The position numbers and the translations under genes are program-made. DNA of 64,000 nt, from assembly GCF_014201735.1 (NCBI RefSeq), contig NZ_JACHFE010000005.1:124001-188000 (forward strand), given 5' to 3'. Under the pieces are notes generated by a model, which saw only the letters and a list, made by a program, of their open reading frames with translations, ran no database searches and was not told the origin of the DNA. Below are positions 1-64,000 of this stretch, piece by piece. Each line of letters begins with the position of its first letter. Positions within the stretch are counted from its first letter, which is position 1. The stretch comes from Marinobacter oulmenensis. Its GTDB lineage: Bacteria > Pseudomonadota > Gammaproteobacteria > Pseudomonadales > Oleiphilaceae.

Positions 1-953
<953 letters not shown>

Positions 954-1823
954 TTAAACCGCAGTAGCGCCGCCAACGATCTCCGCAATCTCTTGGGTAA
1001 TGGCTGCCTGACGCGCCTTGTTGTAGGCCAACTGAAGCTCGTCGATGATGTTGCCGGCGTTATCAGTTGCGCTCTTCATGGCGATCATTCGGGCTGCCTG
1101 CTCACAGGCCAGGTTCTCTACCACACCCTGGTAAACCTGGGACTCAATAAAGCGCGGCAAAAGGCCTTCGAGAATCTGTCTGGCATCAGGCTCGTAGAGA
1201 TAATCCCACTGGTTCTTGCTTTCTTCCTCGTCGTCATTCTCGCTCGGAGGCAGGGGCAGCAACTGCTCCACCTTCGGGCTCTGGGTCATGGTGTTGACGA
1301 ACTCGTTGGAGACAAGATAAAGCCGATCAATCTTGCCTTCGGAGAACGCGTCCAGCATGACCTTGACGTTGCCGATAAGCTTTTCGGAACTCGGGGCATC
1401 ACCCAGGTGAGTCAGCGCCGCAACGACACTGCCACCGTAGTTCCGGAAAAAGGCGTTGCCTTTCTGCCCGATAGCGCACAGATCGGTTTCCACGCCCTTT
1501 TCTTTCCACGCTTTCATTTCACGGACAAGCGCTTTGAACAGGTTGATGTTCAGACCACCACAGAGGCCACGGTCAGTTGACACCACGATATAGCCCACGC
1601 GTTTGACCTCGCGCTCGACCATGAACGGGTGTTTGTACTGAGCATTCGCCTTGGCAATGTGCCCGATCACCTGACGCATCTTTTCGGCATACGGGCGAGT
1701 CGCCTGCATGCGCTCCTGAGCTTTACGCATCTTGCTCGCAGCCACCATTTCCATGGCGCTGGTGATCTTCTGCGTACTCTTGATGCTCGATATCTGGTTA
1801 CGTATTTCTTTGCCGACGGCCAT
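954..1823 (-). CDS. atpG: F1 ATP synthase subunit gamma
   Basis: Central rotor stalk subunit that couples proton flow through Fo to the catalytic alpha3beta3 ring. The 289-residue length is normal. The N-terminal helix ([20 protein letters not shown]) and the C-terminal helix ([19 protein letters not shown]) are the family hallmarks that form the coiled-coil shaft. It sits between atpA and atpD, about 55 bases from atpD and 74 from atpA, in one transcription unit. An acidic insert near residues 195-205 (SENDDEEES) is somewhat extended compared with E. coli. Confidence 0.97.
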
Positions 1824-1897
1824 AACTCACTGCCTTCTCAAGTTAGACACTCGTTGCTACGAAAGCGGCCCGCGACGTCTGCCGCAGGCCCCGATCC

Positions 1898-3442
1898 TTA
1901 CCAGCTCTGAGTGGTCTTGAATTTCTCAAGTGCAGCTTTGAGGCCGGCAGTGATGTCGTCGTTGTAGTTGCCTTCGGGGCCGATCTTGTCGAGAAGATCC
2001 TTCTGCTCGGACCGCATCCAGTCCAGCAGTTGTGCCTCGAATTTCACAACGTCGTTAACTTCGACATCTTCCAGGAAGCCTTCGTTGGCTGCGAACAGTA
2101 CGGTACCCATTTCCGCAACGGTCATCGGGCTGTACTGGTTCTGTTTCATCAGCTCGGTGACTCGCTGACCGTGCTCCAGCTGCTTACGGGTTGCTTCGTC
2201 AAGGTCGGAAGCGAACTGGGCGAACGCCGCCAGTTCCCGGTACTGGGCCAGGGCCAGACGGATGTTACCGCCAAGCTTCTTCATGATCTTCGTCTGGGCA
2301 GAACCACCCACCCGGGATACGGATATACCGGCGTTCATCGCCGGACGGATACCGGAGTTGAACAGGTTGGTTTCCAGGAAGATCTGACCATCGGTGATAG
2401 AGATTACGTTGGTCGGTACGAATGCCGACACGTCACCGGCCTGGGTTTCGATGATCGGCAGAGCCGTCAGAGAACCAGTCTGGCCTTTCACTTCACCGTT
2501 GGTGAGCTGCTCTACGTGATCCGCGTTCACACGGGAGGCGCGCTCCAGCAGACGGGAGTGCAGGTAGAATACGTCACCCGGGAAGGCTTCACGGCCCGGC
2601 GGACGACGCAGCAGCAGTGAGATCTGACGGTAGGCGACGGCCTGCTTGGACAGGTCATCGTATACGATCAGGGCGTCTTCACCACGGTCACGGAAGTACT
2701 CACCCATGGAGGTACCGGAGTAAGGAGCCAGGAACTGCATGGCGGCCGGATCGGCAGCGCCGGCAGCAACCACGATGGTGTGGTCCATGGCGCCGTGTTC
2801 TTCCAGCTTGCGCACAACGGCGGCGATAGAAGACTGCTTCTGACCAACGGCGACGTAGATACACTTGATGCCGGTGTTCTTCTGGTTGATGATCGCGTCG
2901 ATCGCAACCGCGGTCTTACCGATCTGACGGTCACCGATGATCAGCTCACGCTGACCACGACCGATGGGCACCATGGTGTCAATCGGCTTGAGACCGGTCT
3001 GGACCGGCTGATCAACCGATTGACGGGCGATAACGCCCGGCGCCACTTTCTCGACCGGGGAGGTCAGGTCGGTGCCCAGGTCACCCTTGCCGTCGATCGG
3101 GTTACCCAGACCGTCGACAACACGACCCATCAGTTCCGGACCCACCGGAACTTCCAGGATGCGACCGGTGCAACGAACCTTCTGACCTTCCGCCAGACCT
3201 TCGTATTCACCCAGCACAACCGCACCAACGGAATCACGCTCCAGGTTCAGAGCCATGCCGTAGGTGCCGTTGGCAAATTCAATCATCTCGCCGTACATAA
3301 CATCGGCGAGACCGTGGATCAGTACGATGCCGTCAGAAACGGACAGGATCGTACCTTCGTTTTTTGCTTCGGAAGAGATATCGAGCTTCTCGATTCTCTT
3401 CTTGATGATGTCACTGATCTCGGATGGATTCAGTTGCTGCAT
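1898..3442 (-). CDS. atpA: F1 ATP synthase subunit alpha
   Basis: Regulatory, non-catalytic nucleotide-binding subunit of F1. At 514 residues it is close to the 513 usual in Gammaproteobacteria. The N-terminus [20 protein letters not shown] is the delta-binding segment. The P-loop GDRQIGKTA is near residue 170, and the later segment [24 protein letters not shown] is the conserved alpha signature. It lies 28 bases downstream of atpH. No anomaly was seen. Confidence 0.98.
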
Positions 3443-3470
3443 GCCAATATCCTCAAACCTTGTGCTGAAA

Positions 3471-4007
3471 TCAGGAGCCCAGAGCGTCCGCCAGCTTGTT
3501 CAGCTTTGCGCGTACAGATGCGTCAATAACCAGATCGCCGGCGCGGATGACCACCCCCCCGATCAGAGACTTGTCCATTGACGCCGCGAGTGACACTTCC
3601 CGCTCAAGTTTGCGTGAAAGCGCCTGGGCGAGCTTCTGTTGCTGTTCGTCCGTCAACTCGAATGCGGCGGTGACGTCGATATCAACAGTGCGCTCCAGAT
3701 CAGCCCGATACGTGTTGAAGAGCGCTGCAATCTCAGGAAGGAGAGTCAGCCGACGGTTTTCCGCCAGAACGGCAAAGAAATTGCGAATCTGATCCGTCAG
3801 GCCGTCCTGGACGACTTCGAGAATCAGTTCGGCTTTCTTCTGCTCTTCCAGACCCGGATTTGCGAGAAGCTGTCGAATGTCTGCGTTCGCAGTGACCTGT
3901 CCGGCAATTGTCAGTACCTGCGCCCACTCAGCCAGCTCTTTATGCTCCTGAGCGGCAGCAAATGCTGCTTTTGCGTATGGACGGGCCAGCGTTCTCAGTT
4001 CTGCCAT
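3471..4007 (-). CDS. atpH: ATP synthase subunit delta (OSCP)
   Basis: Peripheral-stalk subunit that clamps the alpha N-termini to the b dimer. The 178 residues are of normal size. The start [19 protein letters not shown] and the C-terminal [23 protein letters not shown] motif identify the family. The gap to atpF is only 15 bases, which suggests translational coupling inside the atp operon. Confidence 0.96.
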
Positions 4008-4022
4008 GATGAACCTCGTCGT

Positions 4023-4493
4023 TTAGAGTTCCGCCGCCAGCTTGTCCAACATCTCGTTGTGCTTGGAAGCATCGACAGAGGTTTCCAGGATCTTCTCGGC
4101 ACCGGTGACGGCGATTGCGGCAACTTCTGCACGCAGGGCGTCACGAGCCTGATTACGCTCCTGTTCAATTTCGGCCTTGGCCTGCTCAATCAGCTTCTGA
4201 CCTTCCTTCCGGGCGTCCTCCTTGGAGGCCTCCACGATCTGGTTGGCCCGCTTGTTGGCCTGCTCAATGAGGGCCGAGGCTTGCTGCTTGGCTTCACGCA
4301 GTTCCTGGGCTGACTTCTCCTGAGCCAGTTCCAGATCGCGCGCAGCACGGTCTGAAGCAGCCAGGCCGTCAGCGATCTTCTTTTGACGCTCCTGCAGTGC
4401 GGCCATGATCGGCGGCCACACATATTTCATGCAGAAGACGACAAAGATAAAGAACGCGATGGCTTGACCAATCATCGTCAAATTAATATTCAC
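4023..4493 (-). CDS. atpF: ATP synthase Fo subunit b
   Basis: Membrane-anchored peripheral stalk subunit. The 156 residues match the E. coli length. There is one N-terminal membrane helix (about residues 5-25, with [18 protein letters not shown]), followed by a long charged, Ala/Glu/Lys/Arg-rich helix that forms the right-handed coiled coil. It lies between atpE and atpH in the standard order. Confidence 0.97.
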
Positions 4494-4558
4494 GTCTTCA
4501 CCTCTCGCCTGTTTTGTTAAGACTCATGGACCGGGGTCTCCCCCGGCGGGAGACTTGA

Positions 4559-4831
<273 letters not shown>

Positions 4832-4853
4832 TCAGTTAGGTTTTCAGTTTGTT

Positions 4854-4874
4854 TAAGGGTTTAGGGTTTAGGGT
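4854..4874. repeat. Three tandem heptads in the atpE leader
   Basis: Between atpB and atpE the plus strand reads TAAGGGT followed by two copies of TTAGGGT. On the coding (minus) strand this is an A/C-rich, nearly G-free leader upstream of atpE. It matches the plant-type telomere heptad by chance. A bacterial reading is an unstructured leader that favours ribosome loading on atpE, as the atpE translation-initiation region does in E. coli. Confidence 0.6.
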
Positions 4875-4903
4875 TTATTGAAACCAATGTCGATGGTGCG
4901 CGA

Positions 4904-6197
<1,294 letters not shown>

Positions 6198-6273
6198 GTC
6201 GATTCCGAATGTTCGGTGCCCCGGCTCTTTGCCGGTTGAAAAAATAAGCAAATACACCGATACGAGCGCGCAG

Positions 6274-6302
6274 ATTATATGTGTTCACCGGTAACGAATC
6301 AA
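6274..6302 (-). promoter_or_regulatory. Sigma-70-type promoter of the atp operon
   Basis: On the minus strand, TTGATT (6297-6302) and a perfect TATAAT (6274-6279) are separated by 17 bases. Transcription would begin near 6267, leaving a leader of about 70 bases before atpI. Eight-base inverted arms GTGTTCAC (6281-6288) and GTGAACAC (6308-6315) straddle the -35 and could bind a regulator. Confidence 0.7.
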
Positions 6303-6466
6303 CAAATGTGAACACCTGTGAAAGGGTCCGATCCCGCACTATTTCTGGCCTTCAGGCGGATCGGACACAAATAGGTATGGCACCGGTTCCGCAACACTAG
6401 ATATTGTGCAAAAAACACATTACGGACTTTGGTCGCAGATTGCAGGCACCACTTTTCTGGAAGGAT

Positions 6467-7354
6467 TTACTGGATGTGACCCAGAATGCCGTCCAATTCA
6501 TCCAGAGAGCTGTATTCGATCACCAGCTTGCCCTTGCCACGCTTGCCATGGGCGATGGATACCCGGGCGCCGAGCCGGTCGGACAGATCATCCTGCAGGG
6601 CCCGGATATTGGGATCCACCGCCTTCTCCTGCTGTGACGTCTTGTCCGGCTGCTCGCTCTGAACGCGGCGCACCAGTGCTTCAGTCTGGCGTACGGACAG
6701 GGATTTGGCCACCACCTGACGGGCCACCTGGGCCTGCTGTTCCGGGGGCAGGGTCAGCATGGCCCGGCCATGGCCCATTTCCAGGTCGCCATGCTCGAGC
6801 ATGACACGCACGTCCTCGGCCAGGCCGATCAGACGCAGCAGGTTGGTGATGGTGGTGCGGGATTTACCGACGGCTTCGGCCACCTGAGCCTGGGTCAGCC
6901 CGAATTCTTCCTGCAGACGCTGCAGTGCGAAGGCTTCCTCGATCGGATTGAGGTTTTCCCGCTGGATGTTCTCGATCAGGGCCATGGCGATGGCCGCGTC
7001 GTCCGGTACATCGCGAACGATGGCCGGAATGCTGTCCAGCTCAGCCAGCTGGGTGGCACGCCAGCGCCGCTCACCGGCGATCAGCTCGTACCGGCCCTCG
7101 GCAACCGGGCGGACGACCACCGGCTGCATCACACCCTGTTGACGAATAGAGTCCGCCAGCTCCTGCAGGGCCGCCGGATCCATATCACGCCGGGGCTGAT
7201 AACGCCCGCGCTGGATGAGGTCGATGGGGATTTCCCGGAGCTCACCATCGTGATCCGGGACTTCCTGGTCGAGATTGACCTTGGAGCCCTGAAGCAGCGC
7301 CCCCAGTCCCCGTTCGCCCAAGCCTCGTTTCTTCGCCGCCATGGTGTCTGTCAT
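6467..7354 (-). CDS. parB: Chromosome-partitioning protein ParB (CTP-dependent clamp)
   Basis: DNA-binding clamp that loads at parS, spreads along DNA and drives origin segregation with ParA. The 295 residues are typical. The N-terminal CTP-binding domain carries the GERRWRA box at about residues 94-100, followed by a helix-turn-helix near 143-165 (TQAQVAEAVGKSRTTITNLL) and a C-terminal dimerisation domain. It lies 48 bases downstream of parA. No parS palindrome was seen in the window. Confidence 0.96.
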   Translation of the reverse strand: MTDTMAAKKRGLGERGLGALLQGSKVNLDQEVPDHDGELREIPIDLIQRGRYQPRRDMDPAALQELADSIRQQGVMQPVVVRPVAEGRYELIAGERRWRATQLAELDSIPAIVRDVPDDAAIAMALIENIQRENLNPIEEAFALQRLQEEFGLTQAQVAEAVGKSRTTITNLLRLIGLAEDVRVMLEHGDLEMGHGRAMLTLPPEQQAQVARQVVAKSLSVRQTEALVRRVQSEQPDKTSQQEKAVDPNIRALQDDLSDRLGARVSIAHGKRGKGKLVIEYSSLDELDGILGHIQ

Positions 7355-7402
7355 TCTTCCTGTTGAAATTGTGGATGCATGGTCGCCTGAAGGCGCGCTA
7401 TG

Positions 7403-8197
7403 TTACACCGCAACGGCGGCGGATGTCTTTTTCGATCCATGCCGGCGCACCATTTCTCCAGCCAGGGCCAGGTAAGCCACGGCACCCTTGGAGGCACGGT
7501 CATATTTGAGGGCCGGCACGCCATAACTGGGCGCTTCCGCCAGCCGAACGTTACGCGGAATCACCGCCCGGTAGACCTTGTCGCCAAAATACTCACTCAG
7601 CTGACCGGACACATCGAGCGTCAGGCTATTGCGCGGATCGTACATGGTGCGCAGGATCCCCTCGATTTCCAGGTTCGGGTTCACGGTCTCGCGGATCTGT
7701 TCGACGGTATTCATCAGTGCCGCCAGCCCCTCCAGGGCATAGTACTCGCACTGCATGGGAATCAGTACCGAATCGGCGGCGGACAGGGCATTCACCGTCA
7801 ACAGGTTGAGCGATGGCGGGCAGTCGATGAGGATGTAATCGTAGTCTTCACGAACGGTATTGAGGGTCAGTCGCAGGCGATGCTCACGCCCGATCTCGTT
7901 CATCAGCTCGACTTCTGCAGCCGTCAGGTCGCCGTTAGCGGGCAGCAGGTCAAACCCCGATGCCTCGGCGTGAATGATCACCTGGCGCGGTTCGGCACGC
8001 TTGGTGAGCACGTCATAGCCGGACAGCTCCAGTGCATTCTTGTCGACGCCGCTGCCCATGGTGGCATTACCCTGGGGATCCATATCCACCAGCAGCACAC
8101 GGCGTTTGGTCGCGGCCAGGGAGGCAGCCAGGTTGACGCAGGTGGTGGTCTTGCCGACACCGCCTTTCTGATTGGTCACTGCCATCACGCGCGCCAT
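7403..8197 (-). CDS. parA: Chromosome-partitioning ATPase ParA/Soj
   Basis: Deviant Walker-A ATPase that moves ParB-bound origins over the nucleoid. Residues 11-18 (KGGVGKTT) carry the signature lysine and the P-loop lysine, and LLVDMDPQGNATMGSG is the Walker A' region. The 264-residue length and the order rsmG-parA-parB identify the chromosomal type rather than a plasmid type. Confidence 0.96.
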   Translation of the reverse strand: MARVMAVTNQKGGVGKTTTCVNLAASLAATKRRVLLVDMDPQGNATMGSGVDKNALELSGYDVLTKRAEPRQVIIHAEASGFDLLPANGDLTAAEVELMNEIGREHRLRLTLNTVREDYDYILIDCPPSLNLLTVNALSAADSVLIPMQCEYYALEGLAALMNTVEQIRETVNPNLEIEGILRTMYDPRNSLTLDVSGQLSEYFGDKVYRAVIPRNVRLAEAPSYGVPALKYDRASKGAVAYLALAGEMVRRHGSKKTSAAVAV

Positions 8198-8219
8198 GTT
8201 TCGACTCCTGTTGCGGGTT

Positions 8220-8864
8220 TTACCGGTTTGATTCTGCCCGGGTGACGATCAGCAGGTGCCGCTCGCCATCTGCACCGGGAACCTTGAGGGAATGACTGGA
8301 TTCTACCTGCCATCCGGCCGGAAGGGCAGAGACCTCATCATCCGGGTACTGGCCTTTCATGGCAAGGAACTGGCCGTCAGTGGCCAGCAACTGGCCGCAC
8401 CAGTTGACCAGATTGTCGAGGGCCGTAAAGGCCCGGCTGCTGATCTGGGAAAACGGCTGCTCCGGCTGGCAGTCCTCGGCACGGCCGTGGATCACCTGCA
8501 CATTGTCGAGCCCCAGCTCGAGCACACACTGATTGAGAAAACGGGTCTTCTTGCCATTGCTGTCCAGCAGCGTGAACCGCTTGTCCGGACAGACAATAGC
8601 CAGCGGAACACCGGGCAGGCCGCCGCCAGCGCCCACATCCAGCAGGTGTTCGGTGGTTACCCAGGGCAACAGGCTCAGGCTGTCCAGCAACTGGCGGGAC
8701 ACCATCACACGCTCATCCCGGACGGCGGTCAGGTTATAGGCCCGGTTCCATTTGCTGAGCAGGGCCAGAAATGCCAGCAACTGCTCCTGCTGGCCATCAG
8801 TGACGGACAACTCCATCGCCGACAGCCCCTGCCGGAGCTGCGCCGGCCACTGTGACTGGCTCAT
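8220..8864 (-). CDS. rsmG: 16S rRNA (guanine-527-N7)-methyltransferase
   Basis: Methylates G527 of 16S rRNA using S-adenosylmethionine. The 214 residues are normal. The SAM-binding motif LLDVGAGGGLPGVPLAI is present at about residues 70-86. The start lies one base beyond the mnmG stop, so the two are almost certainly co-translated. It is the former gidB, always next to mnmG in this group. Confidence 0.96.
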   Translation of the reverse strand: MSQSQWPAQLRQGLSAMELSVTDGQQEQLLAFLALLSKWNRAYNLTAVRDERVMVSRQLLDSLSLLPWVTTEHLLDVGAGGGLPGVPLAIVCPDKRFTLLDSNGKKTRFLNQCVLELGLDNVQVIHGRAEDCQPEQPFSQISSRAFTALDNLVNWCGQLLATDGQFLAMKGQYPDDEVSALPAGWQVESSHSLKVPGADGERHLLIVTRAESNR

Positions 8865-8865
8865 A

Positions 8866-10752
8866 TTACGCGCTCTGTTTCTTCAGAAGGTCCCGCTTTT
8901 TCAGATGCACAAGGATCTGACTGACCGCCGCCGGGGTCACCCCCTGGATACGGGAGGCCTGGGCCACGGTTTCCGGGCGCACTTCCTTGAGCTTCTGTTT
9001 GATCTCGTTGGACAGACCGCCAATGACGTCATAGTCCAGATCCACCGGCAACTCGGTGTTCTCGTTACGCCGCAGGCGTTCAATCTCATCCGCCTGACGG
9101 GAGATGTAACCCTCGTATTTGATCTCGATCTCCACCTGGTCGGCGACGTTCGGATCCTCCGCCCGCTCGCCACCAATCTCGGCCACGTGCTCGTAGACGA
9201 TCTCCGGCCGGCGCAGCAACTCCGCCAGTGAATGATCCCGGGCCATGGGCTGCTTCAGAAAGCCGTTGGCGCGCTCGGCTGCCTCGGTGTTCGGGTGAAT
9301 GCGCGTGGATTCCAGCCGGCGACGCTCGGCCGCGATACCTTCGCGCTTGGCATTGAACTTCTGCCAGCGCTCGTCGTCCACCAGCCCCAGGTTGCGGCCG
9401 GTTTCGGTCAGACGCAGGTCCGCGTTGTCTTCACGAAGGATCAGGCGGTACTCGGCGCGGCTGGTGAACATCCGGTAGGGCTCTTTGGTACCCATGGTGA
9501 TCAGATCATCCACCAGCACACCCAGGTAGGCCTCGTCCCGGCGCGGGTACCACTCGTCTTTCTCCTGGGCGCGGAGCGCAGCATTGACGCCTGCCAGCAG
9601 CCCCTGGGCACCGGCTTCTTCATAACCCGTGGTGCCGTTAATCTGGCCGGCAAAATACAGACCCTGGATAAACTTGGTTTCCAGGGTATGACGCAGATCC
9701 TGCGGGTTCAGGTAATCGTACTCGATAGCGTAACCCGGCCGGGTGATGTGGGCATTCTCGAAGCCGGGAATGGAACGCACCGCCGCCAGCTGGATATCGA
9801 ACGGCAGGCTGGTGGAAATGCCGTTCGGGTAAAGCTCGTGGGTGGTCAGCCCTTCGGGCTCCACGAAGATCTGGTGCGAGTCCTTGTCGGCAAAGCGGTT
9901 CACCTTATCCTCAATGGACGGGCAGTAACGCGGGCCGACGCCCTCGATTTCCCCGGCAAACATGGGCGAGCGATCAAAACCGCTGCGAATGATGTCATGG
10001 GTCTGTTCGGTGGTACGGGTCACGTAACAGCAGACCTGCTGCGGGTGCTCGTCCCGGCTGCCCAGGAACGACATCACCGGGGTCGGGTTGTCGCCCCACT
10101 GCTCGTCCATTACCGAAAAATCCACAGACCGGGCGTCGATACGTGGCGGTGTCCCGGTTTTCAGCCGGCCCACGGTAAACGGCAGCTCGCGCAGTCGCTG
10201 GGACAGGGCATTGGCCGGTGCGTCTCCGGCCCGGCCGCCAGCGTGATTCTGCATGCCGATGTGGATAACCCCGCCCAGGAAGGTACCGGTCGTCAGCACC
10301 ACCGTCTGGGCGCGAAAGCGGATACCGGTCTGGGTGACCACTCCGGTCACCTGGTCGTTTTCCACGATCAGGTCGTCCGCTGCCTGCTGGAACAACGTCA
10401 GGTTAGGCTGGTTCTCGAGCATGTGCCGGATGGCCGCCTTGTACAGCACCCGGTCCGCCTGGGCACGAGTCGCCCGCACCGCCGGGCCCTTGCGGCTGTT
10501 CAGAACCCGGAATTGGATCCCCGCCTGGTCGGTGGCGTGCGCCATGGCACCACCCAGCGCATCGATTTCCTTCACCAGGTGACTTTTGCCGATACCGCCG
10601 ATCGCCGGGTTACAGGACATCTGGCCCAGGGTCTCGATATTGTGGGTCAGCAGCAGGGTCTGGGACCCCATGCGGGCAGCCGCCAGCGCGGCTTCGGTGC
10701 CGGCATGACCACCACCAATGACGATGACATCGAAACGGTTCGGAAACTCCAC
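8866..10752 (-). CDS. mnmG: tRNA U34 carboxymethylaminomethyl modification enzyme MnmG
   Basis: FAD-dependent partner of MnmE that modifies the wobble uridine of several tRNAs. The 628 residues match the family. The dinucleotide-binding motif [20 protein letters not shown] is at the N-terminus. mnmE, often adjacent in Pseudomonas-like genomes, is absent here; the upstream side instead holds a candidate replication origin, as in E. coli. A TATACT -10-like hexamer lies at 10804-10809 on the minus strand. Confidence 0.97.
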
Positions 10753-10838
10753 TCTTCACCTCGGAAATCGGGCTTGAAATAAGGGTATAAAAACAGGGCG
10801 GCGAGTATAACGCCTCACCCGGGAAAATGCAGTCAGAA

Positions 10839-11115
10839 TGTGCAAATTTTAACCAGACATTGGTGCGTCAGGAAGCGGCCCCGGCCGGCAAGGGGGCCAA
10901 AGCCGCCTTTTGGGCCGGCCAAAGCGGCTCAGTAAAAACCGAAATCCGCGCTTTATCAGTGGCTTGTCATCGAATATTCATGAATTGTTCAAGAACTTAT
11001 CCACAAGTCGAGCAAGTTATAAACGATCAGAATTAACCATTAATATCAGCAAGTTGACAATTTAAACCTGAGAAATTCATGGGTTTTCCGAGGGTTTTGC
11101 AATTATTTATCCACA
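10839..11115. other. Candidate replication origin (DnaA-box region)
   Basis: The 350-base gap upstream of mnmG turns AT-rich after about 10930. Two exact DnaA boxes TTATCCACA lie in the same orientation at 10997-11005 and 11107-11115; the second overlaps the 3' end of the MFS gene. A one-mismatch box occurs at 10839-10847 on the other strand. The neighbouring core genes (mnmG to atp) read away from the site, and parAB is close. This resembles the E. coli mnmG-oriC layout. Two strong boxes are few for an oriC, so the call is moderate. Confidence 0.45.
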
Positions 11116-12398
11116 GATCCGGCAGCGCGCCTTCGCAGAGCCATCACGAACAACCACACCCCCAGGTTCACCAGGGACAGGATCAGGAAAAATCCGGGAA
11201 TGCCCACGCCCGCAATACCCAGCAGGACCATCCCGGCGAGAGCGCTAAAGACCATGAACAGCGCATTGATGACATTCAGCGCTGCAATAATCCGTGCCCG
11301 CTTGTGATCCGGCGTTTCATGCTGGATAAACGCATACAGGGGCACAATGAACAACCCGCCACTGGTTCCGATGCCGACAAGATCGGCGACCACCCGCAGA
11401 TAGGCCGGATCCGTCAGCATGACCAGCCAGGTGGTGGCCGCCGGCGAATCGGGCACGGCGAAGTACAGATCAACACCAAACAGGGTCAGTCCGAGCGCGC
11501 CCCAGGGCACGGGCTTGAGTGTTACCCGGTGTCGGGTCAGGTGTTCACAGAGCGTGGAACCGAGGGAAATGCCGACAATGAACAGCGCCAGCAACAGTGT
11601 CACCACGGTTTCATCACCGGCCAGCCAGGTCTTGGCGAAGTTCGGAAACTGGGTCAGGTAGGCAGCACCGAGGAACCAGAACCAGGAAATGGCCAGGACA
11701 GCCCACAGCACCCGGCGGCGCTCGGCGGCCACGCGCATCAGATGCCAGGTTTCCTGCAGTGGCCGGAGACGCACCTCCAGTTCCGCTGCCTCATCGCCGA
11801 TATCGGGCACCCGCCGGGCCGCCAGATAGCCCAGTATTGCCACCAGCATCACCGCCACGGCCGTTACCGGGGCGGACACAGGCCCGGCCATGATCACACC
11901 CGCCACGATGGTACCCAGCAGGATCGCAATGAAGGTGCCCATGGCCACCAGCCCATTGCCGCCCACCAGTTCATCATCATGCAGCACCCGTGGCAGGATG
12001 GCGTACTTGACCGGCCCGAAGAAGGTGGACTGCACGCCCATCAGGAACAGTACCAGCAGCAGCCATTCATACCAGCCTAGCCAGAGCCCGACAGCCGCCG
12101 CCACCATGATGGCAATCTCCGCCACTTTGACCACGCGAATGATCCGGGCCTTTTCGTAACGGTCGGCCAGTTGTCCGGCGATGCCGGAGAACAGAAAGAA
12201 TGGCAGGATAAACAGGAATGCCGCCAGATTGACCACCAGATTGACAGAAAGCCCCATCAGACCACCCGCCTGAAAGGTGATCAGCAGCAACAGGGCATTC
12301 TTGAACAGGTTATCGTTGAATGCGCCGGAAAACTGGGTCAGGTAAAAGGGCAGGAAACGCCGCTGGCCCAGAAGCCGGAACTGGCTTTGCTCACTCAT
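11103..12398 (-). CDS. LplT-like MFS transporter
   Basis: Polytopic major facilitator protein of 431 residues. The N-terminus (FLPFYLTQFSGAFNDNLFKN) resembles the lysophospholipid transporter LplT and the transporter half of fused acyltransferase-ACP synthetases. LplT flips lyso-phospholipids across the inner membrane for re-acylation, but no acyltransferase gene is adjacent, so the substrate is inferred only. The ATG at 12396-12398 is chosen; upstream in-frame residues look non-coding and Cys/Arg-rich. Its stop region overlaps a DnaA box. Confidence 0.75.
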   Translation of the reverse strand: MSEQSQFRLLGQRRFLPFYLTQFSGAFNDNLFKNALLLLITFQAGGLMGLSVNLVVNLAAFLFILPFFLFSGIAGQLADRYEKARIIRVVKVAEIAIMVAAAVGLWLGWYEWLLLVLFLMGVQSTFFGPVKYAILPRVLHDDELVGGNGLVAMGTFIAILLGTIVAGVIMAGPVSAPVTAVAVMLVAILGYLAARRVPDIGDEAAELEVRLRPLQETWHLMRVAAERRRVLWAVLAISWFWFLGAAYLTQFPNFAKTWLAGDETVVTLLLALFIVGISLGSTLCEHLTRHRVTLKPVPWGALGLTLFGVDLYFAVPDSPAATTWLVMLTDPAYLRVVADLVGIGTSGGLFIVPLYAFIQHETPDHKRARIIAALNVINALFMVFSALAGMVLLGIAGVGIPGFFLILSLVNLGVWLFVMALRRRAAGSVDK

Positions 12399-12625
12399 AA
12401 TGCGCTCATTCAGGGTGCATGGCTTCGAACAAGACCGACAATCTGCCCGCCTTTGGGGCGGGCCCATCGGGCGCCCCTGTCTTATGGATACTTTAACGAC
12501 GCGTATTGGCGGCTTTAGGCGTCAAACAACCGGCAGATTGGCACAAAACTCGCTTACCTAACAGGTTCACACATCGTCTCTGCCTGATCGGGACGGTTCA
12601 AGGTCGCAGTATAGGGTTCCTTTCC

Positions 12626-13891
12626 ATGAAAAGCGTACTCAAGCTGGCGGAACACAGACACCGGACTTCTGGCAAAGCCGCCAGTTTTATCGAGCATCAC
12701 CGGTTTACGTCGGTTTACCAGCCGATCCTGAGCCCCACCCACCAGAAACTGGTTGGGTATGAGGCCCTGGTGCGCATCCGTCGGGGTGACAAACGCATCA
12801 GTCCACCCGCCCTGTTCGAGCAGGCCAACATCCAGGGTGTCACGGCGGAACTGGACAAACACCTGCTGGGACTGCACCTGGACAACTTCGGGTTTGCCGA
12901 CCAGCCGGCGTGGCTGTTCATCAATCTCAACCCCGATACGCTGATCCAGCACGAAGGGTATCTGGAGCAGTTGGCCGAGCACTGTGAACGAAACGGTATG
13001 GCGCCGGAGAAGGTGGTGCTGGAACTGGTGGAAACCCGATCCCGCGACACCGGCACCCTGCTGGAGTTTGTCGACCAGGCCAAAGCCCTTGGCTTCCGGA
13101 TCGCCATTGATGATTTCGGCATGGGCGATTCCAATTTCGAGCGCCTGTGGCGCATCGATCCACTGATTGTGAAAATCGACCGAAGCCTGCTGGTCAACGC
13201 CGCCAGCAATCAGCGTGCCCGCCTGTTACTGGACAGCCTGGTCCGGATGATCCGGGAAAGCGGGAGCCTGGTGCTGATCGAAGGCATCGAGGATGAGGCC
13301 CAGGCCCGCATCGCACTGGATTCGGAAGCGGACCTGGTTCAGGGGTTTCTGTTCGAAGAGCCCTCGATCTGTTCCCGGCTGCTTTCCCGAAACGCAGAGC
13401 AGTCCGTGAAGGAAGTGGTGGATAATTCCCGCCAGTGGTCCCTTGATGACCACAATAACCAGGAAACCTACCTGCAACTGCTGCGCTTTGAAATCCTGGA
13501 CACCTGTCACCAACTGGCCCGGGGCGAGCCGCTGGACCAGGTCTGTGATGACTTACTGGCCCTGGAAGGCGTCCAGCGATGTTTTGTCCTCAATGGTCAG
13601 GGCATCCAGCAAGGCAGCCTGGCCCGTTCCGGCGCGGACCAGAGACGAACCTTCAATCCCCTTTACCACTCCTCGGGCGCCCGCTGGAACCATCGGGAGT
13701 ATTTCCGCAACGCCCTGGAGAAACCCCAGCAGATCAGTTGCAGCCGCCCCTACGTTGGCCTGCCGGACGCCAAACGCACCATTACCCTGTCAACCTGCGT
13801 GAGCAGCGAGCATCACCAGGTCATCTTCTGCATCGATATCCACCCGGACGACGTCATGGGTGGGCAGTTGGTGTTTCCGGTTACCCTGTAG
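12626..13891 (+). CDS. EAL-domain cyclic-di-GMP phosphodiesterase with C-terminal sensor region
   Basis: Predicted c-di-GMP hydrolase. From the ATG at 12626 (MKSVLKLAEH) it has 421 residues. An EAL domain spans about 25-250 with its key residues present: EAL (46-48), ELVET near 133, DDFG (162-165), VKID near 183, EGIED near 219-223 and QGF near 239. A region at about 265-420 resembles the YkuI_C/Cache-like sensor of EAL proteins, including PYVGLPDAKRTITLS, but no membrane anchor is seen, so it would sense a cytoplasmic ligand. Its 3' end overlaps the convergent hydratase/dehydrogenase gene by 11 bases. Confidence 0.85.
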   Translation: MKSVLKLAEHRHRTSGKAASFIEHHRFTSVYQPILSPTHQKLVGYEALVRIRRGDKRISPPALFEQANIQGVTAELDKHLLGLHLDNFGFADQPAWLFINLNPDTLIQHEGYLEQLAEHCERNGMAPEKVVLELVETRSRDTGTLLEFVDQAKALGFRIAIDDFGMGDSNFERLWRIDPLIVKIDRSLLVNAASNQRARLLLDSLVRMIRESGSLVLIEGIEDEAQARIALDSEADLVQGFLFEEPSICSRLLSRNAEQSVKEVVDNSRQWSLDDHNNQETYLQLLRFEILDTCHQLARGEPLDQVCDDLLALEGVQRCFVLNGQGIQQGSLARSGADQRRTFNPLYHSSGARWNHREYFRNALEKPQQISCSRPYVGLPDAKRTITLSTCVSSEHHQVIFCIDIHPDDVMGGQLVFPVTL

Positions 13892-15980
13892 AACTGGTCG
13901 TGGCGTCAAAGTTGGCTTGGTCAACCGCTGCCAATAATCCGCGCGCCGGCTGCCACTGCTCCAGACCCGTTTCACCGTACAAAGAACGAATCCGTTCAAG
14001 AATAAACGGCAGCCCCTCCTTCCTTGCCCAGTACATCAGCCCTCCTTTATCGGCAGGGAAGCCATATCCACAATTCCAAACCACATCAATATCAGACTCG
14101 CAACGGGCAACACCTTCATCGAGGATTTTGAAAGCCTCATTCACCATTACGTAGAGGCAACGCTCCCGAATTTCACTATCCTCCACCCGGCGGGGCACAA
14201 CTCCCTGCGCTTCCCTGAATGCGGCAATCAACCGAAGCGCCTCTTCATCCTCTTTAGGCCTTCGATCGCCAGCCTCGTACCGATAGACACCAGCGCCGCT
14301 CTTCTGCCCCAACCGACCATGCTCGACAAGCACATCCAGCCAGCTCCTCGGCACCTCCTCTCCAGATTGCCTGCGCTCCTCCCTGGCTCGATACCCGACA
14401 TCAAGTCCGGCAAGGTCTGACATTGCAAATTGCCCCATGGGGAAGCCGAACTCCGTCATAACCCGATCAACCTGCTCGGGAGTGGCCCCCTCAGTCACCA
14501 GTGAGATAGCCTCAGGCAAGCGCCGGTAAAGGATTCGGTTCCCTACGAAGCCATAGCAGTTACCGACCAGCACCCCAACCTTGCCGATACTCTTGGCGAG
14601 CGCCATGGCTGTCGCCTTTGTTGTGTTGCTGGTATTTGTTCCGGTGACCACCTCCAGCAATCGCATGATGTTGGCCGGACTGAAAAAGTGGAGGCCGATA
14701 ACATCGGCAGCCCGCCCGGTAGATGCGGCAATCTGATCTATGTCCAGTGTTGATGTATTCGATGCCAATATTGCGCCGGGACGACATACCCGATCCAATT
14801 CCTTGAAGATCGCGCACTTGATCTGCATGCTCTCGATGGCCGCTTCAACAATCAGGTCGATGTCAGACAACGCATCATAGTTGAGCGTCGAGTTAAGTCC
14901 ATGAATACGATTGTCCGCAGCTTCCCGCGACAGCCTTCCTTTTGCCACCGACCGGTCATAATGTTTCGATATCGCATTGAGGCCCTTTTCAAGAGCGGCC
15001 TGATCGATATCAAACAGACAGACGGGAAAGCCGGCATCGAGAAAACTGATTGCAATTCCCCTGCCCATCGTCCCCGCCCCCAGCACGGCAACCGAACGGA
15101 TGGGCTCTGGGTTCGCATGTGCCAGTTCCGGAATTTTTATTGCCCGACGCTCTGCAAAAAATGCATGGGCCAATCCGAGGTGCTCATCTGACCCCTTACA
15201 TTCAAGGAATAATTCGCGCTCAACCCTGGCACCCTCAGCAAACACATGTTCAACAGCAGCCCGGATAGCTCTAAGGCACTGCACCGGCGCCTGACGTTTG
15301 GCTCCGGACGCCCTCATCCTGGATTCCTCGGCCTCCAGGCACGCGAGGGCTTCTACCGGTTTCGGGATACTCCGCACGCTAACGCGACGACCGGCAACGC
15401 CAATATTCGTCAGGGATGGGCATAAATCCAGACACGACTGCAGTAACGAATCCCCTTTCAGAATCTCGTCCACCAGCCCACTGGCGTATGCCTGCTCAGC
15501 ATCGATTTTCCGGCCATGAACAATCATTTCAATGGCAAGAGGCACACCGACAAGCCTCGGCAACCTCTGGGTTCCACCCGCTCCTGGAATCAGACCCAGA
15601 TTTACCTCTGGCATGCCAAACCGAGCACCCTTCGTTGCCAGGCGATAATGACTCGCCAGAGCGATTTCCAGGCCGCCACCGAGGGCGGTCCCGTGAATCA
15701 GGGCAATAACCGGCTTTTCACTCGCCTCAATGGCATTGGTTACCTCTGGCAACGAAGGGGCCTGCGGCGGTTGACTGAATTCGCGAATATCCGCACCGGC
15801 AATAAAGGTCCGCCCTTCGCACAACAACCCGATGGCACTGATACGATCATCCGCCAAGGCTTCTTCCAGCGCATGAAGGATACCCTCACGAACGCTCTGG
15901 CTAAGTGCATTGACCGGCGGGTTATTGATACGAATAACCGCTAGGCTCTGGTGACGCTCATAATAAACCTGACTAGTCAC
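13881..15980 (-). CDS. Bifunctional enoyl-CoA hydratase/3-hydroxyacyl-CoA dehydrogenase
   Basis: Two-step beta-oxidation enzyme of 699 residues. The N-terminal crotonase domain (about 1-190) has the glutamates in GGGLEIAL and MPEVNLGLIPGAGG. An NAD-binding dehydrogenase domain starts near residue 297 (AVLGAGTMGRGIA) with the HFFSP catalytic histidine motif, followed by two C-terminal helical domains. The layout matches the FadJ/EHHADH-like family; no thiolase partner gene is adjacent. It is last in a minus-strand run TAXI-TRAP-PrpD-hydratase. Confidence 0.88.
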   Translation of the reverse strand: MTSQVYYERHQSLAVIRINNPPVNALSQSVREGILHALEEALADDRISAIGLLCEGRTFIAGADIREFSQPPQAPSLPEVTNAIEASEKPVIALIHGTALGGGLEIALASHYRLATKGARFGMPEVNLGLIPGAGGTQRLPRLVGVPLAIEMIVHGRKIDAEQAYASGLVDEILKGDSLLQSCLDLCPSLTNIGVAGRRVSVRSIPKPVEALACLEAEESRMRASGAKRQAPVQCLRAIRAAVEHVFAEGARVERELFLECKGSDEHLGLAHAFFAERRAIKIPELAHANPEPIRSVAVLGAGTMGRGIAISFLDAGFPVCLFDIDQAALEKGLNAISKHYDRSVAKGRLSREAADNRIHGLNSTLNYDALSDIDLIVEAAIESMQIKCAIFKELDRVCRPGAILASNTSTLDIDQIAASTGRAADVIGLHFFSPANIMRLLEVVTGTNTSNTTKATAMALAKSIGKVGVLVGNCYGFVGNRILYRRLPEAISLVTEGATPEQVDRVMTEFGFPMGQFAMSDLAGLDVGYRAREERRQSGEEVPRSWLDVLVEHGRLGQKSGAGVYRYEAGDRRPKEDEEALRLIAAFREAQGVVPRRVEDSEIRERCLYVMVNEAFKILDEGVARCESDIDVVWNCGYGFPADKGGLMYWARKEGLPFILERIRSLYGETGLEQWQPARGLLAAVDQANFDATTSSTG

Positions 15981-16036
15981 GATGGAGCTCCCTGATAAAG
16001 ATGGAATGACAATGGGGGGGGGTATCGGCGGTCAGC

Positions 16037-17404
16037 TCAATGGGCTCGACGGACAACAGCCATCAAATCCGATACGTTACCCTGCTCAAGCTCCATCACT
16101 TTTGACCATAGAGCTTCAGCATCGGGGCGGCCAGTTACAGGCGAGACCAGCTCATAAAACTTATCCGACAGTTCGGTATCGGTTAGTGGCTCCTCCGGAT
16201 CGCCATGGCGATACTTCTGCAGATGTTCAACAATTTGCCCACCACGATAGGTAATCCGGACAAGAGCCCCACGCTTTTGGGGATAACTGCGATCCAGCTC
16301 ATCATTTACCGCCAGGCTTATCCGGTTCATTACCGACCGAATTGCCGGGTCGGACAGCCTTTCGGCACTAAAGGCATTCAATCGTACACTGCCGTAAACC
16401 AGCGCTGTCGCCACCGTAAAGAAAACACTGAACCGGGCATCGAACGGTGTAGCAACATCGCTACGACCCACAACCTGAACTGCTGTTCGATAGGTTTCGA
16501 CTTCCACGTGTTCAATATCTTTCCAGGTAAAGTCGTGCTCCTTGATAAGCGCGAGCGCACCATCAATAGCCGCAAAGGTATGACCGCAACAGCCATGATT
16601 CTTAAGGGTGACTGACTCAATATTGAATGTCTCGCCAATACCCTCGAGAGCACGATCCCAATCAATATCGCCATCTGCCATCGCAGCACCAAAGCCGGAC
16701 TTGCCTTCAAGGATAGTACTGGCACCTGTAAACCCCCTGGCTGCCAGCAAAGCTGCAGTTACTCCCGCCTCAGCCGCGCGGCCTGCATGCAGTGGTTTGC
16801 TCATGGCATCCGACTGGAACGCCTCTCTCAAGCCCGCTGCAAAAGTGCCCGACGTTGACAGGGCATGAGCAAATGCTTCTGGAGATAACTCCAGCAGAGT
16901 CGCCGCCGCCGCCGCCGCACCAAAGCACCCCACAGTGCCAGTGGTATGCCAGTGCTTGTAGTGAGCGGGCTGCACTGCAGCACCGATTCGGGTGGAAACC
17001 TCATAGCCATTGATAACCGCCCGAATCAAATCAAGCCCCGTTGCATTGCGAGTCTCACCAACTGCCAGTGCCGCGGCGACTACCGGACTCCCCGGGTGGT
17101 ATATCGCATCCCGGAAGATATCGTCGAATTCCACAACGTGAGAGGCGCTACCGTTAACCAGCGCGGCCGTTCGGGACGAGCCCCTTCTGCCATCCCCCAG
17201 GATGGTCGCGCCTTGGGCTTTTCGGTCATGGAGATCTTCACAAACGGCGTCTTTCAGCGCCTGGATTAAAGGTGTTTCCGAGCCGGGCACTGTTGCCGCA
17301 AACCAATCAAGAATGACACGTTTGGTCTCATGCAAAGTCCTGGGAGGGACATCTCCCCGGCCAATAGCACACGCCCGTTCACAGACATCAATTAGAAGGG
17401 ACAT
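16037..17404 (-). CDS. MmgE/PrpD family protein
   Basis: Member of the family holding 2-methylcitrate dehydratase (PrpD) and cis-aconitate decarboxylase. It has 455 residues from the ATG at 17404, preceded by GAAGGATGG; an in-frame GTG at 17419 is the alternative. Family features include the N-terminal helical core, VVEFDDIFRDAIYHPGSPVVAAALAV cut here as two conserved blocks, and NHGCCGHTFAAIDG near residue 270. No prpB or prpC is nearby, so a methylcitrate cycle role is unlikely; the context points to hydration, dehydration or decarboxylation of another branched acid. Confidence 0.82.
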   Translation of the reverse strand: MSLLIDVCERACAIGRGDVPPRTLHETKRVILDWFAATVPGSETPLIQALKDAVCEDLHDRKAQGATILGDGRRGSSRTAALVNGSASHVVEFDDIFRDAIYHPGSPVVAAALAVGETRNATGLDLIRAVINGYEVSTRIGAAVQPAHYKHWHTTGTVGCFGAAAAAATLLELSPEAFAHALSTSGTFAAGLREAFQSDAMSKPLHAGRAAEAGVTAALLAARGFTGASTILEGKSGFGAAMADGDIDWDRALEGIGETFNIESVTLKNHGCCGHTFAAIDGALALIKEHDFTWKDIEHVEVETYRTAVQVVGRSDVATPFDARFSVFFTVATALVYGSVRLNAFSAERLSDPAIRSVMNRISLAVNDELDRSYPQKRGALVRITYRGGQIVEHLQKYRHGDPEEPLTDTELSDKFYELVSPVTGRPDAEALWSKVMELEQGNVSDLMAVVRRAH

Positions 17405-17448
17405 TATTCCATCCTTCACGGATTCTACAGTTGGGAAAGGAGCCGCGA

Positions 17449-19308
17449 TTACACGCAGCTCCGGACAGAGCTGGCCGCATTGCGCCTACGGGCTATGACC
17501 ACCTGAAATAACGCGACACCCAGGATGGCCAGGCCAATGGCATCGGAGTGCGCTCCGGGAACAATCAGTGTCAACGCCCCGACAGCGATCAGACACCGCT
17601 GCCAGAATTTCAACTCCGATAGGAACCAACCAACTGTGACCGTCGCGAATGCGACAATGCCCAGGGCTGAAGTCAGGAAAGTCAGAATGATTGAAACCGC
17701 CTCGCCTTCCAGCAAAAGACCCGGCCCATAGATAAACAGGAATGGGATAATGAATGCCGGCAGCGAAAACAGGAACGCAGTCAACCCTGTTTTCATTGGC
17801 TTACTACCGGATATCCCGGCTGCGGTATAGGCCGCCAACGACACCGGTGGTGTAATCGGAGCAAACGACGCGAAATAGAAAACAAAGAGATGAGCCGCGA
17901 GCGTACCGACACCCAGTTCCAGCAAGGCAGGCACAGACAGTACAGAGAACACGATATAAGCGGGTGTAGGCGGCAAACCCATACCAATAACCAGCGTGCC
18001 AAGCATCACGAGGCTCAAGCTAAGAAACAGAGAGTTCTCACCAAGGCTCAACAACACGCCTGACAGCTTGAGCCCTATACCGGTTAGGGTAATGATGCCC
18101 ACAACAAGACCTGCTGCTGCGCAGGCTACGGAAACCAGCAGCATACGTTTGGCAGAAACCTCGAGAATGTCAACGATGCCCCTCCAGGTCAGGCGTTGGC
18201 CGGGGCTCAGCATACCGACAACGATAGAAGCCACGATGGCGTATAGCGCCGCTCGCGTAACCGAGACTTTGGCAAACACCAGAAAATAGACCAATACGGC
18301 CAGCGGAATCAGCAGAACGAGGCTGCGCTTCAGGGTTTGCTTCAGGTCGGGCAACTCATCCCGACTCATTCCACGCAGGTTGCGCTTGGCGGCCTCGAAA
18401 TCCACGACAAAAAAGATGGAGAGAAAGTAGAGAATAGCGGGTAAAACAGCCGCGATCACAATCTCTGAATAGGGAATACCTGCCATCTCTGACATCACGA
18501 AAGCGCCCACCCCCATGACCGGAGGAAGCACCGAACCACCACATGACGCCACAGATTCAATGGCACCGGACACGTGAGGTTTGTACCCAACCCGTTTCAT
18601 CAAGGGAATGGTAAAGATACCCGTCGTGGTCACGTTAGCCACCGGGCTACCATTGATTGAGCCCGTCAGGGCACTGGCAAACACCGCGACTTTGGCCGGA
18701 CCACCGCGCCGGCGACCGCCAATGGTGGTGGCAAGATCAATAAAGATCTGACTGCCTCCGGTCTTCTCCAGAAAGGTGCCGAATATAATGAAAATAGCCA
18801 CGAAAGTGGCCGCAGCCGCAGCCGCCGGACCAAAGATACCTTCTGTGGTCAGGTACATGGTGGTCGTGATGCGGTCGAGGCTATACCCACCATGTCCAAA
18901 GGTGCCCGGAACGACGTAACCGAAAAAGCCATATCCCAGGAACAGGGCGGCTATGATTGTCAGCGGCCACCCCACCACACGACGACAGGCCTCCAACAGC
19001 ACCACAATGTAAAGGGAGCCAAACAGCCGATCCCAGACGTTAAGGTAGCCAATCCTCTGGTTAATGGTCTGATAGGCCTCGTATAGATAAACCCCGGAGG
19101 CAATGATAAGCACAAAGAAAACCAGGTCGAGCATACGACCGAAAAGGCCCCCACGCTCGGAGGGATGCACGAGGAATATAAGCGCAACAATCAGTGTTAC
19201 GTGAATTCCACGCTGCAGAACCGGGGTAAGGCTGCCGAATATGCCCGTATACAGGCTGAATCCGGAGACAAGCATCGCAAATATGAAAATGGTGGATCGC
19301 CGCACCAT
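17449..19308 (-). CDS. TRAP transporter fused small-large permease (DctQM type)
   Basis: Inner-membrane permease of 619 residues combining a four-helix small subunit (N-terminal about 170 residues) and a twelve-helix large subunit. This fusion is characteristic of TAXI-type TRAP systems that import organic acids with sodium. Large-subunit hallmarks include GSINGSPVANVTTTG and the GMGLPPTPAYIVFSVL segment. It follows the TAXI binding-protein gene after 63 bases that contain a strong hairpin. Confidence 0.9.
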   Translation of the reverse strand: MVRRSTIFIFAMLVSGFSLYTGIFGSLTPVLQRGIHVTLIVALIFLVHPSERGGLFGRMLDLVFFVLIIASGVYLYEAYQTINQRIGYLNVWDRLFGSLYIVVLLEACRRVVGWPLTIIAALFLGYGFFGYVVPGTFGHGGYSLDRITTTMYLTTEGIFGPAAAAAATFVAIFIIFGTFLEKTGGSQIFIDLATTIGGRRRGGPAKVAVFASALTGSINGSPVANVTTTGIFTIPLMKRVGYKPHVSGAIESVASCGGSVLPPVMGVGAFVMSEMAGIPYSEIVIAAVLPAILYFLSIFFVVDFEAAKRNLRGMSRDELPDLKQTLKRSLVLLIPLAVLVYFLVFAKVSVTRAALYAIVASIVVGMLSPGQRLTWRGIVDILEVSAKRMLLVSVACAAAGLVVGIITLTGIGLKLSGVLLSLGENSLFLSLSLVMLGTLVIGMGLPPTPAYIVFSVLSVPALLELGVGTLAAHLFVFYFASFAPITPPVSLAAYTAAGISGSKPMKTGLTAFLFSLPAFIIPFLFIYGPGLLLEGEAVSIILTFLTSALGIVAFATVTVGWFLSELKFWQRCLIAVGALTLIVPGAHSDAIGLAILGVALFQVVIARRRNAASSVRSCV

Positions 19309-19331
19309 AGTGTCACCTCGACAAGCGGTAC

Positions 19332-19355
19332 CGTTCCCGCCAGGCGGCGGGAACG
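19332..19355 (-). other. Hairpin between TAXI and TRAP permease genes
   Basis: A ten-base perfect stem (CGTTCCCGCC with GGCGGGAACG, loop of four) sits between the binding-protein stop and the permease start. There is no following T-run on the minus strand. It probably protects the 3' end of the upstream message or partly terminates it, which would make more binding protein than permease. Confidence 0.6.
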
Positions 19356-19371
19356 TATGTATCTGAAGCTG

Positions 19372-20337
19372 TTACTGAATTACGCCAATATCCTGATAGC
19401 AGCGCTTGGCACCGGGATGGAGGGGCATAATACCCTTGGCATAGGACTCAATCGGGGTGCTTTTCAGCGCTGAATGGCCGTTTTTAAAACGCTCCAGATT
19501 CCTGTCGAACAGGGCCATGCAGATCTGGTAGACCTCCTCCTCATCCATGTCCTCACTGACCGCAACATAGGTAGAGGTGCTGATCGTCTGAACATCTTCA
19601 TCAATGCTTGGATAGGTTCCGGCCTCAATAACGAAAGGTTCCAGATAAGAGGCTGCCTTAACCATCCGCTCAAGGTCTTCATCACCAATGCTGGCCAACA
19701 CGATATCGTGGGTCGCGGCTATTTCCTGAACATTGCCTGAAGGCATACCTACAGAAATAACAACGGCATCGACATTTCCGTCAACCAGAGCATCAGATCC
19801 CTCCCTGAAGTTGAGGTAGCGAGGTTCAATATTCTCGCCATAGGTCAAGCCTGCACCTTCCAGAACAACCTTGGCCTTACTGCCGGTTCCGGACCCGGGC
19901 GCACCGACCGCCACCGTCTTGCCTTCCAGGTCAGAAACCGTCTCAATACCACTTCCTTCAAGTGCCACGAAATGCAGCGGCATACCGTAAATCTTTCCAA
20001 TCGGGGCCAATGGGACATGGGGGCGGCCTTCGAAAGGCCCTGTTCCATGAGTCGCATTCCACAGGGTGTCCCCACCGAAAAACCCGATGTCGCTCTCGCC
20101 TGAACCAACCAGTCGGGCATTCTCTACCGAACCGCCGGTGGATTCCGCCGTAAAGTTATACCCATCCATCTCATCGTTGAGTATTGAAGCGATAATCCCA
20201 CCGATTGGATAGAAAGCGCCGGTTGTCGACCCGGTTGCGATCTTCCGATATTCGTCCGCCTGGGCGACAGCACCAAAACAGATGGACGCAGACAAACCAA
20301 AGGAAGCGACAGTTTTAAGGAACGTTCTTGTTTTCAT
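19372..20337 (-). CDS. TAXI-family TRAP solute-binding protein
   Basis: Periplasmic substrate-binding protein of 321 residues for the TRAP permease downstream. A signal peptide (MKTRTFLKTVASFGLSASICFGAVAQA) is clear. The mature start has the TAXI pattern IATGSTTGAFYPIGGIIASI, and the later GAPGSGTG is typical. It leads the minus-strand operon TAXI-TRAP-PrpD-hydratase/dehydrogenase, diverging from the acyl-CoA dehydrogenase gene. The ligand is unknown; a carboxylate is expected from the family. Confidence 0.92.
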   Translation of the reverse strand: MKTRTFLKTVASFGLSASICFGAVAQADEYRKIATGSTTGAFYPIGGIIASILNDEMDGYNFTAESTGGSVENARLVGSGESDIGFFGGDTLWNATHGTGPFEGRPHVPLAPIGKIYGMPLHFVALEGSGIETVSDLEGKTVAVGAPGSGTGSKAKVVLEGAGLTYGENIEPRYLNFREGSDALVDGNVDAVVISVGMPSGNVQEIAATHDIVLASIGDEDLERMVKAASYLEPFVIEAGTYPSIDEDVQTISTSTYVAVSEDMDEEEVYQICMALFDRNLERFKNGHSALKSTPIESYAKGIMPLHPGAKRCYQDIGVIQ

Positions 20338-20842
20338 AGCAGACCTCTTATGTGCTCTTTTGTTGTATCTCTTTTCTCAGCAAATGGGCGGTCGGGCAGC
20401 CCTGCCGTAGGGAACAACCGGTCAGGAACTCAGCCCCGGATAGACCGTAGCCTTCCTTGCCAGCCCGGCATGCCGGCATTATTCGTTGACACCGGAAAGT
20501 CTTCCAAAGGCCAACGAACAGCTGATCCGCAGACTAACCAGATATTCGCTCGGTGAGTACAAACCATTTCGAATGCAGGCATGACCAATCGTAATGGTGC
20601 GAAAACCGCGACCTTCATCAGAACCCGAAACGCCGCCCCGGACGACAAAAAAATATCTATTTATCAGAAAGGTATGCCTCCTTCCGCGATCACGCCATGA
20701 ACTCTCGCCGACACATGCGACTACCTGCATTCAAATAAGTCATGGCAGACCAACTTATACGAAGTTGCCTGTTTTCCCGGGTTGGAGCGACTCTATGGTT
20801 ACTTGATCTCAATAACCAAAGTCACCTGATCCAGGCAATCAT
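20338..20842. promoter_or_regulatory. Divergent regulatory region between TAXI and acyl-CoA dehydrogenase genes
   Basis: 505 bases with no convincing gene. An AAGAGG ribosome site precedes the TAXI start. Near the plus-strand gene there is a dyad TGGTTA (20796-20801) and TAACCA (20813-20818) separated by 11 bases, placed 25 bases before the ATG, where a repressor could block transcription. No clear sigma-70 hexamer pair could be chosen. Confidence 0.45.
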
Positions 20843-21991
20843 ATGAACTTCGAACTAACTCCAGAACAACAAACCTTCTCCGATAGCGTCCGACGTTTCG
20901 GCCAGGCTCACCTGGCCAGCGGTGCCCTGGAACGCGCCCACTCCAACAGCTACCCGTGGGATGTCGCCAAGATGCTGGCAGAGCAGGGACTCATCGGAAT
21001 CCTGATCAGCGAAGAGGATGGGGGTATCGGCGGTACACTTATGGATGCCGTCATCGCCATTCAGGAACTTGCGTATTCTTGCCCCAAAAGCGCGGACATC
21101 GTCCAGGCCGGCAACTTTGGGGCCATTCGAACCTTTGCCGAATACGCTTCACCGGAACTGAAAGAACGCTATCTGCCGGACCTGCTCGCTGGCAAGGCCC
21201 TTCTTGGCCTGGGCATGAGTGAGCCGGAAGCGGGCTCTGCGGTAACGGAGCTGAAAACCAGCGCAACGGAAGATGGCGATCACTTCGTGATTAATGGCAC
21301 CAAGGTATTTTCCACCCACAGTGTCGATGCGACAGCCTACCTTGTTTACGTCCGATTTGGTCCCGGGCTGAAAGGCATCGGCTCCGTCGTCATTGATCGC
21401 GAAACACCGGGACTACAGGTTGGACAACCCTCAAGCTTTATGAGCGGCGAGGAGTGGTGCCAACTGTATTTCGACAATTGCAGGATCCACAAATCCAATG
21501 TCCTACTTGGTCCGGGCGGATTTAAAAAACAAATCTCCGGATTCAATGTGGAGCGTATCGGTAATGCCTCCCGTGCATTGGCACTCGGACGCTACTCCTA
21601 CAATGTGGCCAAAGAACATTGCCTCACCCGGACCCAATTCGGTCGCCCTCTATGCGAGTTTCAGGGACTGCAGTGGAAATTCGCCGAAATGGCGCTGGAA
21701 CTCGAGTCCGCTCAGTTGCTGCTGTATCGCGCTGCCGTTCAGGGTGAGAATGCGCTTCCCACGGCATTTGACACCGCGATTGCCAAACTCGCCTGCAACC
21801 AGGCAGGCTTCAAGGTCGCCAATGAAGCCATGCAGGCGATGGGCGCTTACGGATTCTCGACCGAATCACTGGTGGAGTATTGTGTTAAAAGAACACGGGG
21901 ATGGATGATAGCCGGCGGTTCGCTGGAGGTCCTGAAAAACCGCATTGCAGAATCCGTTTTTGATCGCCGTTTTAACCAGCGCGCTAACTGA
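20843..21991 (+). CDS. Acyl-CoA dehydrogenase family protein
   Basis: Flavoprotein of 382 residues introducing an alpha-beta double bond in an acyl-CoA. Family blocks are present: LGMSEPEAGSAVTELKT (about 131-147), the C-terminal helical FAD region with TRTQFGRPLCEFQGLQ, and AMGAYGFSTES. The usual YEGT catalytic-glutamate site near the C-terminus reads MIAGGSLEV, as in CaiA-like members, while an ER pair (NVERIGNASR) lies where isovaleryl-CoA dehydrogenase keeps its base. It is 18 bases upstream of the acyl-CoA synthetase. Confidence 0.88.
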   Translation: MNFELTPEQQTFSDSVRRFGQAHLASGALERAHSNSYPWDVAKMLAEQGLIGILISEEDGGIGGTLMDAVIAIQELAYSCPKSADIVQAGNFGAIRTFAEYASPELKERYLPDLLAGKALLGLGMSEPEAGSAVTELKTSATEDGDHFVINGTKVFSTHSVDATAYLVYVRFGPGLKGIGSVVIDRETPGLQVGQPSSFMSGEEWCQLYFDNCRIHKSNVLLGPGGFKKQISGFNVERIGNASRALALGRYSYNVAKEHCLTRTQFGRPLCEFQGLQWKFAEMALELESAQLLLYRAAVQGENALPTAFDTAIAKLACNQAGFKVANEAMQAMGAYGFSTESLVEYCVKRTRGWMIAGGSLEVLKNRIAESVFDRRFNQRAN

Positions 21992-22009
21992 TCACCGAGG
22001 GACCCCGTT

Positions 22010-24100
22010 ATGTCGAATGTAACCACAGGCCCCGCGCTGGCGAAGGCACTGCTGAACCCGGACAGCGTGGTACTGGTAGGAATTTCCAACAACCTTGAAA
22101 AAACAGCCGCCCGGCCTCTTCAGTTTCTTCGGCGGGCAGGTTTCAAGGGGCGGATCTATAACGTCAACCCGACCCGGAAAGAAGTTCAGAATGAAAAGGC
22201 CTACCCATCTCTCAGTGACTTGCCGGAAATCCCGGACCATGCCTTCATCCTGACCAACACCGAACATGCCATTGAGGCCGTTGAAGAGTGCGGCGTGCTC
22301 GGTATTCCGGTAGCCACTGTCCTGGCTGGAGGCTTCTCAGAAAGTGGCCCCGCCGGACAGGAACGGGAAATACGTCTGAAGGCGGTGGCCCGAAGAGGCG
22401 GTGTTCGCCTTCTCGGCCCCTCGAGTATTGGCCTGGTTAACGTCCACAACAACCTCACCCTGACTGCAAATGCCGCCTTTGGTGAGCCGGGACTGCCCCC
22501 AGGCGGGATTTTCTGCGCCTCCCACAGCGGCAGCCTGATCGGAGCTCTAACCTCCAGAGGAAGAACTCGCAATATCGGCTTTCATTCCCTGGTGTCCGTC
22601 GGCGGAGAAAGCGACCTTTCAATCGGGGAAATCTGTGAGTCCACGCTGGATAACCCCGACATTACCGGCTACCTGTTGTTTCTGGAAACCTCCAGGAACG
22701 CCGATAAACTCCGACACTTTGCTCTTGCCGCAGCCCGAAGAGGAAAGCCTGTGGTGGCCTATCGATTGGGTCGATCCCAGATCGCAGCTGAGCTTGCAGT
22801 TTCCCACACCGGGGCACTTGCAGGTGAAGACAGCGTCACGGATGCACTATTGAGGGATTGCGGTATCGCAAGGGTTGATACCTTTGAGGGCTTGCTGGAG
22901 TCGCTACCACTACTTGCCAGAACACCGTTCCGACATGCCGGAAGTCGTGCTCCCAGAGTCGGTGTGGTAACAACGACTGGTGGTGGTGCAGCAATGGCTG
23001 TGGATCAGCTGGGTATCCGAGGCATTGACGTTATCCCTCCCTCCGATACCACCCGTGAAAAACTGAGGGAAGCAGGGATCGACAGTGGTACAGGCCGAAT
23101 CCTTGATCTGACACTGGCAGGCACCCGCTATGAGGTAATGAAACCCGCGCTGGACATTCTATGTCAGGCTCCGGAATTTGATCTCGTTCTGGCCACAGTC
23201 GGCTCTTCTGCGAGGAACCACCCACACCTGGCCGTTAAACCTGTCAGCGACAGCATTGATCAGCCAACACCACTGGCCTGCTTTATCGTGCCCGAGGCAC
23301 CGGAGGCGTTGAACCTGCTCTCAGAAGCTGGCGTTCCAAACTTCAGGACACCGGAAACCTGCGGTGACGTCATAGCTGCAGCCCTCAATCGCCGAGCGCC
23401 GAACCCGGATCTCGGGGACACTGTGCCGGCCATGCCCGAAAGCTCGCGGCCTATTGATGAAGCCGCTGCCTACCAGCTGTTCGCCGGCATTGGACTGCCT
23501 CACGCCGATTTCGTCGTCCTTGACGTAGATGCCCCTATTCCGGCACTTCCATTCGACTACCCGGTAGCGGTGAAACTACTGAATGAGAATATCACCCATA
23601 AAACCGACGTTGGTGGTGTGATGCTTTCAGTTCGGAATGATGGAGAGCTAAAGGAAGCCATTAGCAACATTCGCTACAACGTGGAAAAGAACGTTCCGGG
23701 AGAAATCGTCAACCAGGTTCTGGTACAGCGAATGGAAAAAGCGGTAGGTGAAGCCCTGGTCGGCATCAAAAGGGACCCGGATGTTGGCCCCATTGTCATG
23801 GTTGCTGCTGGCGGCATCTACACGGAAATCTATAAAGACCGGAGTCTGCGCCTTGCCCCCGTCACACTTGAGGTGGCCAGGGAAATGGTTAATGAGGTCA
23901 AGGCATTTGAGGCGCTGAAGGGCTACCGAGGACACACCGCCGGCGATCTGGAGGCGGTCGCCGATACCATTGTGAAGCTGTCCCGGATGGCGGTCTCCGA
24001 CGCCTATGACATCGTTGAGGCAGAAATCAACCCACTATTCGTTCTGGAAGAAGGTAAGGGTGCCCTGGCGGTGGACGCCCTGATTACCATTTCCGAATAG
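22010..24100 (+). CDS. ADP-forming acyl-CoA synthetase (acetate-CoA ligase family)
   Basis: Single-chain NDP-forming acyl-CoA synthetase of 696 residues: an N-terminal CoA-binding domain, two succinyl-CoA-ligase-like domains (to about 440) and a C-terminal ATP-grasp domain (about 470-690, with PVAVKLLNENITHKTDVGG). The phosphorylated histidine is His266 in SHTGALAG. It would activate a carboxylic acid at the cost of one ATP to ADP. It is cotranscribed with the acyl-CoA dehydrogenase gene and ends just before a terminator. Confidence 0.88.
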   Translation: MSNVTTGPALAKALLNPDSVVLVGISNNLEKTAARPLQFLRRAGFKGRIYNVNPTRKEVQNEKAYPSLSDLPEIPDHAFILTNTEHAIEAVEECGVLGIPVATVLAGGFSESGPAGQEREIRLKAVARRGGVRLLGPSSIGLVNVHNNLTLTANAAFGEPGLPPGGIFCASHSGSLIGALTSRGRTRNIGFHSLVSVGGESDLSIGEICESTLDNPDITGYLLFLETSRNADKLRHFALAAARRGKPVVAYRLGRSQIAAELAVSHTGALAGEDSVTDALLRDCGIARVDTFEGLLESLPLLARTPFRHAGSRAPRVGVVTTTGGGAAMAVDQLGIRGIDVIPPSDTTREKLREAGIDSGTGRILDLTLAGTRYEVMKPALDILCQAPEFDLVLATVGSSARNHPHLAVKPVSDSIDQPTPLACFIVPEAPEALNLLSEAGVPNFRTPETCGDVIAAALNRRAPNPDLGDTVPAMPESSRPIDEAAAYQLFAGIGLPHADFVVLDVDAPIPALPFDYPVAVKLLNENITHKTDVGGVMLSVRNDGELKEAISNIRYNVEKNVPGEIVNQVLVQRMEKAVGEALVGIKRDPDVGPIVMVAAGGIYTEIYKDRSLRLAPVTLEVAREMVNEVKAFEALKGYRGHTAGDLEAVADTIVKLSRMAVSDAYDIVEAEINPLFVLEEGKGALAVDALITISE

Positions 24101-24145
24101 GCTCAAAATCACCAGAAACTCGCCGGTATTGATGGGTGAGATTGC

Positions 24146-24175
24146 ACCCTCGCCACATTGGCGAGGGTCTTTTTT
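24146..24175 (+). terminator. Rho-independent terminator after acyl-CoA synthetase gene
   Basis: Perfect ten-base stem ACCCTCGCCA with TGGCGAGGGT, three-base loop, then C and six T. It ends the dehydrogenase-synthetase transcript and lies upstream of the chosen start of the next gene. Confidence 0.9.
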
Positions 24176-24185
24176 GGAACCTCCT

Positions 24186-25082
24186 ATGAAATATCCTGAA
24201 GCTCTACAACTGACATCAAAGCCCCTGCATCTGGCAGGACTATGCTGGGGACACAGAGAAGCCCCTACCTGGTTGGCGCTTCATGGCTGGATGGACAATG
24301 CTGCCAGCTTTTCCCGACTTGCCCCACTCATTGCCGAAAAACTCGGAATACGTATCATCGCACTGGACTTTTCAGGACATGGTCATTCAGGACATAGACC
24401 TCAACGAAGCGAATATTCGATGTGGAGCTATTGTCACGACGTGCTTGATGTCATGGATACACTTGCACTGGACCAGGTTACCCTCATTGGCCACTCCCTG
24501 GGTGCCGGAGTAGCCAGTATCATTGCAGCCATCAATCCGCAGCGGGTCGATCATCTGATACTGATTGACGGGCTTTTGGGTCGTCTATCCAGTCCTTCCC
24601 GGTTTCTGAGGCAACTTGAACAAGGGTTGTCAGACCAGAGACGGACATCTTCCAGTCCGCCACACTACGACAGCACGGAGTCCGCCATCGAAGTCCGCGT
24701 CCGCAAGAGTATCCTGCCAATCGATGCCGAGACTGTACGCCCCATCGCCCTTCGCAACCTGAAAGGTAGCCCCGATACGGGATATCGGCTCAGACTTGAT
24801 CGGCAGGTAACATCGACCAAGCCTGTATCATTTTCAGAAGAACAGGCAATTGCAATCCTGCAGAACATAAAGTGCCCGGCTCTACTGGTGCAGGGCCACG
24901 AAGGAATCATCCCCTCCCGGGACCCCGACAACACCTGCCGCCAGGCATTATCCGATTTGACCCAGGTGTCACTCGAAGGGGGCCACCATCTGCACCTGGA
25001 ACCAAACTCAGCCTCTGAAGTGGCCAAGGCTATCATCGACTGGGCGAGCAGCAACGGCCTAACGGTTCCAGCCTCCAGATAA
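24186..25082 (+). CDS. Alpha/beta hydrolase
   Basis: Serine hydrolase fold of 298 residues. The nucleophile elbow GHSLGAG is near residue 105, an oxyanion-side motif LHGWMDNA near residue 34, and the catalytic histidine probably in GGHHLHLE near residue 275. The ATG at 24186 is chosen because the upstream in-frame ATG at 24129 would put coding sequence inside the terminator hairpin. It could be a thioesterase or ester hydrolase of the surrounding pathway; the substrate is unknown. Confidence 0.8.
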   Translation: MKYPEALQLTSKPLHLAGLCWGHREAPTWLALHGWMDNAASFSRLAPLIAEKLGIRIIALDFSGHGHSGHRPQRSEYSMWSYCHDVLDVMDTLALDQVTLIGHSLGAGVASIIAAINPQRVDHLILIDGLLGRLSSPSRFLRQLEQGLSDQRRTSSSPPHYDSTESAIEVRVRKSILPIDAETVRPIALRNLKGSPDTGYRLRLDRQVTSTKPVSFSEEQAIAILQNIKCPALLVQGHEGIIPSRDPDNTCRQALSDLTQVSLEGGHHLHLEPNSASEVAKAIIDWASSNGLTVPASR

Positions 25083-25095
25083 CACGCCTGCTTAC

Positions 25096-25126
25096 AAAAA
25101 GAGGGGCTTTAAAAGCCCCTCTTTCC
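25096..25126. terminator. Bidirectional terminator between hydrolase and porin genes
   Basis: A thirteen-base stem (AAAGAGGGGCTTT with AAAGCCCCTCTTT) lies between two convergent genes, with an A-run on one side and a short T-run on the other, so it can act on both strands. Confidence 0.88.
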
Positions 25127-25150
25127 ATTCCTGCATACGACACAACCCAA

Positions 25151-26227
25151 TCAGAACTTGACCCGGGAGCCCAGCAATACCGTGCTCACATCGTCATAGT
25201 TCCCATTGTCACTGTCCAGGGAATGATTGTTGTACCCTGCATACAGATTCAACCACTTGACTGGAGTGTACACATAGCCAACGCCAAGCGTCTCCGCACT
25301 ATCTCCTTCCAGGACACGGTCTTTCACTTCTGAAAAGTGGATATCCATCGCATGCCTGCCAACCTTATAACCCAGCTTGGCAAGATAGAAATCGGAATCC
25401 GGGTTGGCATTGTCATCATCTTCCACATGGGAGTATGCGCCGGTTAGGTTAACCCCGCTTGGGTGAAGCCATGACACAGATCCCCCCATCGTGGAAACAT
25501 CCCCGGCAGCGCCACCAGCGTCCTTCACTGAGTAGCCAAACCCTGCTGCCAGCTTGCCGGCAAAAGGAACCGTAACCCTGCCCCCAATCTCGGTAACATC
25601 ATTACTGTCCTTCACCCCTTGGCTGACAGCAAGCTTTAAGGGACCCAAAGAGGGAGTATCGTAACGGAGTCGATCGTACCTGCTCTCAAAATCCTGGTCG
25701 CTGACGGCTGACTTCAAGGCAACCTGGCTACCGGAATCGTCAAAAGCAAGAGCGCCACCAATCAAAGCCGGGTTGGTAAAAGACACCACTTTCGTTCCGG
25801 AAAGGTCAATCTCCACATTGCCATTTGCGGCACCATCACCCTGGCCAAGGGATACCTTACCGAAATCCCCCTGGGCAAAGAGGTTAAGCTGACGTTCGTT
25901 AAAATCACCGTCAACGTTTCGACCATCCGGTGTCACCACGTTCGATGGGTTATGCTGGTACTCCAGCTCAACATGCGCACCTACGGTCATACCCAGATCA
26001 TCAACCTGACCACTCAGTTTTGCACCAATCCGGCTGGCACTATTGTCATTATCAACCACGTAGCTTTCGGAGCCAGTTCCCGTATCTCCGTACATATAAC
26101 CAAGGTTTACCTGGCCATAGACATCCACATCAACGTCTGAAGGTTTCATTTGTGAAAAAGCAGGCAGAGCAAATGAAGAACCGACAAATACTGAGAGGCA
26201 CGCGACCAACCTTTTTTGTTTTGGCAT
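25151..26227 (-). CDS. Outer-membrane porin
   Basis: Gram-negative general porin of 358 residues. A signal peptide ends near AFSQ (residue 26), the mature protein begins with beta-strand alternation (DVDVYGQVNLGYMYGD), and the C-terminal residue is phenylalanine (LGSRVKF), the outer-membrane assembly signal. It diverges from the LysR-type gene at 26407 and may supply the outer-membrane entry for the substrate of this block. Confidence 0.9.
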   Translation of the reverse strand: MPKQKRLVACLSVFVGSSFALPAFSQMKPSDVDVDVYGQVNLGYMYGDTGTGSESYVVDNDNSASRIGAKLSGQVDDLGMTVGAHVELEYQHNPSNVVTPDGRNVDGDFNERQLNLFAQGDFGKVSLGQGDGAANGNVEIDLSGTKVVSFTNPALIGGALAFDDSGSQVALKSAVSDQDFESRYDRLRYDTPSLGPLKLAVSQGVKDSNDVTEIGGRVTVPFAGKLAAGFGYSVKDAGGAAGDVSTMGGSVSWLHPSGVNLTGAYSHVEDDDNANPDSDFYLAKLGYKVGRHAMDIHFSEVKDRVLEGDSAETLGVGYVYTPVKWLNLYAGYNNHSLDSDNGNYDDVSTVLLGSRVKF

Positions 26228-26406
26228 TTATATTCCCCAACATGATTTGTTTTTAAACTAAGAATCTGGAAACCGAAAACCCAAGGCAGACTTTACAGCT
26301 TTTATCTGTTTCCAAATTCAACCAAGTTCAGTTAAACTGTTTAGACGCTGGGTTACTACTTCCCATTTGTAATCCCGTCATTCATTAAACGCATGAAATT
26401 GAAAAA

Positions 26407-27303
26407 ATGAGCAGAAAAGTTCCACCTCTCAATCCGTTACGTGTTTTCGAATGTGTGGCTCGACAGGGAAGTTTTACCAGAGCAGCAGCTGAACTTTTTG
26501 TCAGCCAGTCTGCAGTTAGCCGACAGATTGCAACCCTGGAGGAGTATCTGGGCGTCAAGTTATTTATAAGGGAACAGGGCGGGGTTTTTCTGACCGATGC
26601 CGGGGAAGCCTACCAGCAAGAGATCGGCCCAGCGTTTTCGGCGATTGCGTCGGCAACCGAGCGCCTTCAGACAACAACTTTAACATCCCCTCTAAGAATC
26701 CAGGTTTATACAACTTTTGCTGCCAAGTGGTTGATTAAAAGGCTAAATCGATTCAATCAAGATCACCCTGAAATTCCTGTCCGGATATCAACAAGTGTTG
26801 CCCCAATTAATTTCTCCAAGTCTAATGCGGATGCAGCAATCCAACTTTGTGACAGAAATTCTCAAGGTGAAAAAGGTGAGCATCTATTTGATGACATTAT
26901 AGAGCCGGTTTGCAGCCCAAACCTTATTCGGGATGACGCTCCACTAGAAAAACCAGAAGATATTCTGAAATATCCGCTGCTTCAATCTCATTATAGAAAG
27001 ACAGATTTCGGAGATTGGCTTCGGTTTATGGGAAGCAGATTCAATAATGAAAATGAAATAACAGAATTCCCGAGTTCATTATTAGCCTATCAGGGTGCTA
27101 TCGACAACTTAGGCATTGCCATGGGGCAGACCCGAATGCTTCAGGATGAATTTAAATCAGGAATTCTGGTTCGTCCATTTGAAAAACCATTAACTCGTTC
27201 TCTTGCCTACTTTCTTATTTATCCGGAAGGACAACTAATATCTCCAAAAATGAGGATTTTCCGTGAATGGCTTATAAAGGAAATTGAAGAAGATGTTCTT
27301 TAG
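26407..27303 (+). CDS. LysR-family regulator (GcvA-like), AT-rich
   Basis: Transcription factor of 298 residues with the LysR winged helix at 1-65 (LRVFECVARQGSFTRAAAEL) and an effector domain after residue 90. The start NPLRVFECVARQGSF is of GcvA/AmpR type. Its DNA is strikingly AT-rich (two sampled 60-base lines at about 35-40 percent GC), unlike its neighbours, which suggests separate acquisition. It diverges from the porin gene and overlaps the convergent MFS gene by four bases. Confidence 0.9.
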   Translation: MSRKVPPLNPLRVFECVARQGSFTRAAAELFVSQSAVSRQIATLEEYLGVKLFIREQGGVFLTDAGEAYQQEIGPAFSAIASATERLQTTTLTSPLRIQVYTTFAAKWLIKRLNRFNQDHPEIPVRISTSVAPINFSKSNADAAIQLCDRNSQGEKGEHLFDDIIEPVCSPNLIRDDAPLEKPEDILKYPLLQSHYRKTDFGDWLRFMGSRFNNENEITEFPSSLLAYQGAIDNLGIAMGQTRMLQDEFKSGILVRPFEKPLTRSLAYFLIYPEGQLISPKMRIFREWLIKEIEEDVL

Positions 27304-28526
27304 CCATCCTTTAAATTGAAGTCCTGCTCCTGTTTTTTAAAATCAGGAATCAAATAAATAATAATACCGGCAAAGAATAAGACAACGAGACCTGCAATAA
27401 AGAAGGTCATATTGAAAGGCATAATTTCTGCCAAAAAACCAAGCATCAGGGGCGCAAGGAACTGAACGCCACGATTTCCCATCAAGCGCATTCCAAGGGC
27501 GCTTGAACGTTGAGCTGCTGATACATGCTCGGCAAGTACAACCATGGACAGGGGCTGGGAGATGCCAGAACCAATACCAACCAACACCGCCAATACCCCA
27601 AGGACATAGGCATTGCCGGTCAGGCCGGTAAACATAAGGCCAATGGCAACGATTGCAGCCGACCATACCATCGCCGGCGCCCGACCTCCCAGGAAGGCAA
27701 TAATGGGTGACATGAAGGGACGAACGCCCATCGCAAAAAGCGCCCTCAGACTGACCAATCCTCCAATAACTGTGGCCGACACGGAGAGACTTTCCAGATA
27801 GACTGGCAGGAAAGTGCCATGGGCGCCCAGCGCAAACATGACAGCAACGGTCAACGCGATGGAAACCCGGACCCCGGAATTTGTTTTGAGCAACCTCGCC
27901 TGTGCCCGATACCCAATCAGCGATTTTTCGGTCGGCTGCCCTACCTTTGCACTGCCGGTGAGAAAAAAGCCACTGATGACACCGATCGATGCAATGCTTC
28001 CCATGACTCCAAACGCAAGAATCGAGCTATGCGCATCAATCAGCCACCCCGCAAGTAGGGGGCCAATCAGTTGGCCGCCAGAGAGACAGGTGGTATACCA
28101 CCCGAAATATCTCTCCAAAGCCTTGCCATGGCCCAATCCGGAGATAATGGATTGAGCCGCCAGCACCATGACGATGTGGGCAATACCCACAATCAACTGG
28201 GCCAGAACAACTCCCCCGTAACCGGGTAGGCAAAGAATGGCCCAGGGACCGGCCATCATCCCCACCGCCCCGACGATGATCACTTTCTTTCCGCCTAACC
28301 TTGTTATCACCCCCCCCAGAGGTATCGCGAGTACCAATGGCAAGAGGTAAGGTACACAAAGAATCCCCCCCACCAACAATGGTGTGGCCCCCAGCTCAAG
28401 CGCATACAGCGGGACTGCTATCAGCAACATGGTTTGGACCATAAAGGCACTGGTCAAGCCAAAACAGATGGCGACCATGTTGGTTATTACATCGTTTCTG
28501 GACACCTCCGGATGGGGGTTCTGCAT
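27300..28526 (-). CDS. MFS transporter
   Basis: Major facilitator protein of 408 residues with about twelve membrane helices. The segment between helices 2 and 3 (GGVITRLGGKKVIIVG) fits the family motif. It is the last gene of the minus-strand run CoA-transferase, citryl-CoA-lyase-like gene, MFS, with 22 bases to the preceding gene. It is likely a carrier for the acid processed by the two enzymes or an exporter; the substrate is not recognisable. Confidence 0.85.
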   Translation of the reverse strand: MQNPHPEVSRNDVITNMVAICFGLTSAFMVQTMLLIAVPLYALELGATPLLVGGILCVPYLLPLVLAIPLGGVITRLGGKKVIIVGAVGMMAGPWAILCLPGYGGVVLAQLIVGIAHIVMVLAAQSIISGLGHGKALERYFGWYTTCLSGGQLIGPLLAGWLIDAHSSILAFGVMGSIASIGVISGFFLTGSAKVGQPTEKSLIGYRAQARLLKTNSGVRVSIALTVAVMFALGAHGTFLPVYLESLSVSATVIGGLVSLRALFAMGVRPFMSPIIAFLGGRAPAMVWSAAIVAIGLMFTGLTGNAYVLGVLAVLVGIGSGISQPLSMVVLAEHVSAAQRSSALGMRLMGNRGVQFLAPLMLGFLAEIMPFNMTFFIAGLVVLFFAGIIIYLIPDFKKQEQDFNLKDG

Positions 28527-28548
28527 GCGCTCTCCCGCTATAGATTAT

Positions 28549-29388
28549 TCAGCGCGATGGGTAAGGTCTGGTGGATTGACCGTCGTATTGCCATAGCCAG
28601 CCCTTTGGTAAAGGCCCTTTGTTTCTGCCTCCCTGGGTTTGCTGCTCCCAGGCATGGGCCAGTATGCCCACACTTCGGGAAAGGCAGAACAATCCTCGGC
28701 CCAAAGGGGCTGGAAGTCCCAGCTCTGAGAAAATCACCGCCGTGGCACCGTCGATATTCAGGGGGATAGGACGGCCTTTAGCTTCGCCCAGCTGCGTCTC
28801 GATTTCCTTCGCGACGGCGGCAAAACGCCCGGATACGTCACCAGTCTCAGCAGCTTCCGCAACCAGTCCCATCAACCGAGGCGCGCGAGGGTCGATCTGA
28901 TGAAACCGGTGGCCAAACCCGGGCACGATGGGCCCATGCGCATGCCTCCAGGCAGCCAGTCCTTCACGGCAAGCGCCAGCGATATCCACTCTCTCATTCG
29001 TTCTTTGTTCAATATCCCGGAACAGCCCGATCGCCTGCTCCCCTGCACCACCGTGAATATCGTCAAGAACGTTAACGGCGGAAGCCATAGCGTTATTCAG
29101 GGAGCCGCCACACGTCATCGACATCCTTGCAATGGCAATGCTGGGCGCCTGGGGGCCGTGGTCCACTCCGGAAACAAGGGCGGCCTCGATCAACTTTGCC
29201 TGCCCCGGCGTTGGCATAACGCCAACGACCATGAACCAGATCATTTCCACAAATGAGACTCGCCCTATCAGATCTTCAACCGGATAACCCCGAAACGTTA
29301 TCCTGTTTGGCTCCATATCGATTATGTCAGTGTGCCACCATTCCGCCGCTGCCTGACGATCACCTCCACCAACTGTATCTCTGGTCAT
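28549..29388 (-). CDS. Citrate-synthase-like citryl-CoA/citramalyl-CoA lyase
   Basis: A short 279-residue member of the citrate synthase superfamily, lacking part of the usual N-terminal half, as seen in citryl-CoA lyases. Citrate-synthase-type catalytic residues are kept: His112 in HGGAGEQ, His160 in GFGHRFH followed by DPRAP, and Asp213 in NIDGATAV. It would cleave a 3-hydroxy-3-carboxyacyl-CoA to acetyl-CoA and a keto acid. Its ATG overlaps the CoA-transferase stop (ATGA), so CoA activation and cleavage are probably consecutive steps. Confidence 0.78.
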   Translation of the reverse strand: MTRDTVGGGDRQAAAEWWHTDIIDMEPNRITFRGYPVEDLIGRVSFVEMIWFMVVGVMPTPGQAKLIEAALVSGVDHGPQAPSIAIARMSMTCGGSLNNAMASAVNVLDDIHGGAGEQAIGLFRDIEQRTNERVDIAGACREGLAAWRHAHGPIVPGFGHRFHQIDPRAPRLMGLVAEAAETGDVSGRFAAVAKEIETQLGEAKGRPIPLNIDGATAVIFSELGLPAPLGRGLFCLSRSVGILAHAWEQQTQGGRNKGPLPKGWLWQYDGQSTRPYPSR

Positions 29389-30551
29389 ACTTGTTCCTCC
29401 TGCTGAGCGAAACCGGCGAAGATGGTTTCATTATCACGCCCTAATTCTGGCGGTGGTGTACTTACACGGGGCGGCTCCCCATCAAAGCGATAGCCCCCGC
29501 TGACGACACGTAGCGGTCGGCCAATACATTCCGCACCAAATTGCTCAACCAAACCTCTCGACTGGATCTGTGGGTGATTCAGAACCTCCTCAATGGTGTA
29601 AACCGGGCCCGCAGGGATGCCATTTTCAACAAATAGCTTCCACCAAAAGTCGGTCTTCTCAGCCCGCAACCTGGACTCAATCAGCGCTGTCAGTTCATTA
29701 CGGTGTTCCAGTCGGGCCTGACGCTGGTTGAAACGGGGATCATCAAGCCACTCCTGGCACTCAAGGAGCCTGCACAGGGCTTCAAACTGCTCCTGTTTAT
29801 TGGCAGCAATATTCAGCAACCCATCTTTGGTCCGAAATGTGCCAGACGGACTCGCCGTGACGTTATTGTTCCCGATGGGAGCAGGAGGTTTTCCAGCGAC
29901 CAGCAGGTTAGAGACAGCCCACCCCATTGTTGCAAGGACAGACTCCAGCATGGAGACATCAATAAACGAAGCTTCTCGATGCTTTGACGCCAGGGCTGCA
30001 TTGATAGCAAGCGCAGCCGTCAGGCCGCCTACCGTGTCCGCCATGGGATAGCCGACCCGATAGGGCGCAGTATCCGGCTCTCCCGTGATGCTCATGACGC
30101 CGGCCATACCCTGAATAATCTGGTCGTAAGCCGGATAATTTGCCAAGGGACCATCCTGCCCAAATCCGGATATGGCACAGTACACAAGCCGGGAATTGAT
30201 TGATTTAAGCACCGGATAGTCCAGTGACAATCTCGCCATGACTCCCGGCCGGAAGTTTTCCACCAGGACGTCTGCAGTTCTTACCAATTCCAGAAAACGT
30301 TCCCGGTCCCCCTTATCCTTCAGGTTGAGGGTGACCGACTTCTTTCCTGCGTTCTGTGCCAGAAAAGACGCTCCCATAAAAGCGCGGTTCAGAGAAGGAT
30401 CCGCACCCAACTGACGGGCCAGATCTCCCCCTTTCGGGTTTTCCACCTTGATCACCTCTGCCCCGAGATGGGCAAGCTGGTGACAGCAGAAAGGCCCGGC
30501 AAGAACATTGGTCAAATCCAAAACACGGTAACCGGAAAGCGGCTGCGCCAT
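29385..30551 (-). CDS. CaiB/BaiF-type (class III) CoA-transferase
   Basis: Moves CoA between acyl groups, usually dicarboxylates, without ATP. It has 388 residues. The N-terminus GYRVLDLTNVLAGPFCCHQLA and AEVIKVENPKGGD are family hallmarks. The likely catalytic aspartate is Asp172 in VGYPMADTVGG, aligning with Asp169 of formyl-CoA transferase. It is the first gene of the minus-strand run facing the IclR regulator, and shares a promoter region with it. Confidence 0.9.
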   Translation of the reverse strand: MAQPLSGYRVLDLTNVLAGPFCCHQLAHLGAEVIKVENPKGGDLARQLGADPSLNRAFMGASFLAQNAGKKSVTLNLKDKGDRERFLELVRTADVLVENFRPGVMARLSLDYPVLKSINSRLVYCAISGFGQDGPLANYPAYDQIIQGMAGVMSITGEPDTAPYRVGYPMADTVGGLTAALAINAALASKHREASFIDVSMLESVLATMGWAVSNLLVAGKPPAPIGNNNVTASPSGTFRTKDGLLNIAANKQEQFEALCRLLECQEWLDDPRFNQRQARLEHRNELTALIESRLRAEKTDFWWKLFVENGIPAGPVYTIEEVLNHPQIQSRGLVEQFGAECIGRPLRVVSGGYRFDGEPPRVSTPPPELGRDNETIFAGFAQQEEQV

Positions 30552-30571
30552 AATTCCCCCTGATAGAACGC

Positions 30572-30636
30572 ATTCTATTTAACAGAATACACTTGGGAGT
30601 TCAGTTTTTGCAACGCAGCTATACGATGTTTATATT
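30572..30636. promoter_or_regulatory. Divergent promoters with IclR-type operator
   Basis: TTGCAA at 30608-30613 is its own reverse complement. Rightward it pairs with TATATT (30631-30636) at 17 bases for the iclR gene. Leftward it pairs with TATTCT (AGAATA at 30584-30589) at 18 bases for the CoA-transferase gene. An inverted repeat ATTCT (30572-30576) and AGAAT (30584-30588), of the form bound by IclR proteins, covers the leftward -10. This predicts repression of the catabolic run by the divergent regulator. Confidence 0.65.
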
Positions 30637-30662
30637 GCAGAGCATTCAAAGAGGCGTTTGAC

Positions 30663-31307
30663 ATGACCAAGAACAGAGTGGAATCCGTGGAGCGGGCACT
30701 GAAGCTCCTGAACACCTTCAGAACAGAGGATGACGCTTGGACGCTGGCTCAGCTCGCTGAAAAAACCGGGTTCTACAAGAGCACTATCTTGAGGATCATG
30801 GGCTCCCTGGAACGTTTTGGTTATGTTGCCCGGGGTGAAGATGGCCTGCATCGTCCTGGCCCTGCCTTGTTCCGGCTTGAGCGGAGCACCAACACGGGAA
30901 TCAATTTCGAAGCCGTGATTCGTCCCTATTTGAAAATGCTTAGAGACGAGACCGGACAAACCGCGTCTTTCTATATTCGGGATGGTGATGATCGGATCTG
31001 CCTGCTTCGGGAAATCGGTAATGGCGAGCTGCGACACTACGTCGAAGAGGGGTCCCGACTTGAACTTGACCGGGGTGCAGCAGCAAGGGCACTGACTACC
31101 CCAGACGACAACGATGGCGTGCACATGTCATTCGGAGAGCGTATTGCAGGCGTAGCAGCAATTGCAGTCCCTGTGTATGACGACAGGGACCAACTACTGG
31201 GTGCCGTCACACTTTCAGGAAGTACCCAATCCATTACCCCGGCCCAGAGCCGCCATTTTGCCCTGCAGTTGAAGGATGTTGCCCGCCAAATCCGCACCCA
31301 GCTCTGA
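30663..31307 (+). CDS. IclR-family transcriptional regulator
   Basis: Regulator of 214 residues: N-terminal winged helix (VESVERALKLLNTF, then LAQLAEKTGFYKSTILRIM at about 25-43) and a C-terminal effector domain. It is shorter than the usual 250 because the effector domain has lost a segment. It diverges from the CoA-transferase gene and precedes the PaaG-like and thiolase genes. It probably controls both arms of this block in response to a pathway acid. Confidence 0.88.
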   Translation: MTKNRVESVERALKLLNTFRTEDDAWTLAQLAEKTGFYKSTILRIMGSLERFGYVARGEDGLHRPGPALFRLERSTNTGINFEAVIRPYLKMLRDETGQTASFYIRDGDDRICLLREIGNGELRHYVEEGSRLELDRGAAARALTTPDDNDGVHMSFGERIAGVAAIAVPVYDDRDQLLGAVTLSGSTQSITPAQSRHFALQLKDVARQIRTQL

Positions 31308-31461
31308 CCGGATGCCCTCGGGCTCTCCCCACCATTCCCTTTCGTCATAGCCGCATAACTAGCGCGAAGTTGTCTCTGCGCCAATCATGCTTACCCTGAA
31401 GAACAGCCAATGACTTATTAGCCATCGTCATTGTTCCTATCGACAAGGTGAGTCCACAAAA

Positions 31462-32253
31462 GTGACGTTTGAAACTATCAAACTGGATAAAGAGCAGTCC
31501 CTCGCCATCGTGACGCTCAACCGGCCTGATCGCCTGAATAGCATAAACGCGATTATGCGCCGGGAACTACTATCGGCCATACAGGCCGTTGCAGATGATA
31601 CCGACGTACGAGCGGTATTGATTACCGGCGCCGGACGGGCATTTTCTGCGGGCCAGGATCTTGGCGAAAGAAATCTGCCCCGGCAGCAAACTCCCATTGA
31701 TCTGGGAGACTCACTACGGCGAGGCTACAACCCCATTGCCACAGCCATCAGAAACCTTCCCAAGCCGGTGGTTTGTGCAGTCAATGGAGTTGCTGCTGGA
31801 GCCGGTGCCAACCTGGCGCTCGCTTGTGACCTTGTCGTCGCAAAACGTTCCGCCCGCTTCATACAAAGCTTTATCAACATTGGCCTGATTCCGGATTGCG
31901 GAGGCACCTGGACCCTGGCTCACAAAGTTGGCCAGGCCCGCGCTACCGGTCTGGCCATGACAGGAGAAGCCATACACGCCGAACAGGCGGCTGATTGGGG
32001 CCTGATCTGGCGGTGCTATAGCGATGAGTCCTTTGGACAGGCTTCCCTTGAGCTTGCCCTTGCTCTCTCCCAAAAACCCGCCAGAGCCTTATCCGCGATC
32101 AAGACTGCCATAACAAAAGCCCCAGAAAATACTTTTGAGGAGCAACTGGCCCTGGAGGCGGAGTACCAAAAATACTGTGGCGAATCCTCCGACTACCGGG
32201 AAGGCGTGCGGGCTTTCCTGGAAAAACGCTCCCCGGTCTTTAAGGACCGATAA
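31462..32253 (+). CDS. PaaG-like enoyl-CoA hydratase/isomerase
   Basis: Crotonase-fold protein of 263 residues from a GTG start at 31462, preceded by AAGGTGAG at a good distance. The segment SAGQDLGERNL with a long insert before YNPIATAI, then NGVAAGAGANLALACDLV and LIPDCGGTW, match the PaaG ring-epoxide isomerase and delta-enoyl-CoA isomerase group more than plain hydratases. No other paa genes are nearby, so a double-bond isomerase of the local beta-oxidation route is more likely than phenylacetate catabolism. Confidence 0.82.
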   Translation: MTFETIKLDKEQSLAIVTLNRPDRLNSINAIMRRELLSAIQAVADDTDVRAVLITGAGRAFSAGQDLGERNLPRQQTPIDLGDSLRRGYNPIATAIRNLPKPVVCAVNGVAAGAGANLALACDLVVAKRSARFIQSFINIGLIPDCGGTWTLAHKVGQARATGLAMTGEAIHAEQAADWGLIWRCYSDESFGQASLELALALSQKPARALSAIKTAITKAPENTFEEQLALEAEYQKYCGESSDYREGVRAFLEKRSPVFKDR

Positions 32254-32279
32254 ATCATCACCTTCCGACGAGTCACTCC

Positions 32280-33491
32280 ATGAACGCTTACATAGTTGAC
32301 GCAGTAAGAACTCCAGTTGGCCGCTTCGGCGGCCTGTTTTCAAGGACCCGGGCCGATGACCTCGCCGCAATGCCTGTAAAAGCGCTCCTGGAACGCCATC
32401 CTCAACTGGACTGGACCTGTATCGACGATACAGTCCTGGGGTGTGCCAATCAGGCCGGCGAGGACAATCGAAACGTCGCCCGCATGGCGGTATTGCTCGC
32501 AGGCTTAACAGATCGCATCCCGGGAACCACTTTAAACCGGCTCTGCGGGTCCGGTTTGGATGCCGTTAGCACCGTCGCAAGGGGCATTAAGGCCGGCGAG
32601 CTTGGCCTGGCGCTGGCCGGAGGCGTTGAATCGATGACGCGTGCGCCCTTCGTGATGGGCAAGTCAGAAAAACCGTTCTCGCGTAACAGTCAGCTGGAAG
32701 ATACAACCATTGGCTGGCGTTTTATCAATCCATCGTTACGTGAGCGGTACGGTGTCGATAGCATGCCGGAAACGGCTGATAATGTTGCCTTCGAATACCG
32801 TATCAGCCGGGAAGATCAGGACAAATTCGCCTTGCGGAGTCAGTCAAACTACGCCCGCGCCCTCTCGAGAGACTTCTTCAAGGAAGAGATCGTACCTGTC
32901 ACGATCCCCGTTGGACGAGACGAAACCCGTATCATTAATCAGGATGAACACCCCCGCCCCTCAACAACGCTTGAGGTTCTCTCCAAACTGAAACCCATCA
33001 ATGGACCCGACTGCACGGTGACACCGGGCAATGCCTCGGGAATCAATGACGGTGCATGTGCCCTTTTGATAGCTTCGGACGAAGCCCTCGTGAAACACAG
33101 ACTTGTGCCTCGCGCCAGAATAGTAGGGACAGCCGTTGCGGGAGTACCACCGCGCATAATGGGTATCGGCCCACTACCTGCGGTGAAAAAAGTATTGGCA
33201 ATGACAGGCTTGTCACTGACGGATATGGACACCATTGAACTGAACGAGGCCTTTGCTGCTCAAGGCCTGGCGGTAATGCGTGAACTGGGACTCTCCGACG
33301 ATGATCCCCGTATTAACCCAAATGGCGGCGCCATTGCGATTGGACACCCCCTCGGCATGAGTGGTGCCCGGCTTGTAACAACCGCTCTGAACCAGTTGGA
33401 AGTCACGGGAGGGCGATACGGACTTTGTACCATGTGTATCGGCGTCGGCCAGGGTATCGCCATGATTATTGAACGGATCCCCCAACCCTAA
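32280..33491 (+). CDS. Thiolase of the PcaF/PaaJ (3-oxoadipyl-CoA) type
   Basis: Acyl-CoA acetyltransferase of 403 residues. Catalytic Cys lies in [12 protein letters not shown] (about 89-94), His in [10 protein letters not shown] (about 357) and the second Cys in [10 protein letters not shown] (about 388). The sequence reads closest to beta-ketoadipyl-CoA thiolases. It ends a plus-strand run with the PaaG-like gene, so the pathway here may finish as acetyl-CoA plus succinyl-CoA from a dicarboxylyl-CoA. Confidence 0.88.
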
Positions 33492-33515
33492 CCACATCAT
33501 CGTTGTGCCTCCTTT

Positions 33516-33541
33516 GCCCCCTTAAACCGGGGGCTTTTTTG
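33516..33541 (+). terminator. Terminator after the thiolase gene
   Basis: Stem GCCCCC with GGGGGC, seven-base loop, followed by seven T on the plus strand. There is no A-run on the other side, so it serves the thiolase transcript only. Confidence 0.85.
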
Positions 33542-33586
33542 TCCCGCCTACATCAGGATGCATCACTTTCTGACCCGGCTGAAGTC

Positions 33587-36500
33587 CTATCGAACCTGTT
33601 CCTCCAGCCGCTCGAGTTCTTTCTCCACCGCGTTGGAGGATTTGGCGAAACGGGCCAGCAGGTTATACAGCACAGGAATGATGAACAGGGTCAGCGTGGT
33701 CGCGAACAACAGCCCGCCGAGGATGACAATGCCGATCGCGGCCCGGCTTTCAGCACCGGCCCCGGTGGCCAGAACCAGGGGCACAGCTCCGAACACCGTG
33801 GAAATGGTCGTCATCAGAACCGGCCGGAAACGCAGGGTCGCCCCTTCCAGAATGGCCTCGCGGACCTCATAGCCCTGATCCCGCAGCTGGTTAGCGAACT
33901 CGACGATCAGGATGCCGTTCTTGGCCATCAGCCCCAACAGCATGATGATGCCGATCTGACTGTAGATATTCAGGCTGATGCCCGACCAGGCCAGTCCCAG
34001 CAGGGCTCCAGTCACCGCCAGGGGCACGGTCAGCATGATGATCAGCGGGTGAATCCAGCTCTCGAACTGGGCCGCCAGCACCAGAAAGACAATCACAAAG
34101 GCGAGCCCGAAGGTCACGTAGATCGCAGCCGACGATTCCTCAAATTCCCGCGACAGGCCCTGATAACTCACGCGGGCCTCCGGTGGCAGGTTATCCACCG
34201 CCAGGGTATTGAGGTATTCGAGGGCGGAACCCAGGTCATAGCCTTCCGCCAGGTTGGCGCTGATCACCACGGCCGGCAACCGGTCAATCCGCCTGAGATC
34301 CGGATTGGCACCGATTTCCTGCACCGATACCAGGGCCTTGAGCGGGATCAGTTCACCCCCGCTGCGGGGCCGCAGGAAAATCTGCTCCAGGTCCGAGGGT
34401 GTGGCCCGGTCGGCATCGTCCGCCTGGACAATCACATCGTATTCCCGGCCACGGTCCAGGTAGGTGGTCACCTGCCGGGAGGCCAGCATGGTCTGTAGCG
34501 TCAGCCCGACATCCTCGACCGTGATGTCCAGATCCGCCGCGCGATCCCGGTCAATGTTGACCAGAAGCTCGGGCCGGGTCAGTTCAAAATCGGTATCCAC
34601 ATTCAGCAGATTCGGATTGTTCCGGGCCTGTTCAACGATCCCGGTACTCCACTGCTGCACCGAGTCGTAATCCGGCCCGGCCACCACAAACTCGACCGGC
34701 TGGCTGAAACCACGCTGGCCCAGCCCCGGCGGGTTGATCACATGAATGGTGGCACCGGAAATATCCGCCAGCTTGCCCCGGATCTCGGTGGCGATCTGCT
34801 GCTGTTTGACGCTGCGCTCTTCCCAGGGTGTCAGCCCCATGATCATGAAGGCGTTGTCCTCCTCATCCCGAAAGCCAACGATGGACAGGAAACGCTCGGC
34901 AATGCCCTGATCGAGATAGGGCACGAGTTTTTCTTCTGCCTGGCGAACAAAATGATCCGTGTACTCCACGGTGGAGCCGCGAGGAGCACTGGTGGGCATG
35001 ATGATGACACCCCGGTCCTCGGTGGGCGCCAGCTCCTGGGGCAATTTCGGATAAATCACTCCCGCCACGATCAGCCCCACCAGGCCCAACCCGAGCAACA
35101 GCCCCGGCTGGCTCAGGGAGAACTGAAGCAGCCGGCGGTAACCATTGGCCAGGCCGTCCAGAATCTTTTCGCTGAACGCCCACAAGCGGTGGCCCTCCTC
35201 CGACTCCGGGCTGTGGCTGAGCCACTTGGAGCAGAGCATGGGCGTCAGGGTCAGTGCCACCACACTCGAGAAGATCACCGCGGCGGCCAGGGTGAAACCG
35301 AATTCCGCAAACAGCCGGCCGATGTTGCCGCCCATGAAGGAAATGGGCACAAACACCGCCACCAGAGTCAGGGTGGTGGCAATAATGGCGAAGGCCACCT
35401 GCTTGGCGCCCCGGTAGGCGGCCAGCAGTGGCGGCTCGCCGTCGTCCACCCGGCGCTGGACGTTTTCGAGCATGACAATGGCATCATCCACCACCAGACC
35501 AATGGCCAGAATGATCGCCAGCAACGTCAGCACGTTGATGGAAAAGCCCAGAAAGCCCAGGCCGATGAACGCCCCGATCACCGCCACCGGGATGGTCACC
35601 GCCGGAATCAGCGTGGCCCGCCAGGAGCGCAGGAACAGGAAGATCACCAGGATAACCAGTGACACGGCAATCGCCAGGGTGGTCAGCACCTCCCGGATGG
35701 AGGCCCGGATGAAGATGGATTCGTCATAGCTTTCGGCAATACGGACTTCCGGGGGCAGGGTCTGGCGGATGTTGTCCAGTTCCGCCTGAACCGCATCGGA
35801 AACCGCCACGGTATTGGCCTTGGACTGGCGGATCACCCCCATGCCAATGGCCGTGCGGCCGCCAGCCCGGAGCCGGCCCACGTCGGACTCCACCCCCATC
35901 TGGACGTTGGCCACCTCGCCCAGGCGGACCAGATCGTTGCCATCCCGGCGAACCACCAGATTGCGGAACTCTTCCACCCGGGACAGGCGCCCTTCGGTAC
36001 GGACGGTGAAATTGCGGGTGGACGAATCCACCGACCCGGCCGGCAGTTCCACATTGTTGGCCCGCAGGGCCTGTTCAACCTCGGCCACGGTGATATTGCG
36101 GGCAGCCAGTCGGGTCCGGTCCAGCCAGACCCGGATGGCATACCGGCGCTCGCCGCCGATCCGGACATCGGCCACACCATCGAGCACCGACAGCCGGTCC
36201 GCCAGTACCCGGTCCGCGTAGTCGCTGAGTTCGGCGGCGTCCCAGACATCGCTCTGCAGGGTGACCCACATCATCGGCCGGGCGTCGGAATCGGCCTTGC
36301 GCACCACCGGCGGATCGGCCTCTTCCGGTAACTCGTTGGCCACCCGGGACACGGCATCCCGGACATCGTTGGCGGCGATATCCACATCCCGGGAGGTACT
36401 GAATTCAATGGACGTGCGGGATTCCCCCTGCTCGGTGGAGGATTCGATGGTGCGGATGCCCTCAATACCACTGATGGCCCCCTCGATCACCTGGGTAATC

Positions 36501-36685
36501 TGGGTATCCACCACTTCGGCGGCAGCGCCGGTGTAATCGGTGGAAATGGATACGACCGGCGGATCAATGTCCGGGTATTCCCGCACGGGCAGGCCCATCA
36601 GGGCGGCGATCCCGAACACCACAATCAGCAGGCTGAGAACCGTGGCAAAAACCGGCCGCTTGATCGACACATCAGAGAGCACCAT
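33587..36685 (-). CDS. RND efflux pump inner-membrane transporter (HAE1/AcrB type)
   Basis: Proton-driven tripartite pump subunit of 1032 residues. It has twelve membrane helices with two large periplasmic loops. The proton-relay aspartates are in GLVVDDAIVMLENV (about 407-408), and the distal lysine is in MAKNGILIVEFANQL. The start is two bases from the adaptor stop. No outer-membrane channel gene is nearby, so it must use a TolC-type protein encoded elsewhere. Confidence 0.95.
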   Translation of the reverse strand: MVLSDVSIKRPVFATVLSLLIVVFGIAALMGLPVREYPDIDPPVVSISTDYTGAAAEVVDTQITQVIEGAISGIEGIRTIESSTEQGESRTSIEFSTSRDVDIAANDVRDAVSRVANELPEEADPPVVRKADSDARPMMWVTLQSDVWDAAELSDYADRVLADRLSVLDGVADVRIGGERRYAIRVWLDRTRLAARNITVAEVEQALRANNVELPAGSVDSSTRNFTVRTEGRLSRVEEFRNLVVRRDGNDLVRLGEVANVQMGVESDVGRLRAGGRTAIGMGVIRQSKANTVAVSDAVQAELDNIRQTLPPEVRIAESYDESIFIRASIREVLTTLAIAVSLVILVIFLFLRSWRATLIPAVTIPVAVIGAFIGLGFLGFSINVLTLLAIILAIGLVVDDAIVMLENVQRRVDDGEPPLLAAYRGAKQVAFAIIATTLTLVAVFVPISFMGGNIGRLFAEFGFTLAAAVIFSSVVALTLTPMLCSKWLSHSPESEEGHRLWAFSEKILDGLANGYRRLLQFSLSQPGLLLGLGLVGLIVAGVIYPKLPQELAPTEDRGVIIMPTSAPRGSTVEYTDHFVRQAEEKLVPYLDQGIAERFLSIVGFRDEEDNAFMIMGLTPWEERSVKQQQIATEIRGKLADISGATIHVINPPGLGQRGFSQPVEFVVAGPDYDSVQQWSTGIVEQARNNPNLLNVDTDFELTRPELLVNIDRDRAADLDITVEDVGLTLQTMLASRQVTTYLDRGREYDVIVQADDADRATPSDLEQIFLRPRSGGELIPLKALVSVQEIGANPDLRRIDRLPAVVISANLAEGYDLGSALEYLNTLAVDNLPPEARVSYQGLSREFEESSAAIYVTFGLAFVIVFLVLAAQFESWIHPLIIMLTVPLAVTGALLGLAWSGISLNIYSQIGIIMLLGLMAKNGILIVEFANQLRDQGYEVREAILEGATLRFRPVLMTTISTVFGAVPLVLATGAGAESRAAIGIVILGGLLFATTLTLFIIPVLYNLLARFAKSSNAVEKELERLEEQVR

Positions 36686-36687
36686 GA

Positions 36688-37782
36688 TCAGGACTCCGAC
36701 GAACCGGTGAACCGGTTATCCGGAATGGACGAACCATCTTCGGTGATGCGTACCGGATCACCACTGCTCAGGCGATCCTGGCCGGTGATCACCACCGCCT
36801 GCTGCTCGCCCAATCCGTCCGTCACCTCGACCCAGCCGGGCAGACGGGCCCCGGTCTGGATCGTCACCCGGCGGGCGGCGCCCTCTTCGGCCACAAACAC
36901 ATAGGTTTCGTCACCCCGGATGATCACCGCCTGCTCGGGAATGACCAGCCCCTGGCGCTCCCGCAGGGTCAGCGAGGCCGACATGAACTGGCCCGGTCGC
37001 AGGCGGCCGTCCCGGTTATCGATCAGCGCCCGGACCGGCAAGGTGCGGCTGAGTTCGCTGATTCGGGTACCCAGTTCCGCCAGTTGCCCTTCGAAGGTTT
37101 CCCCCGGAAATGCCGGGGAGGTGGCCTGAACCCCCTGCCCCACGCCAACCTCGCCAATGAAACGCTCGGGCACGGCAAACCGCAGCTCCATGCGCTCGGT
37201 GGTATCCAGGGTGGTGATACTGGTGCCGTCGGACAGGTAGGCTCCGACACTGATGTCGGACAACCCGACAACACCGGCAAAAGGTGCTGTTATACGGTGG
37301 TTCTCCAGGCGCACCCTCGCCGACTCGCGCTGGGCCAGGGCAACATCGACCGCCGTGGTCAGCTCGTCCACCTGGGACTGGGAAATGCTGTTGTTCGAGC
37401 GTAACCGACGGGCCCGTTCCAGTTGCCGGCGGGCATCCGCCAACTGGGCCTCGATGACCTGCAGATCGGCGCGGGCCTGGCGGTCATCGAGACGCACCAG
37501 CAGTTCCCCTTCGGCAACCCGCTGGCCCGGCTCCAGGTCAAGCTCCACCACCCGGCCACTGACCTCCGTGGTCACCTCCACGGAATGGATGGCGTTCAGG
37601 GTGCCCACGGCCCGGACCTCATCACGGACCGCTTCCCACCCGGGTTGCACAGTGGCAACCGCCGTGGCGGATTGGGCTCCGGCAGAGGCCTCGCCCTCCC
37701 CCGAATCCAGATTCGTGTACAGGTAGGCACCACCAGCCGCCAGCGCGACCAGTACGATCGCAACCATCCATTGCTTCCACAT
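36688..37782 (-). CDS. RND periplasmic adaptor (membrane fusion protein)
   Basis: Links the RND pump to the outer-membrane channel. It has 364 residues from the ATG at 37782, preceded by AGAGGA; a GTG at 37809 is an alternative. One N-terminal membrane anchor (WMVAIVLVALAAGGAYLY), then split lipoyl halves, an alpha-hairpin (about 95-150) and beta-barrel domains are visible. Together with the next gene it forms a two-gene pump operon. Confidence 0.92.
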   Translation of the reverse strand: MWKQWMVAIVLVALAAGGAYLYTNLDSGEGEASAGAQSATAVATVQPGWEAVRDEVRAVGTLNAIHSVEVTTEVSGRVVELDLEPGQRVAEGELLVRLDDRQARADLQVIEAQLADARRQLERARRLRSNNSISQSQVDELTTAVDVALAQRESARVRLENHRITAPFAGVVGLSDISVGAYLSDGTSITTLDTTERMELRFAVPERFIGEVGVGQGVQATSPAFPGETFEGQLAELGTRISELSRTLPVRALIDNRDGRLRPGQFMSASLTLRERQGLVIPEQAVIIRGDETYVFVAEEGAARRVTIQTGARLPGWVEVTDGLGEQQAVVITGQDRLSSGDPVRITEDGSSIPDNRFTGSSES

Positions 37783-37833
37783 GGGGAGACCAATCCTCTG
37801 CGATTTCACCGTCTGCGGAAGCCGGAGCTACCG

Positions 37834-38394
37834 CTACTTTTTCTGGATCACCAGTACCACCTCGCCCACATCAATGCCCCATTTACTCATGGTGGTTTCA
37901 TTGATCAGGGTGTCTGGCGTGATCAGGTACATCCAGTCATCCATCCGCACGTCCAGCGTGCCGTCACCGTAGGGCACCGCCAGCACATAGTTCATGTGGA
38001 TCGCGTTGCCCCGCCATCGCATGATGCCCGGCTCCACCACATCACCGGCGGTGGCATGGTAGCCCTGCGCCGCCGGGGTCAGCGTCCACACGCGGGTCTG
38101 GACCTCACCATCGCTGAAACGGAAAACCTCATCCAGCGTGCCTACGCCCTCGCCGTTCCAGGAGGCCCGGATATCGGCATCGAAGGTGCGAATGACTTCA
38201 CCTGAAAAGTCCTTGACCACCCCACGGGCGGAAAGTTCGCCCTGAAAGAAGTCTTTGGGCACCAGCGCCGGGCTGCGGGACTGGTAATCTTCCAGTGAGG
38301 GGCCGGCACAACCGGCGAGCCACACCAGGGTTAAAAGTATAAGACCGGGCCGCCACCGGCCACCGAAAACGCTCGAAAAACACCGTGTTTGCAT
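37834..38394 (-). CDS. DUF3833 lipoprotein
   Basis: Putative lipoprotein of 186 residues. From the ATG at 38394 (MQTRCFSSVF) a signal peptide ends in the lipobox LAGC. The rest (FFQGELSARGVVKDFSGEVIRTFD, YVLAVPYGDGTLDVRMDDWMYL as two conserved blocks) fits DUF3833, of unknown function. It lies 51 bases upstream of the RND adaptor and may be cotranscribed, but a role in efflux is only suggested by position. Confidence 0.8.
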   Translation of the reverse strand: MQTRCFSSVFGGRWRPGLILLTLVWLAGCAGPSLEDYQSRSPALVPKDFFQGELSARGVVKDFSGEVIRTFDADIRASWNGEGVGTLDEVFRFSDGEVQTRVWTLTPAAQGYHATAGDVVEPGIMRWRGNAIHMNYVLAVPYGDGTLDVRMDDWMYLITPDTLINETTMSKWGIDVGEVVLVIQKK

Positions 38395-38638
38395 GACTTT
38401 TACACTCCAGAACGCATGGGAGGGCCAGGAGGCCACTGGAGTGTCTACGCCCGGGATGGCCGGACCGATCAGAAGCCGGCGGGACAGGGGTTGAAATAAA
38501 CCCCGGCAACCTCACCTAGGCCAGACAGAGGCTCCCCCAACAAGGCAACAAGAGGACATTTTCAGACCATCGCGTGCCCGTCGAGACAGCAACAGACGCG
38601 CACCGCGAGTACCGTGCATAAAAGAAGGAGGTTCGAAG

Positions 38639-39574
38639 ATGGATACTCGTACTGACGACTTTTATCCGACCCGACTGGAACGCCCTGTTCCCAGCTTTGA
38701 ACGCAAGGATCCGGTTATCCACAGCCAGGGCGCTGACCGCAGCAACGGCCCGCTCAGCGAAAGTGAACTCGAGCAGTATGAGCGCAACGGCTTTCTGGTG
38801 TTCAATAACTTCCTGGACCGGGAAACCGTACAGCGCTTCCGGGAAGACCTGCGCAACTACGAAGACGATGAAAGCATTCTGCGCTCCGAGGGCACCATTA
38901 CCGAGCCCGGCAAGCAGGAAATCCGCTCTATTTTCGGCATCCATGAGCTGTCCGACCGGTTTGACCGGCTGACCCGGGACCGGCGCATCCTCGACATGGT
39001 GCACCAGTTGCTGGGCAGCGACGCTTACATCCACCAGTCGCGCATCAACTACAAGCCGGGCTTCAACGGCAAGGGCTTTAACTGGCATTCCGACTTTGAA
39101 ACCTGGCACGCCGAAGACGGCATGCCGCGGATGCGGGCGGTGAGCTTTTCCATTTCCCTCACCGACAACAATCCGTTCAACGGACCGCTGATGCTGGTGC
39201 CCGGCACCCACAAGACCTGGTTTCCCTGTGTCGGCCGCACGCCCGAGGACAACTATCAGTCCTCCCTGAAAAATCAGGAGCTGGGTGTGCCCAGCCAGAA
39301 GGATCTGGACCGGATGATCCGGGAAAACGGCATTGAAAGCGCCACCGGTGGCGCCGGTTCCCTGATCATCTTCGAGTGCAACGTGATGCACGGCTCCAAC
39401 GCCAACATGTCACCCTGGCCACGCAGTAACCTGTTCTTCGTCTACAACAGCGTAGAGAACAAGCTGGAGCAGCCGTACTGCGGTAACCGGGCCCGCCCGG
39501 ATTTCCTGGGTAACCGCACCCACACCGAACCGCTGGTGCCCATTGATTCACCGGACCTGCGCGAAACCGGCTGA
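38639..39574 (+). CDS. ectD: Ectoine hydroxylase
   Basis: Fe(II)/2-oxoglutarate dioxygenase making 5-hydroxyectoine from ectoine, an osmo- and thermoprotectant. The 311 residues match the family. The iron ligands are His150 and Asp152 (FNWHSDFETWH) and His251 (NVMHGSN), at almost the positions known for EctD; the EctD signature around 149-168 is intact. A strong AAGGAGG ribosome site precedes it. ectABC is not in the window, so this is a stand-alone locus. Confidence 0.95.
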   Translation: MDTRTDDFYPTRLERPVPSFERKDPVIHSQGADRSNGPLSESELEQYERNGFLVFNNFLDRETVQRFREDLRNYEDDESILRSEGTITEPGKQEIRSIFGIHELSDRFDRLTRDRRILDMVHQLLGSDAYIHQSRINYKPGFNGKGFNWHSDFETWHAEDGMPRMRAVSFSISLTDNNPFNGPLMLVPGTHKTWFPCVGRTPEDNYQSSLKNQELGVPSQKDLDRMIRENGIESATGGAGSLIIFECNVMHGSNANMSPWPRSNLFFVYNSVENKLEQPYCGNRARPDFLGNRTHTEPLVPIDSPDLRETG

Positions 39575-39596
39575 GTCAGCCACGCAAGCGCCGATA

Positions 39597-39630
39597 AAAA
39601 AAGGGAAGCCCGCGGGCTTCCCTTTTTCTT
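39597..39630. terminator. Bidirectional terminator between ectD and the tubulin-like gene
   Basis: Twelve-base stem AAGGGAAGCCCG with CGGGCTTCCCTT, flanked by an A-run on the left and a T-run on the right, between two convergent genes. Confidence 0.9.
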
Positions 39631-39653
39631 TGGCCTGACGTTCCCGCGGTGGA

Positions 39654-41945
39654 TCAGTCGTCACCGGAGAGCGTGATACCGCTGCCGATGTCCTCGTCAC
39701 CATTGAGGCTGATCATGCGGGTCTTGCTGATCCGGTGGCGATAGATTTCCCGCAGGTACTTGATCGCTTTCTTGACGTTCGCCCGGCTCAGGCGAATGTC
39801 ATTAATGGACACGAAATTGTCCTGATCGTGGCACATCTCCCGGTACTTCTTCTCGTACATGGGTTTGATGGCGTACCAGTTGGTGTCCAGGATCTTGGCC
39901 GGGTCCTCATACTCATTGAGCACGCTGTCCACCAGTTCCTCATCCAGTTCCGGTGACCGGATGAAGTCCAGCATGGCCTCGTCCAGAGTGTCATCGTATC
40001 GGGCCTTGTCGTTGGCGAAGCAACGCTTGATGTAGGCGACGATCAGGGTCAGGAAGTCATCACTCAGACACGGACTTTTCACCACCAGCGTGGTCAGCGA
40101 CAGGTTGGCCGAGGCGCCGATCACCAGGGCATAGCGCTTGAGCGTGGTGTTCGGGAAGAGCGCGTTCAGGTGCGTCTTCAGGCGGTTAAGGTCCATATAG
40201 GACAGTTTGTAGTCCTTCGGCAGCGAAACGATGGAAACAATGGACGAGCAGTTCTTGAAGAAATGCAGGTCCTTGAGGTGGCTCGCATCGTAGCCGGATT
40301 CCTTGTACTGACGCAGGGCTTCCCGGTAGCGGCTGGCCTCGATGGGCAGCAGGCTCACGCCCTCGATGGCTTCGGTCACCTTGTTGAAGTGCGGCAGATC
40401 GATGGAACGGAAGAACAGGTCGTCGATGTCCAGCCGAGAGTTTTCGTTGATGGAACGGAACTCGTTGGCGTGGGCATCGTTGGGCACCACCGACTCGGCA
40501 TAGGCCACCGCCACCGGCCCGGCCAGACTCATGAACAGATCGTTGGCATCCAGCCGGATGGTTTCGCCGATATCGACACCCGCCCGGCGGAAGTAATCCT
40601 CGTCGTAGTCCGTGGTCACCGCCTGGGCGGTCAGGATGTTGAAGATCTGCTGGGAGATGTACTGGTTGGCGTACTTCTCCATGGCGTTAACATCCACATC
40701 GCGGATCTTGCTTTCTTCCTGCTGCTCGGCGTAGCGCATGATGTCGTTGGAGATCAGCATCATGGCGTTCCAGGGCCGGATGCGGTGCATCATGTCCGCA
40801 TCGCGGGTTTCGTCGGCATCGAAGTTGTAGGAGAAGTCCCACTCCTCGGCCAGGTACTTGCACAACAGCCGGCCGGCATTGATGTGCAGGGCCTCGGACA
40901 TTTCCACCCGGTTGTCCTGAATGTTCGGCAGGATGCAGATACCGCTGGTGAAGATGGGCTCGAACACGAACGAGTGATCGTGATTTTCCAGCTCCCGGTC
41001 CTCGAGCTTGGGATCGAAGGTCTTGCGCATGTAGGAATACTGCTGCGCCAGACCGAATTCCGACGCCATGCCGGAGCCGGTACCACCGCCGGCACTGAAG
41101 ATGTAGAAATACAGCCGGGACTGGTTGGCCTTGATGCCACAGGAATCAATCAGATAGCTGTGGATAAATTTCCAGTCCTCGTTGGAGAAATGATCGGTGT
41201 CCTTGTTCAGGATGATCCGCGCCAGGTACTGGCCCAGAATCGGTGCGTTACCGGCACCACCGGCATGGACCTCGGACAGGTCCATGATCTTCATCTTGTT
41301 ATAGTCTTCCAGGAAGGTGCTTTCGTCCGCCCGGCGGGAGAAACGGATGCGCCCTTCTATGTCCTTGTCCAGGTCACCCAGCATCACCATGGGCTCGATC
41401 AGGAACACCGGTTTGACGCTGTTGGCCGGGGGCAGGTTCAGGCTCTGGCGGATCCAGCGCAGCGGGCCGATTTCCTTCTCACGGCTGCGGCGCTCATCGT
41501 TGTCGAGTTCCTGCAGGTAGTAGGAGCGGGCGCTGTGAACGAGTTCGGCAACATCCAGGGCAATGTTCGAGCCGCAGCGACCCAGGCCGATCAGGCAGAC
41601 CGACGGAAAAAACTGCTGTTTCGGCTCTTCTTTCTGATGATCGGTAAAGACCCGGGGGAAGACCGACTCCCGGAGGTGATCCAGGTTCGACAGTATCTGG
41701 TCCAGATCCCTTTCGGTGAAATACATGTACGGATCTGTCACCTGATTGTCCTGGGTTTTCTTCGCGGGGGATTTGGAGGACTTGCGACCGGAGCCATTAG
41801 CGCCTTTGGCCCGCGGCTGTCCGCTGCTGGCCGCCTTTTTGACCACCCTAGGTTCCGATGCCACGGCTGACGCATTGTCAGCGCCCCCACCCTGATTCGT
41901 GTTGTCGTTATTCTGGTCCATATCTGAGGGGTATTTATTGCTCAT
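39654..41945 (-). CDS. Divergent tubulin/FtsZ-superfamily protein
   Basis: A 763-residue protein with a tubulin-type GTPase core. A glycine-rich first loop reads VCLIGLGRCGSN (116-127), the tubulin signature FSAGGGTGSGMASE is at 283-296, and LDANDLFMSLAG near 465-476 resembles the T7 catalytic loop, with Asp466 and Asp469 in the FtsZ aspartate positions. Residues 1-110 are polar, lysine-rich and probably disordered; about 270 residues follow the core. It is not FtsZ itself. Makarova and Koonin described FtsZ-like families (FtsZl) linked to membrane remodelling; membership is plausible but unproven. It stands alone, 202 bases from the upstream ABC gene, with a weak promoter-like pair (TTGTGT, 17 bases, TATACG). 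Confidence 0.8.
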   Translation of the reverse strand: MSNKYPSDMDQNNDNTNQGGGADNASAVASEPRVVKKAASSGQPRAKGANGSGRKSSKSPAKKTQDNQVTDPYMYFTERDLDQILSNLDHLRESVFPRVFTDHQKEEPKQQFFPSVCLIGLGRCGSNIALDVAELVHSARSYYLQELDNDERRSREKEIGPLRWIRQSLNLPPANSVKPVFLIEPMVMLGDLDKDIEGRIRFSRRADESTFLEDYNKMKIMDLSEVHAGGAGNAPILGQYLARIILNKDTDHFSNEDWKFIHSYLIDSCGIKANQSRLYFYIFSAGGGTGSGMASEFGLAQQYSYMRKTFDPKLEDRELENHDHSFVFEPIFTSGICILPNIQDNRVEMSEALHINAGRLLCKYLAEEWDFSYNFDADETRDADMMHRIRPWNAMMLISNDIMRYAEQQEESKIRDVDVNAMEKYANQYISQQIFNILTAQAVTTDYDEDYFRRAGVDIGETIRLDANDLFMSLAGPVAVAYAESVVPNDAHANEFRSINENSRLDIDDLFFRSIDLPHFNKVTEAIEGVSLLPIEASRYREALRQYKESGYDASHLKDLHFFKNCSSIVSIVSLPKDYKLSYMDLNRLKTHLNALFPNTTLKRYALVIGASANLSLTTLVVKSPCLSDDFLTLIVAYIKRCFANDKARYDDTLDEAMLDFIRSPELDEELVDSVLNEYEDPAKILDTNWYAIKPMYEKKYREMCHDQDNFVSINDIRLSRANVKKAIKYLREIYRHRISKTRMISLNGDEDIGSGITLSGDD

Positions 41946-42147
41946 AACAGGACATCCGGCATATGCGTATAAATTTCTTAAATTTAATACACAAGATACC
42001 AACGGATCACAGAATAGCCAGCACAAATATGTTTGTAAGGGCTACTGGTTACAATTTTAAACAGTTCCCGGGCTGATCATGCCGCCTTTTCCGGGCGATT
42101 GACCGGGCAGCAGGAAGGGTTTCTCCCCTCTGCCCGGAACATCCGGA

Positions 42148-42933
42148 TCAGGCCGCCTGGTGGCGGGCGGTATTGGTAACCGACTGATCAATGTCCTGCA
42201 GCAGGCTGCGATCCATCTGTCCGATGGGCAGGTCGTAGGTGATGGTCGCGCCATAGGCGTTGGGATCATGGGGATCGTTGCGCACCTTGTCGAATACCAG
42301 CAGGCGCGTGCCCAGGTAAAAGCCTTCGTGCAGGTCATGGGTGACCATGAAGATCGTAATGCCGATTTCCTGCCAGAGCTGCAGCAGCAGTTCGTGCATG
42401 TCCTTGCGGATACCCGGATCCAGGGCGCCGAAGGGTTCATCCAGCAGCAACACCCGCGGACGCATGATCAGGGACTGGGCAATGGCCAGTCGCTGCTGCA
42501 TGCCCCCGGACAGTTCATGGGGCCATTTGTTGGCGGACGGCGTCAGACCGACCCGCGCCAGCATGTCATCCACCTTCTCAAGCGCTTCTTTCCGGGCGCT
42601 GCCGAACAGTTTGCCCAGTAACGGCCTCTGCTCCAGCTCCAGCCCCATCAACACGTTCTGGCGCACCGTCAGGTGCGGGAAAACGGAGTAGCGCTGGAAT
42701 ACGATGCCCCGGTTACGGTCCGGCTCGGCCGGGAAGGTCTGCCCTTCCAGCAGCAGGTCACCGCGGGTCTGGGTTTCCTGACCCAGCAGCATTTTCAGGA
42801 ACGTGGATTTGCCGCAGCCGGAGGCACCCACCAGGGTGCAGAATTCCCCCTGCTCGACGTCCAGGTTCAGGTTCTCCAGCACGACCTGATCGCCGTACTG
42901 CTTCCACAATTTGTTGACGCTGATAAAGCTCAT
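42148..42933 (-). CDS. ABC transporter ATPase, riboswitch-controlled (guanidine uptake candidate)
   Basis: Nitrate/taurine-type ABC ATPase of 261 residues. Walker A GASGCGKST is near residue 40, signature LSGGMQQR near 140, and Walker B VLLLDEPFGALDP near 160. The ATG at 42933 shares a base with the permease stop (TGATG), so the two are coupled. The guanidine-I riboswitch upstream of the permease points to guanidine or a related cation as substrate; the matching binding protein is encoded 6.6 kb away in the carboxylase operon. Confidence 0.88.
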   Translation of the reverse strand: MSFISVNKLWKQYGDQVVLENLNLDVEQGEFCTLVGASGCGKSTFLKMLLGQETQTRGDLLLEGQTFPAEPDRNRGIVFQRYSVFPHLTVRQNVLMGLELEQRPLLGKLFGSARKEALEKVDDMLARVGLTPSANKWPHELSGGMQQRLAIAQSLIMRPRVLLLDEPFGALDPGIRKDMHELLLQLWQEIGITIFMVTHDLHEGFYLGTRLLVFDKVRNDPHDPNAYGATITYDLPIGQMDRSLLQDIDQSVTNTARHQAA

Positions 42934-43748
42934 CAGTGGCCTCCGGCGTTGTACCAGGGGAACAGTTTGCGGTTGGTCAGCCGCAGACACTGGTCGATAA
43001 CAATGGCAAGGACGGTGATCCAGATAACGTAAGGCAGGATCACATCCATGGCGAGATAACGGCGCACCAGGAAGATCCGGTAGCCCAGGCCCTCGGTGGA
43101 GGCGATGGCCTCGGCAGCAATCAGGAACAGCCAGGCCGGTCCCAGGCTCAGGCGAACCGCATCAATCAGACGCGGCAACACCTGTGGCAGGGCCATTCGG
43201 GTGACCACCTGCCAGCTGTTGGCGCCCAGGGTCTGGATCTTGATCAGCTGTTCGGTGGGCAGTTCCCGGACCCGCTGGGCCACATCCCGCATCATGATGG
43301 GGGCGGTACCGATGACAATCAGCATCACTTTGGACAGTTCCCCGAGGCCAAAGACAATGAACAGAATCGGCAGTATGGCCAGCGGTGGCACCATGGATAA
43401 CGCCGACACCAGAGGCGCGAGATTGGCGCGCACCAGCGGAAGAACACCATTGGCCAGCCCCACCACCAGGGCCATCAGTGCGGCAACACCCACGCCCATA
43501 CCCAGTCGCTCCAGACTGGCCAGGGAGTCGACCCACATCAGGTAATCACCGCTGCGTCGATCTTCCTGGAACGCCATGCGGTCGACAGCGGCGGTCATCT
43601 GTTCCAGACCGGGCAGGAGTTTGTCGTTGGGGTTTTCCGCCAGCCGCTGCTGCGAGGCCAGCCCGTAGATCAACAAAAGGATCAGGAAGGGAAGCACGCC
43701 AAGCGCGGTGGCGGTCAGCCGGCCGGGGGTGCGGTTTATCAATCGCAT
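42933..43748 (-). CDS. ABC transporter permease, riboswitch-controlled (guanidine uptake candidate)
   Basis: Inner-membrane permease of 271 residues from the ATG at 43748, preceded by AGAGGAGAG. It has an extended first periplasmic loop and a binding-protein-dependent permease domain with the EAA-type loop (ELPTEQLIKIQTLGANSWQVV). It is first in a two-gene operon whose leader holds the guanidine-I riboswitch and a sigma-54-like promoter. The family is that found beside urea-carboxylase-related genes. Confidence 0.88.
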   Translation of the reverse strand: MRLINRTPGRLTATALGVLPFLILLLIYGLASQQRLAENPNDKLLPGLEQMTAAVDRMAFQEDRRSGDYLMWVDSLASLERLGMGVGVAALMALVVGLANGVLPLVRANLAPLVSALSMVPPLAILPILFIVFGLGELSKVMLIVIGTAPIMMRDVAQRVRELPTEQLIKIQTLGANSWQVVTRMALPQVLPRLIDAVRLSLGPAWLFLIAAEAIASTEGLGYRIFLVRRYLAMDVILPYVIWITVLAIVIDQCLRLTNRKLFPWYNAGGH

Positions 43749-43797
43749 GAACGCTCTCCTCTGGTCACAGAACACGGCAATGGAATCACGTGCAATC

Positions 43798-43908
43798 CAG
43801 TCTCCCGGGCTTTTGTCCCGCCGTGTAACCTCTGCCAGAGGTCGGTGACTCTCGGACCAGCCATCCGGGGGCTGTCGCTGCGCCACCGGACCGGAACCCT
43901 AGTCACCC
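43798..43908 (-). promoter_or_regulatory. Guanidine-I (ykkC) riboswitch in permease leader
   Basis: Read on the minus strand, the class signature is complete: CTAGGGTTCCGG, then TGGTCCGAGAG, then ACACGGCGGGACAAAAGCCC and GGGAG (43801-43826). The P1 stem pairs GTGACT (43901-43906) with AGTCAC (43845-43850). Guanidine binding turns on such operons. It sits 50 bases before the permease start. Confidence 0.95.
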
Positions 43909-44008
43909 ATTGTGTCCGTTTGTCTGACCGCACGATGGGCGGTGTTGCTGTGAACGGATATGGGTAATCTGCCAGCACCCGACAACCCGGGCCTGACAGG
44001 GGGAACTT

Positions 44009-44024
44009 TGCAGGCACTGTGCCA
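44009..44024 (-). promoter_or_regulatory. Sigma-54 promoter of the ABC transporter operon
   Basis: On the minus strand TGGCACAGTGCCTGCA carries the -24 TGGCAC and the -12 GC at the exact 10-base separation, with one mismatch to the usual TTGCA. Transcription would start about 90 bases before the riboswitch. Confidence 0.65.
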
Positions 44025-44079
44025 TCCCTGCTTTTTTCCCGGGTTTGGGGGATTTCCGATAGCATTTGCAGGTTTTCTC

Positions 44080-44094
44080 GCACCACAACAGTGC
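44080..44094. promoter_or_regulatory. NtrC-type enhancer site of the ABC transporter operon
   Basis: GCACC-ACAAC-AGTGC fits the NtrC pattern GCACY-N5-RGTGC without mismatch. It lies about 90 bases upstream of the predicted sigma-54 start, a usual distance for NtrC. Confidence 0.6.
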
Positions 44095-44112
44095 GGTTTC
44101 CGATTTTATGCG

Positions 44113-45153
44113 TCATGAGCAGGCGCCCCGCTTCAGCAAAGCGGCGGCAGCACTCAGTATGCGCTGCTGGGAATCCGGCTCCCGCCCGGGGCCGCCAGCC
44201 ACATGGCCGTAGTCGGAAACCAGTGGCTGACAACTGCCGCCGGGCATGGCTGCGGCATCGTCCCGGGCATCGGTCATGGTGAAGTAGAGATCAGTACTCG
44301 AAGGCATCAGCACGGTGGGCATAGTCAACCGCTCAAGCGCCTGGCGATAGTCGCCACGGAATACCGGGTTGTCACTGATGTCCCCGGCCTTCCAGGTTTC
44401 CAGGACCGCAAGCAGATCGTTGGCATCCTGCTGAAGGTGATCCTGCTCCCAGAACGCCAGCAGACTTTCCGGCGACGCAAACCCCAGAGCCCGGTAGCTC
44501 TCATTGCGGAAAAACGCCTGGGAATAGGCCCAGCCGGCATAGACCCGGGCAAACGCCCTCAGCCCCCGTTCCGGCGGGGCCTGATAGTGGCCTCCCCGGT
44601 AATCCTGATCACAGGTCAGGGCCGCTTTGACCCCTTCAAGAAACACCTGATTGTGAGGATAACAGCGGGCGGTGGCGCACACCGCCAGCACCGATCGGAC
44701 CCGCTGCGGATACAGGCAGCCCCACTGCAATGCCTGCATGCCGCCCATGGACCAGCCCATGACCAGCGCCAGGGTTGCGCCCCCGAACACCTCGTCCAGT
44801 AACCGCTTCTGGAGCCGCACGTTGTCATACAGGGATACCGCCGGGAATCCCGGGCCGGCCTGGGTCCCGGCGGTGTTGGAGGGGGACGAGGACTCGCCGG
44901 CGCCGAGCATGGCCGGCACCACAATACAATAGCGCTGCGGGTCCAGCGGCCCACCCGGGGTTACCCAGGGATGGTTGCCGGCCGCCGCACCACCGTAGTA
45001 CGTGGGCAACAGGACCAGGTTGTCTTTTGGTGCATTGAGCTCACCGATCTGGTGGTAACGAAGACGGGCATCGTGCAGGACCGCACCGCCCGAAAGCGCC
45101 AGTTCCCCGGCCCTGAAATCCCGGATAATCCATTGTGGATCAGTCATCTGCAT
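44113..45153 (-). CDS. MetX-like alpha/beta hydrolase
   Basis: A 346-residue alpha/beta-fold protein of the homoserine O-acetyltransferase group. The nucleophile is in GWSMGGMQALQW (about residue 135), the acid in SSTDLYF and the histidine in YGHVAGG, so the triad is complete. True MetX enzymes are usually longer and lie near methionine genes; here it stands between nitrogen genes and diverges from glnT, so an acyl transfer or amide hydrolysis role in nitrogen use is possible. A GAGGAAT ribosome site supports the start. Confidence 0.75.
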   Translation of the reverse strand: MQMTDPQWIIRDFRAGELALSGGAVLHDARLRYHQIGELNAPKDNLVLLPTYYGGAAAGNHPWVTPGGPLDPQRYCIVVPAMLGAGESSSPSNTAGTQAGPGFPAVSLYDNVRLQKRLLDEVFGGATLALVMGWSMGGMQALQWGCLYPQRVRSVLAVCATARCYPHNQVFLEGVKAALTCDQDYRGGHYQAPPERGLRAFARVYAGWAYSQAFFRNESYRALGFASPESLLAFWEQDHLQQDANDLLAVLETWKAGDISDNPVFRGDYRQALERLTMPTVLMPSSTDLYFTMTDARDDAAAMPGGSCQPLVSDYGHVAGGPGREPDSQQRILSAAAALLKRGACS

Positions 45154-45216
45154 TTATTCCTCGGGCCCTGGTCCGGCATTGCCTGGACGGCCTCTCCGAT
45201 CTTTTACATACATGCT

Positions 45217-45232
45217 GGCATGTAAGTTGAAT
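45217..45232 (+). promoter_or_regulatory. Possible sigma-54 promoter of glnT
   Basis: TGGCATGTAAGTTGAA has the -24/-12 spacing of sigma-54 but lacks the -12 C. It overlaps a dyad TTACAT ... ATGTAA. It lies 65 bases upstream of the glnT start. No NtrC palindrome was seen nearby. Confidence 0.4.
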
Positions 45233-45296
45233 GAAAGATCCGTGCCAGAGATTCAAACAGCCCGCCCGTCCGACCGGGCCGACATGAGGAAAAAAC

Positions 45297-46655
45297 ATGA
45301 CTGAACCGACCGACACCCAGGCCCTGAAGCAGCAACTGACCGACGCGGGCGTGAAATACGCCATGGCCAGCTACGTGGATATCCACGGTGTCAGCAAGGG
45401 AAAATTCGTCCCCGTGGCTCATCTGGGCCAGATGATGGAAGGCTCCGAGCTCTACACCGGTGCCGCCCTGGATGGCGTACCCCAGGACATCTCCGATGAC
45501 GAAGTGGCCGCCATGCCGGACGCCGCCAACCTTGCCATCTGTCCCTGGAACCGCCAGCTCGCCTGGTTCCCCGGCAACCTGTACCTGAACGGCCAGCCGT
45601 TTGAAGCCTGCTCCCGCAATATCCTGCGCAGACAGCTGGCGGCGGCGGACAGCATGGGCTACCAGTTCAATCTGGGCATCGAAACCGAGTTTTTTGTGTT
45701 CCGGGATACCGACGATGGCGGTTTCGCTCCGTTCAGCGACCGGGATAGCCTCGGCAAGCCCTGCTATGACCCCCGCAGTCTGATGGACAATCTGCCGATC
45801 ATGGACGAACTGGTGGAGGCCATGAACGAGCTGGGCTGGGATGTGTATTCCTTCGACCACGAAGACGCCAACGGCCAGTTCGAAACCGACTTCAAATATG
45901 CCGATGCCCTGACCATGGCCGACCGCCTGGTATTCTTCCGCATGATGGCCAATGAAATTGCCCGCAAGCACGGCGCCTTCGCCAGCTTCATGCCCAAGCC
46001 CTTCAGTGATCGCACCGGCAGCGGCGCCCACTACAACATGTCACTGGCCGACGCCAGAACCGGCAAAAACCTGTTCAAACCGGACGGAGACGATACCCAC
46101 AACTGTGGCATCAGCCGCATTGCTTACCAGTTCATCGCCGGGGTGCTGAAGCACGGTGCCGCCATCAGCGCGGTGATTGCTCCCACCGTGAACAGCTACA
46201 AACGACTGGTGCGCCAGGGCAGCATGTCCGGCTCAACCTGGGCGCCGGTGTTCATGTGTTACGGCTCCAATAACCGCACCAACATGATCCGCATTCCCGG
46301 TGTCGGCGAGCGCATCGAATGCCGGGCCGCCGACATTGCCTGTAACCCCTATCTGGGCTCGGCCCTGATCCTGGCGGCTGGTCTGGAAGGTATTCGCGAA
46401 GGCCTGGATGCGGGCGCGCCGCACCATGAGAACATGTACAACTACAGTGACGCCGACATTGCCAAACAGGGCATTGAATACCTGCCCCGCAATCTGGGCG
46501 AAGCCATCGAAGCCTTTGAGGCCGACCCACTGGCCAAAGAGGTCTTCGGTGAGGCCATGTTCCGGGCGTTCGTGGACTTCAAGAAGGATGAGTGGGAGAG
46601 CTACCACAACCACGTCTCGGAGTGGGAAGTCGAGCGCTACCTAAAAATGTTCTGA
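45297..46655 (+). CDS. glnT: Type III glutamine synthetase (GlnT)
   Basis: ATP-dependent ligase of 452 residues joining ammonia or an amine to glutamate. The metal-site motif GIETEFFVF is near residue 128, SFDHEDANGQFETDF carries further ligands, and the C-terminal ligand block NNRTNMIRIP is near 323. The family includes gamma-glutamylmethylamide synthetases, so a methylamine-type substrate is an alternative. A GAGGAAAA ribosome site precedes the ATG. Its place beside the guanidine region suggests capture of released ammonia. Confidence 0.88.
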   Translation: MTEPTDTQALKQQLTDAGVKYAMASYVDIHGVSKGKFVPVAHLGQMMEGSELYTGAALDGVPQDISDDEVAAMPDAANLAICPWNRQLAWFPGNLYLNGQPFEACSRNILRRQLAAADSMGYQFNLGIETEFFVFRDTDDGGFAPFSDRDSLGKPCYDPRSLMDNLPIMDELVEAMNELGWDVYSFDHEDANGQFETDFKYADALTMADRLVFFRMMANEIARKHGAFASFMPKPFSDRTGSGAHYNMSLADARTGKNLFKPDGDDTHNCGISRIAYQFIAGVLKHGAAISAVIAPTVNSYKRLVRQGSMSGSTWAPVFMCYGSNNRTNMIRIPGVGERIECRAADIACNPYLGSALILAAGLEGIREGLDAGAPHHENMYNYSDADIAKQGIEYLPRNLGEAIEAFEADPLAKEVFGEAMFRAFVDFKKDEWESYHNHVSEWEVERYLKMF

Positions 46656-46662
46656 TGAGTCA

Positions 46663-46691
46663 CACCGGCCCGGGCCAGACCCGGGCCGGTG
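46663..46691. terminator. GC-rich hairpin between glnT and siderophore-interacting gene
   Basis: Twelve-base perfect stem CACCGGCCCGGG with CCCGGGCCGGTG and a five-base loop lies between two convergent genes. No T-run follows on either strand, so it is a weak or factor-aided terminator. Confidence 0.5.
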
Positions 46692-46714
46692 CGCCCTCCC
46701 GGGGGGGGCCAGCG

Positions 46715-47464
46715 TTATCCCTCGGCGTCCGCATCCCGGCGCTTGATCACCTTGTGCTCATCCTCGGACTGCCCCTGCTTCCAGTAACTGGATACATACA
46801 TCTTCATCCGGTCCACGCCCCGCTCCTGGCGGAAATACCGGCGCAGCGCCCGCATGCAGCTGAACTCACAGGCCGCCCAGATGGCCGGCTCACCCTCATC
46901 CCAGAGCAGATCGCGCACGGTCCGCACCAGCGCGCTGTCGTCCCCGCCCGGTTCCGGGTTCACCACCCAGTGCAGGCTTACCCCCTCAGGGTGCGGCAAA
47001 TTCGTTATGTCGCCTTCGTCCAGTACTTCCAGGACCGCATGTCCCCTGGCGTCAGCGGGCAGGCTGGCGAGATTGACCCGGATGGCGGGCAGCGCCGTCA
47101 TGTCACCGGCAATCAGGAACCAGTCCCCGTCCGGATTGATGAGCTTGCGGGGGCCGGGACCACCCACCTGTATCCGGTCGCCCGGCCGGGTGCTGGCCGC
47201 CCAGGCCGACGCCGGGCCACTGTCCTCGTGCAGTACGAAATCCAGATCAATCTCCCCCGGTCGCTGGCGGGCAATGGTGTAGGTACGCGTCAACGGATGA
47301 TCGCTGCCCTCCTGTGGGTACACGAGTTTGACGTAAGCACTTTCCTGCTGCTCGGGGAAGTCCTCAAGGGCGGCTCCGCCAAGGGTGACCCGGACCATGT
47401 GAGGAGTCAGCCGGGTGCTATCGAGCACCTCCAGTTGCCGGGGATTCAGTTTCGGTTTGGGCAT
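46715..47464 (-). CDS. Siderophore-interacting protein (ViuB-like ferric reductase)
   Basis: FAD-containing reductase that releases iron from siderophores using NAD(P)H. It has 249 residues. The flavin-binding RTYTIARQRPGEIDLDFVLH block and the C-terminal SSYWKQGQSEDEH are hallmarks of the family. Its start overlaps the marR stop by 19 bases, so the regulator and the reductase are translated together. Confidence 0.92.
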   Translation of the reverse strand: MPKPKLNPRQLEVLDSTRLTPHMVRVTLGGAALEDFPEQQESAYVKLVYPQEGSDHPLTRTYTIARQRPGEIDLDFVLHEDSGPASAWAASTRPGDRIQVGGPGPRKLINPDGDWFLIAGDMTALPAIRVNLASLPADARGHAVLEVLDEGDITNLPHPEGVSLHWVVNPEPGGDDSALVRTVRDLLWDEGEPAIWAACEFSCMRALRRYFRQERGVDRMKMYVSSYWKQGQSEDEHKVIKRRDADAEG

Positions 47465-47916
47465 GGTGTTTCGGTCTCTGTGTCGCAGGTGTCTTTGAGG
47501 GTATTGCGGATCATGGTTGAGGCCATCTCACGAAAGCCATCCAGCTCGGCGTCACTGAGCGAGTCCGACATCACCCCTGCGGCCTGGGCTTCGGCCGTCA
47601 GAATCTGGTCCAGCGTGCTACGCCCGTCCTCGGTGATCGCCAGAATCTGGCTGCGCCGGTCTTCCGGGTCCCGCTGCCGGCTGATCTGTGCCATTGCCTC
47701 GAGCTCATTGAGAGCCCGGGTCACCTGGGCCTTGTCAGTGCCAATCCGGCGGGCCACTTCACGTGCAGTGGTCGCCTTCAGGCTGCCAATGGCCTTGAGA
47801 ATGCGGATATGGGTGACCGGAAGCGTGATGCCCTGGTCCCGTATCGAGCGCCTTAGCTGACGACGGTAGGCATGCATCAATTGATGCAGGGTGTCGCCGA
47901 TGGAGTCGGTGGCCAT
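47446..47916 (-). CDS. MarR-family regulator
   Basis: Winged-helix repressor of 156 residues from the ATG at 47916 (MATDSIGDTL), preceded by GAGGGAGC. The DNA-binding block (ATTAREVARRIGTDKAQVTRAL) and the wing (SRQRDPEDRRSQILAIT) are clear. It leads the two-gene operon with the siderophore-interacting protein. Two copies of a palindromic element just upstream suggest that it represses itself, possibly in response to a phenolic or metal-chelate ligand. Confidence 0.9.
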   Translation of the reverse strand: MATDSIGDTLHQLMHAYRRQLRRSIRDQGITLPVTHIRILKAIGSLKATTAREVARRIGTDKAQVTRALNELEAMAQISRQRDPEDRRSQILAITEDGRSTLDQILTAEAQAAGVMSDSLSDAELDGFREMASTMIRNTLKDTCDTETETPCPNRN

Positions 47917-47932
47917 GATGCTCCCTCGTTGG

Positions 47933-47974
47933 TTGATACTGTCAATCATCAGCCATAAAAGTAGACACTGTCAA
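47933..47974. promoter_or_regulatory. Two MarR-operator-like palindromes
   Basis: TTGATACTGTCAA (47933-47945) and TAGACACTGTCAA (47962-47974) share the form TTGA-N5-TCAA (the second with one mismatch), and begin 29 bases apart directly upstream of marR. On the minus strand each supplies a TTGACA hexamer, so a bound regulator would cover the -35 region. Confidence 0.5.
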
Positions 47975-48108
47975 CCATTAGTCGGGCGGGTTTTGTCAAT
48001 GCCGCGTAAAACCCTTGTAAAGCCGCCCCACATGCGGTCCCTGACGTCAAAAGCGGCGATACAATCCGGGAAAAGCAACGGAATTACCCGCTCCCGGATG
48101 GAATCCTG

Positions 48109-49446
48109 ATGAGACCTGCGAATATCTTCTTTATGGCTTTTGTGGCCGTACTGACCCTGGCCTGGCTCCTGGCCGACTCCCTCTGGCCGGAGCCGTTCAC
48201 CTATTTTTCCTTCCGCCACGTTTTTGTTCAGTACAGTGGCGTTATTGCCATGGGCGTGATGAGCCTGGCCATGATCCTGGCATTGCGGCCCAAGTGGCTG
48301 GAAACCCGGCTCAACGGGCTCGACAAGATGTACCGGCTGCATAAATGGCTGGGAATCACCGCGCTGGTGATGGCCACCCTGCACTGGTGGTGGGCCCGGG
48401 GCACCAAATGGATGGTGGGCTGGGGCTGGCTGGACAAGCCCGCCCGGGGCGGCCCGCGCCCGGAGGAAACCCTCGGCACCCTGGAAGCTGCCCTGCGCAG
48501 CCAGCGCGGGCTGGCGGAAACCGTGGGGGAATGGGGGTTCTATGCCTTTGCCATCCTCCTGGTTCTGGCCCTGATCAAACGGTTCCCCTACCGGCTGTTC
48601 AGCAAGGCCCACCGGTTCATCCCACCACTTTATCTGCTGATGGTGTTCCACACCGTGGTGCTGATGGAGTTTGATTACTGGCTGCAACCGGTGGGCATTC
48701 TGATGGCGCTGCTGCTGGCCGGCGGCACCGTGGCTTCGGTCTACTCACTGACTGGTCGCATCGGGGCTGTGCGCCGCTCCACGGCAACCGTCGACCGCCT
48801 GACCCGGTATCCGAGCCTACAGGCTCTGGAAATCTCGGCGGTTGTGGATAACCACTGGCCGGGCCATGCCGCCGGGCAGTTTGCCTTTGTCACCTCGGAC
48901 CGCCGGGAAGGCGCCCATCCGTTCACCATTGCCTCCGGCTGGGATCCGCAACAGCGCCGGGTGGTGTTCATTACCAAGGCCCTGGGTGATTATACCTCAC
49001 GGCTGCCGGAGGAACTCCGGGAAGGCATGACGCTGGAGATCGAAGGCCCCTACGGCTGCTTTGATTTCCGGGATGACCGGCCAAGGCAGGTGTGGATTGG
49101 CGCCGGCATCGGCATCACCCCGTTTGTTGCCCGCATGAAGGAACTGGCGGCAGAACCCGGTGACAAGCCGGTGGATCTTTTCCACGTCACGTCGGATACC
49201 GACCCGGAGGCCATGGCGAAACTCAGGGCCGATGCCGCCGCTGCGGGCATCCGCCTGCACCTGATCATCAGCCCCCGGGATGGCCGGCTGGATGCCGACA
49301 GGCTGCGGTCACTGGTTCCGGACTGGCAACAGGCCAGTGTCTGGTTCTGCGGCCCGGCGGGTTTCGGCCAGCAACTGCGCCGGGGCCTGACCGCCCTGGG
49401 TTACCCCGCCAGCCGCTTCCACCAGGAACTGTTCCAGATGCGCTAA
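48109..49446 (+). CDS. Transmembrane ferric-reductase-like flavoprotein
   Basis: A 445-residue membrane oxidoreductase. The N-terminal half has about six membrane helices with haem-ligand histidines (HKWLGITALVMATLHWWW, HRFIPPLYLLMVFHTVVL). The C-terminal half holds FAD-binding (AHPFTIASGW) and NAD-binding (IGAGIGITPFVARM) domains, as in ferric reductases of the NOX/FRE type. It diverges from marR and may reduce iron for the same uptake route. Its stop overlaps the convergent tetR stop by four bases. Confidence 0.9.
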   Translation: MRPANIFFMAFVAVLTLAWLLADSLWPEPFTYFSFRHVFVQYSGVIAMGVMSLAMILALRPKWLETRLNGLDKMYRLHKWLGITALVMATLHWWWARGTKWMVGWGWLDKPARGGPRPEETLGTLEAALRSQRGLAETVGEWGFYAFAILLVLALIKRFPYRLFSKAHRFIPPLYLLMVFHTVVLMEFDYWLQPVGILMALLLAGGTVASVYSLTGRIGAVRRSTATVDRLTRYPSLQALEISAVVDNHWPGHAAGQFAFVTSDRREGAHPFTIASGWDPQQRRVVFITKALGDYTSRLPEELREGMTLEIEGPYGCFDFRDDRPRQVWIGAGIGITPFVARMKELAAEPGDKPVDLFHVTSDTDPEAMAKLRADAAAAGIRLHLIISPRDGRLDADRLRSLVPDWQQASVWFCGPAGFGQQLRRGLTALGYPASRFHQELFQMR

Positions 49447-50069
49447 CCGGCCGGTTCCGGCGGCAGCGACAGCAGGTGCCGGAACTGGCGCTGGAAAAAC
49501 GGAATCTGCTGTTCCAGCGAGAACAGCCCCGGCGCAAACAACCAGGTCTGGGTGATGCCCATCAGGAAGGTGTAACAGAGCAGCCCCAGGTCCTCGGGCT
49601 GTTCGTCACTTTTCAGGTCGCCCTGCTCCCGCGCTTTGCCCGAAAGCTCGCCAAACAGGGCCACAATCGAGCGGGTCAGTTCCCGTTCCCGCTTCAGGGT
49701 CCGGCTCATGGCGTCGGTGAGTTCGGTCTTGTTGAGCAGGATTTCGAACGACTGCCGGTAACGCCGGTCATTGGCCAGCAGTGACAGCCACTGCTCCAGA
49801 AAATGCTCCATGGCCGCCACCGGTTGATCGGCCATGCTTTGGCATTCATCCACCAGCGCTTCCAGCGGTTCCTGGGAGTAGGCCAGCACCGCTTCGTACA
49901 GGTCATCCTTGTTCTGGAAGTGCCAGTATATGGGCCCGCGACTGCAGCCGGCTTCCTTGGCGATCCGGCTTAACGTCGTCAATGAATAACCGTCCCGGCT
50001 GAACAGCGTTAAGGCTGCTTCCAGCACCGTCTGGCGGGTTTTCTCGGCCTCTTCCTTGGTTCGACGCAT
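49443..50069 (-). CDS. TetR/AcrR-family regulator
   Basis: A 208-residue repressor. The N-terminal helix-turn-helix (TLSRIAKEAGCSRGPIYWHF, about 31-50) resembles AcrR and TtgR, repressors of RND pumps, and the C-terminal ligand domain also fits. It stands alone, with no efflux pump adjacent; the RND pair at 33.6-37.8 kb is one possible target. Confidence 0.88.
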   Translation of the reverse strand: MRRTKEEAEKTRQTVLEAALTLFSRDGYSLTTLSRIAKEAGCSRGPIYWHFQNKDDLYEAVLAYSQEPLEALVDECQSMADQPVAAMEHFLEQWLSLLANDRRYRQSFEILLNKTELTDAMSRTLKRERELTRSIVALFGELSGKAREQGDLKSDEQPEDLGLLCYTFLMGITQTWLFAPGLFSLEQQIPFFQRQFRHLLSLPPEPAG

Positions 50070-50102
50070 CTAAAGTCTTCTCACGAGCTGACATGGGAGT
50101 AC

Positions 50103-50215
50103 GGGTTGGTGTGGGGCTCCCTCCCAAAACACGCTCCTTCGGCACGTCCATGTGACGCTTGGGCTCCGCCATCCCTGGCTCCGCACAGTTTTGTGAGGGA
50201 GCCCCACACCAACCC
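50103..50215. repeat. Long perfect inverted repeat, possible miniature element
   Basis: A 21-base arm at 50103-50123 is repeated exactly in inverse at 50195-50215, and the pairing continues inward to 50130/50188 with one mismatch. The 113-base unit lies between tetR and the guanidine operon terminator. The form suits a non-autonomous mobile repeat or REP-like element. No clear target duplication was found, and only one copy is in the window. Confidence 0.7.
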
Positions 50216-50249
50216 TTCCTATATCCTGGGAGTCACTGGTTAACTCCCG

Positions 50250-50275
50250 AAAAAAAGGGCACGACTATCGTGCCC
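50250..50275 (-). terminator. Terminator of the guanidine carboxylase operon
   Basis: Stem GGGCACGA with TCGTGCCC, three-base loop, followed on the minus strand by seven T. It closes the operon that begins at the riboswitch near 56.5 kb. Confidence 0.88.
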
Positions 50276-50307
50276 TCAGGTGCCTGATGAAACAAGCGGT
50301 GCGGCAA

Positions 50308-51375
50308 TCAGATCTCGCCGTCCGCCGCCATCTGCATGTAGTCATCGTTGAAGCGCAGCTTCACGTTGCCGGAATCACCCATGACCGTGCCGTCCGGGAA
50401 TTCGATGCCGACAAAGTCCGGGCTCATGGCGCCCTGGCCCAGCAGCCCCTTGTCAAAGGAGAACTGGCGCACGCTGTCCATGGCCTCAAAGGCTTCGTCG
50501 CTGTTGATGAAGTCCACCGACATCTGCGGCTCCCAGAACATCTTCATGCCCGCCAGTTGGGCTTCATAGCCGGCCTGGTCGGTACCGGACAGCTCACCCA
50601 GATGGGCGCGGGCTTCCTCACCCTTCTTGGAGTCGGATTCCAGGATGCTCATGGTTTCATACCAGGCGCCAACCAGGGCCTTGCCCAGTTTCGGGTTGTC
50701 TTCCAGTGTTTCGGTGCTGACCAGGGTCAGATCCTTGATGTGGCCCGGAATCTGGCTGGAATCGAACAGTTTGGTGGCACCCGGGTAGGCTTCCACTTCA
50801 CTCAGCAGCGGGTTCCAGGTGGCCACGTGGCGCACGTCGTCAGTCTGGAAGGCAGACACCAGGTCGGCGTCGGAGATGTTGACCACGTCCAGATCACGCT
50901 CGGACAGGCCCACGCTTTCCAGCGCACGGGCCAGCAGGTAGTGGGAGACGGACAGTTCCACCAGGTGCACGGTTTCGCCTTCCAGTTCCACGATGGAGGT
51001 GGCGTCCTTGGACACCAGGCCGTCGTTGCCGTTGGAGTAGTCGCCCACGATCAGGGCGGTGGTGTCCAGGCCGGAGGCCGCCGGAATCGACAGACCATCC
51101 ATGCTGGTGGCCACCACGCCATCAAACTGGCCGGCGGTGTACTGGTTGATGGATTCGATGTAGTCGTTCACCTGCACGATATCCACTTCGATATCGTACT
51201 TGTCGGCCCATTTTTTCATGATGCCGCTGTCTTCGGCGTACTGCCAGGGCACCCACCCGGCGTAAATGGTCCAGGCAATGCTGAACGAATCCTTTTCCGC
51301 AGCGAGCGCGGCAGGAGACAGGGCGGCCGCCAGCACGCCGGCGACCAGGGGTTTGCTCAGGTTACGTGTTTTCAT
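50308..51375 (-). CDS. ABC solute-binding protein of the guanidine operon
   Basis: Periplasmic binding protein of 355 residues in the nitrate/sulfonate/taurine class (NMT1-like). A signal peptide ends at AALAAE (about residue 26); the mature part starts with SIAWTIYAGWVPWQYA. It is the last gene of the riboswitch-led operon, 51 bases after the carboxylase. It probably serves the permease and ATPase at 42.1-43.7 kb, which lack a binding protein of their own. Confidence 0.9.
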   Translation of the reverse strand: MKTRNLSKPLVAGVLAAALSPAALAAEKDSFSIAWTIYAGWVPWQYAEDSGIMKKWADKYDIEVDIVQVNDYIESINQYTAGQFDGVVATSMDGLSIPAASGLDTTALIVGDYSNGNDGLVSKDATSIVELEGETVHLVELSVSHYLLARALESVGLSERDLDVVNISDADLVSAFQTDDVRHVATWNPLLSEVEAYPGATKLFDSSQIPGHIKDLTLVSTETLEDNPKLGKALVGAWYETMSILESDSKKGEEARAHLGELSGTDQAGYEAQLAGMKMFWEPQMSVDFINSDEAFEAMDSVRQFSFDKGLLGQGAMSPDFVGIEFPDGTVMGDSGNVKLRFNDDYMQMAADGEI

Positions 51376-51426
51376 GGCTTCTCTCCTCGGGCATGGCCCG
51401 TCTGGTCATGACTGAAACTTGTTGTG

Positions 51427-54400
51427 TCAACTTTCGAGTTCTTCGACGATCACCACCGGCGCTCCCGGGGCAACGGCCTGACCGGCCTCCCGCCGGACTT
51501 CGATCACCTTGCCCGCCACCGGACTCAGCAATTCGATTTCCATCTTCATGGACTCCACCACCGCCACCGGGCGCTGGGCCTCAATCATGTCGCCGGGCTT
51601 CACCAGGCATTCCCAGACATTGCCGGCCACATGGCTTTCAATGGCGTGCTGCCCGGCGGGCAGATCGATGATGTCGTCCTCACCCGTGTCCTCGATGGGG
51701 GCTTCGGCACTGAAATTGATCTGGCCGGATTCGATCCAGCGCTGCAGTTCCTCGTCGAAGGCCTGCTTGCGGTGATCGGTGAAGCTCTGAATGTCATCCT
51801 GGTTGTCCGCCAGGAACTGCTCGTAGTCCTTCAGATTGAACCGGGTTTCCTCCACTTGAATCGGGTAATCGCCATTGGGGAACTCCCGGCGGATCTGTTG
51901 CAGTTCCTCGGCGCTGACTTCGTAGAAGCGGATCTGGTCAAAGAAGCGCAGCAGCCACGGCTGGCCCGGCTGGAAGTACTCGGTGGTGCGGTAGCGGTTC
52001 CACATCTGCAGGGTGCGGCCTACAAACTGGTAGCCGCCCGGCCCTTCCATGCCGTAGATGCACAGGTAGGCACCGCCGATACCCACGGAATTCTCGGCGG
52101 TCCAGGTGCGGGCCGGGTTGTATTTGGTGGTCACCAGACGGTGGCGCGGGTCCAGGGGCGTGGCGACCGGGGCACCCAGGTAGACATCGCCCAGGCCCAT
52201 CACCAAATAGCTGGCGTCGAACACGGTCTTCTTGACCTCGTCGATGCTCTCCAGGCCGTTGATGCGGCGAATGAATTCCAGGTTGCTCGGGCACCAGGGG
52301 GCGTCCTTGCGGACCGACTGCATGTATTTGGCAATCGCCTGCTGGCAGGCTTCGTCATTCCAGGACAGGGGCAGATGGACAATACGGCCCGGCACGTCCC
52401 ACTCCGGTTGCTGCTCCAGTTCGCGCTCGGCGGCCACCAGCAGATCAAGCAGTGCCTGCTGCCCGAGGCGCAGGCTGTCATAGTGCACCTGCAACGACCG
52501 GATGCCGGGGGTCAGCTCCAGAATGGCCGGATGCGACCGGTCCCGGAGCCACAGCATCAGGGCGTGGGCACGGAAGCGCAGACGGATGTCCAGCTCCATC
52601 GGCCCGTATTCCACCAGCAGGTAATTGTCGCCGGCAGCGCGGTAGACCACCCCGGTTTCATGTTCCTCCGTCGACAGGGTCCGTAGTACAGGAGTGTCCG
52701 GGCGTGCCGGTGTGACCTCAACGTTGGCGGGAATCAGGGCGTCGATGGCTTCCTCCTGGGCCTCCCGAAGGGCCACCGCCTGCAACTGGCTGACCGGCAC
52801 AAAGCGGATCTTATCCCCGGCCTTGAGCTGACCCAGCTTCCAGAGGTCCGCGCTGATCACGGTCACCGGGCAGACAAAACCACCCAGGCTTGGGCCATCC
52901 GGGCCCAGGATCACCGGCATGTCACCGGTGAAATCCACGGTACCCACGGCGTAGGCATTGTCGTGAATGTTGGAGGGATGCATGCCGGCTTCGCCGCCGT
53001 CGCTGCGTGCCCACTCGGGCTTGGGCCCGATCAGGCGGACACCGGTGCGGCTGGAGTTGTAGTGAATTTCCCACTCACTGTCGAAAAAGGTCTCGATGTC
53101 CTGCTCGGTGAAATAGTCCGGCGCGCCGTGGGGGCCGTAAGTCACGTGCAGGGTCCAGTCCCGGCCCAGGCCGGGTTTGAGACCGGCGTCCAGGGTCCTG
53201 GCCGGCACCGAAAGGCACTCCGGCAGCCGGAGCACATCCCCGGCGCGCAGGGCGCGGCCACAGTGGCCGCCGAACTGGCCGAGGGTGAAGGTGCTGCGCG
53301 ACCCCAGGTAATCAGGGCAGGACAGGCCTCCGGCAAACAGCACATAAGCCCGGGCGCCTTCGCCGCTGACCGCCCCCAGTGTCAGGGTGGCACCGGCGGG
53401 AATCTCCGTCACCTGCCAGAACGGCAGCGGTTTGCCATCAAGGCGGGCATCCAGTTCCGCACCGGCCAGCACGATCTGGGTAGACCGGTTGAAACGCAGG
53501 GTCGGACCCTTGAGGGTAATTTCCAGGCCGGCGGCCGACGTATCGTTGCCCAGCAACTGGTTGCCCAGGCGGAACGAATAGCTGTCAAAGGGGCCGGAGG
53601 GCGGCACGCCCACTTCCCAGTAGCCCTGACGCCCCGGATAGTCCTGGATGGTGGTCAGGGTACCGCCGGACATCACGTCCACCGTCGCCGGCTGGTAGAC
53701 AAACTCATTCAGGGTCCGGGTGTAGAGGCGGGCCTCACGGAAACGGTCGTCCTCCAGCACCTGGCGGACATAAAGGGTGTTGGTTTCGATGCCATAGAGG
53801 TGGGTGTCTGCCAGGGCCTCCGCCAGGTGCCGGCGGGCGGCCTCCCGATCGGATTCATGAACGATGACCTTGGCCAGCATGGGATCAAACAGCGGCGAAA
53901 CCTCGGAGCCTGGCTGAATCCAGTGGTCAATGCGCAGGCCGGCATCCTCGGGCCAGCGGACGTCGGTCAGCAGGCCGGCACTGGGCTGGAAATCCTTGTT
54001 GGGGTCTTCGGCGTAAATCCGGGCCTGGATGGCGTGACCGGACGGGCTCAGGTCGCCGGCCAACGTGGCCAGGTCCCCCTGGGTGCCGGCGCCCAGCTCG
54101 ACCATCCAGCGGACGATGTCGACACCATAGACCTGCTCGGTGACGCCGTGCTCCACCTGCAGGCGGGTGTTTACCTCCAGGAAGTAGAAATCCGCGGTAT
54201 CCGGATCGTAGATGAACTCCACTGTGCCGGCGCTGCGATAGGCGATGCTTTCACCCAGTTGGCGGGCGGTGTCGTGCATCCGGGTGCGCACCTCATCGGT
54301 GATACCCGGCGCCGGTGCTTCCTCGATGACTTTCTGGTTGCGGCGCTGGGCAGAGCAGTCACGCTCACCCAGAGCCACCACCTGGCCGGCGCCATCGCCG

Positions 54401-55053
54401 AAGAGCTGAACCTCGATATGGCGGGCATGTTCGACAAACTTCTCCAGGAACACACCGCTGTTACTGAAGTTGTTCTGCCCCAGACGCTGCACCGATTCGA
54501 AACTCCAGCGCAGCTCGTCTTCGCTGTAACAGCGGGACATCCCGATGCCACCGCCACCGGCGGTGCTTTTCAGCATCACCGGGTAGCCAATGGCCCGGGC
54601 CGCCTCGACCGCCTCATCCAGGCTGGTGAGCAGTTCCGTACCCGGCAGCAACGGCACGCCGGCCTGCTCCGCCAGGGCACGGGCGGTGTGCTTGAGGCCG
54701 AACTGCTCCATCTGCTCCGGCGTCGGGCCCAGGAAGATGATGCCTTCGGCCTCGCAGCGGCGGGCAAAGTCCGGGTTTTCGCTGAGGAAACCATAGCCGG
54801 GGTGCACGGCCTGGGCGCCGCTCTGGCGGATCACCTCGAACAGCCGTTCCTGATTCAGGTAAGTCGCTGCCGCATTGCCCTCTCCCAGCGACCAGGCTTC
54901 GTCCGCCTGGCGCACGTGCAGGGAATCAAAATCCGCGTCGGCATAGACCGCCACCGAGGCAATGCCCATGGCCTTGAGTGTCCGGGTGATCCGGCAGGCA
55001 ATGGCGCCGCGATTGGCGATCAGCACCTTGGTGATGGGGGAATTCAGCTCCAT
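51427..55053 (-). CDS. Guanidine/urea carboxylase (biotin-dependent)
   Basis: A 1208-residue enzyme carboxylating guanidine (or urea) with ATP and bicarbonate. An N-terminal biotin carboxylase domain (about 1-450; ATP loop [11 protein letters not shown]) is followed by KipA- and KipI-like carboxyltransferase domains and a biotinyl domain with the lysine in ESMKMEI (about residue 1170). Many proteins annotated as urea carboxylase in riboswitch operons prefer guanidine. With the riboswitch and the two partner genes, guanidine is the favoured substrate. The start overlaps the previous gene by 10 bases. No allophanate hydrolase is fused or adjacent. Confidence 0.92.
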
Positions 55054-55682
55054 ACCAGCACCTCGATCGGTGTCGGGTTCCAGCCATTACAGGGGTTGTT
55101 CAGCTGGGGGCAGTTGGAAATCATCACCAGTACGTCCATCTTGGCTTCCAGTTCCACGTACTTACCGGCATCGGAAATACCGTCGGCAAAGGTCAGGCCG
55201 CCCTCGGCGGTCACCGGTACGTTCATGAAGAAGTTGATGTTGTGGGTGATATCCCGTTTGGTCATGCCCAGTTCCTCATGCTCTGTGACCGCCACCAGCC
55301 AGCTGTCACGGCAGGCGTGCATGCACTTTTTCTCCAGGGCATAGCGGGTGGTGTTGCTTTCCGCCGCGCAGGCGCCGCCCAGGGTGTCGTGGCGTCCGCA
55401 GGTGTCGGCGGTGATCTCCAGCATCGGGTTGTTTTCCGACGACATCAGTACGGAGCCGGCCGTCAGGTAGACATTGCCCTGGGCACGGATGGTGTCCGTC
55501 ACGCTGTAACGTTCGGTCGGGTTGTGGGCGTTGTAGAACAGGGTGTCGGCGGCCTGGTTGCCTTCCAGATCCAGGATGCGGATCGTCTCGCCCGCTTTCA
55601 CCACTTTGAGGAAATACTCGCCGGCAGGCACGGTTTCGCGGAAGCTAGCGTTGTCAGGATTCAGTGCGCTTTGTTTGATCAT
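55044..55682 (-). CDS. Urea-carboxylase-associated protein (carboxyguanidine deiminase subunit)
   Basis: A 212-residue member of the DUF1989 family. The pattern [31 protein letters not shown] and [10 protein letters not shown] is shared with the neighbouring gene. In guanidine-using bacteria two such proteins form CgdAB, which deiminates carboxyguanidine to allophanate. Which of the two is CgdA cannot be settled here. It overlaps the carboxylase start by 10 bases. Confidence 0.88.
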
Positions 55683-55695
55683 CTCCGGCCTCCGA

Positions 55696-56421
55696 TTACT
55701 GCATCAGGTGGTACAGGGCGGTATTGGCGAAGGCCCGGGTGGCCTCCGGCGACGAGATCTTGCAGGGGTCGGCATCGGTCACCGGTGCGGCCCTGAAGAG
55801 CTGATACCGCAGGGGATGGCTCGGGTAGTCGGCGGACGGGTCCAGTGGGTGCGGGCAGGTATGCAGCACCACAATGGTGTCCATCTCGAAGCGCAGATCG
55901 ACAGTGGCACCGGCATGGGAGTGGTCACTGACATAACTCATGTTGCCGTCGTCATCGGTTTTCACCCGACTGAACCAGTTCAGGTTGGCGGTCAGGTCTT
56001 TCTTGCCCAGGCCATACTTGGCCAGTTCGTTGAGAAAGCTGTTAAAACCGTTGCGATGGTAGTGATTATGGGCTTCCTGATAGGTCTTGCGGCCCCAGCG
56101 CTGCTCCACCAGATCGGCGTTGCAGGTGCCGCTGACGGTATCATGCCAGCCCAGGTCATCGCGGATGATGGAGGCGAACACACGGCCCATGTCGGACAGC
56201 AGAACATGGCCCCGGGTGAGCTTGAAGGTGTGCTGGTTTTTCAGGGTATCCGGCATGTTGTAGCGTTCGAGAGGGTTCTCGGGGTTGTACATCAACATGC
56301 CGACATTGGCGTGGCCGGTCTCGTCAATCAGGCGCAGGACATGGCCGCGGCGCATGATGAAGGACCAGTGGGATCCGCCGGGAATCAGATCGTCGTAGAG
56401 GGGCGTGGCTGTATCAAGCAT
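55696..56421 (-). CDS. Urea-carboxylase-associated protein (carboxyguanidine deiminase partner)
   Basis: First gene of the operon, with 241 residues and homologous to the next gene (DUF1989 family). It has [35 protein letters not shown] and the metal-site-like [11 protein letters not shown]. Together with the downstream protein it should convert carboxyguanidine to allophanate plus ammonia. It lies 56 bases downstream of the guanidine-I aptamer. Confidence 0.88.
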
Positions 56422-56477
56422 GGCCTTTTCCTCGCTGGCTTGGCGTTTAAAAAAACGAGAGGCGTCAGTAACTGAAC

Positions 56478-56575
56478 GATCCTCCCGGGCTTTTGTCCCG
56501 CCGTGTAGCCTTGGAAAAGGCCGTCAACTCTCGGACCAGTCGCCTGCAGAGCAGGCCGGAACCCTAGTTGACCAT
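56478..56575 (-). promoter_or_regulatory. Guanidine-I (ykkC) riboswitch in carboxylase operon leader
   Basis: The minus strand shows CTAGGGTTCCGG, CTGGTCCGAGAG and ACACGGCGGGACAAAAGCCC followed by GGGAGG (56481-56506). P1 pairs GTCAAC (56567-56572) with GTTGAC (56523-56528). It is the second copy of the class in the window; P1 differs in sequence from the first copy but keeps pairing, as expected of a functional RNA. Confidence 0.95.
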
Positions 56576-56639
56576 TTGTCAGATTGTCGCGCTTTGATAG
56601 TGGTTACAGAACCGACGTCTCGCTGCGTACCGTAATAAA

Positions 56640-56655
56640 TTCAAGGCCTGTGCCA
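56640..56655 (-). promoter_or_regulatory. Sigma-54-like promoter of the carboxylase operon
   Basis: TGGCACAGGCCTTGAA has a perfect -24 and the right spacing; the -12 reads TTGAA instead of TTGCA, which weakens the call. It lies about 55 bases upstream of the riboswitch. Confidence 0.5.
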
Positions 56656-56733
56656 TATATGCCAACGATCTGATTCTCCGTTGTTTTCCCGGTGATTGAC
56701 GGCGCCCGGGGCAGACAACGGCACCGCCACAAC

Positions 56734-56748
56734 GCACCCTGACGGTGC
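56734..56748. promoter_or_regulatory. NtrC-type enhancer site of the carboxylase operon
   Basis: GCACC-CTGAC-GGTGC is a perfect NtrC-pattern palindrome. Its centre is about 113 bases upstream of the predicted start, near the -108 position at which NtrC acts at glnA. The rest of the 361-base gap (56422-56782) holds the riboswitch and promoter described separately. Confidence 0.62.
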
Positions 56749-56782
56749 ATGACCGGGCGAGCTCGCACCTTTGGGGAGCCTG

Positions 56783-57706
56783 TTACAGGTCCAGACCGTA
56801 GGTATCAGCGCTCTGATCCATGCCCGTGATCGCCCCGCGGATCAGTTCTTCCACCATCAGCCGGTCCGGGCGTTCGCCCTGCTCTTCATGGGACCAGAGC
56901 GCAATGTCCCGGCGTGTGCCCTCATACCCTTCCACCGCCAGCAGCTGGCGCGGCGAGACTTCCCCGGTCATCAGGGCCAGCCGCGCCGGCAGGCACACCA
57001 GCATGTCCGTGGTTTTCAGCAGGTGCAGCAGCGACCGTATGCTGCCAGTCAGTGCCACCCTTGCCGCCCGGCTGCCCATCAGATCGTCCTGGCGATCCAG
57101 GAAGCCGGCGTGGGCACCGGCGACCACCCACTGTCGGTTGGCGACCTGGTCCCGGCTGACCGGTTGCCTCGCGCCAACCAGTGGTGACTGCCTGCCGGCA
57201 AATATGCCGGCCCGGTCCCGGAACAGGAGTTCCCTTTTCAGGAATTTCTGGGACACCGACAGGTGCGCCGGAGCGATCAGGAAATCCAGTTTGCCGCTTC
57301 TGAGCAGCTCAATCTGGGTGGCGGCGGAACCGGTCCGCAGGTGAAACACCACCCGGCTCTCTTCCAGAAACGCTTCCGTCATCCGGTCCACGGTGGCGAA
57401 TTCCCAGAGCGGATCAATGCCGATGCTGAATTCGTTGCGATAGCCACTGTGCCACTGCCGGATCATCTCGTCGCCATGGTCGGCATCGGCCAGAATCCGT
57501 TCGCCGAGACGGGCCAGGCGCGCACCGATCTCCGTGGGCACCACCCCGTGCCGGGTGCGGGTCAGCACCGCGCCACCTACCTTCATCTCAAGCTGTTTGA
57601 TGCTCCGGGTCAGGGTCGGCTGGCTGACGTGCAACTGCTCACAGGCCCGGGTAAGCGAGCCCTGGTTCACCACAATGGCCAACTGCTTCAAGAGGTTGGG
57701 GTTCAT
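56783..57706 (-). CDS. LysR-family regulator
   Basis: A 307-residue LysR regulator: winged helix at 1-60 (QLAIVVNQGSLTRACEQLHVSQPTLTRSIKQLEMK contains the helix-turn-helix at about 18-37) and an effector domain after 90. It diverges from the mobA-like gene across about 120 bases and probably activates it with 3-hydroxybenzoate or a related acid. MobR of Comamonas is a MarR protein, so this control would be different. Confidence 0.9.
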   Translation of the reverse strand: MNPNLLKQLAIVVNQGSLTRACEQLHVSQPTLTRSIKQLEMKVGGAVLTRTRHGVVPTEIGARLARLGERILADADHGDEMIRQWHSGYRNEFSIGIDPLWEFATVDRMTEAFLEESRVVFHLRTGSAATQIELLRSGKLDFLIAPAHLSVSQKFLKRELLFRDRAGIFAGRQSPLVGARQPVSRDQVANRQWVVAGAHAGFLDRQDDLMGSRAARVALTGSIRSLLHLLKTTDMLVCLPARLALMTGEVSPRQLLAVEGYEGTRRDIALWSHEEQGERPDRLMVEELIRGAITGMDQSADTYGLDL

Positions 57707-57829
57707 TATTCATATTCTTTTAGTCTGTGGATAAAACTCTATTTTTCCTGATATCTGGCTTTCTTTAAAGTAAAGATCGGCCCTAAGCCGCCTTTTTCAA
57801 TAAAACAATAAATTGTAGGAGTTTCTCCG

Positions 57830-59764
57830 ATGCAGTTTCATGTTGATGGTTTTCATCCGGGCGACCCCCGTTTTTCCGATCCCCAGGACCGTGTGGTTCC
57901 GCCACCCCTGAAACGGCCCCTGCCGGACACTGTGGATGTGCTGATTGTGGGATGCGGCCCCGCCGGCCTGAATCTCGCGGCACAACTGACCAAATTCGAC
58001 GGCCTCCGCGTAGCCATTGTCGATCAGAAAGACGATCGGCTGCTGGTCGGCCAGGCCGACGGCATAGCCTGCCGGACCATGGAAATGTTCCAGGCCTACG
58101 GGTTCGCCGACCAGATCATCCAGGAGGCCTATCAGGTCAACGAGGCCGCCTTCTGGAAACCGGATGCCGACAAGCCGAACCAGATTGCCCGCAGCAGCAA
58201 GGTTCAGGATGTCGCCGACGATCTTTCGGAAATGCCCCACCTGATTATCAACCAGGCCCGGGTGCACGACATGTTCCTGGATGTGATGCGCCAGAACCCG
58301 GGCAAGCTTGAACCCCACTACCAGCGCAAACTGCTGGATCTGGACGTGGACCCGGAAGCCGGCGAGTACCCGGTCACCGCGAAAATCGAGCGGCTGGTGA
58401 ACTTCTCCCAGTACAGCCAGGTGATCGAGACCGTCCGGGCCAAATACGTGGTCGGCTGTGACGGCGCACGCTCAAGCGTCCGAACCGCCATTGGCAAGGA
58501 GCTGGTGGGTGATGCCCTGAACCAGGCCTGGGGCGTGATGGACGTGCTTCTGAACACCGATTTCCCGGACATTCGTCTGAAGTCCCTGATCCACTCGAAT
58601 AACGAAGGCAACATGCTGATCATCCCCCGTGAGGGCGGTTACATGGTGCGTCTGTACATCGAGTTGGACAAACTCAAGGAAAACGAACGGGTGGCCCGGG
58701 ACCAGATGACCCCGGAAGTGCTGATTGCTGCCGCCAACCGGATCATGCAGCCGTACACCCTCGACGTGAAGGAAGTGGCCTGGTGGAGCGTTTACGAGAT
58801 CGGCCAGCGCATCACCACCGCGTTCGACGACTCCGAAGTGGGCCGTGCCGCCCGGGTATTCCTGGCCGGGGACGCCTGCCATACCCACAGCCCGAAAGCC
58901 GGCCAGGGCCTGAACACCTCGGTGATGGACACCTGGAACCTGGGCTGGAAACTGGCCCACGTGCTCACCGGCCGGGCCGATGAGAGCCTGCTGGAGACCT
59001 ACTCGGCCGAACGTCGGGAGTATGGCCAGGCCCTGATCGATTTCGATCGGGAATTCTCACGCATGTTCAGCGCCAAGCCGAAATCCCCGGACTATCCGGA
59101 CGGGGTCGATCCGGAAGAATTCCAGCGCTATTTCCAGCTGTTCGGGGAATACACCGCCGGGGTGTCCATCCAGTATCGACCCAGCATTGTGGTCAGCGAT
59201 GGCAAACATCAGGCGCTGGCATCCGGCCTGACCGTCGGCAAGCGCTTCCATTCCGCACCGGTGGTCCGGCTTGCCGATGCCAAACCGGTGCAACTGGGGC
59301 ACTGCCACCTGGCGGACGGCGCCTACCGGCTGTACGCTTTCGCCGGCAGTGCCGAGCCCATGTCCGATAGCTGCGGGGTCAAGGCCCTGTGCGAGTTCCT
59401 GGCCAGTGATGCCCGCTCGCCCCTGAAACGTTATACCCCGGCCGATGCCGACCCGGACTCGGTGATTGATGTCCGGGCCATCTTCCAGCCCCATCACCAG
59501 GAGGTCGAGACCGATACCCTGCACCCGGTACTGACGCCGGCGAAAGGGAAATACGGGCTGCACGACCATGAGAAGGTGTTCTGTGTCGACAACCGGCCGG
59601 CCTCGTCCGGTGGCGGCCAGAACATCTACGACATGCGCGGGATCGACAGGGACAAGGGCTGCATGGTGTTGGTCCGCCCGGACCAGTACGTGGCCGAAGT
59701 CCTGCCGCTGGATGATTACGATGGCCTGGTCGGCTTCTTCAGCCAGGTACTCACCGAAGCCTGA
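57830..59764 (+). CDS. mobA: 3-hydroxybenzoate 4-monooxygenase (MobA-like)
   Basis: FAD-dependent aromatic hydroxylase of 644 residues converting 3-hydroxybenzoate to protocatechuate. The N-terminus MQFHVDGFHPGDPRF and long stretches recall Comamonas MobA. FAD motifs are VGCGPAGLNLAAQL (near 42), VVGCDGARSSVR (near 206) and FLAGDACHTHSPKAGQGL (near 344), with a thioredoxin-like C-terminal domain. Phenol 2-monooxygenase is the alternative family name. It is convergent with pobA, and both would feed protocatechuate. Confidence 0.85.
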   Translation: MQFHVDGFHPGDPRFSDPQDRVVPPPLKRPLPDTVDVLIVGCGPAGLNLAAQLTKFDGLRVAIVDQKDDRLLVGQADGIACRTMEMFQAYGFADQIIQEAYQVNEAAFWKPDADKPNQIARSSKVQDVADDLSEMPHLIINQARVHDMFLDVMRQNPGKLEPHYQRKLLDLDVDPEAGEYPVTAKIERLVNFSQYSQVIETVRAKYVVGCDGARSSVRTAIGKELVGDALNQAWGVMDVLLNTDFPDIRLKSLIHSNNEGNMLIIPREGGYMVRLYIELDKLKENERVARDQMTPEVLIAAANRIMQPYTLDVKEVAWWSVYEIGQRITTAFDDSEVGRAARVFLAGDACHTHSPKAGQGLNTSVMDTWNLGWKLAHVLTGRADESLLETYSAERREYGQALIDFDREFSRMFSAKPKSPDYPDGVDPEEFQRYFQLFGEYTAGVSIQYRPSIVVSDGKHQALASGLTVGKRFHSAPVVRLADAKPVQLGHCHLADGAYRLYAFAGSAEPMSDSCGVKALCEFLASDARSPLKRYTPADADPDSVIDVRAIFQPHHQEVETDTLHPVLTPAKGKYGLHDHEKVFCVDNRPASSGGGQNIYDMRGIDRDKGCMVLVRPDQYVAEVLPLDDYDGLVGFFSQVLTEA

Positions 59765-59795
59765 AAAAAAGGGCCACCCGCAGGTGGCCCTTTTT
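59764..59795. terminator. Bidirectional terminator between mobA-like gene and pobA
   Basis: Stem GGGCCACC with GGTGGCCC and a four-base loop, with seven A on the left and five T on the right, between convergent genes. Confidence 0.9.
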
Positions 59796-59820
59796 CTCTG
59801 CCCGGCAATGGCCGGCAGGT

Positions 59821-61062
<1,242 letters not shown>

Positions 61063-61105
61063 TTAGTGGGTCTGTTCAGGTAGTCATGATTGATGATCGC
61101 CGCCC

Positions 61106-61119
61106 TTCCATGAATGGAA
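61106..61119. promoter_or_regulatory. Dyad upstream of pobA
   Basis: TTCCAT-GA-ATGGAA is a perfect palindrome about 65 bases before the pobA ATG, in the gap to the AEC gene. It is a possible site for the PobR-like regulator. Confidence 0.4.
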
Positions 61120-61178
61120 AATCAAAACGCTCAGTTGTACTTTTTCGACACTTTGAGCCGACGCCAGCGGACGCTCTG

Positions 61179-62117
61179 TCAAGTCAGTAAGGCGATCAGG
61201 GCCGAGAGGGAGGCAAAGGAGAGCACGGTGGTCAACAGCAGGGTGCTGGCGCACAGCCTGCCAAGCCCGTAGTGACCACCGATGATGGGAAACACACTGA
61301 GCATGGGCATGGCCGCCAGCAGGATCATCGACAGCCGGAGCTGCCCGGAGAGTCCGGGGGCCAGCATCAGAAGAACAAAAACCAGAAGGGGATGTATCAG
61401 CAGTTTCCCGGCAAGAACGGGGGCGATACTGCCGAGATCACTGCGGATCGGGTTACCCACCAGCGTCCCGCCAATAGTGAAGAGGGCCACGGAAACCGAA
61501 GCACCGGCCAGCATGTCCAGGGTCCTGAGCACGCCGGCCGGCATCGGTGGGTCCAACAGGGACACCAGCATACCGGCAGCAATGGCCAGTAATAAAGGGT
61601 TTCTGACCAATCGACCAGCCACAGCCTGCATTCGTTCGCCAAACGACGGCCCGGCACCGCCTTCACTGCTGCCATACTCGATGATGGCCAGCGCCAGCGG
61701 CATCACCAGTATGTTTTCGATCATCAGGGACATGGCAAACGCCTGGGCCGGCGGGTCCTGAAAGACCTGCAGCAGCACCGGATAGCCGATGAAGGCACTG
61801 TTCGACATCGACATGCCCAGCCCCATGACGCCACTGGCGGCGAGGCTCTGGCCACGAATGAAACGGCTGAAAACGATACCGAGGGCCAGTGTCACCACCG
61901 ACGCCACGCCGTAAACCAGCAGGTACGCCGGTTCGACAATGGCCTGGAACTCCAGCCGGGAAATGGTGGTGAAGATCAGGGCCGGCAGCGCCAGGTGCAG
62001 CACAAAACGGCCCATACCCGGCAGCGCGCTCTGCTGGATCAGCCCGCTCCGGACCGCCAGATAGCCGATGCCGATCAGCAGGAAGATCGGCCCGGTGATG
62101 GTGAGCACCTGAGCCAT
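61179..62117 (-). CDS. AEC-family transporter
   Basis: Auxin-efflux-carrier-type membrane protein of 312 residues with about ten helices in two inverted halves; the segment SNSAFIGYPVLLQVF is typical. Such carriers move organic acids such as malonate. Its start is one base beyond the araC-type stop, so it is cotranscribed with the TRAP permease and regulator genes, suggesting transport of hydroxybenzoate or a related acid. Confidence 0.88.
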   Translation of the reverse strand: MAQVLTITGPIFLLIGIGYLAVRSGLIQQSALPGMGRFVLHLALPALIFTTISRLEFQAIVEPAYLLVYGVASVVTLALGIVFSRFIRGQSLAASGVMGLGMSMSNSAFIGYPVLLQVFQDPPAQAFAMSLMIENILVMPLALAIIEYGSSEGGAGPSFGERMQAVAGRLVRNPLLLAIAAGMLVSLLDPPMPAGVLRTLDMLAGASVSVALFTIGGTLVGNPIRSDLGSIAPVLAGKLLIHPLLVFVLLMLAPGLSGQLRLSMILLAAMPMLSVFPIIGGHYGLGRLCASTLLLTTVLSFASLSALIALLT

Positions 62118-62118
62118 G

Positions 62119-63009
62119 TCAGTGGTTTTCCCGGTGGTCCCGGAAGGTGGAGGGCGACGCCCCGACCCGGCGCTTGAAGAACCGGGAGAAGTAAGCCGGA
62201 TCGCTGAAACCCAGTTCGTAGGCGATCAGTGACACCGGGGCCGACGAGTAGATCAGCATGCGCTGTGCCTCCAGGGCGAGCCGGTCCTGGATCAGGTCGC
62301 CGACACTCTTGCCCGAGACCGCCTTGCAGGCCCGGTTAAGACCGATCGGTGTGGTGCACAGGGCATCGGCGTAGTACTGACAGGGACGGTGGTCCCGATA
62401 GTACTTTTCGATCAGTTCGCACAGTTGCTGATACCGCTTCCCGTAGTGATCCTGGGAGCGCGGGTCACCAGGCACCTCCAGATACCGGCCAAGCTTGATC
62501 AGCAGGGAGAACAGCAGGTGCTCAAACAGCTTCTGCTTGCCCGGTTCGTTGTTCCGGTATTCATTCACCAGTTGCTGCATGGTCTGATCGATGAACTGCT
62601 GCTCCGATTCCCGTCCCTGCAGATGAATCAGTTGGGCGCCATTGCGTAGTTCCTCGGGCACATCGGAGCCGCCACGGAACTGATCGTCCGCCAGCAGCAC
62701 CCGGGACAGGGTAATGACATAACCGAGGGTGGTGTCCCGCTCAAACTCGAAGCCGTGCACCACCGAAGACGGAATAGTAAACAGGCAAGGTCCTTCGGTG
62801 TCGTACTCCCGGCCATCGACCCGGGCCCGGACCCTGCCACTGCGGACGTACACCAACTGGTACATCCGAGGGTGGGAATGGACACTGATGCTCCAGTTGA
62901 ACAGCCGCGCCCGGGACTTGATGTCCTCGATATGGAAGAACTCCGGGTCGCTGACCGAGGGTTCTTCCCGGTACAGGGCGTAGGTGGAAATCCCGGCCCC
63001 GGCGTTCAT
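62119..63009 (-). CDS. pobR: AraC-family regulator, PobR-like
   Basis: A 296-residue regulator with an N-terminal cupin sensor (HSHPRMYQLVYVRSGRVRA, about 44-62) and two C-terminal helix-turn-helix units (ending GFSDPAYFSRFFKRRVG). Position near pobA and overall form match AraC-type PobR activators of 4-hydroxybenzoate hydroxylase. It is one base from both neighbours, DctM and AEC. Confidence 0.8.
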   Translation of the reverse strand: MNAGAGISTYALYREEPSVSDPEFFHIEDIKSRARLFNWSISVHSHPRMYQLVYVRSGRVRARVDGREYDTEGPCLFTIPSSVVHGFEFERDTTLGYVITLSRVLLADDQFRGGSDVPEELRNGAQLIHLQGRESEQQFIDQTMQQLVNEYRNNEPGKQKLFEHLLFSLLIKLGRYLEVPGDPRSQDHYGKRYQQLCELIEKYYRDHRPCQYYADALCTTPIGLNRACKAVSGKSVGDLIQDRLALEAQRMLIYSSAPVSLIAYELGFSDPAYFSRFFKRRVGASPSTFRDHRENH

Positions 63010-63010
63010 G

Positions 63011-64000
63011 TCAGAGCAGCCCCAGCGTCAGCACCGGGAAGGCGATGATCAGCGCCAGACGCACCAGGTCCGAGAGCACGAACGGGAATACACCCCGGAA
63101 GATGGTGCCGATGGAAATATCGTGGGTGAACGCCTTGATCACAAACACGTTCATGCCCACCGGCGGTGTGATCATCCCCAGCTCCACAGTGATGACCGCC
63201 ACCACGCCGAACCAGACCGGATCAAAGCCGGCAGCCTGAATCAGCGGAAACACCACCGGTACCGTCAGCAGCAGCATGGCAATACTGTCCATGACACAGC
63301 CCAGCAACATGAACAGCACAAGCACCGAAAACAGAATCATGTAGGGCGACAGGTCCAGCGAGTTGACGAAATCCACCAGCTCGAAGGAAATCCGCGACAC
63401 ACTCAGGAAGAAACCGAAGATCTCGGCCCCGATGATCATGAAAAAGATCATGGAGGAGGTAATCAGGGTTTCCTTGAGCGCGGCCACAAAGCCCTCCAGG
63501 CGCATGCCCCGTTTGACCGCAATCATCAGGGTACAGAAGGCGCCCACGGCGGCCGCTTCTGTGGGCGTGAAGATGCCCATGTAGATACCGCCGATGATGA
63601 CCACGAACACGCCGGTGAATGGCAGCAGCCCCTTCAGCCCCACCAGTTTCTCCCGGAGGGTCGTGGGCTCGCCGGGGGTGGCCAGGCCGGGTTTGAGCTT
63701 CACCTGGATCACCACCGCCAGGGCATAGAGGACCAGCCCGAGGATGCCGGGCAGCAGCCCCGCCATGAACATGTCCCCCACGGACTGCTCGGTAATCAGG
63801 GCATAGAGCAGCAGGGCGATGGACGGTGGAATGATGATACCCAGGGTGCCGCCGGCGGCGAGTGTGCCGGTGGCCAGTGAGGCGGCATAGCCGTGCTTGC
63901 GCATTTCCGGCAGCGCCACCCGGGACATGCTGGCCGCCGTGGCCACCGACGAACCGGAAATGGCCGAGAAAATCCCGCACGACAGCAGCGATGCCAGGGA
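63011..64000 (-). CDS. TRAP transporter large permease DctM (partial)
   Basis: Large membrane subunit of a TRAP importer, cut by the right window edge; about 329 C-terminal residues are visible, still open at base 64000. The family block SAISGSSVATAASMSRVALPEM and GIIIPPSIALLLYA are present. It heads, within the window, a tight run with the PobR-like regulator and AEC carrier. The small subunit and binding protein should lie beyond the edge. An aromatic or organic acid is the likely substrate. Confidence 0.93.
   Translation of the reverse strand, partial: SLASLLSCGIFSAISGSSVATAASMSRVALPEMRKHGYAASLATGTLAAGGTLGIIIPPSIALLLYALITEQSVGDMFMAGLLPGILGLVLYALAVVIQVKLKPGLATPGEPTTLREKLVGLKGLLPFTGVFVVIIGGIYMGIFTPTEAAAVGAFCTLMIAVKRGMRLEGFVAALKETLITSSMIFFMIIGAEIFGFFLSVSRISFELVDFVNSLDLSPYMILFSVLVLFMLLGCVMDSIAMLLLTVPVVFPLIQAAGFDPVWFGVVAVITVELGMITPPVGMNVFVIKAFTHDISIGTIFRGVFPFVLSDLVRLALIIAFPVLTLGLL

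Follow-up and report, generated by a model that had tools for sequence, protein, structure and literature searches.

In Klebsiella, transcription of the nasFEDCBA operon starts in an NtrC-dependent manner. The terminator in the nasFEDCBA leader is overcome by the nitrate-responsive protein NasR (PMC3369931; here and below, published results are given as they stand in the accessible parts of the papers cited). A global nitrogen regulator and a riboswitch also meet on one gene in cyanobacterial gifB, which is controlled by NtcA and a glutamine riboswitch; there NtcA represses, and both inputs reflect general nitrogen status (PMC6316151). The known guanidine-I (ykkC) operons have the aptamer family, the genes for an ABC importer, a deiminase and a carboxylase, and the on-switch logic that we describe here (PMC12186494), and in the accessible text of that review the word sigma is absent and Ntr occurs only within an author's name. 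COG3665 has been predicted to be sigma-54-regulated, with 102 genes (PMC12316311), and the word carboxylase is absent from the accessible text of the P. stutzeri NtrC paper (PMC8443478). The literature examined treats guanidine riboswitches with no reference to their promoters, and our search, made mostly without subscription papers, found no work joining a guanidine riboswitch with NtrC/sigma-54.

A cluster of the same kind, I35_7283-7286 of Burkholderia cenocepacia H111, depends on NtrC, its expression dropping in an ntrC mutant by RNA-seq (PMC5491218). The paper presents the cluster as one for urea use, and neither guanidine nor riboswitch occurs as a word in the accessible text; the cluster is expressed in starvation, in a medium for which that text does not mention guanidine. 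We found that it carries two guanidine-I aptamers, and TGGCACGCAACTCGCT and GCACTGCACCGGTGC are read upstream of the UAAP1 one. In V. boliviensis grown on ammonium, most proteins of the operon were undetected and three were about a thousandfold lower, in proteomics that varied both inputs together (PMC12508155).

The window, a stretch of 64,000 nucleotides of Marinobacter oulmenensis DNA, contains two operons for guanidine import and breakdown (Table 1). The ABC operon consists of a permease, whose nearest NCBIfam model is TauC with a score below the TauC cut-off, and an ATPase; the gene for the substrate-binding protein lies in the second operon, downstream of the carboxylase. That operon begins with UAAP1 and UAAP2, which we take to be the subunits of a carboxyguanidine deiminase, and the presence of the riboswitch suggests that its carboxylase prefers guanidine. 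The allophanate hydrolase gene, for the last step of the pathway, is unlinked and has NtrC/sigma-54 sites without an aptamer. Both aptamers match the RF00442 model over its full length (1–107) and above its gathering score of 63, and they are the only two RF00442 matches in the whole genome. A preliminary description of this DNA had placed a complete guanidine-I aptamer, a sigma-54-like element and an NtrC-type palindrome before each operon, and all of these are read where it had put them.

Table 1 Features of the two guanidine operons (window positions; strand as noted)
Feature	Position	Strand	Basis
ABC ATPase	42148-42990	-	Pfam ABC_tran
ABC permease	42933-43748	-	Pfam BPD_transp_1; likely ATG at 43748
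CCAGAGG over ribosome-binding site, permease	43758-43764	-	complement of P2 5' arm
GCCGUGU, permease leader	43772-43778	-	complement of aptamer ACACGGC (43820-43826)
Guanidine-I aptamer, permease operon	43800-43913	-	Rfam RF00442, 91.4 bits
P2 5' arm CCUCUGG, permease aptamer	43835-43841	-	complementary to ribosome-binding region
Predicted transcription start, permease operon	43998	-	inferred: 12 nt past C of -12
Sigma-54 -24/-12 element TGGCACAGTGCCTGCA, permease operon	44009-44024	-	11/12 to consensus TGGCACRNNNNTTGCW
NtrC-type palindrome GCACCACAACAGTGC, permease operon	44080-44094	.	9/10 to GCACC-N5-GGTGC
ABC substrate-binding protein, urea-carboxylase-associated type	50308-51375	-	NCBIfam TIGR03427, 507.7 bits
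Urea/guanidine carboxylase	51427-55053	-	NCBIfam TIGR02712, 1860.4 bits
UAAP2	55044-55682	-	NCBIfam TIGR03424, 335.5 bits
UAAP1	55696-56421	-	NCBIfam TIGR03425, 329 bits
GGAAAAGGCC beside ribosome-binding site and start codon, carboxylase	56422-56431	-	complement of P2 5' arm
Intrinsic terminator CGGGAGG...CCUCUCG-U7, carboxylase leader	56449-56487	-	fold; 5' arm = aptamer 3' end
Guanidine-I aptamer, carboxylase operon	56480-56578	-	Rfam RF00442, 93.2 bits
P2 5' arm GGCCUUUUCC, carboxylase aptamer	56513-56522	-	complement of 56422-56431
Conserved leader element	56571-56630	-	model R1 match G000:C5:180571-180630
Predicted transcription start, carboxylase operon	56629	-
Sigma-54 element TGGCACAGGCCTTGAA, carboxylase operon	56640-56655	-	11/12 to TGGCACRNNNNTTGCW
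NtrC-type palindrome GCACCCTGACGGTGC, carboxylase operon	56734-56748	.	10/10 to GCACC-N5-GGTGC

Compared with TGGCAC-N5-TTGCW, the permease element has both the GG at -24 and the GC at -12. At -12 the carboxylase element reads GA in place of the expected GC, and otherwise it fits the consensus; GAT is likewise found at this position in G068, G069, G078, G086 and G035. The earlier predicted start at 43998 stands, and that at 56628 moves by 1 nt to 56629. The genome encodes the corresponding sigma factor (rpoN; TIGR02395, 514.1 bits, above cut-off), and a scan by consensus only found no sigma-70-like promoter in either leader.

The permease palindrome lies 70 nt upstream of its -24 element. The outer ends of the palindromes are 96 nt (permease) and 119 nt (carboxylase) upstream of the predicted starts; NtrC sites are usually 100–150 nt upstream of a start (PMC5491218), so that the permease site is just short of this range. 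The palindrome by itself is weak evidence because the genome holds 16 perfect copies, the carboxylase site among them, and only this one has a sigma-54 element of at least 10/12 within 230 nt; an argument from the palindrome alone was rejected for this reason. The other 15 copies have no good element nearby. One perfect copy is located immediately 3' of the glnA stop codon. The joint pattern of a palindrome followed 50–80 nt downstream by TGGC-N8-TG occurs at 7 places in 3.7 Mb, as against 1 for a reversed-pattern control. Two of the seven are the permease and carboxylase operons, and the only other intergenic match is at the start of allophanate hydrolase, in the allophanate hydrolase/urtA region. 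The combination of palindrome and sigma-54 element at the operons is not a product of chance.

The predicted layout is not confined to the window and recurs in much the same form in most of the related leaders sampled. We collected 199 guanidine-I leaders, 117 from the GTDB family of the window (Oleiphilaceae) and 82 from other Pseudomonadota, leaving the sub-cut-off matches G446, G256:C1:836539 and G367 out of all counts; the sample includes aptamers that share a genome or come from close relatives, and the leaders of close relatives are not independent. By tblastn, the first gene is an importer, UAAP1 or similar in 189 of the 199, and no SMR-type exporter was recognised by eye among the 10 others, two of which have no readable first gene. 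A sigma-54 element of at least 10/12, lying no more than 150 nt upstream of the aptamer, is found in 111/117 family leaders (shuffled mean 1.7), including all 43 of the permease class, and in 69/82 outside leaders (shuffled mean 1.4), leaving 6 and 13 without one. This signal depends on the spacing: the correct -24/-12 gap is seen in 93/117 family and 55/82 outside leaders, against at most 4 leaders for wrong gaps (3–13 nt) and at most 1 for the reverse complement. The fixed sigma-54 columns carry 1.69–1.95 bits, compared with 0.06–0.32 bits just upstream, and in the UAAP1 set the N4 spacer, too, shows partial conservation (0.92 bits).

The site order for which the preliminary description proposed a scan of related genomes is common. 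When an NtrC palindrome (at least 8/10) and a sigma-54 element (at least 9/12) were scored together, 103/117 family and 47/82 outside leaders had both (shuffled mean 0.8). The distances are class-specific, the palindrome being 69–72 nt upstream of -24 in 33 of the 39 permease leaders scored in the family and 87–94 nt upstream in 45 of the 50 UAAP1 leaders scored. After removal at 80% identity, 34/49 UAAP1, 33/43 permease, 13/15 SBP-class and 66/69 outside leaders remain. The aptamers, candidate sigma-54 elements and palindromes, together with their order, spacing and conservation, can be read from the sequence itself. The carboxylase transcripts of the family also appear to share a 5' leader element, which begins at the predicted start 56629, its information content climbing at +1/+2; RNAalifold found no covariation in it. 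Conservation, the spacing control and this conserved leader meeting the predicted start give the proposed sigma-54 initiation strong support.

The alternative structures that the leaders may form are consistent with a guanidine-bound on-switch, and they seem to differ between the operons. The carboxylase-leader terminator is missing from the list of a simple terminator scan and visible in the fold, and a T-run of at least 5 within 140 nt is present in 36/53 family UAAP1 leaders; no terminator was found in a scan of the permease leader. In the carboxylase leader, the P2 5' arm could also pair beside the ribosome-binding site. GGAAAAGG is present in 45/53 UAAP1 leaders, 43 of which are fully paired over the 8-base core; among the 8 leaders without it, the complement is interrupted by an extra base in G072, G100 and G110, and some retain a shorter complement. 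In G024 both sides have a different sequence and can nevertheless pair; no other leader offers a clear example of compensation. In the permease leader, pairing of CCAGAGG with P2 would be a translational off state; CCTCTGG and CCAGAGG are both kept in 37/43 permease leaders. A looser count of P2 complements of at least 7 bases anywhere in 170 nt gives 51/53 and 38/43, and admits matches inside genes. GCCGTG is found within 110 nt past the aptamer in 42/43 permease leaders vs 0/53 UAAP1 leaders. There is little covariation to back the off-state pairings.

We are confident, short of certainty, that both units are started by NtrC-activated sigma-54 and then gated by a guanidine-I riboswitch. In nitrogen limitation NtrC would activate sigma-54 polymerase at the two units, and each transcript would then meet its aptamer and be expressed only with guanidine bound. 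The carboxylase transcript would be switched off by an intrinsic terminator that incorporates the aptamer's 3' end, probably together with a masked ribosome-binding site, and the permease off state would probably be such masking; the allophanate hydrolase unit would have the NtrC/sigma-54 layer alone. NtrC binding, the start sites, the response to ligand and the strictness of the gate are what we infer from this arrangement. NtrC as the activator, put forward in the preliminary description, gains support from the palindromes, the presence of ntrC (TIGR01818, 765.9 bits, above cut-off) and rpoN, the allophanate hydrolase match and the B. cenocepacia RNA-seq.

It is unlikely that sigma-54 acts here with a different enhancer-binding protein reading another signal. 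The ntrC profile has ten genome matches beyond the receiver domain alone, NtrC and nine others, and in the 35/82 outside leaders that fail the joint test some other activator may be at work, or NtrC may use a site of another kind. None of the ntrC-profile matches lies inside the window, however, and NtrC-form palindromes at set distances from -24, with the Burkholderia ntrC-mutant data (PMC5491218), argue for NtrC. A local regulator is less probable still: a LysR-type gene (56783-57706) lies directly upstream of the carboxylase operon on the same strand, but most sampled leaders have the palindrome and the sigma-54 element as well, and so does the permease operon, where the gene next upstream encodes an alpha/beta hydrolase. 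The possibility that GC-rich DNA resembles the consensus sites by chance, suggested by how common the palindrome is, can practically be set aside in view of the shuffle and spacing controls, the genome-wide joint pattern and the conservation.

The gate itself is where we have more doubt. An AND gate is the natural reading, its strictness being unproven, and it is possible, if not our expectation, that NtrC/sigma-54 decides and the riboswitch merely tunes, or the reverse, through another promoter or read-through. Same-strand genes end just upstream of both operons, at 44113 and 56783. Expression of the B. cenocepacia cluster in starvation, with guanidine not mentioned, suggests by analogy that the gate may leak, unless the cells make guanidine. 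Against these alternatives stand the consensus-only scan, which found no sigma-70-like promoter in either leader, and the low or undetected V. boliviensis proteins on ammonium, where both inputs had changed. Initiation by NtrC/sigma-54 and gating by guanidine very likely operate together, and the route is probably opened only when nitrogen is short and guanidine is present.

More tentatively, an NtrC/sigma-54 start followed by a guanidine riboswitch may be a rule across Pseudomonadota, with a second, undescribed 5' RNA element of about 60 nt, which begins at the start site of the family's carboxylase transcripts, taking part in the switch; its CGAGA could, for instance, pair with the terminator arm UCUCG. 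If sigma-54 and NtrC-type sites are the rule, these bacteria would use guanidine as a nitrogen reserve, its toxicity left aside, and experiments in media with plenty of ammonium would not reveal the guanidine response. The rule would also explain why a "urea use" operon falls in an ntrC mutant, and would describe a natural two-input device in which an RNA sensor acts in series with a global nitrogen signal.

The window differs from the reviewed ykkC operons in its sigma-54 and NtrC-type sites upstream, and in a pathway divided among three units, whose off states seem to differ. With the NtrC/sigma-54 regulon (glnA, urea and nitrate genes) it shares the -24/-12 element and a GCACC-N5-GGTGC palindrome 70–93 nt upstream of -24; unlike in that regulon, its transcripts then meet a metabolite riboswitch. 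In gifB both inputs are general, whereas here one would be general and one specific to the substrate. As in nasFEDCBA, a general nitrogen signal would start the transcript and a specific substrate would carry it past a leader terminator, which we see in the carboxylase leader fold. The sensor in the window is an RNA aptamer, not an RNA-binding protein, and one unit seems to be translational, so that the logic resembles that of a nas operon with a riboswitch in the place of NasR.

Both guanidine operons lie on the − strand, and the series assigned to them in the preliminary description (a palindrome of NtrC type, a sigma-54 element and a guanidine-I aptamer) was recovered in full, the aptamers by Rfam and the other two sites by direct reading. 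The two aptamers are the only guanidine-I matches in the whole 3.71 Mb genome. The sigma-54 elements of the permease operon, TGGCACAGTGCCTGCA, and of the carboxylase operon, TGGCACAGGCCTTGAA, each agree at 11 of the 12 fixed positions of the sigma-54 consensus TGGCACRNNNNTTGCW; the carboxylase element has no C at −12. In PMC5491218 the consensus is given as GGcacg-N4-ttGC. The guanidine pathway, as outlined in PMC12186494, runs from import through guanidine carboxylation and carboxyguanidine deamination to allophanate hydrolysis. No allophanate hydrolase was found among the scanned subset of window proteins; its gene is located elsewhere in the genome. A type III glutamate-ammonia ligase (TIGR03105, 586.7 bits; 45297–46655, + strand) sits between both operons and possibly belongs to the same nitrogen island.

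Guanidine genes and control features (window coordinates)
Feature	Position	Strand	Remark
ABC permease + ATPase	42148–43748	−	first unit
UAAP1, UAAP2, carboxylase, substrate-binding protein	50308–56421	−	second unit
Guanidine-I aptamer, permease operon	43913–43800	−	Rfam 91.4 bits, full-length; gathering score 63
Guanidine-I aptamer, carboxylase operon	56578–56480	−	Rfam 93.2 bits, full-length; gathering score 63
Palindrome, permease operon	44080–44094		
Palindrome, carboxylase operon	56734–56748		
Sigma-54 element, permease operon	44009–44024	−	
Sigma-54 element, carboxylase operon	56640–56655	−	
Conserved leader element, ~60 nt	56571–56630	−	between sigma-54 start and aptamer, UAAP1 operons of the family
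Allophanate hydrolase			TIGR02713, 610 bits for the gene part inside the locus
urtA			TIGR03407, 560.5 bits

The same order of sites recurs in related genomes. Guanidine-I is carried by 70 of the 163 genomes of the window's GTDB family (117 aptamers in total), matched in 43 of an evenly drawn set of 398 Pseudomonadota genomes (41 above cut-off) and present in 29 of 369 genomes of a class-level draw, both draws containing some family members. We read the DNA upstream of the 117 family aptamers and of 82 others, with three sub-cut-off matches excluded, and scored sigma-54 elements up to 150 nt 5′ of the aptamer, GG at −25/−24 and G at −13 being obligatory. An element of at least 10/12 was found in 111/117 family leaders (dinucleotide shuffles, 200 rounds: mean 1.7, maximum 5) and 69/82 others (200 rounds: mean 1.4, maximum 7); counted by genome, such an element is present in 117 of 132. 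When only the gap between the two element halves was varied, from 3 to 13, the correct gap gave 93/117 family and 55/82 other leaders, any other gap at most 4 and the reverse complement at most 1. Once leaders sharing 80% identity or more were removed (34 + 33 + 13 left in the family, 66 outside), the fixed columns hold 1.69–1.95 bits, versus 0.06–0.32 just upstream. An element of at least 9 together with a palindrome of at least 8/10 was found in 103/117 family leaders (shuffled mean 0.8, maximum 5) and 47/82 outside the family (mean 0.8, maximum 3). That the guanidine operons would be initiated by sigma-54 is supported by these sequence patterns.

The activator is very likely NtrC, whose gene (765.9 bits, above cut-off) is present in the genome together with that of sigma-54. 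The palindrome by itself is not informative, since GCACC-N5-GGTGC has 16 perfect copies in the genome, only one of them with a sigma-54 element of at least 10 downstream. One perfect copy directly follows the glnA stop codon (locus L046, 1501–1515; G000:C7:125551–125565 of this genome), beside terminator-like sequence and not in a promoter position. The joint pattern (GCAC-N7-GTGC, then 50–80 nt, then TGGC-N8-TG) occurs seven times genome-wide versus once for the control. Four occurrences fall within open frames of at least 100 codons (a frame alone does not prove a gene). Two more sit at the permease and carboxylase operons, and the seventh lies in the gap that separates allophanate hydrolase from urtA. 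In this gap the palindrome is outside any frame of at least 60 codons, TGGCACGGGCCTTGCG stands shortly before the hydrolase start codon, and there is no guanidine aptamer, as both of the genome's matches are at the window operons. The two genes diverge around the palindrome and sigma-54 element (locus L227, 1440–1760; G000:C6 near 13874–13980). The NtrC/sigma-54 part is thus common to all three pathway units found, with the guanidine sensor added in two. In another family genome, G024 (locus L082), a gene taken by eye for allophanate hydrolase has the NtrC/sigma-54 part and a guanidine aptamer.

Of the family UAAP1 leaders, 52 have an element of at least 10; in these the −12 base lies 62–64 nt from the aptamer in 45, 62–66 nt in 50, and 79 and 93 nt in the remaining two. 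In the 43 permease leaders this distance is 57 to 105 nt. For UAAP1 leaders the palindrome starts 87–94 nt before TGG in 45 of the 50 scored; for permease leaders it starts 69–72 nt before TGG in 33 of the 39 scored. Outside the family, the element is only 5–16 nt from the aptamer in 14 of the 69 leaders with a good element, and the start is predicted at or near the first aptamer bases; five of these loci (L133, L159, L160, L179 and L180) have palindromes of 6 or 7 of 10. With the smallest distance, 5, transcription is predicted to start at the first paired base of aptamer stem P1 (model position 7), and none of the leaders whose element scores at least 10 is predicted to start further in. We read this limit as selection that would keep the entire aptamer within the sigma-54 transcript.

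In 23 carboxylase leaders left after removal at 85%, conservation stays at background over positions −10 to −1 (0.07–0.31 bits, except 0.74 at −8), reaches 0.93 bits at +1 and 1.33–2.0 bits from +2 to +12, and is mixed beyond, so that a conserved transcribed leader begins at the point where sigma-54 would initiate. A model of this leader element finds one match per genome in 51 of the 163 family genomes, all 51 adjoining the UAAP1 aptamer, and misses two of the 53 family UAAP1 loci (genomes G024 and G011); by motif check it is present in 49/53 family UAAP1 leaders and 0/146 other leaders. Rfam returned no family there besides guanidine-I, and RNAalifold gave five weak pairs only, with no covariation. 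CGAGA in the leader element is complementary to UCUCG in the terminator arm, a lead only.

In the fold of the carboxylase leader this terminator is built on the 3′ end of the aptamer, CGGGAGG pairing with CCUCUCG ahead of a run of seven U; a simple terminator scan did not list it. T-runs of at least 5 within 140 nt occur in 36/53 family UAAP1 leaders versus 1/43 permease leaders. In both units the 5′ arm of aptamer stem P2 is complementary to the ribosome-binding region: permease leaders have CCTCTGG with CCAGAGG in 37/43, and UAAP1 leaders have GGAAAAGG downstream in 45/53, with the 8-base core paired throughout in 43 of these 45. Nearly all permease leaders (42/43) also retain GCCGTG, the complement of a conserved CACGGC in the aptamer. 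From these patterns and minimum-energy folds we propose that the off state would be termination, perhaps plus masking, in the enzyme unit and masking alone in the permease unit. For the off-state pairing, G024 provides the single compensatory case; G072, G100 and G110 are counter-examples, each carrying an inserted base.

Strict AND logic, in which low nitrogen starts the transcript and guanidine lets it proceed, is plausible but unproven. The Burkholderia cenocepacia cluster in NZ_CP091014.1 has two divergent guanidine-I aptamers, with TGGCACGCAACTCGCT and a 9/10 palindrome upstream of the UAAP1 aptamer. In the H111 ntrC mutant, I35_7283–7286, equated with this cluster via gene names and species rather than strain sequence, are reportedly lower following transfer to 0.3 mM ammonium; the carboxylase (7286) is at log2 −6.0, and the substrate-binding protein (7283) and aminomethyltransferase-type protein (7285) are marked na(m) (PMC5491218). 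The wild type expressed the carboxylase, with a ~64-fold loss in the mutant, in a starvation medium for which the accessible text mentions no guanidine (PMC5491218), so either the gate is leaky or the cells held some guanidine; this expression counts against a strict AND gate. In V. boliviensis on ammonium, most operon proteins were undetected and three were present at roughly a thousandth of their level on guanidine (PMC12508155), a comparison in which both inputs change together.

Plasmid copies in Pantoea ananatis and Azospirillum sp. B510 have the aptamer behind sigma-54-type elements, TGGCACGCCAATTGCA and TGGCACGGGCTTTGCG, respectively, with no palindrome above 8/10 seen at either. Besides guanidine-I where the operon begins, the Pantoea plasmid has a guanidine-II aptamer between UAAP2 and carboxylase (locus L220, 6382–6431). 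A prediction of sigma-54 regulons published in 2025 includes 102 genes of COG3665, spread over the alpha, beta and gamma classes; 59% of these genes bear the name urea carboxylase (PMC12316311). We found no publication, in a search of mostly open-access literature, on NtrC/sigma-54 and a guanidine riboswitch in series on guanidine operons; each of the two layers is already known singly.
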